Positions 1 to 64,000 of a DNA stretch of 64,000 nt are shown here, in pieces. The translations under genes and the position numbers were made by a program. The notes beneath the pieces were generated by a model, which was not told where the DNA came from, did not search any database, and was given only the letters and a program-made list of their open reading frames with translations. The DNA comes from Spirochaetae bacterium HGW-Spirochaetae-2. GTDB lineage: Bacteria; Spirochaetota; Spirochaetia; Sphaerochaetales; Sphaerochaetaceae. The DNA is taken from positions 1 to 64,000 of the forward strand of contig PGXW01000013.1 in assembly GCA_002839355.1 (NCBI GenBank), given 5' to 3'. The first letter of the stretch is position 1. Every line of letters begins with the position of its first letter.

Positions 1-99
1 ACCGGGGCTTGTTTTGGATAATTTTGTGCACCCGTAGGCTTTTCGGGATGCTTCAGATTGTAGAAATTGCTAGGATTTTGCTATTTTGCAAGAGCCTCT

Positions 100-990
100 T
101 TATATTGGATTCATATTGGATATGCATTCATCCAAAAAATGTAAATACCTCGATTCGTAACGGGAATCAAGCAAAAATACGAAGTTGAACTCCCGCATGA
201 CCGACCATCCCCCAATCGCCAATTCGACTATGCTGTTGCCCTCGAGCGCTTCCCGTGCAGCCGCCTCGTACAGGAAAGAAATGCCATTGTCGGAACCAAC
301 CAATTGTTTGATCACGTTCAGGTTCCCTATTTCGTCCAAATGGCAAAAACATTCTACCGAAAGGCCTCTATCCGCCAGAATCCGTTCCAATACGGCTCGG
401 GTTCCCGACCCGCTTTCCCGTATCAACAGCCGTTCACCGAGCAATTCCTCCAACGTCGGATGTGGATGGCGAGCCTTGCATGCATGGGAGCCGATAGCAA
501 TGAACCGCTCGTTGGAGAAGAGCCGGTACCCATAGCTGTTCTTGTCGAACGCCCCCTCGATGAATGCGAAATCGATGTGGCCCGAATCGATCATGTCCAG
601 GAGGTTCTCGGTGTTGTCGACATGCATGGTGAGGTTCCGCTTCGGATTGCTTTGCATGAGATTGCGGATGATCGGAGGCAAGGTGAATTCACCGATTGTC
701 AAGGTGGCGCCAAATTTGACCACCTCGATTTCCGAAACTTGGGAGAACTCCTTGATGAAGCGGTTGACATCCAACTGCAAGGATTGGGCGAAGGTTCTGA
801 ACCGGTTACCCGCCTCCGTAAGTACCACTTGTCGACCGACAATGGTGAACAATTCTTGTCCATACAGTTCCTGCAGGGCATGCATATGGTGCGAAACCGC
901 CGGTTGTGTGAGATGCAGCTCATGGGCAGCTTTGGTGAAACTCATATGTTCGCATACCGTAAGGAACGTGTGGATCCGAAAATCAAGCAT
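100..990 (-). CDS. LysR family transcriptional regulator
   Basis: About 296 residues, the normal length for LysR regulators. The N-terminal winged helix-turn-helix lies at about residues 15-40 (SFTKAAHELHLTQPAVSHHM), followed by a periplasmic-binding-protein-like effector domain. I chose the ATG at 990 because AGGTGG lies about 5 bases upstream; the frame is open to a GTG at 999. It is divergent from a YeiH-type transporter, with about 80 bp between the starts. LysR genes paired with yeiH-like exporters are common, so it probably controls that gene and itself. The inducer is not visible from the sequence. Confidence 0.93.
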   Translation of the reverse strand: MLDFRIHTFLTVCEHMSFTKAAHELHLTQPAVSHHMHALQELYGQELFTIVGRQVVLTEAGNRFRTFAQSLQLDVNRFIKEFSQVSEIEVVKFGATLTIGEFTLPPIIRNLMQSNPKRNLTMHVDNTENLLDMIDSGHIDFAFIEGAFDKNSYGYRLFSNERFIAIGSHACKARHPHPTLEELLGERLLIRESGSGTRAVLERILADRGLSVECFCHLDEIGNLNVIKQLVGSDNGISFLYEAAAREALEGNSIVELAIGGWSVMREFNFVFLLDSRYESRYLHFLDECISNMNPI

Positions 991-1073
991 CATGACCACC
1001 TATTAAAAATATTTATGTGATAATAATAAAATATAATTTGTAATGATGAAAGGTTTTCGATACATTGATTTCC

Positions 1074-2123
1074 ATGAACACAAGAACATCAGATATATCG
1101 GTATCATATTTCAGCGGGTTCCTTGGCCTTGTTCCCGGCATCGCATTTGCCACCACCATGGCATTGGCCGGAAACTTGCTCAGCTCCCTCGTTCCCAAGC
1201 ACCTCATAAGCGGTGGGGTCTTTGCGCTATTGGTGGGCATGGTATTCCACCCCTTGGCAAAACGGTTCCCCCTGTTCCAGGTTGGAATCACCTTCACGGG
1301 AAAGCGGATCCTGAAACTCGCCATCATTGGCATGGGTGTGACATTGAGCGTGCAGCAAGTCATGCAAGTCGGAGCCTTCTCCCTTATTGTCATGCTGTTC
1401 ACCTTGGCTACGGCATTTGGTGGCGGGTACCTGGTCGGCAAGCTTCTGGGCATGCCATGGCGGCAATCGGGATTGATATCGGCAGGGACTGGAATTTGCG
1501 GAGGTTCGGCCATAGCTGCAATCGCTCCCGTGATCAATGCCGATTCACAGGACGTTGCCTACGCACTCTCCGCCACGTTCTTGTTTGATATCGTGATGGT
1601 CGTACTGTTCCCGCTCATGGGAACGGCGTTCGGTATGAGTGACCTGGGATTCGGCCTGTGGGCTGGAACCGCGGTGAACGACACCTCGTCCGTCGTGGCG
1701 GCAGGGTATGCGTTCTCCGAAGCGGCAGGCAATTTCGCCATCGTGGTGAAACTGACACGGACATTGTCGATTGTCCCGGTAGTACTGGTGTTCTCCTTCA
1801 TCCAGATGCGTTCGGTAGCCAAGCAATCCCAAACAGGCGGCGGCGCCAAATTCTCCTTCAAGGCGGTCTTTCCCTGGTTCGTCCTGCTTTTCCTGGCCGT
1901 CGTACTGCTCAATAGTCTCGGAACCTTTTCCACCGAAGCTGCCGCAGGCATAGCCAAGGTGGGCAAGTTCTGCATGGTCATGGCGCTGGGCGCGATAGGG
2001 TTGAAGACGGATGCCGTCCATCTGGTTCGCTCGGGATTCAAGCCGATGCTGCATGGTTTCATTATCTCGACAGCAGTTGTGGTGGTATCGTTTCTCGTAC
2101 AAATGCTACTCAACCAGACCTGA
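1074..2123 (+). CDS. YeiH/UPF0324 family membrane transporter (putative sulfate exporter family)
   Basis: About 349 residues and strongly hydrophobic, with around ten predicted membrane segments. The family-typical Gly-rich stretch TGICGGSAIAAIAPVI is followed by a second repeat containing the conserved NDTSSVVAAGYAF. The family (PF03601) is usually annotated as putative sulfate or anion exporter; the real substrate is poorly established. The start is uncertain. The first in-frame codon is TTG at 1065 and the ATG at 1074 has no clear ribosome-binding site. A TATAAT at 1032-1037 with a poor -35 fits a promoter that needs activation, probably by the divergent LysR protein. Confidence 0.88.
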   Translation: MNTRTSDISVSYFSGFLGLVPGIAFATTMALAGNLLSSLVPKHLISGGVFALLVGMVFHPLAKRFPLFQVGITFTGKRILKLAIIGMGVTLSVQQVMQVGAFSLIVMLFTLATAFGGGYLVGKLLGMPWRQSGLISAGTGICGGSAIAAIAPVINADSQDVAYALSATFLFDIVMVVLFPLMGTAFGMSDLGFGLWAGTAVNDTSSVVAAGYAFSEAAGNFAIVVKLTRTLSIVPVVLVFSFIQMRSVAKQSQTGGGAKFSFKAVFPWFVLLFLAVVLLNSLGTFSTEAAAGIAKVGKFCMVMALGAIGLKTDAVHLVRSGFKPMLHGFIISTAVVVVSFLVQMLLNQT

Positions 2124-2235
2124 AAACACACGATTGGAGCTGACGAGCCAACAAATCCACTTGCGCAATCTACATCTGCAGGGTAACATCGAAAGGTAAC
2201 CGACAAACGGTTCGCATGTATGAGGAGGTGCGTTT

Positions 2236-2673
2236 ATGAGTACAGTGAGATCGATACTTGACCAGAAGGGAAGCGAGATTGTGACCGTCCTTCCTTCCGA
2301 CACCTTGGCACAAGCCATCCTGAAATTGACCCAGCACAGAATCGGTGCCGTATTGGTTCTCGATGAAGCCGGTACCATCAAGGGTATCCTTTCAGAACGC
2401 GATGTGGTCAAACATCTCGCCGGGCGCATTGAATTCTCGACGACAGTTTCCGTATCCGACGTCATGACCAAGGGGGTCACCTATGTCAAACCCCACCAGA
2501 GCCTCGACGAGTGTCTCCAGCTCATGACCACCGGACGGTTCAGACACCTACCGGTCGTGGACAACGACGCAGTCGTCGGCATCATATCCATTGGGGACGT
2601 GGTCAAGGAAGTTCTTGCGGACCGTGCTTTCCAGATCGGACAATTGGAATATTACATCACCAATACATTCTAA
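2236..2673 (+). CDS. Tandem CBS-domain protein
   Basis: 145 residues forming a stand-alone Bateman module: CBS 1 at about residues 8-65 and CBS 2 at about 73-130, the latter containing RHLPVVDNDAVVGIISIGDV. Such modules usually bind adenine nucleotides and regulate a partner; no catalytic domain is attached. The start is supported by GAGGAGG seven bases upstream. It is 14 bp before the AEC transporter gene, so the two are probably cotranscribed, but the CBS target cannot be named. The 112 bp upstream of it show no gene. Confidence 0.9.
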   Translation: MSTVRSILDQKGSEIVTVLPSDTLAQAILKLTQHRIGAVLVLDEAGTIKGILSERDVVKHLAGRIEFSTTVSVSDVMTKGVTYVKPHQSLDECLQLMTTGRFRHLPVVDNDAVVGIISIGDVVKEVLADRAFQIGQLEYYITNTF

Positions 2674-2687
2674 TCGGGTAGCTGTAG

Positions 2688-3617
2688 ATGTTGGAAACAC
2701 TGCTTCCCGTATTTCCCGTATTGTTGTTGTTCATAGTTGGTTATGCTCTTCAGAAAATCAGCTTCTTCTCTCCCCGTTCCATCGGGGACATGAAGAAGCT
2801 GGTTTCGAATCTGGCCTTGCCGGCGCTTCTGTTCCAGGCATTCTCCGCAATTGAAGTGGAGGCGAGTTATCTTGTCCTGGTAGTGCTTGTGTTCGCCTCT
2901 TGCGCCCTCATGGTAGTACTCGGCAAGTTGCTTGCACGGCCATCCCGCATCGAGTCGCCCTATTTCGCCTTGATGATGGGTGGCTTCGAGATGGGGATGC
3001 TCGGATATGCCTTGTTCCTCGCCTTGTATGGTCAGCAGCATCTTGGCAAGATTGCCTTGGTCGATCTCGGCCAGGTGATCTTCGTTTTCTTCGTGCTCAT
3101 GGCCTTGTTGATCAAGGAGCGGGGCGATATAAGTTCCCCAAAAGCACTGTTGAGGCAGTTCTCCTCAAGCCCGGTGATCATTTCGATTTTCAGCGGATTG
3201 GTTGTCAGTGTCATAAAACCATACGTCGGTTCCGGTCCGTTTCTCAACAGCCTCGGCGAATTTGTCGATATGCTCAGCCGGCTCACCGTCCCGCTTATCG
3301 CCATTACCATCGGGTATGGCATCAGCATCCAGAAGGAAGGACTGGTCGCATCGCTGAAGACCATTCTTGTCCGCAAGGTCCTTTCGTTGGCCCTGGTGTT
3401 GCTGCTCAATACGTTCATTGTCGACAAGTTGCTGGGAATGGATGCCATGTACCGCTATGCCATGATGGTCATGTTCCTGACTCCACCACCGTTTGTCATC
3501 TCGATCTTCATGAAGCAGGACGACAAGCCCAACATGGATTATGTCGCTAATACCCTGTCCCTCGATACAGTGGTATCGATCCTGCTCATCATCACCATGG
3601 CCGCCATATACGTCTAA
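2688..3617 (+). CDS. AEC family transporter (auxin efflux carrier-like permease)
   Basis: 309 residues with about ten hydrophobic segments, matching the bacterial AEC/malonate-transporter family (PF03547) in length and arrangement. The N-terminus (LPVFPVLLLFIVGYAL) is a typical first membrane helix. Family members export or import small organic acids, but the substrate is not deducible here. It follows the CBS gene closely. Its stop codon abuts the stop of the convergent FNR-like regulator (3617/3618), leaving no room for a separate terminator. The ribosome-binding site is weak. Confidence 0.85.
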   Translation: MLETLLPVFPVLLLFIVGYALQKISFFSPRSIGDMKKLVSNLALPALLFQAFSAIEVEASYLVLVVLVFASCALMVVLGKLLARPSRIESPYFALMMGGFEMGMLGYALFLALYGQQHLGKIALVDLGQVIFVFFVLMALLIKERGDISSPKALLRQFSSSPVIISIFSGLVVSVIKPYVGSGPFLNSLGEFVDMLSRLTVPLIAITIGYGISIQKEGLVASLKTILVRKVLSLALVLLLNTFIVDKLLGMDAMYRYAMMVMFLTPPPFVISIFMKQDDKPNMDYVANTLSLDTVVSILLIITMAAIYV

Positions 3618-4340
3618 TCAGTCCGCGGCCAACACCGACAGGTCCACAAGCATCCCACGGTCCTTCACCAGCATCTGCCTGGAGTCGATGAACGCAATTA
3701 CTCCCTCCTCCTCAAGCTGGGATAGCTTGCGGCTCAGTGTCTCGCGTGCCATGCCCACATAATTGGCCAGCCCTTCACGACTGAGGGGAAGGGTCACTTC
3801 CATGCCCCTGTCGGTCTGTTTCCCGTATGTGTCCATGAACTCCAGCAGCATGGAGGCAATCCGCATCTCGGCGTTGCGACCACCCATGCTCTGCACGACC
3901 AGTTCGAGTCGTCGCATGCGGTGGGCCATTGCCTCGATCAACTCCAAGGCGACAGGAGGGTGTTCGGCCAACAATTGCATGAGCTGCGTCTTGGAGAGGA
4001 TGCAGACCTGTGTCTCTTCCAAAGCTTCGACCGAATAGGGTACCGCATCCTCGGTGAAAAGGAATCGGGCCCCGAAATAATCGTGGGTAGGGAAAATGTA
4101 GAGGATCTGTTCCCTGCCGTCGGCTGTAATGCGATACGCCTTGGCGCTACCGTGCTGGATCACGGTGAAACCCAGGGGGTGCGAACCTTCACTGATGATG
4201 GTCTCTCCCTTGCGGTAGGACCTGTGTTGCATCTGCGAAGTGATGGTCACCAGGTTCGCGTGGTCCAGACTGGCAAACAACGGAACCTTGCTCAAGCAGA
4301 GATCATGTAGGCATGTGCAGGACATGCAGTTCGAATCCAT
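3618..4340 (-). CDS. FNR/CRP family transcriptional regulator with putative [4Fe-4S] cysteines
   Basis: 240 residues from the ATG at 4340, chosen because GGAGG lies 5 bases upstream; longer in-frame starts would run through the CRP-like box. An N-terminal cysteine cluster (C5, C8, C10, C15) and C113 inside the cyclic-nucleotide-binding fold align with the cluster ligands of E. coli FNR, so oxygen sensing is likely. The C-terminal helix-turn-helix reads GLANYVGMARETLSRKL. It combines the E200-x-x-S203-R204 signature of FNR with an Arg at 199, where CRP has Arg180. The gene is divergent from pflBA with a perfect palindrome between them, so it probably controls pyruvate formate-lyase under anaerobiosis. 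Cluster binding is inferred from the cysteine spacing. Confidence 0.92.
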   Translation of the reverse strand: MDSNCMSCTCLHDLCLSKVPLFASLDHANLVTITSQMQHRSYRKGETIISEGSHPLGFTVIQHGSAKAYRITADGREQILYIFPTHDYFGARFLFTEDAVPYSVEALEETQVCILSKTQLMQLLAEHPPVALELIEAMAHRMRRLELVVQSMGGRNAEMRIASMLLEFMDTYGKQTDRGMEVTLPLSREGLANYVGMARETLSRKLSQLEEEGVIAFIDSRQMLVKDRGMLVDLSVLAAD

Positions 4341-4369
4341 GGGCGCCTCCCCGACTACGATATCATACA

Positions 4370-4385
4370 TGTGATTTGAATCACA
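4370..4385. promoter_or_regulatory. CRP/FNR-type operator between regulator and pflBA
   Basis: TGTGATTTGAATCACA is a perfect dyad that matches TGTGA-N6-TCACA (CRP). It can also be read as GTGAT-N4-ATCAC, one base per half-site away from the FNR consensus. It is 49 bp upstream of the pflB start codon and 30 bp upstream of the regulator's start. Confidence 0.85.
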
Positions 4386-4433
4386 GTAAACTTCTTCGCC
4401 GCATGGTACACACATACACGATAGGAGAATGCA

Positions 4434-6614
4434 ATGGATACCAGAACACATATCATCGAAAACTACACACCGTACGATGGAGACGAATCGTTCCTCACTC
4501 AGCCTACCGAACGGACAAGGGCCCTGTGGGGTAAGCTTTCAGCCACCCTCGTGGTCGAACGTGACCGTGGCGGCATGTACGATATCGATAGCGAGACAAT
4601 CTCCACAATCACCAGCCATGACCCCGGTTATATCGACAGGGAATTGGAAACGATTGTCGGATTGCAGACAGACGAAGCTCTGAAACGGGCCATCATGCCA
4701 TTTGGTGGTATCAGACTCATACACACGGAACTCGAAGCCTATGGGCGGAAAGTTCCCGAACGGGTCCAGGATATATTCAATTACCGCAAAACGCACAACG
4801 ATGGTGTATTCGATGCCTATACAGACGAGATGAAGAAAGCCCGCCATAGCGGTATCATTACAGGTCTTCCCGACGCCTATGGACGGGGTAGGATCATCGG
4901 CGACTACCGCAGGGTTCCCTTGTTCGGAACAGCCGAGTTGATCGAGCGGAAGAAGTATGCGAAGAAGCATGCGTATTTCGATAGCATGGACGAGAAGACC
5001 ATGCGCGACCGGGAGGAGTTGAGCGAGCAGATCCGTTCGCTGCAGGAACTGACCGACATGGCCGCATCGTACGGCTATGATATCTCCCGTCCGGCGACCG
5101 ATACCAAGGAAGCGATCCAATGGCTCTATTTTGCCTTCCTGGCCGCCGTCAAGGAGCAGAACGGTGCCGCGATGAGCCTGGGGAGGGTTTCGACCTTCCT
5201 CGATATCTACGCGGAGGCCGATCTTGCCGCCGGACGGTACACCGAATCGGAAATCCAGGAGTTTGTCGACCACTTCGTCATGAAACTGCGCATCGTCCGA
5301 TTCCTCAGGACCCCCGCATACGACGAGCTGTTCAGCGGGGATCCCACTTGGGTGACCGAAACCATTGGAGGTATGGCCGAGGATGGTCGGCACATGGTGA
5401 CCAAGATGAGCTATCGGTTCCTCCATACGTTGACAAATCTGGGACCTGCACCGGAACCGAACCTGACAATCCTGTGGAGCGAGCGTTTGCCGGAGCCCTT
5501 CAAGCGGTACTGTGCCGCCATGTCGATCGAGACCTCTTCGATCCAATACGAGAACGACGATTTGATGAAACCAAAGTATGGTGACGACTACGGGATCGCC
5601 TGCTGTGTCTCGGCGATGACAATCGGCAAGCAGATGCAATTCTTCGGCGCCCGGGTGAATCTCGCCAAAGCCCTCCTGTATGCGATCAACGGAGGTAAGG
5701 ATGAATTGGATGGACGGCAAATCGGCCCGGAAATGGCTCCGGTCGGGGATGGATATCTCGATTACGATGAGGTTCGCCGGAAATTCGATGCCATGTGCGA
5801 ATGGCTCGGCAAGCTCTATATCGATACGCTGAATATCATCCACTACATGCATGACAAATATTGTTACGAGCGGATCGAAATGGCTCTGCATGACGAGAAG
5901 GTGCTTCGGACCATGGCCGGTGGAATCGCCGGATTGAGCGTGGTGGCGGATAGTCTTTCGGCTATCAAGCGTGCCAGGGTGAAGCCGATCAGGGACGAAC
6001 GCGGCCTGGTGGTCGATTTCTCCATCGAAGGAACGTACCCGGCGTATGGGAACAACGATACGGCGGTCGATGCTATCGCGGTTGATATCGTACGGAGTTT
6101 CATGCGGAAGTTGCGGACACACCACACCTACCGGGAAAGCGTACCCACGTTGTCTGTACTTACCATAACCAGCAACGTCGTCTACGGAAAGAAGACCGGA
6201 GCAACCCCTGATGGCAGGAAAATGGGAGAGCCGTTTGCTCCAGGAGCGAACCCGATGCACGGAAGGGATACCAAAGGATGTGTTGCCAGCATGAAAAGCG
6301 TCGCCGCGATCCCTTACGATGACGCCGAGGATGGAATCTCCTATACTTTCAGCATCATCCCGGGAGCCTTGGGGAAAAGCCGGGACCAGCAGGTGCGGAA
6401 CCTGGTCACCCTGTTGGACGGCTACTTCCATGAAACCGGCCACCATATCAATGTGAATGTCTTGGATCGCGAGATCCTGCTCGATGCGATGGAGCACCCC
6501 GAGTTGTATCCGCAGCTCACCATCCGTGTCAGCGGATATGCTGTCAACTTCATCAAACTCACGAGGGAACAGCAGTTGGACGTTATCCACCGGACTTTCC
6601 ACGAGTATCTATAG
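4434..6614 (+). CDS. pflB: Formate acetyltransferase (pyruvate formate-lyase)
   Basis: 726 residues, slightly shorter than the usual 740-760. It converts pyruvate and CoA to acetyl-CoA and formate by glycyl-radical chemistry in the cytoplasm. The catalytic cysteine pair is C390-C391 in IACCVSAM. The C-terminal glycyl radical motif RVSGYAVNF places the radical at G701. [18 protein letters not shown] is typical of true PflB rather than of the diol-dehydratase-like relatives. AGGAG lies 6 bases before the ATG. The gene is followed after 10 bp by its activase. The upstream TGTGA-N6-TCACA dyad implies control by the divergent FNR-like regulator. Confidence 0.98.
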
Positions 6615-6624
6615 GAGGCATGAC

Positions 6625-7392
6625 ATGGGAATCAAAGGTCGAATCCATTCTGTGGAAACCTTCGGGACTGTCGATGGTCCCGGAGTCCGCTATGTGGTAT
6701 TCCTGCAAGGATGCGCCTTGCGATGCAAGTATTGCCACAATCCCGATACTTGGAACAGCGCGTGTGGCAGCGAGTCCGATTCGGAGGACGTCGTCCGCGA
6801 CATGCTCTCCTATAAATCCTTTATCCGTTCAGGCGGAATCACCGTGAGTGGGGGAGAGCCGCTGCTGCAAGCCGGGTTCACCAGGGATATCATCGAACGG
6901 GCCAAGCAGGCGGGATTCCACACCGCACTCGATACGGCAGGTAGCGTTTCTCTGGACTGTTCAAGGGCTGTCCTCGATGCGGTGGATCTCGTATTGCTCG
7001 ATATCAAGAGTATCGACGACAAGCAATGCTGGAGTCTCACAGGGCGGGGAAATGCAGAAACCCTCGCAACGCTCGACTATTTGGAGAGCATCGGGAAACC
7101 CGTGTGGTTGCGGCATGTGCTGCTTCCCGGTTGGACGCTCGAGCGGCAGCAGTTGCACACGTTGGCAGACCATCTTGCGCAGTACCGGTGTATCGATCAA
7201 GTGGAATTGCTTCCGTTCCACAAGATGGGTGAATTCAAATGGAAGGAGCTGGGATACCAGTATGCCCTCCTTGGCACTCCGGAACCGACGGATGATGCCG
7301 TATCGATGGCACGGGAAATCATTGAGGCCAGGGGTTTGCAGGTGTTGTTGCGCAATCATGACATCGAAACCAAATCGAAGAAGATCGGTTAG
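6625..7392 (+). CDS. pflA: Pyruvate formate-lyase activating enzyme (radical SAM)
   Basis: 255 residues, the usual size for short PflA. The radical-SAM cluster motif is C30-x3-C34-x2-C37 (CALRCKYC), followed by HNPDTW and the SAM-binding GGEP-type segment SGGEPLLQ. It installs the glycyl radical on PflB using S-adenosylmethionine. The start at 6625 follows AGGAGG closely and lies 10 bp after the pflB stop, so the two form an operon. The longer upstream frame overlaps pflB out of frame and is not real. A separate promoter lies just downstream, so the next genes may be expressed independently. Confidence 0.97.
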   Translation: MGIKGRIHSVETFGTVDGPGVRYVVFLQGCALRCKYCHNPDTWNSACGSESDSEDVVRDMLSYKSFIRSGGITVSGGEPLLQAGFTRDIIERAKQAGFHTALDTAGSVSLDCSRAVLDAVDLVLLDIKSIDDKQCWSLTGRGNAETLATLDYLESIGKPVWLRHVLLPGWTLERQQLHTLADHLAQYRCIDQVELLPFHKMGEFKWKELGYQYALLGTPEPTDDAVSMAREIIEARGLQVLLRNHDIETKSKKIG

Positions 7393-7398
7393 ATTTGC

Positions 7399-7427
7399 TG
7401 GACGGCGTGGTGGGGCTCTCGTATAAT
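7399..7427 (+). promoter_or_regulatory. Putative sigma70 promoter for the reductase gene
   Basis: TGGACG, a 17-bp spacer and TATAAT, starting 7 bp after the pflA stop codon. The expected transcription start is about 7434, giving a 15-base leader that includes AAGGAG. Confidence 0.6.
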
Positions 7428-7449
7428 CGTTGGAGAGAAGGAGAACCCA

Positions 7450-8463
7450 ATGCGCATAGCGATCTATGGAGCCGGCTCACTCGGTACAATTCTCGGGGCA
7501 TATCTTACCAAGGCAGACTTGGATGTCGAGCTCATTAGCCGTAATACCGCCCACGTGGAGGCACTGCAGACCAAAGGTGCCCGGATCATAGGTGCCGTTG
7601 CCATGGACGTCGAGGTGAACGCGTATCTGCCCCAGCAGATGCACGGGACCTACGATGTCATACTCCTGTTGACCAAACAGTTGGAGAACGCATCGGTTGT
7701 GGCATCGCTCAAACCGTTCTTGGCCTCCGATGGAGTACTCTGCACCCTGCAAAACGGTCTTCCGGAACCCGAAATCGTCGGGATTCTCGGAGCAAAGCAC
7801 ACCATGGGGTGCGCCGTCGGATGGGGTGCCACATTGCTGGAACCAGGAGTCGCCGCATTGACCAGTGCCGCCGATACGTTTGTTTTCAATCTCGGTATTC
7901 CCAAAGGTGGCGATGCAACGAAAATCGACGTGGTTGCTTCAATCCTGCGCACAATGGGAACCGTGGTGGTCGAACCGAATTTCATGGGAGCCCGATGGTC
8001 GAAATTGTTGGTGAATGCTTCGTTCAGCGGCATGGCAACTGCTTTGGGCTGTACGTTCGGCGATGTCTCTTCCAACAGGCGGGCGCGCCGATTGGCCCAA
8101 CTGGTCATAAAGGAGTGCATCGATACCGCCCAAGCACTGGGTGTGACGATCGAGCCGATCCAAGGCAAGGATATCGTGCGTCTATTCGATTACCACAACC
8201 CGTTGAAGCAATGGATTTCCTACATGTTGATTCCCTTCGCCATGAAAAAGCACACCAAATTGAAGCCAAGCATGCTGCAGGATATCGAGAAGGGAAAACC
8301 ATGCGAGGTCGATGCCATAAACGGTGTCGTTTCCGCGCAGGGAAGGATTGCACTGGTTCCCACACCGGTGAACGACCGGGTAGTCGAGACAATCCGCCGG
8401 ATCGGGAAGGGCGAGTTGACTCCGGCAATGGGCAATCTCACCCTTTTTTCAGATTTCAGGTGA
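7450..8463 (+). CDS. Ketopantoate reductase (ApbA/PanE) family protein
   Basis: 337 residues. The N-terminal Rossmann motif G7-A-G-S-L-G12 is followed by the ApbA/PanE pattern, including LLTKQ and LQNGLPEP; the C-terminal helical domain contains the SMLQDIEKGKPCEVDAING segment typical of the family. These NADPH-dependent enzymes reduce 2-oxo acids; 2-dehydropantoate is the classic substrate. A second, divergent member is at 37.7-38.6 kb, so at most one need be the true PanE. AAGGAG lies 6-7 bases upstream. The gene has its own likely promoter and is followed by a nucleobase deaminase gene. Confidence 0.9.
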   Translation: MRIAIYGAGSLGTILGAYLTKADLDVELISRNTAHVEALQTKGARIIGAVAMDVEVNAYLPQQMHGTYDVILLLTKQLENASVVASLKPFLASDGVLCTLQNGLPEPEIVGILGAKHTMGCAVGWGATLLEPGVAALTSAADTFVFNLGIPKGGDATKIDVVASILRTMGTVVVEPNFMGARWSKLLVNASFSGMATALGCTFGDVSSNRRARRLAQLVIKECIDTAQALGVTIEPIQGKDIVRLFDYHNPLKQWISYMLIPFAMKKHTKLKPSMLQDIEKGKPCEVDAINGVVSAQGRIALVPTPVNDRVVETIRRIGKGELTPAMGNLTLFSDFR

Positions 8464-8521
8464 CAATCGAAAATTCCCAATCCAACCGTTCGTGTGGTAT
8501 ATTCATACGTGGAGGACAACC

Positions 8522-8998
8522 ATGGGTATTCGACCGGACGAAGCGATGTTGGCTGCGGTAGATCGGGCTCGGGAGCATATGCGGGCAGACTTCGGGGGGC
8601 CTTTCGGTGCGGCTATCATCAAGGATGGGCAACTGGTCGCCATTTCGGCAAACTCGGTTCTCAGAGACCATGACGCGTCGGCCCATGCCGAGGTCAATGC
8701 AATACGTGAGGCGGGAAGGGTACTCGGGACCCACGACCTTACCGGATGTGTCCTCTACGCGACCGGCTATCCGTGCCCCATGTGCCTCTCGGCGATTATC
8801 TGGGCCAACATAGATACGGTCTATTTCGGGTGCGATGCCAAGGAGGCCGAGGAGATCGGTTTTCGGGATGATTTCATCTATCGGTTCATCGAAGGCAAAC
8901 GGTCCGATGGTGGCATCCTCACCTTGCTTCAGTTGGAACATGATGCCTGCAAGGTGTTGTACGACGAGTATAGGGAAAAGGGCAAGGTTGTATATTGA
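8522..8998 (+). CDS. Nucleobase/nucleoside deaminase (guanine deaminase GuaD-like)
   Basis: 158 residues of the cytidine-deaminase fold. The zinc site is H55-A-E57 (HAEVNAIREA) and P84-C85-P-M-C88. The segment after it, ending in FRDDFIYRFIEG, resembles Bacillus GuaD more than TadA or cytosine deaminase, so guanine to xanthine is the most likely reaction. GGAGG lies 5-6 bases before the chosen ATG. An extended -10 (TGGTATATT, hexamer at 8498-8503) lies about 20 bp upstream and may give it a separate transcript. It fits the nucleobase theme of the window. TadA-like tRNA deaminase is less likely. Confidence 0.88.
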   Translation: MGIRPDEAMLAAVDRAREHMRADFGGPFGAAIIKDGQLVAISANSVLRDHDASAHAEVNAIREAGRVLGTHDLTGCVLYATGYPCPMCLSAIIWANIDTVYFGCDAKEAEEIGFRDDFIYRFIEGKRSDGGILTLLQLEHDACKVLYDEYREKGKVVY

Positions 8999-9020
8999 GC
9001 AGCTGCCCCCGACAAGCCGA

Positions 9021-10505
9021 TCAGCGGAGTTTCCACGCAAGGTCTGAAAGGAAAAGTTGCTGCTTCATCGAAGCTACCGTGCTGTCCCTGTTGATATGGA
9101 CAAATTCGATAGCCATGATTTCGCACCAATCCTCCAGCATCTCGGCAGTCGCATCGTAGCTGAGTACCGCATGATGGGCTCCACCGGCAAGCATCCACAG
9201 ATGGCTTGCCATGTTCAAATCGGGTTCGGGGCGCCACATCACCCGAGCGACCGGCAGCTTCGGCATGCGGAAAATCGGTTTGACCACCTCGATATCGTTG
9301 ACAATGAGCCTCACCCGGCCACCCATGTCCACCAACGATACCAGCACGGCCTTCCCAGGATGGCCTTCAAAGACCAATCGTGCGGGAGGTTCCTTGCCTC
9401 CGATTCCCAAAGCATGGACTTCGATCCGTGCCTTATCTGCTGAAATCGAGGGGCAAATCTCCAACATGTGGGCACCGAGGGAGAGTTCGTTTCCCTTCTC
9501 CAGGTGATAGGTGTAGTCCTCCATGAAACTGGTGCCTCCTCCCATCCCCTCGGTCATTCGCTTGATCAGACTGGTCATTGCAGACACTTTCCAGTCCCCT
9601 TCTCCCCCGTAGCCATATCCTTCCTTCATGAGGTCCTGGCTTGCAAGTCCCGGAAGCTGACGCATCTGCTGAAGATCCTCGAATGTATTGGAGAAGGCCT
9701 GTGCCCCCTCACGCTCAAGGAATCTTCGCATGGCGACCTCTTCCCTGGCCTGGTAACGGACCGTTTCCACCTCTTTGGTGACCAGTTCGTACGTGTCGCG
9801 ATATGCTTGCATCTGCGTATCGACCTCTGCTTCGGTGACTGTCTCCAACTCCCTGACCAAGTCCCCGACACCCCACGTGTTGACTTGCCAACCAAGTTGC
9901 ATCTGTACCCCGACCTTATCTCCTTCCGTAACGGCCACGTTGCGCATATTGTCGCCGAATCGGATCACCTTGAGCTTCCGGCTCTCAACAGCTCCAATTG
10001 CAGAACGCATCCAGGATCCGAGCGACTGTCGAACCTGTGCATCTTCCCAGAATCCGGTGATGATCTTACGACCAATGCGCATCCGGGCGGCAATGAACGC
10101 ATGCTCGCGATCCCCATGGGCCGATTGGTTCAGGTTCATGAAGTCCATATCGATTTCAGTATCGGGGATTGTGCGGTTGAATTGTGTGTGGAGATGACAA
10201 TATGGTTTCTGCAGTAGATTCAAGCCATTGATCCACATCTTCGAAGGTGAGAACGTATGCATCCAGGTGATGATTCCTGCGCAGGTTTCAGCATAGTTCG
10301 CTTCCCTGACACAAAGTTCGATCTCCTGTGGAGTCTTCACAGTAGCTCGATACACTACCTTGGCCGGAAGAATCCCGGACGAGTTGAGCCCCTCCACCAT
10401 CTGTTCGGCGTGGGATGCCACCTGTGCCAATGTCTCCGGACCATAGAGAAATTGAGAACCGACCACGAACCAAAACTCATACGCACCGATCGGCTTCCTA
10501 TCCAT
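9021..10505 (-). CDS. araA: L-arabinose isomerase
   Basis: 494 residues, matching AraA length. It interconverts L-arabinose and L-ribulose with a divalent metal. The N-terminus (GAYEFWFVVGSQFLYG) and the conserved MHTFSPSKMWINGL, HTQFNR and MDFMNLNQSAHGDRE blocks identify the family. Metal-binding Glu/His candidates lie in GYGGEGDWK, HLEKGNELSLGAHMLE and LAGGAHHAVLSY. The start at 10505 follows AGGAG; a further in-frame ATG at 10523 lies upstream of that site. No araB, araD or arabinose importer is adjacent, so the gene stands alone under its own LacI-type operator. It converges on the deaminase gene. Confidence 0.96.
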   Translation of the reverse strand: MDRKPIGAYEFWFVVGSQFLYGPETLAQVASHAEQMVEGLNSSGILPAKVVYRATVKTPQEIELCVREANYAETCAGIITWMHTFSPSKMWINGLNLLQKPYCHLHTQFNRTIPDTEIDMDFMNLNQSAHGDREHAFIAARMRIGRKIITGFWEDAQVRQSLGSWMRSAIGAVESRKLKVIRFGDNMRNVAVTEGDKVGVQMQLGWQVNTWGVGDLVRELETVTEAEVDTQMQAYRDTYELVTKEVETVRYQAREEVAMRRFLEREGAQAFSNTFEDLQQMRQLPGLASQDLMKEGYGYGGEGDWKVSAMTSLIKRMTEGMGGGTSFMEDYTYHLEKGNELSLGAHMLEICPSISADKARIEVHALGIGGKEPPARLVFEGHPGKAVLVSLVDMGGRVRLIVNDIEVVKPIFRMPKLPVARVMWRPEPDLNMASHLWMLAGGAHHAVLSYDATAEMLEDWCEIMAIEFVHINRDSTVASMKQQLFLSDLAWKLR

Positions 10506-10520
10506 AGTTCTTCTCCTGCA

Positions 10521-10552
10521 CACAGGTTCAGCGGGTTGTTTTCAAACCTGTG
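10521..10552 (-). promoter_or_regulatory. Inverted repeat in the araA leader
   Basis: CACAGGTT and AACCTGTG form an 8-bp inverted repeat separated by 16 bases. It lies in the predicted araA leader, immediately before the ribosome-binding site. It could be an RNA hairpin or a second operator. Confidence 0.45.
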
Positions 10553-10567
10553 CGTTTACGTTAACGC
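10552..10567 (-). promoter_or_regulatory. LacI/GalR-type operator of araA
   Basis: GCGTTTACGTTAACGC is palindromic at 14 of 16 positions around a central CG, the hallmark of LacI-family sites. It begins just downstream of the predicted transcription start (about 10571), where a bound repressor would block transcription. No LacI-family gene is in the window. Confidence 0.65.
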
Positions 10568-10577
10568 TTATGTCTGT

Positions 10578-10607
10578 ATCTTAGGTATCGGTTTTCCTGT
10601 TTGTCAA
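10578..10607 (-). promoter_or_regulatory. Putative araA promoter
   Basis: Read on the minus strand: TTGACA (complement of 10602-10607), an 18-bp spacer and TAAGAT (complement of 10578-10583). Confidence 0.65.
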
Positions 10608-10926
10608 GGTATAAAATACTGTCAGGAAATAGAAATATTGAATAATGCTAGGTAATACGCTGGTATTGATCAGTATCCAGTGAGCCTAGTAAGTTTTAAT
10701 TCATTAAAATATATAAGAATAACGGGCTTGTTCAAGGGAATTCGATACTGAAACAATTCCAAAATCAACCGACAGTAGTTTTAGGAAAAATCAACGAACT
10801 ATTTGAAGGTAACGTACACACAAGAATTGTAAGATTCTCCCATTCGTAAGAGAGAGGCAGCGGGATGGATATGTTGAGTGTCTCGGAGGATTGGGAATGG
10901 GAAATTGCTGCCACTGACCACTGAAT
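10608..10926. other. AT-rich intergenic region without a convincing gene
   Basis: I see no protein with family features here. The only small frame preceded by a purine-rich stretch (ATG at 10865, about 19 codons) is too short to support. The region separates araA from the tRNA-Ala terminator. Confidence 0.5.
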
Positions 10927-10960
10927 ATAAAAATATCTCTCGGTATTACCAAGAGATATT
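10927..10960 (-). terminator. Intrinsic terminator downstream of tRNA-Ala(CGC)
   Basis: AATATCTCT and AGAGATATT pair as a 9-bp stem, followed on the minus strand by TTTATATT. It sits 2 bp beyond the tRNA 3' end. Confidence 0.7.
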
Positions 10961-10962
10961 AT

Positions 10963-11036
10963 TGGAGGTAAGGGGATTCGAACCCCTGGCCTATTGATTG
11001 CGAACCAATCGCTCTAGCCAACTGAGCTATACCCCC
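10963..11036 (-). tRNA. tRNA-Ala, anticodon CGC
   Basis: On the minus strand this 74-base sequence folds as a complete cloverleaf. The acceptor GGGGGTA pairs with TACCTCC and includes the G3:U70 wobble that marks alanine tRNAs. The D stem is GCTC/GAGC, the anticodon stem ATTGG/TCAAT with loop TTCGCAA, and the T arm AGGGG-TTCGAAT-CCCCT, with discriminator A. CCA is not encoded. The anticodon CGC reads GCG codons. The 165 bp up to the MerR gene hold its promoter region and nothing else I recognise. Confidence 0.95.
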
Positions 11037-11201
11037 CCCAGTTGTAGTAGTCTGCAACATCCATACAGCTCGGTTCTGAGTTGTTCGTATCGCAGCGTGA
11101 TAGACAAAATTATCTCACCGGATAATCTTAGTCAAGGGGTGTGGTCCTTTCAGACTATATCGGATGCGATGAATTCTGAAAATCTACATTGGTTAGCCGC
11201 T

Positions 11202-11966
11202 TCATCCTAGAATCGGTATCTGAACTTCGGTAATATACTTGTTACTGTCCCGTTCAACGAATTGGTCGATTATGTTCATATCCAACGGTACGGAGCCCAA
11301 TACCAATTCCCCAGCGTTGGTGCGCATCCGTTCGAAAGTCTCGTGCATCAAATGGTATGGACCTGTATGATACGCACAGAAATAGTCTCCTGCAGGAATC
11401 GTCTCAAACCGGATAGATCTGGTTCGCCCATCACGAAGCTCTTGTTCCGACCAGTCATGGAGGTAGGAGCCGAATATTTTCTCTTCCCCACAATAGAAGA
11501 CCAGTGTTGGATAGAAATAGAATTCCTCCGATGCATACAGGGTTTCTTCACTGCCAATGGGAATATAATAACGTTCTGGGAATGTCTTGACGCCCATAAA
11601 TCCAATCTCCAGGGACGCCAATGATTGTTCCACGAAACTGAGTTTCCGCTGGATTACCGAATCGATCTTGATTAAGTGTTCCCACTGTTTGCGCAATTGT
11701 TCGGATTGTTCCCTCAGAACTTGCATCGAAGTACCGATATCCCGCGCGTGCACACAATCCCGTATCTGATCGAGAGAACAGCCAAGTTGCCGTAAGTACC
11801 GTATTTTGGCAAACTGGTATACTTGATCGAATCTATACGATCGATACCCTGTGGTCGAATCCCGGAACGCCGGGACCATCAAATCGATCGAATCGTAATA
11901 CCGCAGTGTTTGAACATCGATCTTGAACAATTTGCTGAATTCGCCAATCGAGAAGACATCTTTCAT
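11202..11966 (-). CDS. MerR family regulator with C-terminal effector-binding (GyrI-like) domain
   Basis: 254 residues. The N-terminal MerR helix-turn-helix (FSIGEFSKLFKIDVQTLRYY) is at about residues 5-25, with a coiled dimerisation helix near 75-115. A C-terminal domain of about 140 residues resembles the GyrI-like small-molecule sensor of BmrR-type regulators. It lies 52 bp downstream of a BMP-type importer operon on the same strand. That operon's far-upstream promoter has the 19-bp spacer MerR proteins act on, so it is the likely target. There is no ribosome-binding site, and its own promoter would start transcription within a base or so of the ATG. Confidence 0.9.
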   Translation of the reverse strand: MKDVFSIGEFSKLFKIDVQTLRYYDSIDLMVPAFRDSTTGYRSYRFDQVYQFAKIRYLRQLGCSLDQIRDCVHARDIGTSMQVLREQSEQLRKQWEHLIKIDSVIQRKLSFVEQSLASLEIGFMGVKTFPERYYIPIGSEETLYASEEFYFYPTLVFYCGEEKIFGSYLHDWSEQELRDGRTRSIRFETIPAGDYFCAYHTGPYHLMHETFERMRTNAGELVLGSVPLDMNIIDQFVERDSNKYITEVQIPILG

Positions 11967-11973
11967 GGGGCAG

Positions 11974-12003
11974 AGGATAGTAGCCGCTGAATAGGTTTGT
12001 CAA
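11974..12003 (-). promoter_or_regulatory. Promoter of the MerR gene (leaderless mRNA)
   Basis: On the minus strand: TTGACA (complement of 11998-12003), an 18-bp spacer and TATCCT (complement of 11974-11979). Initiation about 7 bp downstream falls at 11967, next to the start codon at 11966. Confidence 0.6.
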
Positions 12004-12018
12004 CTCCACACTGCCTGC

Positions 12019-12951
12019 CTATCGCTTGTCACGGTCATATGGAATTCCGAGGGCGGCAGGGTCGTGGGCGGATCCGATGGTCAGCAATAGCGCCGCTATT
12101 GTCATGAGGTACGGGAACATTGCGAACAATTGGGAAGGAATTCCTGTTCCTGCAGTTTGCAAACGTATCTGCAACGCCTCCGCTCCTCCAATTACCAGGG
12201 CTGCACCCAATATGCCAAAAGGTGTCCTTTTTCCCAAGATGACAGCAACCAATGCGATGTATCCCTTTCCTGCAGTAATGTTCTCTTGGAAAAAACCGAG
12301 TTTGACAGTTGTCAGATACGCACCACCGAGACCTCCGAGTATGCCATTGAACAACGCGGCGATATAACGGATCGTGTGTACCTGCAAACCAGCCGTATCG
12401 GCTGCTATAGGGTGTTCCCCAACTGCGTGCAAAGCAACTCCAAAATCGGTTTTATAAAAACATATGTGGGCGAGCACCATACATCCCAACGTCAGGTAGA
12501 CAAATAGATTCTGGGAGAACAGCACCTGACCGATAAACGGAATACTCGAAAGTAGAGGAATCGGCAAGTCCCCCAACACCTTTGTCGAGGGTAGGGTCGT
12601 AGTCTGGCCAAAGCTCATGAGAAACAGGAAACTGGTGAGTCCCAATGCCAAAAAGTTCTGGGCCAACCCCACGATCGTCTGGTTTGCCTTGAATCGGATA
12701 GAAAGGAGTGCATGAAGCATGCTCATCGACAGGCCTCCCAACATTCCGGCTAAGATTCCCAAGAAAAAGCTGCCAGTGGAAAAAACCACCATGAAGCTGA
12801 AGAATGCGCCGCATAACATGATTGCTTCCACTCCGATATTCAGCAGACCGCTCTTTTCCGAGATACTCTCCCCCAAACCAGCCAAAGCCAACGGGATGGC
12901 CATACGTATCGAGGCAGCGAAAAACGTGGTGACAACAACAATCGGTTCCAT
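12019..12951 (-). CDS. ABC transporter permease, BMP/nucleoside type (second permease)
   Basis: 310 residues with about 8-10 membrane segments, of the branched-chain/RbsC-like permease family (PF02653). The conserved core reads LLNIGVEAIMLCGAF and later GKGYIALVAVILGKRTPFG. It corresponds to YufQ/NupQ of nucleoside importers. It starts 3 bp after the first permease gene ends and is the last transport gene of the operon. The N-terminal ASIRMAIPLALAGLGESISEKSGLLNIG block is typical of this subfamily. Confidence 0.92.
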   Translation of the reverse strand: MEPIVVVTTFFAASIRMAIPLALAGLGESISEKSGLLNIGVEAIMLCGAFFSFMVVFSTGSFFLGILAGMLGGLSMSMLHALLSIRFKANQTIVGLAQNFLALGLTSFLFLMSFGQTTTLPSTKVLGDLPIPLLSSIPFIGQVLFSQNLFVYLTLGCMVLAHICFYKTDFGVALHAVGEHPIAADTAGLQVHTIRYIAALFNGILGGLGGAYLTTVKLGFFQENITAGKGYIALVAVILGKRTPFGILGAALVIGGAEALQIRLQTAGTGIPSQLFAMFPYLMTIAALLLTIGSAHDPAALGIPYDRDKR

Positions 12952-12954
12952 CGA

Positions 12955-13983
12955 TCACACTCCTTCCAATATCGCAATGCTCTGGCGTGAGTCCCGAATC
13001 ACCAGGAATAGGATCAAGGCACCCATGACAATGGAGGCAATGGAAGTGGGAACCCCTGCCGTACGTTGCATTGCCATGGACCCGATTTGCAGGGCGGCAA
13101 TCCCGATCGAAGCGAACACGATACCGAACGGATGGTTCTTTCCCAGCAATGCGACAATAATGGCGACATAGCCAAATCCAGGACTGATTCCCTCGATGAG
13201 CCGATGGTGCAAACCCGCAATCTCACTGACTCCGGCAAGCCCGGCGAGACCTCCTCCAGCAATAGCCGAGAGTATTGTGGCACGATTGACCTGTATACCG
13301 CTACAATGACATGCCCTTCCGTTGAGCCCGACTGCCCGCATCTCGAATCCCAGTCTGGAACGGAAAACCAATAGATGGACCGCGATTACCATCAACAATG
13401 CCATGACGAGGCCCGCATGGATGCGCGTCGGAGGCAACAACTGCATGAAGTTGGCCGATTCCGGTAAAATTGGTGACATCGGGTATGGATAGGCGGGATC
13501 CTTCAGACCGGTTCGTACAAGAATTCCAACCAAATTTATGGCAACATAATTGAGCATGATGGTCATGATGACTTCAGAAATGGAAAATCGTGCCTTCAAG
13601 AAACCTGGAACCAATGCCCAGGCCCCTCCTGCGGCAAATCCGACCAGAATTACAAGCGGTATCATGACAATGGGAGGCAAACCGGGAAAAACCAGTGCAG
13701 TTGCAGTGATAGCGATAGCGCCCATGTAGAGTTGTCCTTCCGCTCCAAGATTGGTGAATCCTGTCTTGAAACCGATAGACACTCCCAATGCCGCCAGCAT
13801 CAGTGGTGTCGCGCGCACCAATACTTCACTCATCGCATAGGATGAGCCGAAAATTCCCCGGAGGAAGCTTGAGACAGCCACCATGAGATTGCTACCGACC
13901 AATGCGATCAGTCCGAAGGCAACCAGAAGAGTCGCACCGATTACTATCAACAACGAAACCCATTCATCATCTCGCCGTTTCAT
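12955..13983 (-). CDS. ABC transporter permease, BMP/nucleoside type (first permease)
   Basis: 342 residues, all hydrophobic helices, corresponding to YufP/NupP. Characteristic segments are VRATPLMLAALGVSIGFKTG, FTNLGAEGQLYMGAIA, EVIMTIMLNYVAINLVG and PGFGYVAIIVALLGKNHPFG. Its start overlaps the stop of the ATPase gene by 4 bases (13980-13983), indicating translational coupling. With the second permease it forms the heterodimeric membrane channel. Confidence 0.93.
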   Translation of the reverse strand: MKRRDDEWVSLLIVIGATLLVAFGLIALVGSNLMVAVSSFLRGIFGSSYAMSEVLVRATPLMLAALGVSIGFKTGFTNLGAEGQLYMGAIAITATALVFPGLPPIVMIPLVILVGFAAGGAWALVPGFLKARFSISEVIMTIMLNYVAINLVGILVRTGLKDPAYPYPMSPILPESANFMQLLPPTRIHAGLVMALLMVIAVHLLVFRSRLGFEMRAVGLNGRACHCSGIQVNRATILSAIAGGGLAGLAGVSEIAGLHHRLIEGISPGFGYVAIIVALLGKNHPFGIVFASIGIAALQIGSMAMQRTAGVPTSIASIVMGALILFLVIRDSRQSIAILEGV

Positions 13984-15497
13984 CGTGCTGCCCCTTCTGT
14001 TCTTACCCCGGCCATGAGTAGACCGATTCGGGTGATATCGACCGCTTTGTTTTCAATCGTATCCATAATTGACCCTTCATGTATAACGGCGATCCTATCA
14101 CTTAAGAGCAATATCTCCTCCAAATTCGTACTTACCAGAAGTGTGGCACACCCTGCCGACCTCATGGCCAACAGTTGGTTGTGGACAAATTCCGTTGCCC
14201 CAATGTCGAGTCCCCGGGTAGGTTGGAATGCGATGATGATCTTCGGAGAGCCGATAAACTCCCTGGCAAGCACCAACTTCTGTTGGTTCCCTCCCGATAG
14301 GAATCGCATCGGCTCCTGCAATCCGTGGGATTTGATGGAAAATTCCTTGACAATGCGTGTTGCCTGTTCCAGCATGCACTGTTTATTGACCATATGCCCT
14401 TGTGTGGCGGCGGTAGATCGGGCAGGACGAAGCATCAGGTTCTCTGCGATACCCATATCCAGTACCAGTGAATCACGATGCCTGTCATCGGAAATGTAAC
14501 CGATTCCTACCAATCGTCGTTCGGCTGTGGAAGCATTGGAGATATCTTGTTGGCAACAGACCATCTTTCCTTTCTCGTGGTCCCGTAATCCCATCAGCGT
14601 TTCAAGCAATTCCTTCTGTCCGTTTCCATCGACTCCCGCAATTCCGAGTATTTCCGATTGCCTCAGCGAAAGATTCACGCTACCAACTTTCCCACCGTTT
14701 CTTTTAAACCCGAAATCCACCAGCTCAAGTACCGGTGCGTCCATGTGATGGTTTTGCCGTTCCCGGGCAACAGGCACCAGCTCTCTTCCGATCATCATCG
14801 TGGACAGCTGTTTCGCATCGATTCCCTTTGTTTCTACAGTGGATATCGAACAGCCGTCGCGCAATACTGTCACCCGGTCGCAATGGTCCAACACCTCTTG
14901 GATATGGTGTGTGATCACAATGATCGAACATCCTTCAGCCTTCAATTGTTTGAACATCGCAAATAGATGATCCGATTCTTGTGGGGTGAGCACAGCCGTC
15001 GGTTCGTCCAGAATGAGGATCTTCGCTTTCCGGTAGAGGAGTTTGAGGATCTCCACACGTTGCATTTCTCCTACGGACAAATTTTTTACCAGTGCACGCG
15101 AATGTGTCTTCAATCCATAGGAATCACTCAACCTGTCGATGTGTTCGCATCGAGCGCGTTCACGGGAGAAGGGATATCCCGAATCGCGCAATCCCAAGGT
15201 GATGTTTTGTTGCACGGTGAGTGTTGGTACCAAAGTGAAATGTTGGTGAACCATGCCGATTTGCCGGGCTATCGCGTCCTTTGGACTTTTGAAAACGATC
15301 TCATGTCCATCGATCGTGATACTCCCGGCATCCTTTTGATACATTCCGTAGAGAATGTTCATGAGCGTAGTCTTGCCTGCACCGTTCTCTCCAAGAAGGG
15401 CATGGATCTCACCTTCACGGACTTCTAGGCAAACATCACGGTTGGCATAGGTGCCAAAGAAAGATTTGCATATGTCCTTCATTTCCAGTACCGGCAT
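13980..15497 (-). CDS. ABC transporter ATP-binding protein, BMP/nucleoside type (tandem ATPase)
   Basis: 505 residues with two fused ATPase domains, as in NupO/RbsA. Domain 1 has Walker A GENGAGKT at residues 36-43, signature LSVGEMQRVE and Walker B ILILDEPTAVLTPQE. Domain 2 has a degenerate Walker A (AGVDGNGQKE), signature LSGGNQQKL and QPTRGLDIG, so only one site is expected to be fully active. GGAGG lies 6 bases upstream of the ATG. A strong hairpin separates it from the binding-protein gene. Confidence 0.95.
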   Translation of the reverse strand: MPVLEMKDICKSFFGTYANRDVCLEVREGEIHALLGENGAGKTTLMNILYGMYQKDAGSITIDGHEIVFKSPKDAIARQIGMVHQHFTLVPTLTVQQNITLGLRDSGYPFSRERARCEHIDRLSDSYGLKTHSRALVKNLSVGEMQRVEILKLLYRKAKILILDEPTAVLTPQESDHLFAMFKQLKAEGCSIIVITHHIQEVLDHCDRVTVLRDGCSISTVETKGIDAKQLSTMMIGRELVPVARERQNHHMDAPVLELVDFGFKRNGGKVGSVNLSLRQSEILGIAGVDGNGQKELLETLMGLRDHEKGKMVCCQQDISNASTAERRLVGIGYISDDRHRDSLVLDMGIAENLMLRPARSTAATQGHMVNKQCMLEQATRIVKEFSIKSHGLQEPMRFLSGGNQQKLVLAREFIGSPKIIIAFQPTRGLDIGATEFVHNQLLAMRSAGCATLLVSTNLEEILLLSDRIAVIHEGSIMDTIENKAVDITRIGLLMAGVRTEGAAR

Positions 15498-15519
15498 TTG
15501 TTCCCTCCCGCTTGCAGTT

Positions 15520-15546
15520 GGGGAGGCGGCAAACTGCCGCTTCCCC
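15520..15546 (-). promoter_or_regulatory. Intercistronic stem-loop between binding protein and ATPase genes
   Basis: GGGGAGGCGGCA and TGCCGCTTCCCC (plus strand) flank a 3-base loop. In the minus-strand transcript 11 of 12 pairs form. There is no U-run, so it is more likely an mRNA-protecting or processing hairpin than a full terminator. It would let the upstream binding-protein message accumulate. Confidence 0.65.
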
Positions 15547-15554
15547 GTAGTCGT

Positions 15555-16553
15555 TCAATTCCGGGTTGGTGTTTCGATCATCGGTATTTTGAGACTCCCG
15601 TTGAGAATCGATTTTCTGGTATCTGCAATCAACGTCTTCACAGAATCCGGTATGATCCCATCGAAAGAATTGTATGGAGCGATATCCACAACTCCATCCT
15701 GCATGCCAAGATAGAATACACCACCTTCGTATGTTCCATTCTGAACCTTTTCAACAGCATTCAAAACCAACATGGGAACGCTGTATATGGTCGAACACAT
15801 CACCGTTGTGGGAGCAATCGCATTCTGGTCGTATGAGTCTCCAGTTGCCAGGAGCCCCCGTTCTTCGGCTGCCTTGATGACACCGGTTCCAGCTTGGTTC
15901 GCCACGTGGGAAAGGACATCGGCACCACGGTCGGCCATTGCGATCGCTGCTTCCTTGCCAAGGGCGACATCGGTAAAACTACTGATATATGCCTCTAAAA
16001 CCTCTATCGAGGGATTCACGGACTTGGCTCCCAATTTATAGGCTTCCACTACCTTCACGATTGATGGTTGTTCGAAACCTCCGACCATACCGATTTTGCC
16101 TGACTTCGACATGGATGCGCTGAGCATTCCCATCAAGTAGGCAGCTTCCTCGCATGCCATAACATACGATGCGGCATTCTTGGAGTAGACATTGGATTCA
16201 ATCGCCATAAACTTGGTATTCGGAAATCGGTTTGATACGCGGACCGCCGGTTCTCCGAATTGGAAGCCATGACCTATCACCAGATCATATCCCTGGGAGG
16301 CGTAGTCAGTGTAGGCAGCTTCGCCATCGGCGATTCCGACATGTTCCGAGTAGGCGGTTTGAAGGCCATACTTCTCTTCGGCAGCCTTCAGTCCGGCGAA
16401 TGCGACGGCATTCCACCCCTGGTCATTGGCAGGTCCACTGAGCAGCAAAGCCACTCTCATCGAATCGGAAGCTTTGGTTTCCGAGGCTCCTCCTGCGAAC
16501 AGGCAAGCAACGCCCACCAATGTTACGAACAGAACGATTGCGATTCTCTTCAT
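15555..16553 (-). CDS. BMP family substrate-binding protein (basic membrane protein / nucleoside-binding)
   Basis: 332 residues. An N-terminal signal (KRIAIVLFVTLVGVACLFAGGASE) contains a Cys at about residue 17 that could be a loose spirochaetal lipobox; otherwise signal peptidase I would cut after FA. The mature part has the PnrA/BMP fold landmarks: SGPANDQGWNAVAFAGLK, YDLVIGHGFQFG and GMVGGFEQPSIVKVVEAYKLG. Family members bind purine nucleosides or related compounds. GGAGGAG lies 7 bases upstream of the ATG. The gene comes second, after an amidohydrolase, which suggests a purine-like or triazine-like ligand. Confidence 0.93.
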   Translation of the reverse strand: MKRIAIVLFVTLVGVACLFAGGASETKASDSMRVALLLSGPANDQGWNAVAFAGLKAAEEKYGLQTAYSEHVGIADGEAAYTDYASQGYDLVIGHGFQFGEPAVRVSNRFPNTKFMAIESNVYSKNAASYVMACEEAAYLMGMLSASMSKSGKIGMVGGFEQPSIVKVVEAYKLGAKSVNPSIEVLEAYISSFTDVALGKEAAIAMADRGADVLSHVANQAGTGVIKAAEERGLLATGDSYDQNAIAPTTVMCSTIYSVPMLVLNAVEKVQNGTYEGGVFYLGMQDGVVDIAPYNSFDGIIPDSVKTLIADTRKSILNGSLKIPMIETPTRN

Positions 16554-16589
16554 ATGTTATCTCCTCCTCACGGGATTGTTCCCGGTGAT

Positions 16590-17996
16590 TTATACAATTG
16601 ACCCCATGGGGAAATGCGGGGCCATGCGTTCCGTGCATATGCGGTTCCCCTCTTTGGCCAACAGGTGTTCATCGACATGGGGAAACTGCCCGTGTGACCA
16701 GACGACTTTTCCCGCGATCATGGTAAGGTCGACCGGTCCGCTGACTCCGACTCTAGCCAATAGGTTGCGGGGATCATGGAGTGTTCCGCAAAGTTCCAGT
16801 TTTTCGACGTCGATAAGGAACAGGTCGGCGGCTTTCCCCAATTCCAAGGATCCGAGTTCTTCCCTTCCCAGGGTCCGGGCACCTCCCATGGTTGCAATCT
16901 TCAGCAACTCGTATGGTGAAGGTGCTCCGTTGCGACTCTTGCTGTGGAAGGCTTGCATCACATATGCCATGCGCAATGAATCGAGGAGATTGGAGCTGTC
17001 ATTGGTTGCAGAACCATCACAACCAAGACTTAATCCGACTCCTTTCCTCAGCATCGACGGAATATCCAAGATGGGAAATCCTCCCAAAGTTGCGGGCGCC
17101 GGGCAATGGGAGATACCGCTTCCGTGTGCAGCCAGGGAAGCGTGTTCCTCGGGAGCAAGTTCCCAGCCATGGGCGAACCATACGTCCGGTCCGACAAAAC
17201 CGATGTCTTCACACCAATGCAGGGTGCGTTTCCCGTAGCGATCCACCATGATCGGATTTTCCCCTTCACCGAGATGGGTATGGAGATGCACGTGTTTTTC
17301 CCGAGCGAAAGCCACCGATTCGATGAACGTATGGTCATAGCTGTTGATCGGTTGGCATGGTGCGACCACGATGCGCGTCATACCAAATGGCTTTGGGTCG
17401 TGATAGGTAGATATCAGCCGATCGCAATCTGTCAGGAATCCATCCGTTGTCTCCAGCATCTCATCTGGAATCGTACTTCCCTTGCTCCGGGGAAGGGTAT
17501 TGCAACCTCTTCCCGCGTGGTAACGTAAACCCAATAGGTTTGCTGCTTCCATTTGTCGATCGACTGGTTGGACTCCAGTTTTCCGTGTATAGCAATACTG
17601 GTGGTCGAAGGCACAGGTGCAGCCATGCTTTATCAAGTCGGCCATTGCTGTCAGGGACGAGTAGTAGATGACATCGGAGTCGATTTCCTTGAAGATCCTA
17701 TATATATTGTCCAGCCATTCCACCACAAGCATGTTCGGGTAATCCACAGTCATGAGGTTTCGCACGAATGTTTGGAAAAAATGATGGTGGGTATTGATAA
17801 GTCCCGGATAGACGAATGCATGGCTTCCATCGATGACTTCACATCCGTCGGATACGAGGTTCCGACCCATGTCGGTAATTTTTCCATCTTCAATCTTGAT
17901 ATCCGTGTCGTGCAGGATGCGGTCGGTCGCATCGCAAGTCACAATTGCCTTTGCATTGCGGATAAGCACAAGGTTTTCCAAAACAGCCTCCATCAC
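16590..17996 (-). CDS. Amidohydrolase, 8-oxoguanine deaminase / AtzB-TrzN-like family
   Basis: About 468 residues. The metal motif is H70-x-H72 within INTHHHFFQTFVRN; later metal and catalytic segments are HVHLHTHLGEGE, AHGWEL and SLGCDGSATNDSSN. This pattern is shared by 8-oxoguanine deaminases and hydroxyatrazine-type aminohydrolases. Here it is the first gene of a BMP importer operon, so deamination of an imported purine or oxidised purine is the likely role. The first codon is a GTG (17996) followed by ATG (17993), with no ribosome-binding site. The predicted transcript starts about 10 bases upstream. Confidence 0.88.
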   Translation of the reverse strand: MMEAVLENLVLIRNAKAIVTCDATDRILHDTDIKIEDGKITDMGRNLVSDGCEVIDGSHAFVYPGLINTHHHFFQTFVRNLMTVDYPNMLVVEWLDNIYRIFKEIDSDVIYYSSLTAMADLIKHGCTCAFDHQYCYTRKTGVQPVDRQMEAANLLGLRYHAGRGCNTLPRSKGSTIPDEMLETTDGFLTDCDRLISTYHDPKPFGMTRIVVAPCQPINSYDHTFIESVAFAREKHVHLHTHLGEGENPIMVDRYGKRTLHWCEDIGFVGPDVWFAHGWELAPEEHASLAAHGSGISHCPAPATLGGFPILDIPSMLRKGVGLSLGCDGSATNDSSNLLDSLRMAYVMQAFHSKSRNGAPSPYELLKIATMGGARTLGREELGSLELGKAADLFLIDVEKLELCGTLHDPRNLLARVGVSGPVDLTMIAGKVVWSHGQFPHVDEHLLAKEGNRICTERMAPHFPMGSIV

Positions 17997-18011
17997 AGGG
18001 GTGATGGAGAC

Positions 18012-18042
18012 ACTGTAAACCTTATAGTAACTAGAGACTCAA
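18012..18042 (-). promoter_or_regulatory. MerR-type promoter (19-bp spacer) of the amidohydrolase/BMP operon
   Basis: On the minus strand: TTGAGT (complement of 18037-18042), a 19-bp spacer and TACAGT (complement of 18012-18017). The spacer contains the dyad-like CTTATAGTAACTAGAG (18021-18036), built around TAGT-A-ACTA-type half-sites. An over-long spacer filled by a dyad is the hallmark of MerR-activated promoters. Confidence 0.65.
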
Positions 18043-18045
18043 GCA

Positions 18046-20004
18046 TCACATGCGATGAATCGGAGACAAAGGGTGAAATGATTTGGACTCGAGTATTTTT
18101 ATGAAATCTGACCTACCCAGAGGTGGACTGAAATAGTAGCCCTGGACCATATCGCAACCAATCTTGCGCAAATAGGCAACTTGTTGTTCGTTTTCGACCC
18201 CTTCCACAATTACCCGGAAATCCATCTGTCGGACAACCTTGATGAGACTCTCGATGAAATGGTGCATCCGATTGTGTTCCTGTACATCCCACAACAATGA
18301 TTTGTCGAGTTTTATGCATGTGAACGGAAGGTTCACCATGTACGAGAGGTTCGAATATCCTGTCCCGAAATCATCAAGGTGGAAATTGATGCCATGGACT
18401 ATCAATGATTCCATGACTGACAATGCCTCATGGAAAGAAGAGCCGATGAATGTGCTTTCGGTGATCTCGAGGTTTATTGTCCCGGCTGGAATCCTGTAAT
18501 GGCTTACAATTCCAAGGATGTCGCGAACAATATTTCCATCCGCGAACTGCAAACTGGAGAAATTTACCGAGATCACAGGCATTTCCCTTCCTTTCGACCG
18601 TATTTCATCGAGCAGGATGCATACCTTTTCGAGTACCCAGCGTCCCAATTCCCCAATGATTCCCAATTCCTCGGCCAAGGGAATGAATTCAGCGGGATGG
18701 ATCGTTCCCATCTGCTCGTCTTCCATCCGCAGCAAAGCCTCGGCCATTTCCATGTTGCCCGAATCAAGGGAAAATATCGGTTGGTAATCGAGGGAGAGGC
18801 TGTCGGTGGCGATAGCCTGCAACAGTCTGTCGGACAGTTGGCTCTTTCGGCGGATGGTGCGTAAGATCATGGTGTCACAATTGATCGTTTGTCCTTTCCC
18901 GCGGTTCTTGGCCGTCCTGACAGTATGATCGAGCAGTGTGATCGGATCTGCACTCGGGTCTGCCCTGAATGGTAGCTCGAGTGTCGCAATCGATGCGCTG
19001 AGGCGGGTGGTGACACCTTCCACCTTCCACTGGTACGTGAACTGGTTCGCAATTCGCTCAACCACGGACTGACCGTTGACCGAATCGGCGATGAGGCCCA
19101 ATTCATCCCCTCCATAGCGGTATACCTGGCCTTTTGGGCACAGCTCCTGCAACTTGTCCGCAACCAATTTGATGAACATGTCACCACGTTTTTGCCCGAA
19201 CGTATCGTTCACGGATTTGAAGTTGTCCAGACTGACGACCATCACCATGGCTTTCTTGTTGTGGTGGGCAAGGTTTTCCAAATTTGAGACGAAAGACTCC
19301 CTGTTCGGGTATTGCGTGAGGTTGTCTATCGATATCCTGCGGGTTTGGAAGTTCAGGTACACCGAAAGGATCGCAATCGCCAACGCGGTCCCGGTAAGGA
19401 CAATCTCCAGATAGAGTATCTGGACGATGACGATGCCCAGGGATATCATGGGAAACCAAAGTACCACCTTGAAGAAGAAGCGGTCGAGATACTGTCTTTC
19501 CCGGAAAACGGTTATCAAACCGACGATGATGTGGAAGATTGCCAGAATTAGTGAGATCCTATTTATAGGGCCCCTGAAATACTTGTTGGTCTCATCCAGA
19601 TAGAACAACCACCCGTATGTGAAATTGAGAACTACTATAACCTCATAAACGAAGGTGCTTCCCAGTATTATTGCCGATGTGGTCTTGAGCCGGACCCGAT
19701 GTTCGGGAGGCGCCTGCTCGAATGCATACAGCAGTATGTAGAATATGAATACCAAGGTCACCGGCGGGTATAGGGCGAAATATGCTGTATTGACCACCAT
19801 GTTCACCCAGCGTGGAACAATGAGATAATGGTAGACTGTTTGGATAGAGGCGAAATTCAAGAGGAAGCAGAAGAGCGAGTAATACAACGTGAAGGTAAAC
19901 ATCCGATCCCGGGTGGTGGGCATGGCGTGGGCATCGCGTGAGTTTATGAGAATGACTATTATTACCAAAGCGGAAATCATTTCCGGGGCCGCATTCCAAT
20001 ACAT
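18046..20004 (-). CDS. Membrane-anchored GGDEF-EAL protein (cyclic di-GMP turnover)
   Basis: 652 residues from the ATG at 20004, chosen for TAGGAG 8 bases upstream. About seven N-terminal membrane helices (residues 1-215) resemble a 7TM sensor. The diguanylate cyclase domain follows, with DNFKSVNDTFG and G298-G-D-E-L302 (GGDEL instead of GGDEF, usually tolerated). The EAL domain has E422-A-L, LEITEST, DDFGTGYSNLSYM, IKLDKSLL and VEGVENEQQ. All catalytic phosphodiesterase landmarks are present, so it probably hydrolyses cyclic di-GMP and may also make it. It stands alone, divergent from a sugar importer. The amidohydrolase promoter lies just past its 3' end. Confidence 0.93.
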   Translation of the reverse strand: MYWNAAPEMISALVIIVILINSRDAHAMPTTRDRMFTFTLYYSLFCFLLNFASIQTVYHYLIVPRWVNMVVNTAYFALYPPVTLVFIFYILLYAFEQAPPEHRVRLKTTSAIILGSTFVYEVIVVLNFTYGWLFYLDETNKYFRGPINRISLILAIFHIIVGLITVFRERQYLDRFFFKVVLWFPMISLGIVIVQILYLEIVLTGTALAIAILSVYLNFQTRRISIDNLTQYPNRESFVSNLENLAHHNKKAMVMVVSLDNFKSVNDTFGQKRGDMFIKLVADKLQELCPKGQVYRYGGDELGLIADSVNGQSVVERIANQFTYQWKVEGVTTRLSASIATLELPFRADPSADPITLLDHTVRTAKNRGKGQTINCDTMILRTIRRKSQLSDRLLQAIATDSLSLDYQPIFSLDSGNMEMAEALLRMEDEQMGTIHPAEFIPLAEELGIIGELGRWVLEKVCILLDEIRSKGREMPVISVNFSSLQFADGNIVRDILGIVSHYRIPAGTINLEITESTFIGSSFHEALSVMESLIVHGINFHLDDFGTGYSNLSYMVNLPFTCIKLDKSLLWDVQEHNRMHHFIESLIKVVRQMDFRVIVEGVENEQQVAYLRKIGCDMVQGYYFSPPLGRSDFIKILESKSFHPLSPIHRM

Positions 20005-20197
20005 CAAGCAATCTCCTACGGTCGGAAAACAAGGGTCTGGGTGAAACATAACGCTCTTCAGATCAATGGACTCGTTTGATTTTCATCCAATCGCGGCAAA
20101 AAAGCAAGCTAATATATAGGAGGTCGGGAAAAAAGCTGACGTTGGGTGTGAATACGTAAGGAATTCTTGGTTATTTAATGAATTACATCTCAAAGTA

Positions 20198-20226
20198 TTG
20201 TCAAGATTACCGGCGGTGACTATCAT
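20198..20226 (+). promoter_or_regulatory. Promoter of the UgpAEB-like operon
   Basis: TTGTCA, a 17-bp spacer and TATCAT. The expected start near 20233 is two bases before the ATG at 20235, which lacks a ribosome-binding site, so a leaderless mRNA is likely. Confidence 0.55.
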
Positions 20227-20234
20227 ACGGGCGT

Positions 20235-21110
20235 ATGGAAAAGCGAAGTGCCCGCATGAAAAAGACCCTATCCCCCTACCTGTACTTTGTGCCGGCACTG
20301 GTGCTCGCCTATCTCTTCAGTTACCGTCCGTTCCTCAAGACTATCGCGAACAGTCTCTCCCTGGTCAATTTCTCGGGCAAGATAATCGAATTCGTCGGAT
20401 TGGAGAATTTCCAATCCCTCTTTACCGATAGGAATTTCCAGACGAGTCTCGTCAACACCTTCCGCTTCGCCCTATTCTTCATTCCCATAGATCTCGTGTT
20501 CTGTTTGGTATGTGCCTTGCTGGTGTATAGGAAAAGGCGATTCAATGCGCTGAACGAAACCTTGTTCATCATGCCCATGGCGGTGGCCATGAGTTCCGCT
20601 GCCCTTGTATTCAAGGCGATTTTCAATCCGACCATCGGCGTGGTGAACCACCTGTTCGGCATTTCCATCCAATGGTTCAATGATCCTGCCTGGGCTATGT
20701 TCACCATCGTGTTCCTGGGCGTCTGGATGGCAATGGGCCTCGACTTCCTGCTGCTTGTAGGAGCGTTGCGAAGTGTTCCAAGACATATTGTGGAGGCCGC
20801 GGAAATCGAAGGTGCCGGACCGATAGCCAAATTCTTCCGGATCCAATTGCCGCTGATATCTCCGACAATCCTTTTCATTGTCAGTACCAGATTGCGCGAC
20901 AGCATGTTGCTTAGCGGTCCGGTTATGGTAATGACCAGCGGCGGACCGTACCGGTCTACCCAAACACTTGTCTACCAGATGTATATCGAAGGCTTTACCG
21001 CCGGCAACTATAGCAAGGGTTCGGCGATCAGTGTGGTGGTGTTCGTCTTGACGTTCCTTTTGATCCTGCTTGCCTTTAGATTCGAGCGGAAGGGGGTCTT
21101 CTACCAATGA
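20235..21110 (+). CDS. Carbohydrate ABC transporter permease (UgpA/MalF-like)
   Basis: About 291 residues with six membrane segments, PF00528 type. The cytoplasmic EAA loop reads EAAEIEGAGPIAKFFRIQLP, the docking site for the ATPase. FVGLENFQSLFTD after the first helix is typical of MalF/UgpA permeases. No ribosome-binding site is visible at 20235 or at the internal ATG at 20256; the promoter position favours 20235. It overlaps the next permease gene by 4 bases. Confidence 0.92.
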   Translation: MEKRSARMKKTLSPYLYFVPALVLAYLFSYRPFLKTIANSLSLVNFSGKIIEFVGLENFQSLFTDRNFQTSLVNTFRFALFFIPIDLVFCLVCALLVYRKRRFNALNETLFIMPMAVAMSSAALVFKAIFNPTIGVVNHLFGISIQWFNDPAWAMFTIVFLGVWMAMGLDFLLLVGALRSVPRHIVEAAEIEGAGPIAKFFRIQLPLISPTILFIVSTRLRDSMLLSGPVMVMTSGGPYRSTQTLVYQMYIEGFTAGNYSKGSAISVVVFVLTFLLILLAFRFERKGVFYQ

Positions 21111-21934
21111 GCCCTTTCATGAAGCGCAGCGATATAGTGAAAGCCACAGGCGCAACGGTGTTGGGACTCGTAGTAGTCTTCCCCATCTATTATGCGTTCA
21201 GCGCCTCCTTCTTCACAATCGGAGAGTTCTCAACCTATCCCCCGACTCTATTTCCCTCGACCATTTCACTGGTGAACTACATCCGTGCCCTCACTGAGTC
21301 CATGCTTGCGCGGTTCATGCTGAACTCGTTGGTGGTAAGTCTTGTCGGGTCGCTGTTGAGGATGATTGTCGCCATTCTGGCGGCCTTTGCAGTCGCTTTC
21401 CTCAACTTCAGGGGAAAACAAGTATTGTTCTTCCTGGTCCTCGGGACCATGATGTTGCCTGGGGATGCATTGATAATCGAAAACTACCTTACCATCAGCC
21501 GACTTGGGTTGGTCGATTCCTATCTGGGAATCATGTCGGTATATCTGTTGGCCCCCGTACAAATGTTCATGTTGCGTCAAAGCTTCAAGACCATCCCGCT
21601 GACGTACCGGGAATCCGCGGCGATAGACGGGTGCTCTGATTTCAAATTCCTCACATCGATCGTATTGCCGATGTCCAGACCAATTGTGTTGACGCTGTCC
21701 CTGCATTCCTTCGTCACCATCTGGAACACCTATCTATGGCCCTTGTTGGTGACCAACAATCCCGGGATGCGGACAGTCCAGGTAGGGATTACCATGCTAG
21801 GGTATGCCGACAGTCTCGATTATGGGCCGATTTTCGCTGCCATATCACTATTGCTGTTGCCATCGATCATCATCTTCCTCTTGATGCGGAAGAAGATAGT
21901 CGAGGGAATCGCATCCGGCGCCATTGTCGGTTGA
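21107..21934 (+). CDS. Carbohydrate ABC transporter permease (UgpE/MalG-like)
   Basis: 275 residues with six membrane helices. The EAA loop reads ESAAIDGCSDFKFLTSIVLP. The ATG overlaps the upstream stop (ATGA), indicating translational coupling. The second periplasmic half, SLHSFVTIWNTYLWPLLVTN, is the classic MalG/UgpE signature. It pairs with the preceding permease to form the channel. No ATPase gene is nearby, so the complex probably shares a MsmX/UgpC-like ATPase encoded elsewhere. Confidence 0.93.
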   Translation: MSPFMKRSDIVKATGATVLGLVVVFPIYYAFSASFFTIGEFSTYPPTLFPSTISLVNYIRALTESMLARFMLNSLVVSLVGSLLRMIVAILAAFAVAFLNFRGKQVLFFLVLGTMMLPGDALIIENYLTISRLGLVDSYLGIMSVYLLAPVQMFMLRQSFKTIPLTYRESAAIDGCSDFKFLTSIVLPMSRPIVLTLSLHSFVTIWNTYLWPLLVTNNPGMRTVQVGITMLGYADSLDYGPIFAAISLLLLPSIIIFLLMRKKIVEGIASGAIVG

Positions 21935-21969
21935 ATCCAGTATATTCCATATTGTAAGGAGATTCGGAA

Positions 21970-23370
21970 ATGAACATTCACACATACATGAAAAGAACTT
22001 TTTCATTAACCTTTCTATTGGTGGCCATGGTACTTCTGGGTACAGGGCCGTTGTTCGGTTCGGGCAGTAGGGATACAACTTCAACACCAGGAGCCACCGC
22101 ACCGGTAGCAGTAGAATTCTGGCATTCCAACAGCGGATTGCTGGGGGAGGCGATGACTGAACTGGTAGCAAGGTTCAATGCGACCGTTGGCACCGAAAAG
22201 GGTATTGTTGTCCAAGAGATTTACCAGGGAAAAGCGGCGGATGTTGCGACCAAGCTTCGTGCCGGGTTGCAGGCGAATAGGGCACAGGACCTTCCCGATC
22301 TCGCGCAGTTGGATGCGACTGGAGTCATGGATGTGCGGGATTCGGCCATGATGGTCCCTGTGCAATTGCTTGTGGAGTCCGATCCCGATTTCACCCTGGA
22401 CGAATTGCAGCCGGGAACGGTGCTCTCCATGACCTATAAGGGGAAATTGATCGGGATGCCCTTCAATGCATCGACAATCCTCCTGTACTACAATAAAGAC
22501 GCTTTCAGGAAAGCCGGGCTGGATCCGCAAAGGCCTCCCCGGACTTTGGCCGAATTGGCCGATTATGCCGGAAAGCTGGTCACCTATGCTTCCGATGGAA
22601 AAACGGTGGTCCAATATGGATTTGCGGGTGTCCCCACCACATACGAGCTGGTCTCTTGGATCGGACAACAGCATGGTGTGTCGTATCTCACCGACAAGTC
22701 CAATGGACACGATGGGAATCCGACCAAAGTGGTGTTCGATTCGGAAGGGACTCTTGCAACGTTCCTCGATGAATGGAGGAAAGTCTATGCAAGTGGTGGC
22801 CTGGGAAACCTGACAAGCGATGTCCGCCAACAGTTCGTTGCGGGAAAAACAGCCATGTTCGCAACCTCCACCAGCTCGCTTGCCACAGTGATCGATTCGG
22901 TTGGCGATCGGTTTGAATTGGGAGTCGGGTATTTCCCCATGGTAAATTCCGAGAGTACCGGAGGTGTCAATATCGGTGGCGGAGCGATCTTTGCCTTCGA
23001 GAACCGCAATGATCCGGGTAAAAAGGCATCGTGGGAATTCTTGAAATACCTCATGGGCGCCGAGTCCCAATTGTTCTGGCACCAGAAGACCGGATATTTC
23101 CCAGTAAACCTCGGAACCTACGGGTTGCCCGAATTTACGGAACATATCGTCAAGAATCCCCTGTTCAAGGTTGCCATCGACCAATTGAACGACAGCAATC
23201 CTGAAATCCAGAGCGTATGGTGGCCCAACAGTTACCAAGCCTATTTTGAAATCCAGAACGGAATCCTGGAAATGTTGGAGAAGGGTCTGGGGACGGAAGA
23301 GACCGTACAGAAGCTCTCGTCGGTGTTGAACCGGTATATGGATGAATACAATCGGATGAACAGGGAGTAG
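21970..23370 (+). CDS. Extracellular solute-binding protein (UgpB-like, family 1)
   Basis: 466 residues with an N-terminal signal sequence (FSLTFLLVAMVLLGTGPLFG). The mature protein begins with VEFWHSNSGLLGEAMTELV, close to the FWH motif of UgpB glycerol-3-phosphate binding proteins, and later has GMPFNASTILLYYNKDAF. Placement after two permeases gives a UgpAEB-like set. AAGGAG lies 8 bases before the ATG. The substrate could be a glycerophosphodiester or an oligosaccharide; sequence alone does not separate these. Confidence 0.92.
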   Translation: MNIHTYMKRTFSLTFLLVAMVLLGTGPLFGSGSRDTTSTPGATAPVAVEFWHSNSGLLGEAMTELVARFNATVGTEKGIVVQEIYQGKAADVATKLRAGLQANRAQDLPDLAQLDATGVMDVRDSAMMVPVQLLVESDPDFTLDELQPGTVLSMTYKGKLIGMPFNASTILLYYNKDAFRKAGLDPQRPPRTLAELADYAGKLVTYASDGKTVVQYGFAGVPTTYELVSWIGQQHGVSYLTDKSNGHDGNPTKVVFDSEGTLATFLDEWRKVYASGGLGNLTSDVRQQFVAGKTAMFATSTSSLATVIDSVGDRFELGVGYFPMVNSESTGGVNIGGGAIFAFENRNDPGKKASWEFLKYLMGAESQLFWHQKTGYFPVNLGTYGLPEFTEHIVKNPLFKVAIDQLNDSNPEIQSVWWPNSYQAYFEIQNGILEMLEKGLGTEETVQKLSSVLNRYMDEYNRMNRE

Positions 23371-23372
23371 GC

Positions 23373-24257
23373 ATGCGAATAGCGACTTCGACAAATATCA
23401 TTTCGTACAACCGGGGTGGGAACCGGATTCCCATGGTGGAATTCATACCCTTCCTTGCAACGTCCGGCTTCACGGTCTTGGATTTGAATTTCTGTGAGAT
23501 GATGAATCCTTGGTCGGAATTGATTGGCCCCGGTTGGTGGGCATATGTCCGGAAACTGGCCGAATTGAAGGGGAAGTACGCTTTGGTCTACAACCAATCC
23601 CACGCACCCTATACCCATGATCGTTTCATCATGGATTCGGCTGCGGGGGATGAGCTGGACAGGCAAATCGAACGGACGATCCATATCGCAGGGGAATTGG
23701 GAATTCCTTGGGTAGTGTTGCATGCGGCGACCGACTTCTCGGCAGGAGGAGAAATCTGTTCCCTGCAGAGGAATTTGGACTGGATTGGACCATTTGTTGA
23801 AACCGCGACAGGTGTTGGAACTGGAATTGCCTTGGAGAATCTGGATTTCGGAAAGACGGGAAGAGCTGAATTCACCTCGAGCATTTCCGATCTGGTACAT
23901 CTCGTCGATGCCTTCGATCGTCCCAATGTCGCCGCGTGTTATGATTTCGGACATGCCCACTTGACCGGAGCATATCATAAGGAAAACCTACAGGCCCTGG
24001 GCGACCGGTTGGCTTGTCTCCATGTGGCGGATAACCATGGCCTATACGACGAACACCTGTTGCCTTTCTATGGAACGGTTCCTTGGGAACTCTGTATGGA
24101 GATGCTTGCGGATATTGGATATCAAGGCGATTTGACCTATGAAGTCATGTTCTTTACACAGTATCTTCCCGAAGGATTGAAGGGATCCTTCCTGAGGCAT
24201 GCACAAGATGTGGGAAATTACCTTGTGAAGCTATTCGATTCGGCCAATGGCGGTTGA
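23373..24257 (+). CDS. Sugar phosphate isomerase/epimerase (xylose-isomerase-like TIM barrel)
   Basis: 294 residues, PF01261. Metal-ligand candidates lie in IALENLDFG (Glu), ACYDFGHAHLTG (Asp, His), LHVADNHGLYDEHLLPFYGTVPW (His, Asp) and LTYEVMF (Glu). It follows the binding-protein gene by 2 bp, so it belongs to the importer operon and probably acts on the imported sugar. GGGAG lies 5 bases before the ATG. Its 3' end overlaps the convergent MerR gene by 40 bp. The exact reaction cannot be named. Confidence 0.88.
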   Translation: MRIATSTNIISYNRGGNRIPMVEFIPFLATSGFTVLDLNFCEMMNPWSELIGPGWWAYVRKLAELKGKYALVYNQSHAPYTHDRFIMDSAAGDELDRQIERTIHIAGELGIPWVVLHAATDFSAGGEICSLQRNLDWIGPFVETATGVGTGIALENLDFGKTGRAEFTSSISDLVHLVDAFDRPNVAACYDFGHAHLTGAYHKENLQALGDRLACLHVADNHGLYDEHLLPFYGTVPWELCMEMLADIGYQGDLTYEVMFFTQYLPEGLKGSFLRHAQDVGNYLVKLFDSANGG

Positions 24258-24697
24258 TGGAAATCGCAACGGTCCTTGAACTCGCATTCGATACAGGCTG
24301 GACCGGGACAGGATTGGAAGCCGTCCTTGACCGATTCCAACTGTTCAACATGCCATGACAACTCTTCAAGCAGGGCGTCGAGTTCCTTGCGTTTTCGGAT
24401 CGTCTCGGTCACCTGCTTGCGATACTGTTTGAGCAACTCCGTTTTTCGCTTTCTTCCGGTGGAGTCGTCCGGACCCATACGTATGATGCGGCCGATCTGC
24501 TCCAAGGAGAATCCGTACCGCTTCAATTGCAGTATCCGCAGCAGATAGATGAGGTCGGTATCGGTGTAATACCGCTGTCCGCCATTCGAGCGGCCCTGGG
24601 TCTTCAACAGTCCCAGAGCCTCGTAATACCGTACGGTTCGGACGGTAACCTTGGCTTTTCGGGCCAACTCACCAATCCGGAAAGTTTGATCAGCCAA
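24218..24697 (-). CDS. MerR family transcriptional regulator with C-terminal Cys cluster
   Basis: 159 residues. The MerR helix-turn-helix is at about residues 5-25 (FRIGELARKAKVTVRTVRYY), followed by a long dimerisation helix at about 75-120. A tail contains CPGPACIECEFKDRC, four cysteines plus a nearby His, which could bind metal or respond to redox. It lies 18 bp downstream of the aminotransferase gene on the same strand, so they are probably cotranscribed. The target is probably the aminotransferase/symporter divergent region. The last 40 bp overlap the convergent epimerase gene. Confidence 0.9.
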   Translation of the reverse strand: MADQTFRIGELARKAKVTVRTVRYYEALGLLKTQGRSNGGQRYYTDTDLIYLLRILQLKRYGFSLEQIGRIIRMGPDDSTGRKRKTELLKQYRKQVTETIRKRKELDALLEELSWHVEQLESVKDGFQSCPGPACIECEFKDRCDFHQPPLAESNSFTR

Positions 24698-24715
24698 TAT
24701 ATGCCACCTCGAATC

Positions 24716-26005
24716 CTATGCGAAGACCTCTTTTGCCCCTTGGTACACGATTCTCACCAAGTCTTCGATCTCTTCAAGGTCTGTGCTTGAGAAGGCAAGC
24801 CTGAGATAAGCGTTCTTAATGGAGATGGTGCCCACTTCGTATGTATCCAACAGGTGTAGCCTGAGTTTTTCGGCATCCCCCGCACATACGAACGACATGA
24901 AGTATCCCGAGTTGAACGGAAGGGGAGTCAAGTATGCGTTGCCGGCATATTTCGCCAATACCTGTTTCATCAACCGGTAACGTTCACCTATCACGGCAAT
25001 ACCAGCTTCCTTTTCCTTATGGTACGTAGCGCTCTGCATTCCCTTGAGCAATATGCTTTGCGCAGGTTTGGAACAGGAGGATACGTTCCCTCTGATAGCA
25101 CCCATGGTTTTTTTGACCATAGCCTCATATTGGGCTTCGGTCATACCCTTGGAGTTGTACGTGATGAATCCGACCCTGAAGCCCCAGACCATCTCCTCTT
25201 TTGTCGCCGCATCACCTTTGATTGCAAAGATGTTCTCATGCGCGTCACACAATAGGGAGAACAACGATTCCCGGCAGATGTCCTTTTCAAAGAAAAGTCC
25301 GAAATATGCGTCGTCTGTGAAGATCAACAGTTTCCTTCCCTGCTGTGCCTTGGAAACGAGCATGGAGACAAGCCTTGCCGCTTCGTCATTCGTTGGAGTA
25401 TAGCCCGTGGGGTTGTTGGGGAAGTTGAGGATCATGGCAACATGGGGACCTTCAATCGCATCGATGGTTTCCGAGAGCCCGGTGATATTGAGCTTTCCAT
25501 CTGCAAACAGGGGGAAAGAGACTTGTTCGGCTTCCCGTTGTTCGGTAAACACCAGGTTGTAGTTTCCCCAATACATGTCGGGCACAATAATCGATTCTCC
25601 TTTGTCGAGGAAAAGCGATGCGGCCAGGCTGATTGCATGTGTGAGGCCTCCGGTTACTACAGGTAGGCTGGTCGTCTTTCCTGCCATGGATGGGTTTTTC
25701 TTCACCATTTCCTGCAGCCAAATCTTTCGTAGCGGAAGCTCTCCGGCCGTTGGAGAATAGGGGAATACATCATTCTTGGAAAGGTCACCGGTGAATTCGG
25801 CGAATACGGAGGGAATGCACATGGCATTGCCATGCTCGGTGGCGATTCCAATCGTCGCGTTGTACTTGTGGGCCTTTTGCTTCGCTTCAGCCGATTGGCT
25901 GATGATGCCTTTGGGGAAATACATGCGTTTGCCGTAATCGGAGAGCAATTCTTCTGCCAGGGTTCCCGCAAGAATATCGTTCAGTTCTTTTGCCAATGGA
26001 TTCAT
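24716..26005 (-). CDS. Class I/II pyridoxal-phosphate aminotransferase
   Basis: 429 residues from the ATG at 26005, chosen for AAGGAG 7 bases upstream; in-frame codons extend further but lack a ribosome-binding site. Fold type I landmarks are present: NFPNNPTGY, TDDAYFGLFFE, and a PLP-lysine region KGDAATKEEMVWGFRVG. It resembles aspartate/aromatic-type aminotransferases of fermentative bacteria; the donor amino acid is not clear. It is divergent from a glutamate/aspartate-type symporter, which suggests amino-acid catabolism, and upstream of a MerR regulator. Confidence 0.9.
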   Translation of the reverse strand: MNPLAKELNDILAGTLAEELLSDYGKRMYFPKGIISQSAEAKQKAHKYNATIGIATEHGNAMCIPSVFAEFTGDLSKNDVFPYSPTAGELPLRKIWLQEMVKKNPSMAGKTTSLPVVTGGLTHAISLAASLFLDKGESIIVPDMYWGNYNLVFTEQREAEQVSFPLFADGKLNITGLSETIDAIEGPHVAMILNFPNNPTGYTPTNDEAARLVSMLVSKAQQGRKLLIFTDDAYFGLFFEKDICRESLFSLLCDAHENIFAIKGDAATKEEMVWGFRVGFITYNSKGMTEAQYEAMVKKTMGAIRGNVSSCSKPAQSILLKGMQSATYHKEKEAGIAVIGERYRLMKQVLAKYAGNAYLTPLPFNSGYFMSFVCAGDAEKLRLHLLDTYEVGTISIKNAYLRLAFSSTDLEEIEDLVRIVYQGAKEVFA

Positions 26006-26174
26006 GTCCCGCTCCTTCAAGAGAATGATGGCCCCATCATATCCGGGTAATCGATTTTCGTGAAGCCTGAAACACCGCTCTTGTTGCTGGGACAGGGAAA
26101 AAAGTGGTGTTTTTCCGTCATTCCCAGACTTCGACAAATCGGAAATATTTCTGTTTAAAAATTGGTAAACCGGG

Positions 26175-26192
26175 TGTACAGTTAGACGTACA
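26175..26192. promoter_or_regulatory. Palindromic operator candidate upstream of the symporter
   Basis: TGTAC-N8-GTACA is a perfect 5-bp dyad, about 60 bp before the symporter start in the divergent region shared with the aminotransferase/MerR operon. The nearby MerR protein is the obvious candidate ligand. I found no clear promoter hexamers around it. Confidence 0.4.
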
Positions 26193-26252
26193 TGTCCGAA
26201 GCATGCGGATGCATCGTCCTGCTTCGGAGAACACTAGGAGAAGGAGTAAAAA

Positions 26253-27548
26253 ATGGCAGAACAAAAGAAGGCCCCTCTCAAGAAAGGGCTGCTCGGATGG
26301 TATTTCAATTTCAACCTGTTGTATCGGATTCTCATCGGGTTGGTTCTCGGTGCTATTTTGGGAATTGCACTCGGGGAGAAGATTCTTTGGATCGCTCCAT
26401 TCGGAGCATTGTTCGTAAGGCTTCTGAAGATGATCATGATGCCGATCATCCTTTCGACACTGATTGTCGGTGCTGCCTCGATCAGCCCCGCGACACTCGG
26501 TAAAGTCGGTATTCGTGTAGTCCTTTTCTATTTGCTTACATCTGCCTTTGCGGTATTCCTCGGTCTGGTCATGGGTTCGATTTTCCAGCCCAGCGCCGAC
26601 ATGGCGGTCCTCTCAGCCGAAGCTGCCGGCAAAGCTGCCGCGAACCAGTCGGTCGCAAACGTACTTCTCAACATCGTGCCGACCAGTGTCGCGCAGGCTG
26701 TTGTGAATGAAGTCGTATTGCAGGTCATCTTCTTCGCCATCATCTTCGGTGTAGGTATCTCCTACCTCAAGATCAGCAAGGAAGAACGGCTCAAGAAAGC
26801 CGGTGATACCTTGTATATGGTGTTCGACGGAACAGCGGAAGTCATGATGCGCATGGTCACCGGTATCATGCAATATGCTCCGATCGGTGTCTTGGCGCTG
26901 GTTGCCGAAGTATTTGCCAAGCAGGGCTCGAAGGTCGCCGGTTCCTTGGCGATCGTTACCCTTGCCTGTTTCCTCGGATACTTCCTCCATGTGGTGCTGG
27001 TGTATGGCGGCTTGCTCAAATTGAACAAGTTGAGTATCAGGCGCTTCTTCAAGGATGCGAAGGATCCGTTCATCACGGCTTTCGTTACCCGTAGCTCGAA
27101 CGGAACATTGCCGGTTACCATCGAAGCCGCATCCCGTTTGGGAGTCTCGAAGGACATCTATGCATTCTCCCTTCCTCTCGGCGCTACTATCAATATGGAT
27201 GGAACAGCCATTTACCAGGGCGTGTGTGCAATCTTTATCAGCTTGACGGTCACAGGACATAGCTTCACCCTCGGACAGATGGGAATTATCATCATCACCG
27301 CCACACTTGCTTCTATCGGAACCGCGGGTGTTCCTGGAGCCGGTGCCCTCATGTTGCTCATGGTACTGGAGTCGGTGGGATTGCCGGTTCAGGCAGGAAC
27401 CCTGGTTGCCGGAGCGTACGCCATGATCCTAGGTATCGATGCTATCCTCGACATGGGAAGGACCGCATTGAATGTCACAGGAGACCTTACCTGTACAACT
27501 GTGGTCTCGAAGGGGATGGGCCAACTCGACATGGAGAAATGGGCTTGA
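26253..27548 (+). CDS. Dicarboxylate/amino acid:cation symporter (DAACS, GltP-like)
   Basis: 431 residues with about eight membrane helices and two re-entrant loops. Diagnostic segments are SSNGTLPVTIEAASRLGVSK (first hairpin loop), LPLGATINMDGTA (transport core) and GTAGVPGAGALMLLM. It imports aspartate, glutamate or C4-dicarboxylates with protons or sodium. AGGAG precedes the ATG, and a strong intrinsic terminator follows. It is divergent from an aminotransferase, consistent with uptake and transamination of an acidic amino acid. Confidence 0.95.
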   Translation: MAEQKKAPLKKGLLGWYFNFNLLYRILIGLVLGAILGIALGEKILWIAPFGALFVRLLKMIMMPIILSTLIVGAASISPATLGKVGIRVVLFYLLTSAFAVFLGLVMGSIFQPSADMAVLSAEAAGKAAANQSVANVLLNIVPTSVAQAVVNEVVLQVIFFAIIFGVGISYLKISKEERLKKAGDTLYMVFDGTAEVMMRMVTGIMQYAPIGVLALVAEVFAKQGSKVAGSLAIVTLACFLGYFLHVVLVYGGLLKLNKLSIRRFFKDAKDPFITAFVTRSSNGTLPVTIEAASRLGVSKDIYAFSLPLGATINMDGTAIYQGVCAIFISLTVTGHSFTLGQMGIIIITATLASIGTAGVPGAGALMLLMVLESVGLPVQAGTLVAGAYAMILGIDAILDMGRTALNVTGDLTCTTVVSKGMGQLDMEKWA

Positions 27549-27571
27549 TCCTGTCGGTTGGACTAGTTTGC

Positions 27572-27597
27572 AACGACCGTCCGATAGGGCGGTCGTT
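27572..27597 (+). terminator. Intrinsic terminator of the symporter gene
   Basis: AACGACCGTCC and GGGCGGTCGTT form an 11-bp stem (one wobble) around a GATA loop, followed by CTATATTG. The downstream PH-like gene converges on it. Confidence 0.8.
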
Positions 27598-27611
27598 CTA
27601 TATTGTGCAGT

Positions 27612-28016
27612 TCAATTCCGGATTGGAAGCGTCTGTTCGAGAGCCCACATGAACATTTCCAATACCCTGCGGGAAACCATGGCAAATTCATACTTGGTTC
27701 CATCGGCTTCGAATGAGATGGAGCTGGTGAAAAAACGCTTCGAGAATAATGGATTCTGAATCTTCTCCCGATTGATCGAAACGATATCTGCCGGGGAGCC
27801 GAAGGCGGTCGATACAATGATGATCCGATAATAGGTCACCACCAACATCCTGCGTTTTCCCTTATGGATTCCCGTCGCAAAGCAATTGATGGTTTCGTAG
27901 GGATACAATACCGAAGCGAGAGCCTTGGCTTCCGTGCGGAATCCATACAGGTCGTAGACATACAATTCTTGCATGCGTTGCTTGATTTCCCTGACTCCTT
28001 GTCTAGACTCTGCCAC
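27612..28016 (-). CDS. Small bacterial PH-like domain protein
   Basis: 134 residues. The alternating beta-strand pattern, with LYPYETINCFATGIHKG, RMLVVTYYRIIIVS and ISFEADGTKYEFAM, resembles the short bacterial PH-like domain family (YokE-like). There is no signal peptide or membrane helix, so it is probably cytoplasmic. Function is unknown for the family. It lies between the symporter terminator and a broken racemase gene, with no obvious operon partner. Confidence 0.75.
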   Translation of the reverse strand: MAESRQGVREIKQRMQELYVYDLYGFRTEAKALASVLYPYETINCFATGIHKGKRRMLVVTYYRIIIVSTAFGSPADIVSINREKIQNPLFSKRFFTSSISFEADGTKYEFAMVSRRVLEMFMWALEQTLPIRN

Positions 28017-28111
28017 TTTGCCCTCCTTGTGATCCCCATCATCATACCATGTCCCGACTACTTGTCCAGCTATTGAGGTTGGGTTACTATCTGCAAGTCA
28101 CGGAGGTCGAA

Positions 28112-28769
28112 ATGGAAAAAGCCATTGGTGTCATAGGTGGTGTCGGTCCCTACGCGGGATTGGATCTTGTCAAGAAAGTCTTCGACAATACCAGGAGAGA
28201 ATCCTGCGGATGGATTGTATGCCTGCTTTGAGAAACTTGCCAAGATAGGAGCATCCGTTGTGGTCATACCGTGCAACACCGCACATGCATCACCTATCTA
28301 CGATGTCTTGAGAGAAAAGGCTACCCGTTCCCATCCGGATGTTCAATTGTTGAACATGATCCTTGAAACTTGCGGTACCGTCTCAAGCATGTTCCCCAAT
28401 GGGGCAAGGATCGGACTTCTGGCAACAAAAGGGACGCATGCCGTCGGTGTGTATCGGCACTATTTCGAACAGTATCCAAACCTGGAATTGTTGGAACCGG
28501 ATGCGTCGGGACAAGAGCGCGTACACCAGGCCATATATGACACAACATACGGTATCAAGGCTGTGTTTCCGGTTTCCCAGAAGGCGTTGGCCGTGCTGCT
28601 GCGGGAAGGCAAACATCTGGTCGAACGGGGTGCTGATGCAATCATATTGGGATGCACCGAGTTGCCTCTTGCCTTGCACGAGGGAGTGTTGCCATGTCCC
28701 CTGGTGGATCCGACAACAATCCTGGCACGGGCGGCGCTTGGTGCCATAGCCTTGGACAAGTTGCGATAA
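28112..28769 (+). pseudogene. Aspartate/glutamate racemase family gene, disrupted by internal deletion and frameshift
   Basis: The first 27 or so codons encode an intact racemase N-terminus (MEKAIGVIGGVGPYAGLDLV and on to FDNT). Near 28190-28197 the homologous reading frame switches by +1 to ENPADGLYACFEKL and continues with VVIPCNTAHA and ILGCTELPLA, the two catalytic-cysteine segments, to 28769. The family normally has about 30-40 residues between these blocks, including a conserved PDRT-type segment, so this interval has been lost. The original frame stops at 28231. The downstream frame has its own ATG (28137) but would lack the N-terminal glycine loop. A sequencing slip alone cannot explain the missing residues. 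Confidence 0.82.
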
Positions 28770-28816
28770 TTCGATGTTGTTGACTCCCCTTCTTTGTAAA
28801 GGGTATCATCGGGGGT

Positions 28817-29542
28817 ATGTCTAGCCACCCCATACGTACGCTATTGTTCGATTTGGACGGGACGTTGTTACCCATGGACCAAAACCGGTTCATGCAAGCG
28901 TATCTCGAGGCATTCGCAGGCAAATGCAGGCAGCTGTCCCTACCGGTTCAACTTTCCCTGCAGGCGTTGGATACCGGGTTCAAGGCAATGTTGTCCAACG
29001 ACGGGTCGATGACGAATGAAAAACGCTTCTGGCTCGAGTTCTCGGCGGTCATGGGGTTTCCTGTAGATGATCGGATAGCTGACTTCATCCGATTCTACCA
29101 TGAGGAATTCACCCGATTGCGGGTGATCGCGCAGATGAATCCGATTTCCCGTCAACTGGTCGAGACCGTCCGTGCCAACGGGTATCGCATTGTACTAGCC
29201 ACTTCTCCGGTATTTCCACGGCAGGGGACCCTGGAACGCATATCATGGGCGGACTTGGATCCTTCGTCCTTCGATATGATCACAACCTATGAAGATTTTT
29301 CCTATGCCAAACCGAGTCTCGGCTATTACAACGAAATCTTGTCCAAGCTGGAACTCGATCCCACGCAGTGCCTCATGATTGGTAACGATGTCGAGGAAGA
29401 TCTGGTCGCCCGACAGTTGGGAATGGATGTCTTCTTGGTCACCGATTGGTTGATCAACCGCACCGGTGCCGATATTTCAAATTTCAAGCGGGGCACCTTG
29501 CGGGAAGCCTTTGACTATTGCAGCCGGATGGGGGTAGTTTGA
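28817..29542 (+). CDS. HAD family hydrolase (phosphatase)
   Basis: 241 residues. Motif I is LLFDLDGTLLP (D13 and D15 from the ATG), a helical cap lies at about residues 20-95, motif II is IVLATSP and motif IV is MIGNDVEEDLVA. The conserved Lys is in SYAKPSLGYY. This arrangement fits phosphoglycolate-phosphatase-like HAD enzymes acting on small phosphorylated metabolites; the substrate is unknown. The gene stands alone after the broken racemase, with a weak ribosome-binding site. Confidence 0.88.
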   Translation: MSSHPIRTLLFDLDGTLLPMDQNRFMQAYLEAFAGKCRQLSLPVQLSLQALDTGFKAMLSNDGSMTNEKRFWLEFSAVMGFPVDDRIADFIRFYHEEFTRLRVIAQMNPISRQLVETVRANGYRIVLATSPVFPRQGTLERISWADLDPSSFDMITTYEDFSYAKPSLGYYNEILSKLELDPTQCLMIGNDVEEDLVARQLGMDVFLVTDWLINRTGADISNFKRGTLREAFDYCSRMGVV

Positions 29543-29765
29543 GCATGTTCCGGTGAGCCCATACAGGTAGCCATCCGTACGAAAGGGTATAGTCTTGGGA
29601 TACTGCATTACGGCCTTTCCCTCATTTTTTGGTAACCAATCCATATAAATCGCTCAGAAAATAGCAGGAATTCAGAATAATTCGCTCATCTTTTAGCAAC
29701 AATAAATTTAATCCCATGAATTCAGCTAATTTCTGTTGAAAATGGAAGGGGTCGGCTCTTCACCG
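29543..29765. other. AT-rich intergenic segment
   Basis: There is no gene that I can support. Two imperfect short repeats (ATCGCTCAGAAAATAGCA and TTCGCTCATCTTTTAGCA) lie near 29648-29700, just before the structured repeat pair. Confidence 0.4.
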
Positions 29766-29838
29766 TACGTTTCCTGCACTCGCTCGGGAATGGGAGCATT
29801 TCATGTTCCCGCTCCACTCGCTTCGTTTGGAAATGAAA
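29766..29838 (+). repeat. Structured intergenic repeat, copy 1
   Basis: A 73-bp unit identical to the copy 90 bp downstream. At its centre is a hairpin, GGGAGCAT-TTC-ATGTTCCC (29792-29810). It is flanked by CTGCACTCGCTCGG on the left and CTCGCTTCGTTTGG on the right. Confidence 0.85.
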
Positions 29839-29855
29839 GGTGATAATGGGCACCT

Positions 29856-29928
29856 TACGTTTCCTGCACTCGCTCGGGAATGGGAGCATTTCATGTTCCC
29901 GCTCCACTCGCTTCGTTTGGAAATGAAA
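29856..29928 (+). repeat. Structured intergenic repeat, copy 2
   Basis: A second copy in direct orientation, with the hairpin at 29882-29900. It ends at the tRNA terminator. A diverged inverted copy is at 41283-41352. Confidence 0.85.
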
Positions 29929-29956
29929 AAGCCGTTGCTTTCGCAACGACTTTTTT
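29927..29956 (-). terminator. Terminator of tRNA-Ala(GGC)
   Basis: CGTTGC and GCAACG form the core of a stem, with A-rich and T-rich flanks extending it in both directions. It is immediately 3' of the minus-strand tRNA and could work bidirectionally. Confidence 0.75.
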
Positions 29957-29958
29957 AG

Positions 29959-30032
29959 TGGAGGTAAGGGGAATTGAACCCCTGACCTTTTGAATGCCAT
30001 TCAAACGCTCTAGCCAACTGAGCTACACCCCC
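29959..30032 (-). tRNA. tRNA-Ala, anticodon GGC
   Basis: A 74-base cloverleaf on the minus strand. The acceptor GGGGGTG pairs with TACCTCC and includes the alanine-specific G3:U70. The D stem is GCTC/GAGC, the anticodon stem TTTGA/TCAAA with loop ATGGCAT, and the T arm AGGGG-TTCAATT-CCCCT. The discriminator is A and CCA is not encoded. It reads GCC and GCU. Outside the anticodon arm the sequence is nearly the same as the CGC tRNA at 11.0 kb. Confidence 0.95.
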
Positions 30033-30044
30033 AAACGCATAGCT

Positions 30045-30073
30045 AGCATACTGATGGAGCGTGATTTAGTCAA
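30045..30073 (-). promoter_or_regulatory. Promoter of tRNA-Ala(GGC)
   Basis: On the minus strand: TTGACT (complement of 30068-30073), a 17-bp spacer and TATGCT (complement of 30045-30050), 12 bp upstream of the tRNA 5' end. Confidence 0.7.
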
Positions 30074-30265
30074 GATTGATTCGATGGAACCGATTGTTTT
30101 CATCGGAAACCTTTAATAATGCTAACAAAGAGTTATTAAAATAACATAATGTAAAATAAATAACATAAATGTTTTCAAACCTATTGCCCAACTTGCCAAA
30201 AATACGGTACAGTCCAACAAAATTTCAGAGTTGGCATCTTGCGGATGCCTTTGGGAGAACTACGT

Positions 30266-31282
30266 ATGGAAAAGATCAAAGTTGCCGTCATTGGAGCAAC
30301 TGGTGCGGTTGGACAGGTTTTCATGTGGATGCTGGCAGACCACCCGTGGTTTGAAGTGGATTATATTACAGCCTCGGCCGCCAGAGTCAACCAAAGGTAC
30401 GGATCTACCGTGCATTGGCTCCTTCCATTCGAGATGCCCCATGCGATACGAGATAGGACAATCAGCGAATTCAGTGGCGAAACCATGAAGGAACGGGGTG
30501 TGAAGATCGTCTTTTCCGCACTTCCCGCAAGTGTTGCCGCCGAGGCAGAACCTTTGTTGCGCGACATGGGCTTCTATATCTTCTCCAACGCATCGGCGAT
30601 GCGGTATCACAAGAATGTACCCATCCTCATACCTGAGACCAATCTCGAGACCCTGTCTTTGATCGAAGACCAGGGGTATCCTGAGAAAGGTTTTGTGGTC
30701 ACCAACGCCAACTGTGTGACGACCGGTCTTGCCATGGCTGTGGCACCCCTACGGAAATTCGGTATCAAGCAAATCTCATTGTGCTCCTACCAGTCTGTCA
30801 GCGGAGCCGGGTATCCCGGGCTATCCTCATTCGATATCACCGACAACTGCATCCCCTATATCGGGGGAGAAGAGGAGAAGATTGAAAAGGAGATCAAGAA
30901 GATTCTCTCGTTCGATCCGATTGTCGATGCGTATTGTGTCCGGGTACCGGTCATGTTCGGTCACTTGGAAGCTGTATGGTTGACTTTCGAACAGGAGGTT
31001 TCCATCGAAGATGTACTGAAGACCTGGGATGAATTCCGCGAAGTGCCCGATCTCCCCTCGACACCGAAGCTACCCGTATTGTATGATGGTTCCAACACGT
31101 TCCCACAACCGAAGTATGCCTTCTGGGGAACTCCGAAAGGAATGGAAGTCTATACTGGCCGGATCAAGAAGCGGGACAACCGCATCGGTTTCATGCTGTT
31201 GGTGAACAACTTGGTGAAAGGCTCGGCTGGTGGTTCCATCCAGAATGCGGAGGCTTTTGTCCAGAAGTACGGGTTGTTGTAG
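30266..31282 (+). CDS. asd: Aspartate-semialdehyde dehydrogenase
   Basis: 338 residues. The N-terminal NADP motif is VIGATGAVGQVF; the active-site cysteine is C150 in TNANCVTTGLA; the conserved SVSGAGYPG loop follows. It makes L-aspartate 4-semialdehyde from aspartyl phosphate, the branch point to lysine, threonine and methionine. The CVTT context resembles the archaeal/fungal-type branch of ASADH rather than the E. coli type. I use the ATG at 30266; GGGAG lies about 9 bases upstream. The gene stands alone, 32 bp before an outer-membrane-like protein gene. Confidence 0.93.
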   Translation: MEKIKVAVIGATGAVGQVFMWMLADHPWFEVDYITASAARVNQRYGSTVHWLLPFEMPHAIRDRTISEFSGETMKERGVKIVFSALPASVAAEAEPLLRDMGFYIFSNASAMRYHKNVPILIPETNLETLSLIEDQGYPEKGFVVTNANCVTTGLAMAVAPLRKFGIKQISLCSYQSVSGAGYPGLSSFDITDNCIPYIGGEEEKIEKEIKKILSFDPIVDAYCVRVPVMFGHLEAVWLTFEQEVSIEDVLKTWDEFREVPDLPSTPKLPVLYDGSNTFPQPKYAFWGTPKGMEVYTGRIKKRDNRIGFMLLVNNLVKGSAGGSIQNAEAFVQKYGLL

Positions 31283-31314
31283 AACAGGCTTGCTTGCCAA
31301 AGGAGTATGAATCG

Positions 31315-31899
31315 ATGAAAAGGTTGCTTATCACCATTATGGTACTCTGCTTCGCAGTGTCTGTCGTATCGGCCGGACTGATATCGTTCGGCTTCGGTGC
31401 CCATGCATTGAATACCCTTCCGTACAACAACGAGAATCCCGAGTTGGGAACCGCCGAGGACTGGCAGTTTGGTGGTGAAATGCGTCTTGGTGTCCTGTTT
31501 GCCGAAGCAACGGCAAGTGGGGTCTATGACGCTTCGAATGACATGATCACCGGACTGTTCACCGTCGGCACGTCCCTCAGCTTGTTCGACCTGCTGCATC
31601 TTGGTGTGGGTGTCGGACCAGCGTTCGCGGTAACAATGGCCGATGGAGAAGTCGATTGGGCGTATGGGAATAGTTCCGGATCAGGCTATACTACTGCTTC
31701 CGATATCGGTGGAGTGTTCGACAATGGACTCATCCACTATCGTGCGCATGGCGATATGAAACTCGGAAGGCTTTCCTTTGGTCTTACCTTGCAGGTGCCT
31801 TCCGACGGCTATACCATGGCGGACAACGATGTCCTGGAGTTGATGCCCGATTGGGACAATGCCAAGATGGGAGCTTCACTGCTCTTCTGGTTGTTCTGA
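31315..31899 (+). CDS. Small outer-membrane beta-barrel-like protein
   Basis: 194 residues. The N-terminal signal peptide (MKRLLITIMVLCFAVSVVSA) is probably cut after SA. The mature part alternates Gly/aromatic-rich strands (LISFGFGAHAL, LFDLLHLGVGVGPAFAV) and ends in LLFWLF with a terminal Phe, the usual BAM recognition signature. No family is recognised. Length suggests an 8-strand barrel. GGAG lies about 10 bases upstream. Its last 24 bp overlap the end of the convergent U32 gene. Confidence 0.72.
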   Translation: MKRLLITIMVLCFAVSVVSAGLISFGFGAHALNTLPYNNENPELGTAEDWQFGGEMRLGVLFAEATASGVYDASNDMITGLFTVGTSLSLFDLLHLGVGVGPAFAVTMADGEVDWAYGNSSGSGYTTASDIGGVFDNGLIHYRAHGDMKLGRLSFGLTLQVPSDGYTMADNDVLELMPDWDNAKMGASLLFWLF

Positions 31900-34119
31900 T
31901 ACGATTGTCACACAGTTGCGGACATCGACCCTGTAGGGTCTACCATTCTGCTCGATTTTCCAACTGCCGTTGCGGGGACATCCTTCGCACGGCAGTTTCA
32001 ATGTGTCGTACCGGTAGCAGTTTCTGCTGATGAACAATGGAATGGAAAAATCCTTTCCCACTTGTGACACGTTGCAAGGCCACCCTGAGGCATCGAGGTA
32101 TTCGCGTTCTACCCAACCGTACATGCCTCCCATATTCGGAATCGAATCCACGAACATCTGTGCCGCTCTGCGGTTTGTCATATAGAGGTAGATGTCGGCG
32201 AAACATGGTATCTCGGGGTGATTGCGGGCCCAGGACAACTGGCCGATGTTGTTCAACCCGACCAGTATGTTCCGACCGATATGGTCGGTAAGCGTATCCA
32301 ATGCATCGAACAGAGCTTGCTCTTCGAACATCACCGGGGGAAGCGGCAGGTATACTTGGCCGCCGACTGTTGCCAGCAGTGTTTCCACTTGTGATCCCGA
32401 CTGCAATTGCCTGAGCATCTTCGCGGGATCTGCCCAGGGAATGGGGGAATCCGATAGTGGGGAAATCATGTTCCGTGCCGGAAGTGCCGGCAACGATAGG
32501 GGTGTGGAGCGTTCCATCGGGGTGACGGCATCGATATGCCGGTTGATTTCCTTGTTCAGGTATTCGTACCAATTTCGACGGATATCCTTCAATTGCGACA
32601 ATGGCATGAAAACATGGGTATCCGCTAGGGCGGACTCGTTGATTACCTCGACCGAAGCGGTGGTGACCAACCCCTCTCCGGGTGAAGAGAATACCTTCTC
32701 CAGATTTTGTTGCAATTGCTGGGGTGATTTTGCCTGTTGGATATCCAGCGAGTAGCTCTGTCCGATCCCGGAGGGGATCCACGTCGGCAATCCACGGGCT
32801 TTGATCCGTAGGGTGTCGATGCCGATGGTGATTTCGAGAACATATGCGTAGCGGAAAGGCTGCAAGCTGGATTCGTTGATTTCGGGCACATGCAAGTCAT
32901 GACGCGATACCCGGTACAGGCTGCTCCCGATCGTTGGTTCCACACCTGGTGGAATGGGTATCTCCACGTCTGTACCCGACTTGCCCACAAACGTCTCGCG
33001 ACCATCCCTTTGGACTATCTTGGAAAGGCCGAACCGGACTGGATTCTGCATACCGGAAGCTTCGTCCTCGAGCACCATGAGACCATCGCGTACAGCAATA
33101 TCCTGCACCAAGGTGACGACGATGACCGATTGGGCATGTCCCACACCGAGGTGCCGAATACAACCGACAACCGTCCCCTTGTGTCCGGGATACCGTATTG
33201 TGGTCAATGGTACAGTATGTCTGTTTTCCTGCGGGAGTTCCTTTCCGTAGGCGAAGGTCCAACCACCCCCCGAATCCCGAGAGAACTGTGTATCGAGCTC
33301 ATTCTTTGCGATCGAAAGTGCCCGTTCGTCAGTCTCTCCATCGAGGATCATCCGGTAATAGCGTGCGGCGAACCGAACATACGCAGGACTTTTCATACGT
33401 CCCTCGACTTTCAACGAATCAATACCAATGTCACGGAGCTGAAGGATATCCCTTCCCACAGCCAGGTCGGTCATAGAGAAGAAGAACCCGTCCCTTTCGG
33501 TTGAATCCGACCCGGTTTGTGAAAACCAGGTCCGACATATCTGGGCGCACTCTCCCCGGTTGGCACTCCTTCCCGTAATGGTTTGGGATGCCATGCAAAG
33601 ACCGGAGAACCCGTAGCACATCGCCCCATGGATGAAGACCTTGAGGCTCACATCGGGACAGGCTTGACGAATGGTGGTCAATTCCTTGCATGTGAGTTCA
33701 CGGGAAAGGACGATACGGCTGAACCCCAATCGTTGCAGCTCCCTGACGCCCTCTATCGTATGGACGGCCAACTGGGTGCTGCAGTGCAATGGCAACGAGG
33801 GAAAGTCTGTATGGATCAAGGAGGCCAAGCCCAGGTCCTGTACAATGACGCCGTCAACCTGCAATAGTTCCAATCGTCTGAGGATGGCAATGGTTCCGTC
33901 CAACTCCCGGTCGTCGACCAGCGTATTCAATGTCACGTATATCCGTTTGTCCTGTCGGAGCGCCTCCTGTTTCAAACGAGCAAGTTCGTCAAAGGAAAAG
34001 TTGGTCGCATGCTTGCGTGCCGAGAATTGTCGCAAGCCAAGGTACACCGCATCGGTACCCCCTGCAAATGCATGGAGGGCCGCTTGCAAGGAGCCGGCGG
34101 GAAGGGTCAGTTCAATCAT
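31876..34119 (-). CDS. Peptidase U32 family protein (collagenase-like / RlhA-like)
   Basis: 747 residues from the ATG at 34119. The N-terminal TIM-barrel-like half begins IELTLPAGSLQAALHAFAGG and contains the U32 signature around GRSANRGECAQICR with the conserved cysteines. The long C-terminal half places it with the large RlhA/YdcP-type members, which hydroxylate 23S rRNA in E. coli, rather than with short U32 peptidases. A true protease role is therefore doubtful. Its ATG overlaps the stop of the upstream MFS gene by 4 bases, so the two are translationally coupled. An open frame extends upstream, but it lies inside the MFS gene and is not real. Confidence 0.88.
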   Translation of the reverse strand: MIELTLPAGSLQAALHAFAGGTDAVYLGLRQFSARKHATNFSFDELARLKQEALRQDKRIYVTLNTLVDDRELDGTIAILRRLELLQVDGVIVQDLGLASLIHTDFPSLPLHCSTQLAVHTIEGVRELQRLGFSRIVLSRELTCKELTTIRQACPDVSLKVFIHGAMCYGFSGLCMASQTITGRSANRGECAQICRTWFSQTGSDSTERDGFFFSMTDLAVGRDILQLRDIGIDSLKVEGRMKSPAYVRFAARYYRMILDGETDERALSIAKNELDTQFSRDSGGGWTFAYGKELPQENRHTVPLTTIRYPGHKGTVVGCIRHLGVGHAQSVIVVTLVQDIAVRDGLMVLEDEASGMQNPVRFGLSKIVQRDGRETFVGKSGTDVEIPIPPGVEPTIGSSLYRVSRHDLHVPEINESSLQPFRYAYVLEITIGIDTLRIKARGLPTWIPSGIGQSYSLDIQQAKSPQQLQQNLEKVFSSPGEGLVTTASVEVINESALADTHVFMPLSQLKDIRRNWYEYLNKEINRHIDAVTPMERSTPLSLPALPARNMISPLSDSPIPWADPAKMLRQLQSGSQVETLLATVGGQVYLPLPPVMFEEQALFDALDTLTDHIGRNILVGLNNIGQLSWARNHPEIPCFADIYLYMTNRRAAQMFVDSIPNMGGMYGWVEREYLDASGWPCNVSQVGKDFSIPLFISRNCYRYDTLKLPCEGCPRNGSWKIEQNGRPYRVDVRNCVTIVSEQPEEQ

Positions 34120-35501
34120 CTGGGCCTCTGGTTCGATTCCAACATGCTCAATATTTCGGCATGTTTCTTCTCCGTCAGAGGATAAAAGAACATGGGGACT
34201 ATGGCAATAGCACAGGCGACGAAGGGAAACAGCGAGATGATGATATGGATTCCCTGCAAGGCGGCGGCGGACTGGCCCCTGTTTGCCACGAAGCCGGTTG
34301 CGGTAAGGATGATTCCCATTACCCAGGAAGTCAGGGCATTGGAGAATTTCACCATGAAGGTTTGGCTGGAAAAGATCAGTCCTTCTGAACGTTGGCCGGT
34401 TTTCAACTCGGCGTATTCGATGGTGTCGGCGATCATGGAAGTTTGCAGGACCAATGGGGCCGCCATGCCCAGGGAACTGATGCAACTCCATATGAGCAGA
34501 GTGGTGAAATTGTCCCAACCGTTCAGAAAAAAGCCCAAGGATCCAAGAGCGAAAACGGCGTTCAGGCCGATATACGTGTAGCGTTTGCCGAATCTTTTTG
34601 CAAGTTTTGGCGTGATGGCGATACCGATCAGGATGAAGGGTATGTTGATAGCCGCAACGACAGGATTCAGCATCTCGTTGCCAAGATTGTATTTCGCATA
34701 ATAGATCAAGGATGAGAGTTTTGCTCCGGATGCGGCATTGACAAACAGCCCGCTTATGATCAGAAGAAACAACGGCTTGTTCCGGGTTATGGTCTGGACA
34801 ATGCTGTGCAAGGAAGCTTGTTTCTGGTTTCTCGGAACTACGACCCGTTCACGTACAAAGAAGAATGTGATTGCGAAACAACTGACGGTAAGGATTGCGT
34901 ACAGCAAAGCGGTGAGTTGGAAGCCCCTGTCGGCACGGGCTTCGATTCCTCCCGCGATATTCTGGAAAAAATGGATCAACGGAAGGGTTCCGATTGTCGC
35001 TAGGGCTACGGCGATGGTGGCTATGAATCGGGGATACACGATGACGCTGTTCCTTTCGGTGGTGTTGGCGGTTATGGCACTCGACATGGCCCAGAAGGGA
35101 ACATCGCTGGCTGTGTAGGTCAGGTCGAACAGAATGAACGTGGCGTATGCCCATATGATTCTACCGATCGGGGTAAGGTCCGGTGCGCTGAAACACATGA
35201 CGGAAATCGGTGCGAACAGTATGGGGGTGAAGATCAACCAGGGACGGAATTTTCCCCATCGCGACCGGGTCCTGTCCACCAGTATTCCCATGAGCGGATC
35301 ATTTATGCCATCCCAAATCTTGGTGATGAGCAACAATGTGCCCGCTGCAGCTGGGAGTATGCCGAAAATGTCGGTATAGAAGAAAAGTATGTAGTTGGAG
35401 AGGAAGTAGTAGCTGAAATTTTGCCCGAAACAACCGAAGCCATACGCGAACTTCTCTTTTGTACCGATGGCATCGGTAGAGTGCGTCGTTGAACTGCGCA
35501 T
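34116..35501 (-). CDS. GPH-family sugar:cation symporter (MelB-like MFS)
   Basis: 461 residues with twelve membrane segments. The N-terminus, KFAYGFGCFGQNFSYYFLSNYILFFYTDIFG, and the D-x-x-N-D motif WDGINDPLMGILVDRTRSRWGKFRP are diagnostic of the glycoside-pentoside-hexuronide symporter family. The start at 35501 follows GGAGGAG by 8 bases. It is coupled to the U32 gene, an unusual partner for a sugar transporter. Substrate unknown. A promoter overlapped by a GC-rich palindrome lies about 50 bp upstream. Confidence 0.92.
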   Translation of the reverse strand: MRSSTTHSTDAIGTKEKFAYGFGCFGQNFSYYFLSNYILFFYTDIFGILPAAAGTLLLITKIWDGINDPLMGILVDRTRSRWGKFRPWLIFTPILFAPISVMCFSAPDLTPIGRIIWAYATFILFDLTYTASDVPFWAMSSAITANTTERNSVIVYPRFIATIAVALATIGTLPLIHFFQNIAGGIEARADRGFQLTALLYAILTVSCFAITFFFVRERVVVPRNQKQASLHSIVQTITRNKPLFLLIISGLFVNAASGAKLSSLIYYAKYNLGNEMLNPVVAAINIPFILIGIAITPKLAKRFGKRYTYIGLNAVFALGSLGFFLNGWDNFTTLLIWSCISSLGMAAPLVLQTSMIADTIEYAELKTGQRSEGLIFSSQTFMVKFSNALTSWVMGIILTATGFVANRGQSAAALQGIHIIISLFPFVACAIAIVPMFFYPLTEKKHAEILSMLESNQRPR

Positions 35502-35544
35502 GTACACTTCTCCTCCGACAACCAGCATATTCGCCCTCGACATC

Positions 35545-35590
35545 CTCGGGGCGCAGCCCCGAGTGTACCATGAACCCCCGGTACGGTCAA
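35545..35590 (-). promoter_or_regulatory. Promoter and overlapping palindromic operator of the MFS-U32 operon
   Basis: On the minus strand: TTGACC (complement of 35585-35590), a 17-bp spacer and TACACT (complement of 35562-35567). CTCGGGGC-GCA-GCCCCGAG (35545-35563) is a perfect 8-bp dyad covering the edge of the -10 box and the expected start site, as a repressor operator would. Confidence 0.6.
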
Positions 35591-35747
35591 ACAGGCAAAC
35601 GGTTGGTATCGCATCGGATGGAGGGACCGGACCTGACATACCCTTATATGTCAAGGGATTGAAATAATCACAAAAAACCGATAGTCTGTAGCAAATTAGA
35701 TGTAGAACACAGGTAATTCGCCGTGTATATTTTACAAGGAGTAATGA

Positions 35748-37589
35748 ATGAAATTACAGGATCTTAAACATGCAGGATTGAAGACGTGGATCGACGAAGT
35801 CGCCGCCCTCACCAAGCCCGAAGCTATTGTGATTGCCGATGGAAGTGCAGCACAATATCAGCAGTTGGTCGATGAGATGGTCGCAAGCGGACTCGCCAAG
35901 CCGCTGAACCCAGCGAAAAAGCCGGGTTGCATCGCATTCTTCTCCGACCCCTCAGACGTAGCCCGTGTTGAGAACAGAACCTACATTGCTGCAACATCGA
36001 AAGAAGCCGCGGGACCTACAAACAACTGGATCGACCCCACTGAATTGAAGAAGACCATGACCGGTCTCTACGACGGTTGTATGAAAGGCCGTACATTGTA
36101 CGTAATTCCCTTTTCCATGGGTCCAGTCGGGAGCGATATCGCCAAGATTGGTGTCGAGCTTACCGACAGTGCCTACGTTGTCACCAACATGATGATCATG
36201 ACCCGTGTGGGTGAAAAGGTGCTCGACGTTCTTGGAGCGGACGGTACCTATGTTCCTTGTCTCCACAGTGTTGGCAAGCCGCTTGCAGACGGCGAATCCG
36301 ACAATGGCATGTGGCCTTGTGCTCCGATCGAGCAGAAGTACATCGCCCACTTTCCCGAGACCCGTGAGATTTGGTCGTACGGTTCCGGATACGGTGGAAA
36401 CGCCTTGCTCGGCAAGAAATGTCTTGCATTGCGTATCGCCTCGGTAATTGCCCGTGATGAAGGCTGGCTCGCAGAGCACATGCTTATCTTGAAAATCACC
36501 AGCCCCGAAGGTGTGGCCAAGTATGTCGCCGCTGCCTTCCCAAGCGCTTGTGGCAAGACAAACCTCGCCATGCTCGTGCCTACCATCGCAGACTGGAAAG
36601 TCGAGACCATTGGTGACGATATCGCTTGGATGAAATTCGGTAAGGACGGACGGTTGTACGCCATCAACCCGGAAGCCGGCTTCTTTGGTGTTGCTCCCGG
36701 AACGTCCTTGGATTCCAACCCCAATGCCATTCATTCCTTGTCGAAGAACTCGATCTTCACCAACTGCGCACTTACTGAAGACAACGACATCTGGTGGGAA
36801 GATATCGGGTATGACGCACCCGGCAAGCTCATAGACTGGAAGGGTAACGAGTGGGTCCAGGAAAAGGGCAACAAGGCAAAAGCTCCCGCCTCACACCCGA
36901 ACGCACGATTCACCGCACCAGCCAGCCAGTGCCCGAGCATCGCCGCCGAGTGGGAAGATCCCAAGGGTGTCCCCATCGATGCGATCCTCTTTGGTGGTCG
37001 CCGTCCACACACCGTTCCATTGGTGCACCAGGCTCGCGACTGGAATCACGGAGTATTCCTTGGTTCCATCGTCGGTTCGGAAATCACCGCGGCTGCACTT
37101 GACCTCAAGGCAGGTACCATTCGCCGTGACCCGTTCGCCATGCTCCCATTCTGCGGATACAACATGGGTGAATATTTCCAGCACTGGATCAATATCGGCA
37201 AGACCCACGACCAGTCCCTCCTCCCCAAGATCTTCTACGTCAACTGGTTCCGCAAGACCGATGACGGCAAATGGCTCTGGCCTGGATTCGGCGAGAATAG
37301 CCGGGTTCTCAAATGGATTTTCGAAGCCTGCGCAGGTACTGCAAAGACACAGGAAACCCCAATCGGTATCATGCCGACTGCCGACGCAATCGATCGCCCG
37401 GAAGGTGTGACCGAAGAGGATATGGCGAACCTGCTCTCAGTCGATTGTGAAGGTTGGCTCAAGGAAGTCGCCGACATCCGTGCAAACCACTACCCGAAAT
37501 TCGGGGACAAGTTGCCCGCAGAACTTGCAGGATTGCTCGATGTCATGGAGAAGGATCTCAGCGATTGCACAAGCAGCAACTGCTGCTAA
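35748..37589 (+). CDS. pckG: Phosphoenolpyruvate carboxykinase (GTP)
   Basis: 613 residues, the GTP-class length. The P-loop/catalytic cysteine segment is FPSACGKTN (C268, K270, T271). [12 protein letters not shown] and [25 protein letters not shown] are typical of GTP-PEPCK. It interconverts oxaloacetate + GTP and PEP + CO2 + GDP. In fermentative bacteria it may run towards oxaloacetate, feeding C4-acid formation; the direction here is inference. AAGGAG precedes the ATG, and a terminator-like hairpin follows. Confidence 0.98.
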
Positions 37590-37601
37590 CCAGGAAGCAG
37601 T

Positions 37602-37631
37602 GCGGATGACAGCCTATAGGTAGTCATCCGC
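37602..37631 (+). terminator. Terminator-like hairpin downstream of pckG
   Basis: GCGGATGAC and GTCATCCGC pair perfectly over 9 bp around a 12-base loop, 12 bp after the stop. The tail (TACTTCCC) is only weakly T-rich. Confidence 0.6.
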
Positions 37632-37712
37632 TACTTCCCTGCCGGGCACGTTCCCGAGCAGTTTCATATATGGGACCGTCCTTGGTGCAAACCTCGGGCG
37701 GCCCTCTTTCTT

Positions 37713-38648
37713 TCAGGGATTGTCGTGGCGTCTCTTTTGGACTGCCTCCGCTCCGTCGGCGATTCTTCCCAGGACATCTATCAGCGGTGTGGGAACACCC
37801 AACTCCTTGCCAAGCTTGGAGGCCCTGACACAAAACCAATTGTTTTCCGTGGGTCTTCCCGCTTCGATATCTTGGAGCATGGAGGTTTTTCCCCCGTATT
37901 CGAGACTTGCGAAAACCTTCTGGTATTTTTCGATATAGGCTTCCCCCAGACCCTCGATACCTACCTTTTCGGCTAGCGCGACCACTTCCCGTTGTGTATC
38001 GACAATCAGGTGCCTTATCGCGGGTATATTGGCGCAATCGCCGTAGGTGCCGCGTGTAATGGCACTTATGGTGTTGATACTCACATTCACCATGAATTTC
38101 GCCCACAATTCACACTCGATGTTCTCGGGAACCACATGGTTGATCTTGGCACCGGTGAACAATTCGGCAAGCGCTTCGATCCGGGGTGTCCTGGTATTCC
38201 GCTTCTCTCCAAAGTAGATGATGCCTTCGGTAGAGAAATCGATACGCGTCCCCACTCGTGTGGAATCCAGTACGGTGGTGAAGCCGTACAGCACATGTTC
38301 AGGCCCGAACCGGGCCTCCAACTCCTCTTCGCTATCGATTCCGTTCAGGAGGGAAAGGATCATGGTTTCTGGACCGACATGAGCCCGCATATCTTCGATA
38401 GCCTGTTCGAGGTGGTGGTTCTTTGTTGCCAGGAGAATCAGGTCGGCAGGTTCGACTTGGTTTTGGGGAGTGACGAAGTTGAAATCTACCCGTGACCCGT
38501 TCAGTACCATTCCCTTGGCCATGTACCGTTTCTGCCGTTCCTGATTGACAATCACCCGAACCTGGTCGTATCCAAGGAATTCAGAGAGCCTCCAAGCATA
38601 GATTGCCCCAACAGCACCGATACCAATGACCGAGACTGTCCTGATCAT
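37713..38648 (-). CDS. Ketopantoate reductase (ApbA/PanE) family protein, second copy
   Basis: 311 residues. The Rossmann motif VIGIGAVGAIYAWRL is at the N-terminus, followed by LLATKNHHLEQA and LLNGIDSEEELEARFG. The C-terminal part has TSMLQDIEAGRPTENNWF, the family's substrate-domain signature. The ATG at 38648 overlaps the stop of the M20 peptidase gene by 4 bases. It is diverged from the paralogue at 7.45 kb. The peptidase-reductase pairing argues for a 2-oxo or hydroxy acid role that may not be pantoate. Confidence 0.9.
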   Translation of the reverse strand: MIRTVSVIGIGAVGAIYAWRLSEFLGYDQVRVIVNQERQKRYMAKGMVLNGSRVDFNFVTPQNQVEPADLILLATKNHHLEQAIEDMRAHVGPETMILSLLNGIDSEEELEARFGPEHVLYGFTTVLDSTRVGTRIDFSTEGIIYFGEKRNTRTPRIEALAELFTGAKINHVVPENIECELWAKFMVNVSINTISAITRGTYGDCANIPAIRHLIVDTQREVVALAEKVGIEGLGEAYIEKYQKVFASLEYGGKTSMLQDIEAGRPTENNWFCVRASKLGKELGVPTPLIDVLGRIADGAEAVQKRRHDNP

Positions 38649-39772
38649 GTCCGTGCCTCGGCAACCATTTCCTCGGGTTCGCACAATGCGACCACCAATC
38701 TAGTCAGATTCTCCAGCTCCTGAACCACGATCGATTCGGTCAGTGTATGGGCTCCGTTATATCCGATTCCGAGTGTAATGACAGGCATGCCTTGGTTGCG
38801 CATGATGTTCGCATCGCTGCCGCCCCCGGTCGGAACAGCGGCAAAGGGAAGACCGAGCCGTTTGCATACGTTCTCGAAATAGTGCAATTCGAGGGCATCC
38901 TTGCCGATATTGTAACCCGGATACAATTCGACCGGCATGAATTCGTAGGACCCCCCGAGGGCTCCGACAGCCTTGATGCAACAGAACTCCAGGTGTGCCA
39001 GATGCCGGTTCACCCGCTCGCTTGTACTTGAGCGCACTTCCAATGTCACTTCGCAACGGTCGCAAACGATATTTGTGACTGCCCCACCGTGGATAGTACC
39101 GATATTTGCCGTGGTTTCCGTATCGATCCGAAGCAACTTCATGCCATCGATAGCCTTTGCGGCCAATGAGATGGCGCTGATGCCTGCCTCCGGTGCGAAT
39201 CCGGCATGCGATGCCTTCCCATGGAAAACGATTGTGGCGTCGCTCTTGCTCGGTGCGCTGATGATCGCGGTCCCGACCTTTCCACTTGCATCGAGGGTGT
39301 ATCCACGTTCGATCGGCCCGAGGCTCTTCATGTCGAAAGCCTTGGCGCCCTCGAGGCCAACCTCCTCGGAGACAGTGAGGAGAACAAGTATCGGTCCGTG
39401 GGGCAACCGCTGATCCTTGATCACCTCCAGTGCGGTGAATATTGCGGCAATACCGGCCTTGTCGTCGGCTCCAAGCGCGGTGGTTCCATCACTTTTCAGT
39501 ATACCGTCGACAATGGATGGTTTGACCTGGACGGCGCTCGGGACCGTATCCATATGGCAGTTGAGCAAGACGGGCGATGCCTGCTCCATGCCCTTCGAGG
39601 CTTCGAGGCGACCAAGAATATTTCCCTTGCCGTCGACGTCGACAGTCAACCCCAAGGCCAACAGCCGGTCTACACAATGGATGCGGACCTTTTCCTCATG
39701 ACCCGATGGGGAATCGATCGCAAGTAGTTCGAGCATTGTCGCAACTGTCTTGTCTGCTAATGAGCTGGACAT
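38645..39772 (-). CDS. M20/M42-like metallopeptidase (peptidase T-like)
   Basis: 375 residues. Di-metal site candidates are NCHMDTVP, DGTTALGADDKAGIAA, VSEEVGLEGAK and the later TGGGSDANI and GAHTLTESI. The peptidase T/PepT-like subfamily hydrolyses small peptides or N-acyl amino acids. The ATG at 39772 is chosen because AGGAGG lies 5 bases upstream. It is the first gene of a two-gene operon with the reductase. Confidence 0.9.
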   Translation of the reverse strand: MSSSLADKTVATMLELLAIDSPSGHEEKVRIHCVDRLLALGLTVDVDGKGNILGRLEASKGMEQASPVLLNCHMDTVPSAVQVKPSIVDGILKSDGTTALGADDKAGIAAIFTALEVIKDQRLPHGPILVLLTVSEEVGLEGAKAFDMKSLGPIERGYTLDASGKVGTAIISAPSKSDATIVFHGKASHAGFAPEAGISAISLAAKAIDGMKLLRIDTETTANIGTIHGGAVTNIVCDRCEVTLEVRSSTSERVNRHLAHLEFCCIKAVGALGGSYEFMPVELYPGYNIGKDALELHYFENVCKRLGLPFAAVPTGGGSDANIMRNQGMPVITLGIGYNGAHTLTESIVVQELENLTRLVVALCEPEEMVAEART

Positions 39773-39947
39773 AAAATCCTCCTGCATGGTAAGGATTCGA
39801 GCATATCATACCCGCCCCAGCTGTTCCAAGTATCCTTGACGATGCAATTTTATACTGGTCGGATGGAAAATTTTCCAATACCTCTTGGCAGAGCCTCCGT
39901 GTCCCGGTACACTTGCCCCTAAAAATCAGGAAAGGAGAACCGCATTC

Positions 39948-41216
39948 ATGCACACCAAAGACAGCATCTATATGCCTGCCGACAAGCCTCCCATATCAAA
40001 ATGGATTCCCTTGAGTATCCAACATGTGTTCGCCATGTTTGGAGCCACCGTACTTGTTCCCATCCTCACAGGATTGAGCATCACCTCTGCCCTGTTCACC
40101 GCAGGAACCGGCACCCTGTTGTACATACTGATCACTGGAGCCAAGGTCCCGGCTTTCTTGGGTTCCTCCTTTGCCTTCATTCCCGCTCTCATCGGTATCT
40201 CCTCGGTCTACGGTATTCCGTACGCGATGGGTGGAGCCGTGGCAGCCGGAATATTCTATTGCATCGTCTCGGCAATTATCCGTGCGGTGGGCCTCTCTTG
40301 GATCAAGAAAGCTCTTCCACCCGTGGTGATCGGGTCGGTCATCATCGTAATCGGATTGAACCTCGCCCCGACTGCAATGGGGATGGCCATGAACGATGGT
40401 AGCGGCAACTACAGCCTGGTGTACCTCTCGATTGCCGTGGTGACGTTGGGTTGTACAGTAATAGCCAACATTTTCCTATCGGGATTCTTCAGCACCATTC
40501 CCATTCTGATCGGTTTGATCGGCGGGTACCTGTTCACCTTGATCATGGGATCGTTATTTCCTGCGTATGCGTTGATCGACTTCTCGGGAGTAGGTTCGGC
40601 GCTCTGGTTCGGTCTGCCGGTATTCCAATTGCCCAAATTCAACCTAGTGGCGATCCTGACGTTTGTAATCGTCTCGTTAGCAACCATGGCCGAACACCTT
40701 GGCGACACTATTACGTTGGGAAATGTCGTCGGGAAGGATTTCACAACGGATCCCGGGTTGCACAGGACCTTGGCAGGGGACGGAATCGCCACCGCATGGG
40801 CCGCCTTCTGGGGAGGACCTCCCAACACCACTTACGGTGAGAATATCGGAGTCATGGCCATTACCCGTGTCTACAGCGTTTGGGTTATCGGTGGAGCGGC
40901 GATAGTCGCCACCACGCTCTCTTTCCTACCGAAATTCGGTGCGCTCATTCAAACGATTCCCACACCCGTGATCGGAGGAATCTCCATGTTGCTATTCGGT
41001 ATCATCGCATCGAGCGGGTTGAGAAACCTTGTCGAAAGCGGGGTGAATTACCAGGACAAGCGGAATCTCACCATCTCATCGGTCATTCTGGTCATTGGAA
41101 TCGGTGGCGGCATGCTGGCGTTCCCCCTGGGCCAGGGAATGCAGTTCCAGATGGGTGGTGTCGCACTTGCCACATTGGTCGGAATTGTTTTGAATCTTGT
41201 GGTCGGTAAACCCTAG
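39948..41216 (+). CDS. Uracil/xanthine permease (NCS2 family)
   Basis: 422 residues with about 12-14 membrane segments. QHVFAMFGATVLVPILTGL and the core GGPPNTTYGENIGVMAITRV match UraA-type uracil permeases; xanthine/uric-acid members of NCS2 have a different core. Uracil is therefore most likely, though the xanthine dehydrogenase-like gene nearby makes a purine possible. GGAG lies about 10 bases upstream of the ATG at 39948. The gene stands alone and is followed by about 390 bp of non-coding, structured DNA. Confidence 0.93.
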   Translation: MHTKDSIYMPADKPPISKWIPLSIQHVFAMFGATVLVPILTGLSITSALFTAGTGTLLYILITGAKVPAFLGSSFAFIPALIGISSVYGIPYAMGGAVAAGIFYCIVSAIIRAVGLSWIKKALPPVVIGSVIIVIGLNLAPTAMGMAMNDGSGNYSLVYLSIAVVTLGCTVIANIFLSGFFSTIPILIGLIGGYLFTLIMGSLFPAYALIDFSGVGSALWFGLPVFQLPKFNLVAILTFVIVSLATMAEHLGDTITLGNVVGKDFTTDPGLHRTLAGDGIATAWAAFWGGPPNTTYGENIGVMAITRVYSVWVIGGAAIVATTLSFLPKFGALIQTIPTPVIGGISMLLFGIIASSGLRNLVESGVNYQDKRNLTISSVILVIGIGGGMLAFPLGQGMQFQMGGVALATLVGIVLNLVVGKP

Positions 41217-41282
41217 TCCTTTACTTTCCTTCGGTCCAAGCAGTGTGTGACGGCGTTCGCGTCAGCTCAGATATCCTGATTG

Positions 41283-41352
41283 CCAAACGAAGCGAGAGGA
41301 GAGGGACCATGAAATGGTCCACTTTCCCGAGCGAGTGCAGGCAACGTAAGGT
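41283..41352 (-). repeat. Structured intergenic repeat, copy 3 (inverted, diverged)
   Basis: Read on the minus strand it matches the 29.8-kb repeats in both flanks. Its central hairpin is GGACCAT-TTC-ATGGTCC: one G:T pair of copies 1 and 2 is replaced by C:G, so the fold is kept while the bases change. Confidence 0.75.
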
Positions 41353-41359
41353 TCCATAC

Positions 41360-41591
41360 CTCACCACTTTGGGCCGCAAGGGAGGCGAAGCCTCCACTTC
41401 CCAGAGCTTTCCCTGGGGGTGTTGATACCTTTTATATCCTCTCTTCCTTGGTCTTGTCACGCACTGCTTTCACTCGAAGTCAACTGACAAGTCCCAGAGT
41501 TCACAGACCACTGGCTCTTCCAAAGACGATCCCCTAGTGGTGCGCCACGAGATGGAGAGGGGCAGTTCCCGTTGAGGGGTCTGCTCTTTTT
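41360..41591 (+). ncRNA. Candidate structured RNA / leader ending in a terminator before the RNase D-like gene
   Basis: Several hairpins occur in a row: GGAGGC-GAA-GCCTCC near 41380-41395, a CCCAG/CTGGG pair near 41400-41416, and alternative pairings of AGTGGT, either with ACCACT upstream or GTGG with CCAC downstream. The end is a terminator-like stem (GCAG at 41562 with CTGC at 41581, inner CCC/GGG) followed by TCTTTTT. It ends 18 bp before the next start codon. I do not recognise an RNA family. Confidence 0.4.
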
Positions 41592-41608
41592 CATGCATAC
41601 ATGCTACC

Positions 41609-42493
41609 ATGGCGTATATGTTTGACTACACCTATATCGATTCCGACAGCAAATTGGATTCCCAACTGGAATTCTGGCATTCGCATGATATCGTTTCGAT
41701 CGCAATGGACTTCGAGGGAGAATTCAATCTCCATATCTACGGAGAACACCTCTGTCTTGTCCAGGTATTCGATGGAGCCGCCTATTTTCTCATCGATCCG
41801 CTCAAGGTCTCCGAACAGGCTTTGCGCCGATTCTTGGAAGACCCGGCTATTGAAAAGGTCATGTTCGATTGTGCAAGCGACGCGTCGCTTGTCCGCAAGC
41901 AATACGGCATCATAATCAAGAACGTTCACGATGTGCGTCTATCGGCCAAGCTTGTCGGGTATGAGGGCAATCTGACCGGTTTGGTCGAACGGTGCCTGCA
42001 GCTTCCCGCCGCGACCGGAAAGAAGGGAAACCAGACCGCCAATTGGCTTACCCGGCCGATCAAACCGAATCTGATCGAGTATGCCTTGTCCGATGTCGAG
42101 CATCTCTTTGCGATCCGCGAAGTGCTCGCGAAGGAGATCTTGGCAGCCGGCTTGGAAGCGAAGGATGCGGAACTCCAGGCAAACGCCGCCGTGCAGAAAG
42201 GTCCCGACCGCCCCGGATATGAGAAGCTCAATGGATTCCGATACCTTTCCAATGAACAGAAAGTCTATCTCAAGTGGTTCTTCGATGCCCGGGATATGCT
42301 TGCCCGCAAGGTGAACCAACCCGCCTACCGGATCCTGGACAAGCGTGTATTGGTTGATATGGCAAAAAAGGTGCCCGCAGGGCAAGACGAGTTCCGAAGT
42401 GTTGTCCGGCACAGGGACAAACGGGTGGAGGACGATTTGGTCGCACTGCTCATGGTCGCCCTTGAGGGCGCGACCAAGGAACTGCAGCGATAG
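41609..42493 (+). CDS. RNase D-like 3'-5' exonuclease
   Basis: 294 residues. DEDD exonuclease motifs: D34-F-E36 (AMDFEGEF), VMFDCASDASLV and YALSDVEHL (the Tyr of the DEDDy class). The C-terminal part resembles an HRDC-type helical domain. RNase D trims tRNA and other RNA 3' ends. No ribosome-binding site is visible at 41609 or at the next ATG (41618), and a terminator-like hairpin is just upstream, so expression may be leaderless or depend on read-through. Confidence 0.88.
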   Translation: MAYMFDYTYIDSDSKLDSQLEFWHSHDIVSIAMDFEGEFNLHIYGEHLCLVQVFDGAAYFLIDPLKVSEQALRRFLEDPAIEKVMFDCASDASLVRKQYGIIIKNVHDVRLSAKLVGYEGNLTGLVERCLQLPAATGKKGNQTANWLTRPIKPNLIEYALSDVEHLFAIREVLAKEILAAGLEAKDAELQANAAVQKGPDRPGYEKLNGFRYLSNEQKVYLKWFFDARDMLARKVNQPAYRILDKRVLVDMAKKVPAGQDEFRSVVRHRDKRVEDDLVALLMVALEGATKELQR

Positions 42494-42520
42494 GAACGTG
42501 GAGGTGACCGATATTTCCTT

Positions 42521-45094
42521 TCACTTCCGATATGCGGTGTGCTCCAGTGGAAGTCTTGTCCTGAACTCGCCGTCAAACCGCCAGTAGGCGTTCTGCACTG
42601 CCGGAGCTGTGGCTATGGTGCTCAACTCCCCGATCCCCTTCGCACCATAGGCCTCGGATGCCACGTGTTCGTTTGCCACTGTGATGGTCTCGATTTGGGG
42701 TGCCTCGGTAGCGCGGATCAATCCAAGCGTTCCATATTTTGCTTTCGGATACCCGCCTTCGATCGGGTAATCCTCGGTGAGGGCATATCCCAAGCCCATG
42801 ACGACGCCACCTTCGACCTGACCCTCGACAGCTGTCGGGTTGACCACGGTGCCGACATCCACAGCGGCGATTACCTTGGTGACTCTCCCCTTCTCGTCGA
42901 GCTGGACCACTTGTGTCGAATAACTGTAGGCGATATGGCTCTTCGGATTCGGCTTCTCCGAACCCATGGGGTCGGTGAGGGCGGTGAATTCGTCGTAATA
43001 TTCCGTTCCTTCAAGCTTTTCCAACGAACCCGATGTGTCCAGGGCCGATTTCAATTGTGCCGCAACACGGCGGATAGCCTCTCCGGTAATGACCGTTTGC
43101 CTGGATGCGGTGCTCGTTCCGGCATCGGGCGTCCGCCTCGTGTCGGCCGGTTCGCAGAAGGTCTGCTGTGGATCCAGTCCAACCGTTTCGCAGACAATCT
43201 GGGTTGCGACCGTAGCGAGGCCCTGGCCCATACATGCCGCGGAGGTCCTGATATGGACGATTCCCTTCTCCACGGATAGCGCACACCGGCCGGTATCGGG
43301 CACGCCGACTCCGAACCCGCTATTCTTGAACGCACAGGCTATTCCGGTTCGCCCGTTCGCTTCGAAAGCATCCTTTACCGCCAGCAGGCATTTGTCCAAG
43401 GCGGTGTTCGGATCGGCGATTTGACCATTGGGCAACGCTTGGCCGGGACGGATCGCATTGAGGTAACGTATTTCCCATGGAGATATCCCGGCCTTTTCGG
43501 CCAACAGGTTGAGGTTGTTCTCGATGGCGAAGCAACTTTGTGTGACTCCGAAGCCCCGGAAGGCACCCCCGGGAACATTGTTCGTATAGACCGCCTTTCC
43601 CACGATGTCGATATCCTGGTAGTTGTACGGACCGGCGGCATGGGTACAGGCCCGTTGCAACACGGGACCACCAAGCGAGGCATAGGCTCCGGTATCGGCT
43701 ATCAGGGTCGCTTTCATAGCGGTCAACTTTCCCGCCGCATCGCAGGCGGTGGTGAATTCCATCTCCATGGCATGTCGTTTGGGGTGGATGTCGATGCTCT
43801 CCTGCCGGGAGAACCGGACCTTGACCGGACACTTCGTATACCAGGCCATGAGGGCGGCATGGTGTTGCACACTCATGTCCTCCTTGCCGCCGAATCCCCC
43901 TCCCACCAGCTTGGCTTGGCAGTGGATCTTTTCCTTGGGCAATGCCAACATATGGGCGATTTCCCGTTGTTCGTCGAACACCGATTGGCTTGCGGTGAAG
44001 ACGAGCAACCCGTCATCTTCGGACAGTGCGACGGCGCATTCGGGCTCCATGAAGGCATGTTCGGTGAACGGGGTGCTGTACTTCATGGTGACGACGTGGG
44101 CGGAATTGGCGATAGCCGTATCGGCATCCCCCCGTTTGAGGCGTTCGGTGGTCAGCACGTTCCCACCCGAATGGATGGGCGGAGCACCCTCGGCAAGTGC
44201 ATGGGCTGTCGAAGCCACCGGTTCCAGTACCGTGTAATCGACTTTGATGAGTGAGAGTACCTCGTCGAGGGTTTCCCGGTGTCTGGTCGCCACCAGCGCC
44301 AAGGCATCACCTATATATCTTGTGGTTCCTCCCTCGGCGATCAATACGTCCCAATCGTTGACTATATGTCCGATCTTGTTGTGGGGAACATCTGCGGCAA
44401 GGAGGATCCTGACCACATCGGGGTGTCCGAGCGCTTCGGAGATATCGATCTTCTCCACGATAGCCCGAGGATGCGCACTGCGCAGTGCTTTTGCATGCAC
44501 CATACCCTCAAGGTCGATATCGTCCACATATATGCCGGTGCCCATGGCTTTCGCGACGGCATCGACCCGTTGGAATCTCCGGGTGAGGTGGGCATCGTTG
44601 TCCACAGCGGGGAGCGGAAGGTTGTCACGGAAGAATTCGGCAGCCATGAGTATTGCCGTCTCGATCTTCACATACCCGGTGCAGCGGCAGATATTTCCAC
44701 GGATGGCTTTCTTCACATCGTCCCGACTGGGGTTGTCGTTGCTGTCCAGCAGGGCTTTGGCCGACATGATCATGCCTGGTGTGCAGTACCCGCACTGCAC
44801 GGCACCCGCCTCGGCGAAACAGTAGCCGTATACGGCTTGCTCCCGTTCGCTCAAGCCTTCGATGGTAACGACCGACTTGCCTTCCATCTTGGCAGTGGAG
44901 GGAAGGCACGATTTGATCGCCTTGCCGTCGATGATGACGGTGCAGGTACCGCATGCGCCCTCGCTACAGCCGTCTTTCGTTCCTTTCAATCCAAGGTCTT
45001 CCCGAAGGAATTGCAGCAGTTTCTTATCTGTTCCAGTCTGGATGCGTTTACCATTCACCACGAATGTATACACGAAGGGCCCCCTCATCAGCAT
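42521..45094 (-). CDS. Fused [2Fe-2S]/molybdopterin xanthine dehydrogenase-like protein
   Basis: About 857 residues. N-terminal plant-type [2Fe-2S] cysteines C43, C48, C51 and C63, then the second cluster in CGYCTPGM and NICRCTGYVK. The molybdopterin domain has GGGFGGKEDMSVQHH, GGAFRGFGVTQ, ACMGQGLATVATQ and the catalytic-Glu segment YGAKGIGELS. Fused Fe-S/Mo chains without FAD resemble the group annotated as selenium-dependent xanthine dehydrogenase. No FAD subunit or selenium/Mo maturation gene is in the window. The start (ATG at 45094, or 45088) has no good ribosome-binding site, and the frame stays open to 45178. The reaction is probably hydroxylation of xanthine or a related purine. Confidence 0.9.
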   Translation of the reverse strand: MLMRGPFVYTFVVNGKRIQTGTDKKLLQFLREDLGLKGTKDGCSEGACGTCTVIIDGKAIKSCLPSTAKMEGKSVVTIEGLSEREQAVYGYCFAEAGAVQCGYCTPGMIMSAKALLDSNDNPSRDDVKKAIRGNICRCTGYVKIETAILMAAEFFRDNLPLPAVDNDAHLTRRFQRVDAVAKAMGTGIYVDDIDLEGMVHAKALRSAHPRAIVEKIDISEALGHPDVVRILLAADVPHNKIGHIVNDWDVLIAEGGTTRYIGDALALVATRHRETLDEVLSLIKVDYTVLEPVASTAHALAEGAPPIHSGGNVLTTERLKRGDADTAIANSAHVVTMKYSTPFTEHAFMEPECAVALSEDDGLLVFTASQSVFDEQREIAHMLALPKEKIHCQAKLVGGGFGGKEDMSVQHHAALMAWYTKCPVKVRFSRQESIDIHPKRHAMEMEFTTACDAAGKLTAMKATLIADTGAYASLGGPVLQRACTHAAGPYNYQDIDIVGKAVYTNNVPGGAFRGFGVTQSCFAIENNLNLLAEKAGISPWEIRYLNAIRPGQALPNGQIADPNTALDKCLLAVKDAFEANGRTGIACAFKNSGFGVGVPDTGRCALSVEKGIVHIRTSAACMGQGLATVATQIVCETVGLDPQQTFCEPADTRRTPDAGTSTASRQTVITGEAIRRVAAQLKSALDTSGSLEKLEGTEYYDEFTALTDPMGSEKPNPKSHIAYSYSTQVVQLDEKGRVTKVIAAVDVGTVVNPTAVEGQVEGGVVMGLGYALTEDYPIEGGYPKAKYGTLGLIRATEAPQIETITVANEHVASEAYGAKGIGELSTIATAPAVQNAYWRFDGEFRTRLPLEHTAYRK

Positions 45095-45320
45095 AGTCGT
45101 CCATATCACAATGGAGAGGAAAATACCTTTCTCCGCCGGAAAGCATACCTGCAGTCCGTTCGACATTGTGATAGTCATGTGTTAATGATTAGCCGCTTAG
45201 TACCTGCATCCCTGCGTGTTACAGAGTCTTGCCTTCGGTTATCTGCTCGCGCAGTTTCGATGCATCTGACTGTGATACTATCATCCCTTACGATTCTATA
45301 TGACCGGTGGCATTTGTCAA
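45095..45320 (-). promoter_or_regulatory. Promoter and long structured leader of the xanthine dehydrogenase-like gene
   Basis: Minus-strand TTGACA (complement of 45315-45320), a 16-bp spacer and TAGAAT (complement of 45293-45298) predict a leader of about 190 bases. Just before the start codon a 10-bp perfect inverted repeat, TATCACAATG/CATTGTGATA (45104-45113 and 45164-45173), encloses a smaller GGAGA/TCTCC hairpin. I cannot match it to a known riboswitch. Confidence 0.45.
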
Positions 45321-45419
45321 TGGTAATTATGAAAAAGTGTTGCATAAGCGTGCATGAAATTGTAAGGGGTTGCATTTCCAGTCCCAAGGCGTAAAGATGG
45401 AGCCAAAGGGAGTAATGCC

Positions 45420-46604
45420 ATGCAACTTGTATTGGAACAAAAGGATATATATCGCAGATACCTTTCTGTCCATAATCTCGGTCGCAGGAATCCGTCCGAC
45501 ACCATCCGTTCTCTCGTCGATACCATCGGGATGCGGACTCCGGTCGCGGGCGCACTGGAAATCTCCTTGGCTGCCCGAATGGCCTGTGTCGATCCCCAGC
45601 AGGTTCTGGCATCGACCGTTACCCACAACCTGATGCGCACCGTCGGTATCAGGGGGGCGATCCTTGCCTTTGCTTCCGACAGCTGGAATGTATTCAATGC
45701 ACCGTTGGCTCCTGTCGGTGAAGCGGAAGCGATGTACTTCCTCAGGGGTGCCGGAGCACTTCTTCTGCCACTGGCAATGGATGTAGGTACGTTGCTGCAT
45801 CTTGCCTCGGAGCTCTCCTTGGAATTACTCGAGGACACGTCGTTGACCAAACGGGAGCTGGGGAAGGCTCTGGCCGAGGGAGCGCTCGAACGGCTTTTGC
45901 CATCCAAAAGGGAAGTGTGGTCTTGGCCCTCCCCGTTGTTCGACGACCAGATCTTGGGAGAGTCGCTCATGCGGTTCCTGCTCCCGCTTGTCTGCCTTAT
46001 GGTCCCGATAGAGCTGTGGCAATCTCCGACCGATACGGTATTCCGCTATACATCGGCTCCATTCGTCGATACGGCAACCGGCGGATCTCCCGGTGCCCTG
46101 GCCAGTCGGTATATACATGCCTATGGGCCGACGAACGTGGATGAGTTTGCCGTATGGGCGGGGATCTCCCCTATGCATGCGAAGCGGTTGTGGGATTCGC
46201 AGCCATCGGATGCATTGGCTTCGGTCCGGTGTGAGGGGCGTGAAGGGTGGATGCTTCAGCGGGATTCCCACGGCTTGTCCACATTGCCTCCGTGCGAAGG
46301 AGTACGCCTACTTGGCCCGTACGATCCGTTGCTTGGCATTCCCCGAAAGCACCTGCTTGTCAATGGGAAAGCGCAGCACAAGTATTTCTTCCGATCGGCA
46401 GGAAGTCCCGGAATGGTACTGTACGACGGAACGGTGGTGGCAGGATGGTCGTATAGGTGCAAAGGCAGCGCCTTTTCGTTGGCTGTCGAGGATATCGGGG
46501 AAGCGCTCGGTAGGGTCGCAACCGATGAAATCGAGGCGGAGGCGGCACATGTCGCCGAGGCCTTGGGATTGGTCTTCGACGGATTCACTGTCGCTAGGCG
46601 TTGA
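45420..46604 (+). CDS. Winged-helix DNA-binding / AlkZ-like DNA glycosylase family protein
   Basis: 394 residues of the HTH_42 family (PF06224). The N-terminal repeat region includes AARMACVDPQQVLASTVTHNLMRTVGIRG; the C-terminal part has GPYDPLLGIPRK and MVLYDGTVVAGWSYRCKG, which match the family's terminal signature. Characterised members such as AlkZ and YcaQ unhook interstrand crosslinks; whether this one does is unknown. The canonical QxQ-type catalytic motif is not evident to me. Its stop codon abuts the terminator of the convergent BMP operon. Confidence 0.78.
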   Translation: MQLVLEQKDIYRRYLSVHNLGRRNPSDTIRSLVDTIGMRTPVAGALEISLAARMACVDPQQVLASTVTHNLMRTVGIRGAILAFASDSWNVFNAPLAPVGEAEAMYFLRGAGALLLPLAMDVGTLLHLASELSLELLEDTSLTKRELGKALAEGALERLLPSKREVWSWPSPLFDDQILGESLMRFLLPLVCLMVPIELWQSPTDTVFRYTSAPFVDTATGGSPGALASRYIHAYGPTNVDEFAVWAGISPMHAKRLWDSQPSDALASVRCEGREGWMLQRDSHGLSTLPPCEGVRLLGPYDPLLGIPRKHLLVNGKAQHKYFFRSAGSPGMVLYDGTVVAGWSYRCKGSAFSLAVEDIGEALGRVATDEIEAEAAHVAEALGLVFDGFTVARR

Positions 46605-46605
46605 A

Positions 46606-46634
46606 AAAAACCGCCCGATATGATCGGACGGCAT
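46606..46634 (-). terminator. Terminator of the second BMP importer operon
   Basis: On the minus strand, CCGTCCGAT and ATCGGGCGG pair over 9 bp (one wobble) around CAT, followed by a run of seven T. It is 24 bp past the last permease gene. Confidence 0.9.
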
Positions 46635-46657
46635 GGGTACAGGAGGAGATGGGACGA

Positions 46658-47602
46658 TCACGTCCTGATTTCCCGGTTGAACGGCTTTCCCAAAGCAGAG
46701 GGTCCCGTCTTCTGTGACTTCCTTGAGAAAGCCAGGACGACAATAACCAGCGCGTAGGGAAGCATGACCAAGAATTCGTACGGGAAGTCGATGCCCAAAC
46801 CTTGTATCGCAAGCTGCAACGCCTGCGCAAGGGCAAAGAGCAATGCTCCCGCCATGATCTTCACCGGATGCCAGTGGCCGAAATAGACCAATGCCACGGC
46901 GATGAATCCCCGCCCGGCAATGATCTCATCGCTGAACATCTTGACCTGGCAAAGGCTCAGGTAGGCTCCGGCCAATCCGGCCAATGCTCCGCCGACGGCC
47001 AAGGCCTGGAAGCGCACCCTGTTTACCTGGATACCGATCGAATCGGCGGCACGGGGGTGGGTTCCGACTGCCCGGACCCTGAGACCCCACGGTGTCTTGA
47101 ACAGGATATACCAAGCTATGGGTACGAAAAGGAACGCCACATACACCATCGGGTTGTGGTTGAAGAACAATGTCCCGAGGATGGGAATTCTCGAAAGTCC
47201 AGGAATCGGCGCGGTGTTGATGCCCGGAACACTCTGCGTACCACCGATAAAGTGGCGGAACAACGTTCCCGCGGTTCCCACACCGAACATCTGCATACCG
47301 ATTCCCGCAATGCCCTGTGGAGCGCGGAATGTGACGACGACCAGGCCGAAGAAGAGTCCAAGGAGTGCCCCGACACCCGAGGCCAACAACAGGCCCAGGT
47401 AGTTGTAGATACCGGGCACGTCGGCGCCCTGTCCGATCGTGTATGGAACGAGCATCCCGAGGAACGCGCCCATGGCCATCATGCCTTCGCAACCGAGGTT
47501 GAAGATTCCCGAGCGCTGGTTGAACATTTCTCCGAGGGAGGCTATGAGCAGTGCGACGGAGAAGGGGATTCCCAATGAAAGGATATTGACGATGAATGTC
47601 AT
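46658..47602 (-). CDS. ABC transporter permease, BMP/nucleoside type, operon 2 (second permease)
   Basis: 314 residues of hydrophobic helices. Landmarks are MFNQRSGIFNLGCEGMMAMGAF, PQGIAGIGMQMFGVG and GRGFIAVALVYFGHWHPVK, the NupQ/YufQ-type pattern. Its start overlaps the preceding permease by 4 bases. It is paralogous to the gene at 12.0-12.95 kb but not close to it. It ends the operon, followed by a strong terminator. Confidence 0.93.
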   Translation of the reverse strand: MTFIVNILSLGIPFSVALLIASLGEMFNQRSGIFNLGCEGMMAMGAFLGMLVPYTIGQGADVPGIYNYLGLLLASGVGALLGLFFGLVVVTFRAPQGIAGIGMQMFGVGTAGTLFRHFIGGTQSVPGINTAPIPGLSRIPILGTLFFNHNPMVYVAFLFVPIAWYILFKTPWGLRVRAVGTHPRAADSIGIQVNRVRFQALAVGGALAGLAGAYLSLCQVKMFSDEIIAGRGFIAVALVYFGHWHPVKIMAGALLFALAQALQLAIQGLGIDFPYEFLVMLPYALVIVVLAFSRKSQKTGPSALGKPFNREIRT

Positions 47603-48708
47603 GCCTGCACCTCCTGGTTCGAACGTTTCGCTGCGATTGCGGCAAATTTGGACTCGACACGTTGCATGAGGTAGGGGTTCGCCAACACCATCTTCGTTGC
47701 CACGATGACAAGGATGATGATGCCTTGCAGGACCTGCACCATGTTCGCAGGTACTCCCACCAACCGTTGGGTCATGTCGGCTCCATAGATCAACAGTCCG
47801 AAGAAGAAGGCGGCAGGAAGGATTCCCGCCGGGTGCAAACCACCGAACAGGGCAACGACGATTCCCGAGAATCCGTACCCCGAGGTGACACCCTCGATCG
47901 CCCTTCTGTGGACGCCGGCGATTTCGATCGATCCGGCGATTCCTGCGAAACCACCGCTGATCATCATGGCGATGATCAGGTATTTCGGTACATTGATGCC
48001 GCCATAGCGGGCAGCCCGTTCGGAGGCCCCCGCAGCCCGCATCTTATAGCCGTAGGATGTTTTCCACAGCAACAGGAAAATGAGCACGGCCAAGCCGATG
48101 GCTATGAATAGTCCGCTATGGATACGTGTTCCCGGTATGAATCGGGTGAGGTCGAGGTTGCGCGTCAGCCGCATGGATTGCGGTGTACCGCTTCCCATGG
48201 TGAGTTCCGCCGGATCGAGCATCGGACCACGCAGGAAGAACGTGTACAACTGCGCCGCTATATAGTTCAACATGACGGTCGAAAGCAACTCGCTCACCTC
48301 AAGCTTGGCCTTCAGGAATCCCGGGATGAACCCCCAGGCCGCCCCTCCCACCATTCCGGCAAGGATCGCAAACGGTATGAGCACTCCACTGGGAAGGTTG
48401 GGGAAGGCCAGTGCGATCGCTGTGGTCGCGAGGATGCCCATGGCCATCTGGCCCTCGGCACCGATATTGATGATCCCGCTCCGGTACGCCACGGTAATGC
48501 CCAACGCGATTATGGTAAGCGGTACCATGCGCAACAACACCTCGGTTATGCCGATCTTGTTCTTCAACGGTTCGGTCAAGATGACCATATAGGTCTTGAA
48601 CACATCGGCTCCGATAGCCCAGAGAATCACCGCTCCCAACAACATGGTTATGATGATAGCCAGGACGATGACCCCGATCCTGTAGCCTGTCTTAAATCTC
48701 TTCGTCAT
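47599..48708 (-). CDS. ABC transporter permease, BMP/nucleoside type, operon 2 (first permease)
   Basis: 369 residues, NupP/YufP-like. Segments: MVPLTIIALGITVAYRSG, INIGAEGQMAMGILA, LSTVMLNYIAAQLYTFFLRG and SGYGFSGIVVALFGGLHPAG. It overlaps the ATPase gene by 17 bases, and its stop overlaps the next permease start, so three genes are tightly coupled. It forms the channel with the second permease. Confidence 0.93.
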   Translation of the reverse strand: MTKRFKTGYRIGVIVLAIIITMLLGAVILWAIGADVFKTYMVILTEPLKNKIGITEVLLRMVPLTIIALGITVAYRSGIINIGAEGQMAMGILATTAIALAFPNLPSGVLIPFAILAGMVGGAAWGFIPGFLKAKLEVSELLSTVMLNYIAAQLYTFFLRGPMLDPAELTMGSGTPQSMRLTRNLDLTRFIPGTRIHSGLFIAIGLAVLIFLLLWKTSYGYKMRAAGASERAARYGGINVPKYLIIAMMISGGFAGIAGSIEIAGVHRRAIEGVTSGYGFSGIVVALFGGLHPAGILPAAFFFGLLIYGADMTQRLVGVPANMVQVLQGIIILVIVATKMVLANPYLMQRVESKFAAIAAKRSNQEVQA

Positions 48709-50230
48709 CTTTGACTCCTGCCATAAGGATACCGAGCCGGCGACGACTCGCTTCGCTGCTGGGCAGGACCTTTTGGATCTTGCCCTTGAAGATTACGGCA
48801 ACCTGGTCGGAGAGGTTCGTAATCTCCTCAAGTTCTTCCGAAATCAAAAGGATTCCGACGCCTTCGTTGCGTTTTTGCAGCAATTGCTTGTGGATGAATT
48901 CGGCCGCGCCCATATCGAGCCCTCGGGTCGGGTATACGGCGATAAGGAATTTCGGACTTCGGGAAATTTCCCTGGCCAGGATGACCTTCTGGATGTTTCC
49001 TCCCGAAAGCGATCCTGCGGCGACTTCAATGTTCGGGCTTCTGATATCGAATTGCTGGCGCAGCTGCTCCGCTTCCACATCCACGACCTTGTTTTTCAAA
49101 AACGAGTGGGAGCTGTATTTCTCGGAGTCGGTATCCTTGAGTATGAAGTTCTCCTTCATGGAGAAGGAAGGGACGATTCCCTCGGTATTCCGTTCTTCCG
49201 GAATGTATCCCATTCCCGCTTGTATGACCTGGACAGGGCTGCGGTTCGCAATGTCCTGCCCGTCGAACAGGATCTGGCCCGATTCGACTTTGCGCAGACC
49301 GTTGATCGCCTCGGCCAACTCACGCTGTCCATTGCCCGAGACACCCGCCAGACCGACAATCTCACCCTTGCAAATATACAGCGACAAGTCGTCCAGGGCG
49401 AGGAAACCGCGGTCGCTGCGGACCTTGAGGTTACGCAGTTGCAGCATGGGCCCCATCGTGCATGCCGGAGCATCGTTGTGGGGGAGGACAACCTCGTGGC
49501 CTGTCATGAGGGCGGCGATATCGCTGGAGGAGTGGTCGATGGTATTTCCTTGGAACACCACACGTCCGTGGCGGAGTATGGCAACCTTGCTGGAAAGGTC
49601 CTTGACCTCCTGCAGCTTGTGGCTGATGAAGATGATCGACAGTTCCCCCGACATCCTTTTGAGCAGGGCGATCAGGTCGTCCGTCTCCTGCGGGGTCAGC
49701 GCGCTGGTCGGTTCGTCGAGGATCAGGAACCGGGCCCCGAGACACAGTGTCTTGACCAGTTCGACCCGTTGCTGTTCGCCGACGGAGAGTTGCCATATGA
49801 AGGCATCGGGATCGACTGCGAGTCCATATTGTCTGGCCACCGCATCTATGCGGTCGCGAACCATATGCAAATCTAGTTTCCAGGGTTTCCATGCCTGTTT
49901 GAATCCCAAGGCAATGTTTTCCAGGACAGTCATGTTCGGAACCAGCATGTACTGTTGGTGCACCATGCCGATCCCATAGGCGAACGCATCGTTGGGAGAC
50001 CGGAAATTGACCTCCTCGCCATTGATGAGGATCTTGCCCTCATCGGGGTGATACAAGCCCATCAAGACATTCATCAGTGTGGTCTTTCCAGCACCGTTCT
50101 CACCTACGAGAGCAAGGACCTCGCCCTTTCCGATATCCAGGGAGATGTCGTCACAAGCCAAGACACCGGGAAAGCGTTTGGTTATGTGCTCGATTCGCAA
50201 GCTGTCGATGGCTTTCGTTGTTAATTCCAT
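48692..50230 (-). CDS. ABC transporter ATP-binding protein, BMP/nucleoside type, operon 2
   Basis: 512 residues with two ATPase domains. Walker A GENGAGKT is at residues 43-50, then signature LSVGEQQRVE and Walker B FLILDEPTSALTPQE. The second domain has a degenerate loop (AGVSGNGQRE), signature LSGGNIQKV and YPTRGLDMG. GGAGG lies 6 bases before the ATG at 50230. It is separated from the binding-protein gene by an attenuator-like terminator, so its expression is expected to be lower than that of the binding protein. Confidence 0.95.
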   Translation of the reverse strand: MELTTKAIDSLRIEHITKRFPGVLACDDISLDIGKGEVLALVGENGAGKTTLMNVLMGLYHPDEGKILINGEEVNFRSPNDAFAYGIGMVHQQYMLVPNMTVLENIALGFKQAWKPWKLDLHMVRDRIDAVARQYGLAVDPDAFIWQLSVGEQQRVELVKTLCLGARFLILDEPTSALTPQETDDLIALLKRMSGELSIIFISHKLQEVKDLSSKVAILRHGRVVFQGNTIDHSSSDIAALMTGHEVVLPHNDAPACTMGPMLQLRNLKVRSDRGFLALDDLSLYICKGEIVGLAGVSGNGQRELAEAINGLRKVESGQILFDGQDIANRSPVQVIQAGMGYIPEERNTEGIVPSFSMKENFILKDTDSEKYSSHSFLKNKVVDVEAEQLRQQFDIRSPNIEVAAGSLSGGNIQKVILAREISRSPKFLIAVYPTRGLDMGAAEFIHKQLLQKRNEGVGILLISEELEEITNLSDQVAVIFKGKIQKVLPSSEASRRRLGILMAGVKDDEEI

Positions 50231-50261
50231 GAAAGGCCTCCAATCCGAACCAAAATACAAC

Positions 50262-50308
50262 ACTTAAAAAATTCCTGCACGCCGATGGTTTCACCGCCAT
50301 GCAGGAAT
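50262..50308 (-). terminator. Intercistronic terminator/attenuator after the BMP binding protein
   Basis: ATTCCTGCA and TGCAGGAAT (50271-50279, 50300-50308) pair over 9 bp, with further GGCG-type pairing inside. On the minus strand a T-run follows (TTTTTT). It lies between the binding-protein gene and the ATPase gene. Confidence 0.8.
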
Positions 50309-50341
50309 ATGTCGTCCGTTACGTTATGATACTGAAGCGGC

Positions 50342-51367
50342 TCAGTTGTATTTGACGCTGCTCCAGTTCACGACCGATGCGTGGCCTGCTTGACCTTTGA
50401 ATGCAGCCAAAGCTTCGTTGACCTTCGCTTCGATTGCAGGGGTGATTTTGGACTTTGTCGCTTCATTGAATTTGAACACGAATCCGTTGTTGTTGAAGTT
50501 CATGGGAATGTTCTCTCCGCCGACAATGCCTGCATCGAGTTTCTTGACCAGCGTGTTGATTACCGCGGCATAGTTGTAGGAGGAAGCCGAAAGGACCTTG
50601 TAGCCTTCGGGGATTCCGATCTGGGCAAGATCTTGACCGACCCACCAGATGTCCCTGTTGCGGTAGTCGGCGACTGCACGCAAACCGCCGAGTGCCTGCT
50701 GTGAGGAACCGGTGAGGATGTCTGCACCACTGCGGATCTGGGATTGTGCCACTTCGGTTGCTTTCACGAAATCGGAGAAGCTTCCAGTGTGGGCGACCAT
50801 GACGTTGGCAGCGGAATTCACAGCCTTGACACCAAGGACGAAACCACGGTTGTAACGGGCTGCGTCACCACCATCGACAGGACCGATGAGTCCGATCGTG
50901 TTGGTCTTGGTGAGCATGCCGGCGATCAATCCGTTGAGGTAACCGGTTTCTTCACTTTCGGGCATATATGAGAATACGTTGGGTCCGACGATTTCGGAAC
51001 TGGTTCCGAATGCGAAGGAAATGTTCGGATACTCGGCAGCCATTTCGGTAATGAGGTTCTTGTACTGCGCTCCGTGACCTATGATGATGTCATAGCCTTG
51101 GCCGGCATACTGCAAGACAGCCGAGCCGGCATCGACAGGCTTCATCTTTTCACTATAGCTGTATTCGATGCGACCAGGATTCTGCTCCATTGCAAGAGTG
51201 ATTCCGTCGTGCATAGCCTGGCACCAGCCTTTGTCATCGATAGTGTTTTCGATGATGAGTGCAATCTTGATGACATCGCTGTCGACTTTCTTCTCGGCAG
51301 CACCTTGGGCAAAAACCATGCCCGCGACCAACGAGAGCATCAAGACGAGGATCAGAAACTTCTTCAT
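50342..51367 (-). CDS. BMP family substrate-binding protein, operon 2
   Basis: 341 residues. The signal peptide (KKFLILVLMLSLVAGMVFA) is probably cut before QGAAEKK. BMP landmarks: NTIDDKGWCQAMHDGITLAM, YDIIIGHGAQYKN and TIGLIGPVDGGDAARYNRGF. The ATG at 51367 has AGGAG 8 bases upstream. It differs clearly from the 15.6-kb protein, so the ligand may differ. The gene is divergent from the AroE-like carbohydrate operon, raising the possibility that its ligand feeds that pathway. Confidence 0.94.
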   Translation of the reverse strand: MKKFLILVLMLSLVAGMVFAQGAAEKKVDSDVIKIALIIENTIDDKGWCQAMHDGITLAMEQNPGRIEYSYSEKMKPVDAGSAVLQYAGQGYDIIIGHGAQYKNLITEMAAEYPNISFAFGTSSEIVGPNVFSYMPESEETGYLNGLIAGMLTKTNTIGLIGPVDGGDAARYNRGFVLGVKAVNSAANVMVAHTGSFSDFVKATEVAQSQIRSGADILTGSSQQALGGLRAVADYRNRDIWWVGQDLAQIGIPEGYKVLSASSYNYAAVINTLVKKLDAGIVGGENIPMNFNNNGFVFKFNEATKSKITPAIEAKVNEALAAFKGQAGHASVVNWSSVKYN

Positions 51368-51439
51368 GATCAAATCTCCTTGTGTAGTGTGATCATGTCT
51401 GAAACAAACTGCAACAAGTTCTTCCAGGCATGTTGGGGC

Positions 51440-51475
51440 AATTATACAAGGCGTTTTGGACTATTGTCAAAGACA
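51440..51475 (-). promoter_or_regulatory. Strong promoter of BMP operon 2 with overlapping inverted repeat
   Basis: On the minus strand: TTGACA (complement of 51464-51469), an 18-bp spacer and TATAAT (complement of 51440-51445). TTGTC-AAA-GACAA (51463-51475) overlaps the -35 box and may be an operator. I see no gene in the remaining 51476-51690 interval. Confidence 0.75.
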
Positions 51476-51690
51476 ATCGCTCGGAATATATCGAAATCGA
51501 TACGGCGAAATTGTGACATTCCGCATGACAATGGCTTTAAAATTAATGATACCGCAATATATCGATACCAAATTACTCAATATTCAAGAGTAAACAAATT
51601 GCAACAAATTGACGGCAAGCTCAGGTTTTTCTGTAAAGACGTATCTGTTTTTCACTGTCCGCTGGAACCGGAACTTCACGGAACTACATA

Positions 51691-51719
51691 TTGACATCTG
51701 GCGATTAGAGTAATAATAT
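51691..51719 (+). promoter_or_regulatory. Promoter of the AroE-like/KDPG aldolase operon
   Basis: TTGACA, a 17-bp spacer and TAATAT: an almost perfect sigma70 promoter. The expected start is about 51726. Confidence 0.8.
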
Positions 51720-51727
51720 ACGAACAA

Positions 51728-51755
51728 CCATACATAATGATACATATTATGGGGT
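51728..51755 (+). promoter_or_regulatory. Operator-like motif shared with the Gfo/Idh operon (site 1)
   Basis: CATACATAA followed by TG, ATACAT and ATTATGGGGT, just downstream of the predicted start site. CATAAT and ATTATG form an inverted repeat around 7 bases. Nearly the same sequence precedes the operon at 58.17 kb. Confidence 0.65.
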
Positions 51756-51823
51756 GGAAATGCGGGCCTGCACTCTCCAAAGCGGCAATTCCCGTCTGCC
51801 CACCTGATCCGGAAGGGAGGAAT

Positions 51824-52771
51824 ATGAGCACCTATACGCCTGCAGAAAAAGCGACAATGTATTTCATTGGGGTAACAACCGGGAAGTCTTCCATCATGAA
51901 GGTGTTTCCCAGGTGGATGGAGCATTTTGGTATCGATGCACAGATAAAGGGAATGGATTTCGTTCCCCACGACACGGGCGAACGGTATCGTGAAGCCGTG
52001 TCCTTCATCAAGTCGGACCCCTTGTCCCTCGGCGCGTTGGTGACGACCCATAAGATAGATTGCTATCGGGCCTGCAAGGACCTCTTCGAAGGATCGGGTG
52101 AGTATGCCCGATTGTTGGGGGAGGCAAGTTCGATCAGCAAGCGGGGAAAGCAGCTGTGGGCCCATGCGAAAGATCCCATCACCAGCGGTCTGGCGCTCGA
52201 GGCCTTCATGCCGAAAGGATACTGGGAAAACTCGGATGCCGAAATGCTCATCCTGGGCGCCGGTGGCAGTTCCCTTGCCTTGACCCTATATCTGGTCAAC
52301 AAAGCCAAGGAGAGCAAGGATGTTCCCAAGAAGATCATCGTCACCAATCGCAGTGAGGCCCGGCTCAACGAGATGCGGCATATCCATGGATTGCTGCAAT
52401 TTCCCTTCACCATCGAATACCACCTCTGTCCGACAGCGGCGCAGAATGACGTCTGGGTCTCTTCCCTTCGGCCAGGTTCCCTGGTTGTCAATGCGACGGG
52501 TCTGGGCAAAGATGGTCCCGGTTCTCCTGTGACCGATGCCGCGGTATTCCCTATGAACGGATATGTGTGGGAGTTCAATTACCGGGGAGACCTGGTGTAC
52601 CTGGATCAGGCACAGGCCCAAAAGGAGGTCCGCAACCTGGTGGTGGAGGATGGATGGGTGTATTTCATCCATGGGTGGACCCGGGTCATAGCAGAAGTGT
52701 TCCATATCGATATTCCGACCGAAGGGCCCGAATTCGATACCATTAGTGAAATCGCACGCACTACGCGCTGA
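51824..52771 (+). CDS. Shikimate dehydrogenase (AroE)-like oxidoreductase
   Basis: 315 residues, longer than biosynthetic AroE (about 270-290). The N-terminal substrate domain has GALVTTHK, the counterpart of AroE's NVTIPHK with the catalytic Lys. The Rossmann domain has LGAGGSSLALTLYL and VVNATGLGKDGPGSPV. The location at the head of a sugar operon, not with aromatic genes, indicates a catabolic NAD(P) dehydrogenase for a shikimate-like polyol or ketose. GGAGG lies about 4 bases before the ATG at 51824. The promoter and operator lie just upstream. Confidence 0.82.
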   Translation: MSTYTPAEKATMYFIGVTTGKSSIMKVFPRWMEHFGIDAQIKGMDFVPHDTGERYREAVSFIKSDPLSLGALVTTHKIDCYRACKDLFEGSGEYARLLGEASSISKRGKQLWAHAKDPITSGLALEAFMPKGYWENSDAEMLILGAGGSSLALTLYLVNKAKESKDVPKKIIVTNRSEARLNEMRHIHGLLQFPFTIEYHLCPTAAQNDVWVSSLRPGSLVVNATGLGKDGPGSPVTDAAVFPMNGYVWEFNYRGDLVYLDQAQAQKEVRNLVVEDGWVYFIHGWTRVIAEVFHIDIPTEGPEFDTISEIARTTR

Positions 52772-52786
52772 ATAGGAGATGAGATC

Positions 52787-53371
52787 ATGAAGGACATGGT
52801 ATCCAGAGTATTTTCTTTCGACATGAAGACCGGCAAGGCCCCCGCCTCCGATGCCGTTTCGCTCAAACGTCCGCTATCGGCACTAAAGAAGATATTTTCC
52901 GACCAGCAGGCGGCCGATGCCATCCTGGCCAACGGTGATCCGATGGTCTACGAATTCTACGACCTGCATATGCCGGAGAAGGAAGGCGATTTGGCTTTCG
53001 GCAGCAGTATCGTCTATCCGGGCACCGTAGGCAATGAATTCCATATGACCAAGGGTCACTTCCATACGATCATCGATACCGCCGAGGTCTACTACTGCCT
53101 GAACGGATATGGGATGATGATGATGGAGAGTCCAGAAGGTGCCATCGAATACCAGGAGATGCGGCCGGGTCAAGCTGTCTATGTCCCTGGCCGCTATGCG
53201 CACAGGAGCATCAACCTGTCGCATACCGAAACCCTTGTGACCTTCTTCGTGTTCCGTGCGGATGCCGGACATGATTACGGGACGATCGAGGAGCGGGGAT
53301 TCAGGAAACTTGTGGTGGTCGAAGGCGACGGATATGCTGTGGTCGACAATCCCAGTTGGGCTGGAGCATGA
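52787..53371 (+). CDS. Cupin-type glucose-6-phosphate isomerase
   Basis: 194 residues of the archaeal-type PGI family (PF06560). The metal site is in MTKGHFHTIIDTAEVYYCLNG (H-x-H and Glu), with a further His in VPGRYAHRSINLS. These enzymes interconvert aldose and ketose 6-phosphates. In this operon the substrate need not be glucose-6-phosphate. The short gap (15 bp) after the AroE-like gene and the near-overlap with the next gene place it in the same transcript. Confidence 0.9.
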   Translation: MKDMVSRVFSFDMKTGKAPASDAVSLKRPLSALKKIFSDQQAADAILANGDPMVYEFYDLHMPEKEGDLAFGSSIVYPGTVGNEFHMTKGHFHTIIDTAEVYYCLNGYGMMMMESPEGAIEYQEMRPGQAVYVPGRYAHRSINLSHTETLVTFFVFRADAGHDYGTIEERGFRKLVVVEGDGYAVVDNPSWAGA

Positions 53372-53382
53372 CGGAGGGATCC

Positions 53383-54312
53383 ATGGAGAATTCGAGAGGC
53401 AACGTCCTGGTGACACCCCGATCCTTGTCGAAGGAAGGGCACCCCGCCTTGCGCAAACTGGAGCAGTCCGGGTTCACAGTCCTTATGCCGTGGCCGGGCA
53501 AGCAACCTTCCGAAGAGCAGTTGCTGGAGGTCCTTCCCCACTGTGTCGGCTACCTTGCCGGTGTCGAGCCCATTTCCCGGAAAGTCCTTGAGGCTGCGAA
53601 ACGGCTCAAGATCATCAGCCGCAATGGAGTCGGTATCGACAATATCGATCTCGAGGCTGCGAAACGTCTTGCTATTGCGGTTGAGGGAACCCCTGGAGCC
53701 AACTCGCAGGGTGTTGCCGAACTGGCGCTCGGTCTGATGTTCGATTCCTTGCGCTCAATCGCTTTGAGCAACGCGGTGTTGAAAAGCGGGCAGTGGACCA
53801 GGAAGCTCGGCAGCGAGGTCCAGGGAAAGACACTTGGCCTGGTCGGGTGTGGGAATATCGGGCAACGGTTCGCCAAGATGGCGATCGGCATAGGTATGCG
53901 TGTAATCGGGTACGACCTCTACAGAAACGAAGGGTTTTCAAAGCTGGAAGGATTCGGGTATGTGGACTTGGATTCCGTTCTTACCGATTCCGATATCATT
54001 TCGCTCCATTGTCCGCCTGGTGATGCTCCCTTGTTGGATACGCGCACACTCGCTATGGTCACCCCTGGTGTGGTGGTGGTCAATACCGCAAGGGATTCCC
54101 TGGTGGATCATGGTGCCATGCTCGAGGCGTTGGAACGGGGCCAGGTCTTGGCGTACGCAACCGACGCCTTTGCGAAAGAGCCGCCGGAAATCGACGCCTT
54201 GTTCAACCACGAGTGTGTTATCCTCACCCCGCATCTCGGAGGGTTCACCAAGGAGAGTGTCGAACGTGCCACGGTTGCCGCAGTCGATAATATAGTGCAG
54301 TATTTGGGATAG
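53383..54312 (+). CDS. D-isomer-specific 2-hydroxyacid dehydrogenase (phosphoglycerate dehydrogenase-like)
   Basis: 309 residues. The NAD motif is LGLVGCGNIGQRFAKMA; the catalytic triad region is SRNGVGIDNIDLEAAKR (Arg), NTARDSLVDHGAM (near the Arg/Glu) and LTPHLGGFTKES (His). It lacks the ACT domain of long SerA, so serine biosynthesis is unlikely; it probably oxidises or reduces a sugar-acid. GGAGGG lies just before the ATG at 53383; an upstream in-frame ATG at 53368 overlaps the cPGI stop. Confidence 0.9.
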   Translation: MENSRGNVLVTPRSLSKEGHPALRKLEQSGFTVLMPWPGKQPSEEQLLEVLPHCVGYLAGVEPISRKVLEAAKRLKIISRNGVGIDNIDLEAAKRLAIAVEGTPGANSQGVAELALGLMFDSLRSIALSNAVLKSGQWTRKLGSEVQGKTLGLVGCGNIGQRFAKMAIGIGMRVIGYDLYRNEGFSKLEGFGYVDLDSVLTDSDIISLHCPPGDAPLLDTRTLAMVTPGVVVVNTARDSLVDHGAMLEALERGQVLAYATDAFAKEPPEIDALFNHECVILTPHLGGFTKESVERATVAAVDNIVQYLG

Positions 54313-54347
54313 TTGTACGTAAATGGATATCCATGGGGAGAAGTAGA

Positions 54348-54980
54348 ATGGAAAGAAATCTTACCGAAGCAATTGCACAGGTCAAACTGGTTCCGGTGAT
54401 CAAACTCACTAAAGTGGAGGATGCGCTTCCCCTTGTGGACGCATTGGTTGCCGGAGGGTTGCCTGTGGCTGAGATAACCTTCAGGACCTCGGCTGCCGCC
54501 AAGTCGATCGAAACGGTCCGTAGGCAAAGGCCGGATGTTCTCGTCGGGGCCGGCACTGTGCTGACAGTGGACCAAGCCCAACAGGCGATCGATGCCGGAG
54601 CGTCGTTCGTGGTTGCCCCGGGATTCAATCCGGCGGTGGTGGATTTTTGCATCGGCAAGAACATGCCGGTCTTCCCGGGGGTGACTTCCCCGACCGAGGT
54701 CGAGATGGGTCTGGCCCGCGGTCTGAAAGTGTTGAAATTCTTCCCGGCCGAGGCTGCGGGTGGTGTGGCGATGCTCAAGGCAATGGGTGCGGTGTATGAC
54801 GTACGGTTCATGCCGACCGGTGGTATCACAGAAAAGAATGTCCTGTCGTACCTTGGTTTGAAGAATGTATTGGCCTGTGGAGGCTCCTGGATGGTCAAAC
54901 CGGAGCTGGTCGATGCCGGTAAATTCGAAGAGATTGCCCAGATAACCCGCCAGGCGGTTGAATTGGTGAAAAACCTGTAG
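54348..54980 (+). CDS. KDPG/KHG aldolase family protein
   Basis: 210 residues. The Schiff-base lysine is K130 in VLKFFPAEAAGG, and the general base E42 is in VAEITFRT; both are intact, so aldol cleavage to pyruvate plus an aldehyde is expected. GGAG lies 7 bases before the ATG at 54348. No dehydratase that would make a 2-keto-3-deoxy acid is in the cluster, so either it is encoded elsewhere or a different keto acid is cleaved. Confidence 0.95.
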   Translation: MERNLTEAIAQVKLVPVIKLTKVEDALPLVDALVAGGLPVAEITFRTSAAAKSIETVRRQRPDVLVGAGTVLTVDQAQQAIDAGASFVVAPGFNPAVVDFCIGKNMPVFPGVTSPTEVEMGLARGLKVLKFFPAEAAGGVAMLKAMGAVYDVRFMPTGGITEKNVLSYLGLKNVLACGGSWMVKPELVDAGKFEEIAQITRQAVELVKNL

Positions 54981-54981
54981 C

Positions 54982-55884
54982 ATGGAAGCGCCACGTTGTT
55001 CCACCAGGCATGTTGACCTCTCCATGTGGCTCGCAGCGGCGAAATTGCAGGATGATACAACGGGCGACTTGGAGTTTGCCTGGATGGGACAGGCGGGATT
55101 CGTGTTCAAAGCAGGTGCGCTGCTGGTGGGAATCGACCTTTACCTGTCCGATTCGTTGGCCGAGAAGTATCGCAATGGCCATTTTCCCCATAAGCGGATG
55201 ATGGCTCCTCCCATATCCCCACAGCAGGCGAGGCCGCTTGCCGTACTGGCAAGTACCCATGGACACACCGACCACATGGATGCCGGTACGATTGGTCCCA
55301 TATACCGCGACATGGAGGAACGTGGTCCCCTGTTCATCTGTCCCCGTGCCGAAATGGCGAAGGCGATGGAGCGGGGCGTTCCCGCAAATCGGATCCTCGG
55401 CTTGGATGCGTACGAATCCTTCACATGGTCCCCGAAAGGCAAGGGAGGGTATTCGTTTACCGCACTGCCGGCCGCCCATGAGGAGTTGAGCCAGGATTCG
55501 TCGGGAAACCATGTGTATCTGGGATTTGTCATGGATATCGCGGGGTACCGCATCTACCATAGTGGAGATTGTGTTCCGTATCCTGGTTTGGGGAAGACCC
55601 TACGTGCCCTGGGAATCGATATCGCACTGCTTCCTGTGAATGGAAGGGACGAGGCCCGCTCTTCGCATGGTGTTCCGGGAAACTTCACCATCGACGAGGC
55701 AATTCGATTGAAAGCAGAAGCCGGAATACCGCTCCTCGTTGTGCACCACTTTGGTCTGTTCGACTTCAACACTGTGTCGGTAGAAGAAATTGCCCGAAAA
55801 GCAGGGGATGCCGATCTGATAGTGGGAAAAGATTGTCTGATACCCGAACCTGGTGTGGTATACTCATGCAGGTCCAAAGGATGA
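54982..55884 (+). CDS. Metallo-beta-lactamase-fold hydrolase (UlaG-like)
   Basis: 300 residues. The metal motif is STHGHTDHMDAGTI (H-x-H-x-D-H); other ligands are probably in AAHEELSQ, YHSGDCVPYPGL and VVHHFGLFDFN. The closest characterised relative by pattern is L-ascorbate-6-phosphate lactonase UlaG. In the cluster it could open a lactone or a cyclic keto-polyol. It begins 1 bp after the aldolase stop, so it is translationally linked. No ascorbate PTS genes are nearby. Confidence 0.87.
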   Translation: MEAPRCSTRHVDLSMWLAAAKLQDDTTGDLEFAWMGQAGFVFKAGALLVGIDLYLSDSLAEKYRNGHFPHKRMMAPPISPQQARPLAVLASTHGHTDHMDAGTIGPIYRDMEERGPLFICPRAEMAKAMERGVPANRILGLDAYESFTWSPKGKGGYSFTALPAAHEELSQDSSGNHVYLGFVMDIAGYRIYHSGDCVPYPGLGKTLRALGIDIALLPVNGRDEARSSHGVPGNFTIDEAIRLKAEAGIPLLVVHHFGLFDFNTVSVEEIARKAGDADLIVGKDCLIPEPGVVYSCRSKG

Positions 55885-55891
55885 GCACAAG

Positions 55892-56656
55892 ATGATAGAT
55901 GGCTTTCTACTTGAAAAGAAGTTGAACAAGAATATTCCCATTCCCCTGTACTATCAGTTGAAAGAGCTGTTGATGGAGTATATTTCGGTCAGTGACGAAA
56001 ACACGCCGCTTCCAACGGAATCGCAGCTGTGTGAACATTTCCAGGTCTCCCGGTCCACTGTCCGCCAGACGCTCGGGGAGTTGACCAGCGATGGATTCCT
56101 CGTGCGCCACAAGGGCAAGGGGACCATGATCCTTCCACGAAAGATTGATCAGGATTTTCTTGTCGTCCTCGAGAGTTTCAACGACGAGATGCACGAGAAG
56201 GGCTACACCCCCCATACCGAAGTATTGAGCCTTACCGTTCAAGAGGCATCTCCCTCGGTCGCCAAGGCCTTGAAGATTGCCAAGGGGGACCCTGTGGTGA
56301 ATCTGGTACGTTTGCGCGGAGCAAATTCGGTTCCCATGGTCCTGGTTTCGTCCTATCTTCCCGCCGCTTTCAATGGTTTGGGTTCCTTGGTCACAGAAGA
56401 TCTGGTGAACAATTCCCTCTATCGGATCATGGAGGACACGTACCATGTCCCCATCGAATCGAGCCGACGTGTCATTGAGATCCGGTTGGCGGGTGATTTC
56501 GAAGCGTCGCACCTCAAGGTGGCTCCCCATGCCCCGCTGCAATACATCGAGACTATTTCCACCACCACGGACAACATTCCCGTCGAGTTCTCCAAAGCTT
56601 CGTACCGCGGGGATATCAGCAGGTTTGTCATAGAGATCAGGAAAAAGCGGATCTGA
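55892..56656 (+). CDS. GntR/HutC family regulator with UTRA domain
   Basis: 254 residues from the ATG at 55892; the ribosome-binding site is weak (AGGAT). The N-terminal winged helix contains PIPLYYQLKELLMEY, LPTESQLCEHFQVSRSTVRQ and LVRHKGKGTMI. The C-terminal UTRA ligand domain starts near residue 90 and ends with EFSKASYRGDISRFVIEI. It is the last gene of the AroE-like operon and the natural candidate to bind the motif shared at 51.73 and 58.11 kb. The ligand is probably a phosphorylated pathway intermediate. Confidence 0.92.
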   Translation: MIDGFLLEKKLNKNIPIPLYYQLKELLMEYISVSDENTPLPTESQLCEHFQVSRSTVRQTLGELTSDGFLVRHKGKGTMILPRKIDQDFLVVLESFNDEMHEKGYTPHTEVLSLTVQEASPSVAKALKIAKGDPVVNLVRLRGANSVPMVLVSSYLPAAFNGLGSLVTEDLVNNSLYRIMEDTYHVPIESSRRVIEIRLAGDFEASHLKVAPHAPLQYIETISTTTDNIPVEFSKASYRGDISRFVIEIRKKRI

Positions 56657-56663
56657 GTTCCTA

Positions 56664-57989
56664 TTAGAGTCGTTCGATGGTGAGACCGAACACCTCGGCA
56701 ACACATTCAATTCTCGCCAATTGATGTCCTGTAAGTAGTATTTGGTGATGCGAATAGATATCCTTCATGAGTCTGTGACTATCGGGGACCTTTACAATCG
56801 CACCATTGCGACAATCCGATCCCGGATATTGCACATACCCTTTCAGTTCCCCTTCGATCACCATGATATGTTCCATTGCCGCATCGATCTTGACCATGGT
56901 GATGGGACCGACAGGATACCTGGCGTTGAGCATATGGGCGTTCTTGTCGACAATTCTCAACACAGGAGCTGTAGCTTCCCAAGATTCGGCAAAGCTATGG
57001 GGCATGAGCCCGAAGTATCCGCAGTGTGCCAGGAGGATATGGTTCTCCGGTTCATCGAGCAATTCGGGGAATGATGGAATTCCCTCATGCTTGAGGGCCG
57101 CCATACCCATGAGCACCGGATATATGTTTGTCATCATCACTGGAGTACCAAGGGCATTGTGCAACAAGTATTTGGTGGTCAATGATAAGGTATCGCCTTC
57201 GCAAGCCCAGAGTATCCGTTCCCGTTCATAGAGCAGATTCCATGCGATGCATGGGGTCGAGGAGGAAAACCGCGATTCGTTCAGACAATTTGATCCGATT
57301 CCCCCGATACCTTCTTGTCCTTCCATGTACTTTTTAACGGCAAGATAATATTTTGCCGCACCAATCTTCGCTTGTTTCGATAACGATTCGTGCATGGGGA
57401 ATTTCCAAGAGGCAATTTCCTCGAGCGCGTCCTCCTCCGGAATGGATTTCTCAACCTTGCCCAATTCCTCGAGACTTGTTCGTTCAACCGTTACACCGAA
57501 TTTTTCGTGTAATAGTTGCGTACATTCGGTACCCCACCAATAGAAGCATTTGAAGATATCGGGTTGGAACCCTTGGCCGGGATTGTCTTGGAAAATAACA
57601 AACTTCGTCTGTTTCATCTGTCGCTTCAACGCGAGACTTCTGCATAAGACTTGGCTCTGATCCTTGTTGTATGGAGCGAGGACTCGTACTCCTTTTCCCT
57701 TCAGGAAATTCATGATTTCCCAATCCCACATGGAAATGGTCATGAATTCACTGGTTAGTATAAGAATCGGAACCTTGAAGGAGTCAAACAGATCGGCGCA
57801 TTCATAGGCTTCTCCCAAGATTTCGGGAAAAACAACCGCATCGGCTTCCTCGGGAACCGGATCTCCCAATCCGATAGGCTGGAGCAATACCACTTGGCCA
57901 TGCAATTCCCGCTTGATTGTATCAAGTTGCTTGAAAAATTTTTCGGTTCTATCCCGTTTGAAAAATACCGGTGCGAGTATTGTATCCAT
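56664..57989 (-). CDS. L-fucose/L-arabinose isomerase-like family protein
   Basis: 441 residues from the ATG at 57989, with GGGAG 7 bases upstream. The Rossmann-like N-terminal half (residues 1-160) is followed by a domain with EPENHILLAHCGYFGLMP and a C-terminal HHQILLTGHQLARIECVAEV. These resemble the fucose-isomerase superfamily, but I do not see the full FucI metal signature with certainty. Its role is probably an aldose-ketose isomerisation. It converges on the GntR gene and is divergent from the Gfo/Idh operon. Confidence 0.7.
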   Translation of the reverse strand: MDTILAPVFFKRDRTEKFFKQLDTIKRELHGQVVLLQPIGLGDPVPEEADAVVFPEILGEAYECADLFDSFKVPILILTSEFMTISMWDWEIMNFLKGKGVRVLAPYNKDQSQVLCRSLALKRQMKQTKFVIFQDNPGQGFQPDIFKCFYWWGTECTQLLHEKFGVTVERTSLEELGKVEKSIPEEDALEEIASWKFPMHESLSKQAKIGAAKYYLAVKKYMEGQEGIGGIGSNCLNESRFSSSTPCIAWNLLYERERILWACEGDTLSLTTKYLLHNALGTPVMMTNIYPVLMGMAALKHEGIPSFPELLDEPENHILLAHCGYFGLMPHSFAESWEATAPVLRIVDKNAHMLNARYPVGPITMVKIDAAMEHIMVIEGELKGYVQYPGSDCRNGAIVKVPDSHRLMKDIYSHHQILLTGHQLARIECVAEVFGLTIERL

Positions 57990-58023
57990 GCACGTTCTCC
58001 CAGTTAGAAAAGATATCCATGTA

Positions 58024-58051
58024 ACTCTATCATGCTGCAATCGATTGTCAA
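58024..58051 (-). promoter_or_regulatory. Putative promoter of the isomerase-like gene
   Basis: On the minus strand: TTGACA (complement of 58046-58051), a 16-bp spacer and TAGAGT (complement of 58024-58029). The shared operator motif lies more than 55 bp upstream of it. Confidence 0.5.
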
Positions 58052-58106
58052 GAAGAGCTCGAATAGGTTGACAATCCATCGTAGATATGTAGTTATATAA
58101 TAACAA

Positions 58107-58132
58107 GCATACATAACCATACATTATGGGGT
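58107..58132 (+). promoter_or_regulatory. Operator-like motif shared with the AroE-like operon (site 2)
   Basis: GCATACATAA, CC, ATACAT and TATGGGGT, just after a TATAAT at 58096-58101 and before the Gfo/Idh gene. CATAA and TTATG are inverted around 7 bases. It matches site 1 at 51728-51755 except for two inserted and a few changed bases. Confidence 0.65.
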
Positions 58133-58173
58133 ATGCACACCATTTTCGAGTGTTGTGAACAGAAGGAGTCGAT

Positions 58174-59184
58174 ATGATCAATGTGTGTGTGATAGGTTCC
58201 GGCAGGGCTGGAATGATCCATGCCCGTAATTTTGCCAGTCGGGTCACCGGTGCAAAATTGGTCGCGTTGTGTGACCCCGTACCCGAAGCATTGGCATCGG
58301 CAGCAAAGGAGCTTGGGATTGAAAAGACCTACACGGACTATCGCCAAGTGCTTGAGGATCCGTCGATCCATGCCGTTGTGGTAGTTACCCCTACGGTGTT
58401 CCATCGAGATATCGTGTGTGCGGCCGCAGAGGCGGGAAAGCACGTGCTCTGCGAGAAACCCATGGCGATGAACGAGACGGAATGCCTTGAGATGAACGCG
58501 GCGGCGGACAAGCATGGCATCAAACTGCAAATCGGCTTCATGCGGCGGTTCGACGAAAGTTTCCGCTATGCGAAGAAACAGATAGAAAGTGGCGCGATCG
58601 GCGATGTCGTATTGGTCAAATCGGTGACCCATGGCCCGAGCATTCCACAACCCTGGATGTACGATATCAAAAAGAGCAACGGGCCCTTGGCCGAAGTGTC
58701 CAGCCATGACATCGATGCCCTTCACTGGTACACAGGCAGTTATATTTCAGAGGTATATGCGATTGCAGGCAACTATCGAAGCCCAGATGCAGTTGCGGAT
58801 TATCCCGATTTCTATGATAATGTGGTCATGACGGCTCGTTTCCTGTCCGGTGCCCAAGGCCTTCTCGACGGCGCGCAGGGAGTCCGGTATGGATATGATT
58901 CCCGGGTGGAGATACTGGGAACGAAAGGCATTATCCATGTGGGAAGGAATCAGGAACATTCGGTGTTGACTGTGAGTCCGGAGGGAATCCATGCTCCCTA
59001 TGTGCAAAGTTGGCGAACCTTGTTCCTCGATGCGTACTACGAGGAGGACAAGGCCTTTGTCGCCTCCATTGCCGAGGATACGATGCCACTTGTGACTGGT
59101 TTGGATGGCTTGGAGGCTGTTCGGGTCGTGAACGCGGGAAACACATCGATTATTGAAAAACGTCCGGTCGTGATCCGGCGCTAG
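58174..59184 (+). CDS. Gfo/Idh/MocA family oxidoreductase (inositol 2-dehydrogenase-like)
   Basis: 336 residues. The N-terminal NAD motif is IGSGRAGMIHARNF, with CEKPMAMNE (catalytic Lys) at about residue 95, and VSSHDIDALHWYTG, the D-x-x-x-H signature seen in inositol dehydrogenases. It probably oxidises one hydroxyl of a cyclic polyol or sugar. It is the first gene of a three-gene operon with a Zn-ADH and an FGGY kinase, preceded by operator site 2. Confidence 0.92.
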   Translation: MINVCVIGSGRAGMIHARNFASRVTGAKLVALCDPVPEALASAAKELGIEKTYTDYRQVLEDPSIHAVVVVTPTVFHRDIVCAAAEAGKHVLCEKPMAMNETECLEMNAAADKHGIKLQIGFMRRFDESFRYAKKQIESGAIGDVVLVKSVTHGPSIPQPWMYDIKKSNGPLAEVSSHDIDALHWYTGSYISEVYAIAGNYRSPDAVADYPDFYDNVVMTARFLSGAQGLLDGAQGVRYGYDSRVEILGTKGIIHVGRNQEHSVLTVSPEGIHAPYVQSWRTLFLDAYYEEDKAFVASIAEDTMPLVTGLDGLEAVRVVNAGNTSIIEKRPVVIRR

Positions 59185-59193
59185 GAGGAAAGT

Positions 59194-60240
59194 ATGAAGG
59201 CTGCGTGTCTTACTGGTAAAGAATCGATTGTCATACGGGACGTTCCGGTTCCGGAAATCGGACCTGGCGATGTCCTGGTCAAGGTAAAGAGTGCTTTTGT
59301 CTGTGGAACCGACGTCAGGTTCTTCCTCAATGGCAAGGCAGGGGTGGACGATGCGAACCCGCGGGTCCTTGGACATGAGTTCGCTGGAGTGATCGAGCGC
59401 GTCGGAGCTCGTGTCGCAGGCTACACCGTCGGTATGAATGTTGCGATCGCCCCCAATTATGGATGTGGAATCTGCGACTTGTGTGTCAGTGGCCACAGCG
59501 AGATGTGCGCGGCCTCGGAAGCGCTGGGAGTATCGATCGACGGTGGATTCGCCGAGTATGTCCGTATTCCCGAAGCGGCCGTACGGCAAGGAAACATTTC
59601 CCAGATACCTGAAGGATTGTCCTTTGCCGAGGCAGCCCTGGCCGAACCCCTGTCCTGTGTATTCAACGCCTATGAGAAGATCGGGATATTTCCCGGCGAT
59701 ACGGTCCTGGTGATCGGAAGCGGACCTATCGGTATCATGCATTGCCTCGTGGCACTCATGGCCGGAGCCACCAATGTGTATATCAGCGATATTTCCGAGC
59801 AGCGGATGGATCTTGCCCGTTCGATCGACAGCCGCATCCGCAAATTGGTGGCAGGAGAATCGCAGTTGCGGGAATTCAAGCGGCTTACCAATGGCAAGCT
59901 TGCCAATCTGGTCATAACCGCGGCTTCTGTCGGTGCTATCCAGGAACAGGCTTTTGCCCTTGCCGGACAGAATGGACGAGTCATGTTCTTTGGAGGACTT
60001 CCCTCGGGGAAATCCGTGGTGCAGCTGGATACCAACGAGATCCACTATAAGCAACTGCTCGTCGGTGGCACCACCCGGCAGAGCCTGGCCCAATACCGCA
60101 AATGCCTCGAACTGATTGCCAGTCGTGCCATCGATATACGACCGATCATCACCTCCGAAGGTTCCTTGGACGATATCGTCCAGGCAATCCTGGAAGCGAG
60201 AGGCGGTGTCGGATTGAAACGCGCGATCAACTTCAGCTAA
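59194..60240 (+). CDS. Zinc-dependent medium-chain alcohol dehydrogenase (sorbitol/threonine dehydrogenase-like)
   Basis: 348 residues. The catalytic zinc site starts at VCGTDVRF and continues at LGHEFAGVIERVG; structural zinc cysteines are in YGCGICDLCVSGHSEMC; the NAD motif is VIGSGPIGIMHCLVA. AGGAGG lies before the ATG. It follows the Gfo/Idh gene by 9 bp. Together they could oxidise two positions of the same polyol, as in the inositol gene set reported for Thermotoga, recalled from memory. Confidence 0.93.
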   Translation: MKAACLTGKESIVIRDVPVPEIGPGDVLVKVKSAFVCGTDVRFFLNGKAGVDDANPRVLGHEFAGVIERVGARVAGYTVGMNVAIAPNYGCGICDLCVSGHSEMCAASEALGVSIDGGFAEYVRIPEAAVRQGNISQIPEGLSFAEAALAEPLSCVFNAYEKIGIFPGDTVLVIGSGPIGIMHCLVALMAGATNVYISDISEQRMDLARSIDSRIRKLVAGESQLREFKRLTNGKLANLVITAASVGAIQEQAFALAGQNGRVMFFGGLPSGKSVVQLDTNEIHYKQLLVGGTTRQSLAQYRKCLELIASRAIDIRPIITSEGSLDDIVQAILEARGGVGLKRAINFS

Positions 60241-60256
60241 ACAAGGGGAGCAGACC

Positions 60257-61810
60257 ATGGTACTCGCAAAATCACAAGAGACCTATGTAATCGGGATCGA
60301 TATTGGAACTCAGGGTGTCAAGGGTGCCTTGTTCAGATCAGATGGCTATTGTGTGGCGGAACATGGCGAAGCCTCGCGATTGGAACATCCCCAACCGGGT
60401 GCGATCACAGAAGATCCCGAGTTCCAGTACGGTTCGGTTCTTAGGATTATCCGCTCGTGCCTGGACAAGGCTGAAGCCCAAGGGATCGCATCCATTGCAT
60501 CGAAGGTGGCTTGTCTTGCCATAGACGGCCAGATGGCCGGTGTCATCGGTGTCGGCTCGGATGGTATGGCAGTGACTCCCTACGATTCTTGGCTCGACTC
60601 CCGGTGTGCTCCCTATCTTGAACGGATGCGTTCCGAAGCGAATGACCTGATCCTTGAAAAGGCAGGTACGGCACCAAGCATCAACCATGGACCGAAAAAG
60701 CTCTGGTGGAAACAGGAACATCCCGAGACCTTCTCCAAAATCTCAAGATTCGTTCAGCCGGGTGGATACGTCGCGGCACGATTGTGCGGATTGAAAGGCG
60801 ATGAAAGTTTCATAGACAGGACCTACCTCCACTTCTCGGGTTTTTCCGATACCGCCCACGGCCGGTGGGACAGCGAATTGTGCGCACTGTTCGACATGCC
60901 AATGGAGAAACTGCCGGATATCGTCGAGTCGACGGCTATCGTAGGCACCGTTTCCAAGGATGCGGCCAAGGCCTGCGGCCTCAGGGAAGGCATTCCCGTG
61001 GCCGCCGGATGCGGCGATACGGTCGCCAGCTTCTTGTCCAGCGGGGCTGTCGAGGAGGGCATGTGTGTGGATGTCGCGGGCACTGCAAGCGTATTCGCCT
61101 GCACGCAGAAGCGATTTGTTCCCGACCATACGAGCGGCATCCTCGGTTGTTGCGCGTCGGTGGTCCCTGACCTTTGGTATTCGTATGCCTATATCAACGG
61201 CGGCGGCATGAATCCCGAATGGTTCGTGAAGAAATTTGGTGGTGCCGAGGGTTCCCTGCGATTCAAGGATATCGAGGCGGAAATTGTCACCATGAAGGAT
61301 TCCCCGACACTTCCGTTGTTTATTCCCCACATGGCAGGTAGGGTGATGCCCGGACGACCCGATTTGCGGGGTGCCTTCGTAGGCATGCATTGGGACCATG
61401 GCAAAGTGGAACTTTTCCGGGCTATCCTGGAAAGCGTGGCGTTGGAATATGGATTGTACAAGGATGCCGCCACGGCCCTGCAACCGGACTTGCGAATCAA
61501 GGAGGTCCGGGTCACCGGGGGAGGAGAGCGGAGCCTTGTATGGAACACCATGAAATCGGGCGTCCTGCAAACCCCCGTGGTACGGATCAAGCAGAATCAA
61601 GGCGCACCCATGGGAATCGCCATGGTCGCGGCTGTTGCTGTGGGCTTGTACGGAGGATTCCCTGAAATCGCCAGTGACTGGATCACAACGGGTGAGAAAA
61701 TCACGTGTGAACCATCACGATATCCGTTCTTCGCAAAACGGTTGGAAGCGTACCGTGGGTTGCTCGATTCCATGGAGCATTTTACCACACGCTTCCCGTT
61801 CAGCGTCTAG
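60257..61810 (+). CDS. FGGY family carbohydrate kinase (xylulokinase-like)
   Basis: 517 residues. The N-terminal ATPase core is IGIDIGTQGVKGALF, with LAIDGQMAGVIGV, GCGDTVASFLSSGAVEEG and VDVAGTASVFA, and the C-terminal nucleotide site VTGGGERSLVWNTM. It phosphorylates a ketose or polyol; xylulokinase is the nearest common annotation, but the exact sugar is unknown. It is the third gene of the Gfo/Idh operon, with AGGGGAGC before the ATG, and converges on the PfkB gene. Confidence 0.92.
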   Translation: MVLAKSQETYVIGIDIGTQGVKGALFRSDGYCVAEHGEASRLEHPQPGAITEDPEFQYGSVLRIIRSCLDKAEAQGIASIASKVACLAIDGQMAGVIGVGSDGMAVTPYDSWLDSRCAPYLERMRSEANDLILEKAGTAPSINHGPKKLWWKQEHPETFSKISRFVQPGGYVAARLCGLKGDESFIDRTYLHFSGFSDTAHGRWDSELCALFDMPMEKLPDIVESTAIVGTVSKDAAKACGLREGIPVAAGCGDTVASFLSSGAVEEGMCVDVAGTASVFACTQKRFVPDHTSGILGCCASVVPDLWYSYAYINGGGMNPEWFVKKFGGAEGSLRFKDIEAEIVTMKDSPTLPLFIPHMAGRVMPGRPDLRGAFVGMHWDHGKVELFRAILESVALEYGLYKDAATALQPDLRIKEVRVTGGGERSLVWNTMKSGVLQTPVVRIKQNQGAPMGIAMVAAVAVGLYGGFPEIASDWITTGEKITCEPSRYPFFAKRLEAYRGLLDSMEHFTTRFPFSV

Positions 61811-61861
61811 TGTGCTGTACCGGCATAACCTTGTCGCCGAGGTTGGTTCGGATGGTACTGA

Positions 61862-62803
61862 TCACTTGAATCGCGGGAAGTGCTCGCCTTTGACCGTTCC
61901 AGGTTTCAAGTTGAGCGCATTCGCCTTTCCGCAGGCAATTCCCATGGAGACACAGGCTTCCATGGGAAGTCCTTCGCTGATGCCATAAGCCAAACCGGCG
62001 GTAAAAGAGTCTCCGCAGCCGATGGTATTGACCGGAACCACCGCGTCGACTCTCCTCTCATCGATTGTTCCTCCATGACAGGTAAATACCGAGCGCGCCC
62101 CTTGGGTAAGGACGGTGGTGACCCCATATGTCTGCTCAAGCTCCAGCATCCGCTCTTTCACGGCATCCAGGATGCTGGATTCGGTCGCGTGTTCCTTGAA
62201 CGTTTCCTTTGGGAATAGGGTTTCGGAAAACTCCTTCAAGTTCGGTTTGATCACAGCCGGACGGTATTCCAGCGAGTTCAGCAGATCATCTCCCCGGACA
62301 TCCAGGACTATCTTCTTACCCAGTGCCGCCGCTGTCCGTACCATCCATGGAATGATATCGTCGGAATATCCGGAGGCCTTGGTTCCGCTTATGGTCACGA
62401 TCCCCACATCCTTCACCAGCTCGGCATACTGGTCCCGCAACAGGCTGTCGGTTTCCCCGCATACGGGTACCGCCTCCTCGACGATTTCCGTCACCGTGTG
62501 GTGTTCCTGGTTTATCAGGGTGTAGCAAAGCCTGATCTCACTCTTGGAGTCGACGATATGTACCTGTACGCCATCTTCGGCCAACATGGAGGCGAAGGTA
62601 TCCCTGAACAGTCCTCCCCCGTGGGTCAGGTGGATGGTCCGGGCTCCCAGTTCGGTAAGGACCCGAGCGGTATTGGCTCCCTTCCCCGCAACACTGAACA
62701 GGTAGTTCCCGCTACGGTTGACTTCATTTTCCCAAAGATGTTCGAGGACGATTGTCTTTTGCATGACAGGATTCAAGCCTACAGCCAATATCTTTTGTAA
62801 CAT
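61862..62803 (-). CDS. PfkB family sugar kinase (1-phosphofructokinase/tagatose-6-phosphate kinase-like)
   Basis: 313 residues. LAVGLNPVMQKTIVL and AGKGANTARVLTELG are the N-terminal PfkB signature of the FruK/LacC branch. The catalytic Asp is in VNTIGCGDSFTAGLAYG; Cys replaces the usual Ala/Ser in G-x-G-D, a tolerated variation. It phosphorylates a sugar phosphate, probably to a bisphosphate. It is 9 bp downstream of the AraC-type regulator, so the two are likely cotranscribed. Confidence 0.92.
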   Translation of the reverse strand: MLQKILAVGLNPVMQKTIVLEHLWENEVNRSGNYLFSVAGKGANTARVLTELGARTIHLTHGGGLFRDTFASMLAEDGVQVHIVDSKSEIRLCYTLINQEHHTVTEIVEEAVPVCGETDSLLRDQYAELVKDVGIVTISGTKASGYSDDIIPWMVRTAAALGKKIVLDVRGDDLLNSLEYRPAVIKPNLKEFSETLFPKETFKEHATESSILDAVKERMLELEQTYGVTTVLTQGARSVFTCHGGTIDERRVDAVVPVNTIGCGDSFTAGLAYGISEGLPMEACVSMGIACGKANALNLKPGTVKGEHFPRFK

Positions 62804-62812
62804 GTCGGACCC

Positions 62813-64000
62813 TTATTCGTGGTGAAATTCGTTCTGGTATTCCTTGGGAGTCTTTCCCACGGCCTTCTTGAAAATATAATTGAAATACGATGAGGAGTTA
62901 TACCCCACATCGGCCGCAATGGCGGAAATTTTCATCTGATGGTTTTCCTGCAGGATTGTCTTGGCCTTGTCCAAACGCAGTTGGGTGATGTAATCGATAT
63001 AGGTCCTGCCATAGGCCCTCTTGCACAGTCTGCTGAAATATGCGGGAGTCAGTCCCAAATATTCGGATACTATCTCCAGCGAAAGCAATGGATCATCGAA
63101 ATGTGCCATGATATACGCCTTGGCCTTGTCCATGAGGTCGATCCCGGTATGGTCATCACGGGTCGCGAACTGACTGGTGATCGTCCTGCAGGCCCACGAT
63201 ATCTTGGTGAACAACTCTTCGATGCTCTTGAGATTGCTGTAGCGGTACAGTGTCATGAGATCCGGAAAGAACTTTCGGACCGGAATACCCAGCTCGTCAC
63301 CAGCCGAGAGAACGCAAATCAATACATTCCGCAGTAGTCCCTGTTTGTACTCGATACTCTTGTCTTCGTAGGAGATCTCCTTTTCCAGCGATTTCAAGTA
63401 TGCATCCAAGGGTGCCCGGTCACTCTGGGAAAGCAGATCGTAGAGTTGTTTGGTAGTGTCGTGGATCGGAAGCGGGATAGTGTTCGATTCGGAGCTGTCG
63501 GTTTTTTGGCGTACGTTGAATCCAGAGATCATCGAGAACAATGCATGGGTCTTGGCCTTGCGATATGAGAATGATAGGTCTCCCAAAGAATGGACAAGCT
63601 CACCGACTCCGACACCCAACAGGGAGAATTCAGACAGGGAATCCATGGCAAGCTTCAAATCCGCCATGAACCCGAGGGTGTTGAACGAGGGCTTGTCGGC
63701 AGACATGACGATAGTGATGTCGGTATAGAATATTTCATTGGGAAAGAAGAACAGGCTTTCCAGCTGCAACGCGTGTTTTTTCAGGTAGGGGTTGAGTACC
63801 TTTTTCAAGGTCACATACAGATTGTTGCTTTCAATGGGCGTCCGGATTTCGGAATAGAGGACAACAGGGACATGGGGAGAGTCTTTCCGCGTATACTCGT
63901 GGAGCTGCAGTCCCCGCTCTATATCTTCATCGGACAGGGTGCCGAACAACAGGTCCCTGAAGAAATCGTCCAATAGGGTTTGGCGATACTCGTCGTAAAA
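62813..64000 (-). CDS. AraC family transcriptional regulator (5' end outside the window)
   Basis: At least 395 residues; the frame stays open to the window edge, so the N-terminus is missing. The C-terminal AraC helix-turn-helix pair reads YISQL-type LDKAKTILQENHQMKISAIAADVG then SSSYFNYIFKKAVGKTPKEYQNEF. The preceding 250 residues resemble the long linker domain of YesN-like response regulators, so a receiver domain may lie upstream. It probably controls the adjacent PfkB kinase gene. A TTG at 63973 could be taken as a start, but nothing supports it. Confidence 0.9.
   Translation of the reverse strand, partial: FYDEYRQTLLDDFFRDLLFGTLSDEDIERGLQLHEYTRKDSPHVPVVLYSEIRTPIESNNLYVTLKKVLNPYLKKHALQLESLFFFPNEIFYTDITIVMSADKPSFNTLGFMADLKLAMDSLSEFSLLGVGVGELVHSLGDLSFSYRKAKTHALFSMISGFNVRQKTDSSESNTIPLPIHDTTKQLYDLLSQSDRAPLDAYLKSLEKEISYEDKSIEYKQGLLRNVLICVLSAGDELGIPVRKFFPDLMTLYRYSNLKSIEELFTKISWACRTITSQFATRDDHTGIDLMDKAKAYIMAHFDDPLLSLEIVSEYLGLTPAYFSRLCKRAYGRTYIDYITQLRLDKAKTILQENHQMKISAIAADVGYNSSSYFNYIFKKAVGKTPKEYQNEFHHE

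Follow-up and report, generated by a model that had tools for sequence, protein, structure and literature searches.

What would a bacterium do with a shikimate dehydrogenase-like (AroE-like) protein encoded next to a cupin-type phosphoglucose isomerase (cPGI), a 2-hydroxyacid dehydrogenase (HADH), a KDPG aldolase and a hydrolase resembling UlaG? That is the question raised by one locus in the window, the whole 64,000-nucleotide stretch of spirochaete DNA analysed here. An earlier note had listed the genes and their families, arranged them as two plus-strand operons and a minus-strand gene with an apparently shared operator, and proposed a cyclitol, a quinate-like compound or a rare sugar acid as substrate. 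The genes and their arrangement have held up well; the cyclitol or quinate-like substrate is less supported.

The locus and its control

The AroE-like, cPGI, HADH, KDPG aldolase, UlaG-like, GntR, arabinose/fucose-isomerase-like, Gfo/Idh, Zn-ADH and FGGY-kinase genes are all intact open reading frames, and profile and fold assignments agree with the families originally named.

46658..51373, minus strand: divergently oriented ABC transporter of BMP type, with a binding protein, an ATPase and two permeases; uncertain as a member
51691..51719, plus strand: sigma-70-like promoter of the AroE operon, TTGACA-17-TAATAT (sequence pattern)
51729..51754, plus strand: operator copy 1, CATACATAATGATACATATTATGGGG, conserved in sister species G001
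51824..52771, plus strand: dehydrogenase with shikimate dehydrogenase fold and conserved residues (AroE-like), proposed aldose-6-phosphate 1-dehydrogenase
52787..53371, plus strand: cPGI (Pfam GPI, 3e-29; H91, H93, E100 and H139 conserved)
53368..54312, plus strand: D-2-hydroxyacid dehydrogenase, HADH (2-Hacid_dh_C, 2e-45)
54333..54980, plus strand: class I KDPG/KHG aldolase (5e-68; Schiff-base lysine conserved)
54982..55884, plus strand: UlaG-like MBL-fold hydrolase, proposed sugar-phosphate lactonase (Lactamase_B_2, 2e-18; HxHxDH conserved)
55892..56656, plus strand: GntR/UTRA regulator, candidate operator binder (profile match)
56664..57989, minus strand: L-arabinose/L-fucose isomerase-fold protein (AlphaFold model)
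58108..58131, plus strand: operator copy 2, CATACATAACCATACATTATGGGG, conserved in sister species G001
58174..59184, plus strand: Gfo/Idh/MocA oxidoreductase, IolG-like (IolG equivalog 287.8, below its cut-off of 355)
59194..60240, plus strand: zinc-dependent MDR alcohol dehydrogenase, Zn-ADH (IolM equivalog 181.8, below 450)
60257..61810, plus strand: FGGY carbohydrate kinase, XylB-like below cut-off (profile match)
61862..62803, minus strand: PfkB-family hexose kinase; membership uncertain

The locus is real, co-regulated, conserved and catabolic. The operator common to both plus-strand operons is real too: the sister species keeps both copies even though its two operons lie about 26 kb apart. 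The sole other match to a shorter operator pattern in either genome fell inside a coding sequence and was rejected. The TTGACA-17-TAATAT promoter match is weak on its own, promoter-type sites in the region numbering 8 against a chance expectation of 8.6. Judging from the letters, the AroE-like gene probably starts at the ATG at 51824 and not at 51737, since AGGGAGG sits just 5′ of the former and the latter would overlap the operator; for HADH the likely start is 53368, in an ATGA overlap with cPGI. The GntR/UTRA gene adjoins the core in G001, G023 and other genomes. As for the flanks, G001 and G017 also have the PfkB gene as a neighbour of the FGGY gene, and the transporter keeps its synteny with the locus within the genus only. 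Likeness of the binding proteins to solved structures did not reveal the substrate: one family lacks a close relative and another matches 4ry9 weakly.

The AroE-like protein is the oddity. It has no match in Pfam, but its AlphaFold model (pLDDT 93.8) shows the two-domain shikimate dehydrogenase fold of the AroE superfamily (2hk9, E 3e-16, TM 0.70/0.83). K81 and D121 (alignment numbering), matched by inspection to K65 and D102 of AroE, are invariant among 32 homologues. Its best AroE equivalog score is 36.3 bits against a cut-off of 295, and the database label "shikimate dehydrogenase" is misleading. Among the top structural matches is 5-ketofructose reductase (7cok), an AroE-fold enzyme that acts on a sugar (PMC7954740), which we count in favour of a sugar dehydrogenase. 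Counting against our main reading, we found no AroE-family aldose-phosphate dehydrogenase in the literature searched. Two candidate fusions, AroE–cPGI (L061) and AroE–FucI (L082), were rejected, each junction having a ribosome-binding site and an ATG.

A gene set found in many phyla

The AroE-like protein turned up at 78 further genome loci in about ten phyla. Co-occurrence, the check the earlier note had put forward, came out strongly positive: over the 62 loci of at least 15 kb, cPGI is present in 56, a lactonase in 53, HADH in 51, a kinase in 45 and KDPG aldolase in 38. Compact versions (L076 of Sediminivirga luteola and L079 of Leucobacter chromiisoli, for example) contain kinase, cPGI, AroE-like protein, PTE-family protein, HADH and aldolase together. 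The IolG/IolM-like pair of Gfo/Idh and Zn-ADH lies outside this core; Gfo is found at only 17 of the 62 loci, whereas UlaG/PTE, cPGI and kinase persist. The isomerase-fold gene, whose product has no match in Pfam and whose model (pLDDT 89.5) has the L-arabinose/L-fucose isomerase fold (4f2d, E 1e-19), is restricted to loci with FGGYa (8 of 8).

Two patterns stand out in these counts, and the Fisher values for both treat related loci as independent. The first is an exchange. UlaG and a PTE-family protein never occur together (40 versus 13 of the 62 loci, Fisher 6e-8; 50 versus 15 over all loci). The replacing proteins have phospho-furanose lactonase as their best NCBIfam match, at 177 bits against a cut-off of 630, and 3msr as closest solved structure. 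The exchange suggests a sugar-phosphate lactonase activity for the UlaG-like protein and makes it likely, from sequence comparison, that the intermediate is a phosphorylated lactone and not a carbocycle.

The second pattern is a dependence. The cluster aldolase is confined to loci with HADH (38 of 38, against 0 of the 11 loci lacking HADH; Fisher 5e-6), from which HADH likely makes the aldolase's substrate. The nearest solved structures to HADH are 3-phosphoglycerate dehydrogenases, enzymes whose substrate is a phosphorylated 2-hydroxyacid, and we count this toward such a substrate here. All 20 genomes searched among those without a recognised cluster aldolase encode one elsewhere; some rhizobial loci (L035, L041 and L063) show this arrangement.

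Regulators vary between loci (GntR-UTRA, RpiR-SIS or DeoR). Sugar phosphates are common ligands of all three types, and the swap is counted for a phosphorylative reading. Hosts of the gene set include rhizobia, where it sits on large plasmids, and gut Lachnospiraceae/Blautia.

A route to pyruvate and its rivals

Our leading reading, held tentatively, is a phosphorylative, Entner-Doudoroff-like pathway that runs without a dehydratase. A ketose would be supplied by Gfo/Idh, Zn-ADH and the protein of isomerase fold, phosphorylated at C6 by the FGGY kinase and turned by cPGI into an aldose-6-phosphate. The AroE-like enzyme would then oxidise C1 to give a lactone-6-phosphate, the UlaG-like enzyme would open it to the aldonate-6-phosphate, HADH would oxidise C2, and the aldolase would release pyruvate and glyceraldehyde-3-phosphate. 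What the sequences and models show directly is which genes are there, how they are conserved, the operator, the folds and the catalytic residues; the reactions, the order in which they run and the substrate are all inferred. The cPGI is close to archaeal glucose-6-phosphate isomerase (1j3p, E 2e-52), and this archaeal type, with the kinase and the MBL/PTE swap, points to sugar-phosphate lactone chemistry. That a pyruvate-releasing aldolase ends the pathway agrees with its family scores, which exceed the NCBIfam KDPG/KHG subfamily cut-offs (NF004325, 269.6 over 241; TIGR01182, 249.6 over 156).

If the aldolase acts on KDPG, then phosphorylation, isomerisation and lactone hydrolysis, once each, plus two oxidations balance only with a free substrate of C6H12O5. 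This would be a 3-deoxyketohexose such as 3-deoxyfructose, drawn from 3-deoxyglucosone or a 3-deoxyhexitol. DeoC genes, linked to some variants (three without cluster aldolase among them), fit deoxy chemistry. Other neighbours do not. In six loci the last gene of the operon, or one close by, encodes a D-psicose 3-epimerase-like protein (L042 above the curated cut-off, 382 versus 300), and a 3-deoxyketose has no C3 hydroxyl to epimerise; the decarboxylating 6-phosphogluconate dehydrogenase upstream of the core in L017 also requires one. Nor, to our knowledge, are 3-deoxyketoses abundant carbon sources in nature.

Those epimerases help the strongest rival, in which the same enzymes, in the same order, handle an ordinary rare ketohexose or hexitol (a ketose at the C6H12O6 level). 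HADH would then make a 2-keto-hexonate-6-phosphate for the aldolase homologue to split into hydroxypyruvate and glyceraldehyde-3-phosphate. The FucI/AraA-fold isomerase and the many polyol-type dehydrogenases of rhizobial loci (GldA, GolD/DthD family, MDR) suit it as well. FucI and the 3-epimerase show no significant mutual exclusion (p = 1). We think this rival unlikely: the aldolase retains its family's residues besides passing the cut-offs, and we saw no hydroxypyruvate-processing gene recurring in the clusters.

Less likely again is that the core makes a normal aldonate-6-phosphate, converted to KDPG by an unlinked or unrecognised dehydratase, with HADH in a side role. A KDPG aldolase is there to receive the product, non-orthologous dehydratases escape sequence-based exclusion, and all four alphaproteobacterial genomes tested carry Edd. 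Yet Edd exceeds its cut-off in only 4 of 25 genomes and falls below it in 21, G000 included, and no locus holds an Edd/IlvD homologue, in line with the dehydratase-free gene set originally described. The tight bond between HADH and aldolase would also go unexplained. Zwf, checked as a possible redundancy, is over its cut-off in 10 of 20 genomes and does not discriminate.

A Thermotoga-like myo-inositol route, with Gfo and ADH oxidising the ring twice, the UlaG-like enzyme hydrolysing a diketone, and an epimerase and reductases leading to KDPG, we consider improbable. Gfo is nearest IolG (287.8 bits), the ADH matches IolM (181.8 bits) and the 3-epimerase of some loci matches IolO weakly, but the first two miss their curated cut-offs, Gfo is dispensed with where the core remains, and a phospho-furanose lactonase homologue suits a lactone, not a cyclic diketone. 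Quinate or shikimate catabolism by a true dehydrogenase is barely credible, for all the AroE fold and its catalytic Lys/Asp: the equivalog score falls far short, dehydroquinase and dehydroshikimate dehydratase were not noted in the loci, and such a pathway would leave the kinase, cPGI and lactonase with nothing to do. A core of archaeal-type cPGI, kinase and lactonase, recurring without Gfo or Zn-ADH, thus leaves a cyclitol or quinate-like substrate less supported.

The AroE-centred set, then, turns up repeatedly as one unit across about ten bacterial phyla and probably takes an unusual, perhaps 3-deoxy, sugar to pyruvate and glyceraldehyde-3-phosphate without a dehydratase. The fuller version, an undescribed dehydratase-free Entner-Doudoroff variant for 3-deoxyhexuloses, is a possibility we regard with some doubt. 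Its substrate could be 3-deoxyfructose arising from the 3-deoxyglucosone of Maillard-type chemistry, its AroE-like member would be the first of that family to oxidise an aldose phosphate, and horizontal transfer would have carried it among soil, marine, sediment and gut bacteria. If true, it would give the AroE family a new role and KDPG a new entry route, and might explain microbial removal of Maillard-derived deoxy sugars. Leucobacter, Microbacterium, Shinella and Rhizobium offer small culturable carriers for tests.

Relation to known systems

The members of the gene set are annotated singly, under names of housekeeping enzymes that mislead: shikimate dehydrogenase, phosphoglycerate dehydrogenase, glucose-6-phosphate isomerase, eda. 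We found no published assignment of them to a known pathway, and searches on the set itself, on 3-deoxyfructose catabolism and on phosphorylated-lactone pathways gave no description of it in the literature within reach, most subscription papers lying outside it.

With the L-ascorbate (ula) pathway the locus shares the MBL-fold UlaG lactonase family, but the UlaG equivalog score is 25.5 against 306 and the other ula genes were not seen there. The Thermotoga inositol pathway (IolG, IolM, IolN, IolO), to which the gene mix had been compared, shares the Gfo and Zn-ADH pair, an MBL-fold hydrolase (IolN) and, in some loci, a TIM-barrel epimerase. The likeness does not extend to the core of kinase, cPGI, AroE-like protein, phospholactonase and HADH. 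No IolN model came up among the profile matches. Phospho-furanose lactonase (PTE family, 3msr/3ovg) is the closest solved relative of the proteins replacing UlaG, whose scores place them in a related subfamily. The 5-ketofructose reductase of Gluconobacter/Tatumella shares the shikimate dehydrogenase fold and acts on a ketohexose (7cok, PMC7954740), but the AroE-like protein is only distantly similar (28.6 bits, family profile) and its proposed substrate is a phosphorylated aldose. Close in the chemistry proposed is the Entner-Doudoroff pathway, which likewise oxidises a hexose-6-phosphate to a lactone, opens it with a lactonase and uses KDPG aldolase to yield pyruvate and glyceraldehyde-3-phosphate. 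The aldolase is common to both, but 6-phosphogluconate dehydratase is not: where Entner-Doudoroff has Zwf, Pgl and Edd, the locus has the AroE-like protein, UlaG/PTE and HADH, and it brings its own kinase and cPGI for another sugar.

A shared operator at the locus

The ten genes at 51824-61810 are all intact and belong to the families given in the earlier note, as ORF calls and family profile matches bear out. Their host is a spirochaete with a 3.6 Mb genome, whose closest named relatives are Spirochaetae/Sphaerochaetaceae MAGs. The AroE-like and minus-strand proteins have no Pfam match and were both modelled; 5-ketofructose reductase is among the top structural matches of the former.

Features of the locus in the window
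46658-51373, BMP-type ABC transporter, divergent from the AroE operon
51729, box copy 1, just downstream of a TTGACA-type promoter, AroE operon
51824-52771 (+), AroE-like protein; model with shikimate dehydrogenase fold
56664-57989 (-), isomerase-fold protein; model with L-arabinose/L-fucose isomerase fold
58108, box copy 2, upstream of the Gfo operon (Gfo/Idh oxidoreductase)

The operator supposed to be common to both plus-strand operons was found as the box CATACATAA..ATACAT..TATGGGG. In the sister species some 26 kb of one contig, with other sugar genes on it, separates the AroE and Gfo operons, and because the box is retained at each, and the sole further genomic match to a shorter box pattern is intragenic, the two operons likely form a common regulon. 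The neighbouring GntR/UTRA protein is a candidate regulator. In that species (contig C27; L092, L093, L008) the extra genes, which separate the GntR gene from the isomerase-fold gene, are GatZ-like, DeoC, FGGY, psicose-epimerase-like, tagatose-kinase-like, LacI and levoglucosan-dehydrogenase-like Gfo; the window's genome does not have them at this place. The BMP-type transporter keeps its place beside the AroE operon within the genus only, and the closest model to its ATPase is a putative vitamin B6 transporter, scoring below cut-off.

A constant core with variable front ends

The AroE-like protein served as query in one scan, which turned up 78 loci, from Spirochaetota, Alpha- and Betaproteobacteria, Planctomycetota, Verrucomicrobiota/Lentisphaerota, Hydrogenedentes, Actinomycetota, Bacillota, Chloroflexota, Bacteroidota and others. 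Within the window's own group just 7 of 61 genomes, its own included, carry the gene, a patchy occurrence that may reflect horizontal transfer. Rhizobial plasmids have the module genes annotated as shikimate dehydrogenase, phosphoglycerate dehydrogenase, glucose-6-phosphate isomerase, eda and MBL-fold hydrolase.

Among the 62 loci spanning 15 kb or more, which take in related genomes and MAG contigs that may be chimeric or truncated, we counted the AroE-like gene in 62 (by selection), a cupin-type phosphoglucose isomerase (cPGI) in 56, a UlaG-like hydrolase or phosphotriesterase-family protein (PTE) in 53, a D-2-hydroxyacid dehydrogenase (HADH) in 51, an FGGY kinase in 45 and a KDPG aldolase in 38. 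Together with gene order maps, these counts separate a constant core from variable front ends.

Front ends of the module
Gfo, alcohol dehydrogenase (ADH) and FGGYa kinase; the window's type; isomerase-fold protein in half, always alongside FGGYa
SDR, ADHs and GlpK-like kinase; rhizobia and some Actinomycetota
FGGYb kinase with SDR, MDR or GldA-type dehydrogenases; elsewhere

Compact loci (L076, L079) comprise kinase, lactonase, cPGI, aldolase, AroE-like protein, HADH, regulator and ABC transporter. A levoglucosan-dehydrogenase-like Gfo and a TIM-barrel protein with no NCBIfam match co-occur in 7/7 informative loci (L012, L022, L024, L030, L044, L083, L008), mostly with the isomerase-fold protein; the pair is a candidate 3-keto-glycoside front end. 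At L061:674-2209 and L082:504-2840 the AroE-like gene and the next (cPGI or isomerase-like) make a single stop-free open frame, yet a ribosome-binding site and an ATG lie inside it.

Reactions and substrate

PTE proteins stand in for UlaG-like ones at loci without the latter: UlaG-like proteins (40 loci) and PTE proteins (13) never occur together in the 62 loci (Fisher, 6e-8). Since these unrelated folds have one known chemistry in common, they suggest that a sugar-phosphate lactone is hydrolysed. The top NCBIfam match of the PTE protein is a phospho-furanose lactonase, below cut-off, and its nearest solved structure is 3msr.

The aldolase gene is confined to HADH-bearing loci (38/38), and the nearest relatives of HADH are 3-phosphoglycerate dehydrogenases. 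By curated HMM cut-offs, on which these genome counts depend, genomes without a recognised cluster aldolase have one elsewhere in 20/20 searched, against 8/14 controls, and 6-phosphogluconate dehydratase (Edd) exceeds cut-off in 4/25, all four alphaproteobacterial. From the linkage, the kinship and the aldolases elsewhere, the 2-keto acid cleaved by the aldolase is probably a product of HADH. A search for the Edd/IlvD family found no homologue in any AroE-like locus. In L114 (Marinovum algicola pMaD8, 16428-18158) dihydroxyacid/phosphogluconate-type dehydratase and TRAP transporter genes adjoin the core on the opposite strand, apparently as a separate sugar-acid cluster.

The parsimonious order would be kinase, cPGI, AroE-like dehydrogenase, lactonase, HADH, aldolase. 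We think a pathway of this type (phosphorylation, lactone, HADH, aldolase) quite probable, whichever the sugar. If the aldolase takes KDPG (C6H10O6 unphosphorylated), arithmetic backwards over one assumed lactone hydrolysis and two assumed oxidations would give a ketose C6H12O5, a 3-deoxyketohexose with D-erythro C4-C5. This full 3-deoxy scheme we advance tentatively, at rather less than even chances. DeoC genes in or near several variants count for deoxy chemistry: three related loci (L016, L017, L085) have DeoC and no cluster KDPG aldolase, and in Sinorhizobium meliloti Ak57 DeoC is in line with the core. Two observations speak against it. A D-psicose 3-epimerase-like protein is found in or near the operon at six loci, and the one in L042 exceeds its curated cut-off; near the L017 core there is a decarboxylating phosphogluconate dehydrogenase. 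The substrate would otherwise be an ordinary rare ketohexose, the aldolase splitting a 3-hydroxy-2-keto acid into hydroxypyruvate and glyceraldehyde-3-phosphate, a scheme we consider less likely still. A 202-residue protein with no NCBIfam match sits immediately beside DeoC in Sphaerochaeta-type loci (L017:13196-13801, L016, L085).

Comparison with known pathways

The likeness to the Thermotoga inositol pathway once suggested did not hold by two tests, the IolG and IolM cut-offs not being reached, and shikimate or quinate metabolism as the role fared no better, the AroE-like protein falling short of the curated AroE cut-off. Ascorbate use was ruled out as the module's identity by the window's UlaG-like protein, which does not reach the curated UlaG cut-off. 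The Entner-Doudoroff pathway differs in its defining dehydratase, which the module lacks, yet the module would operate similarly.
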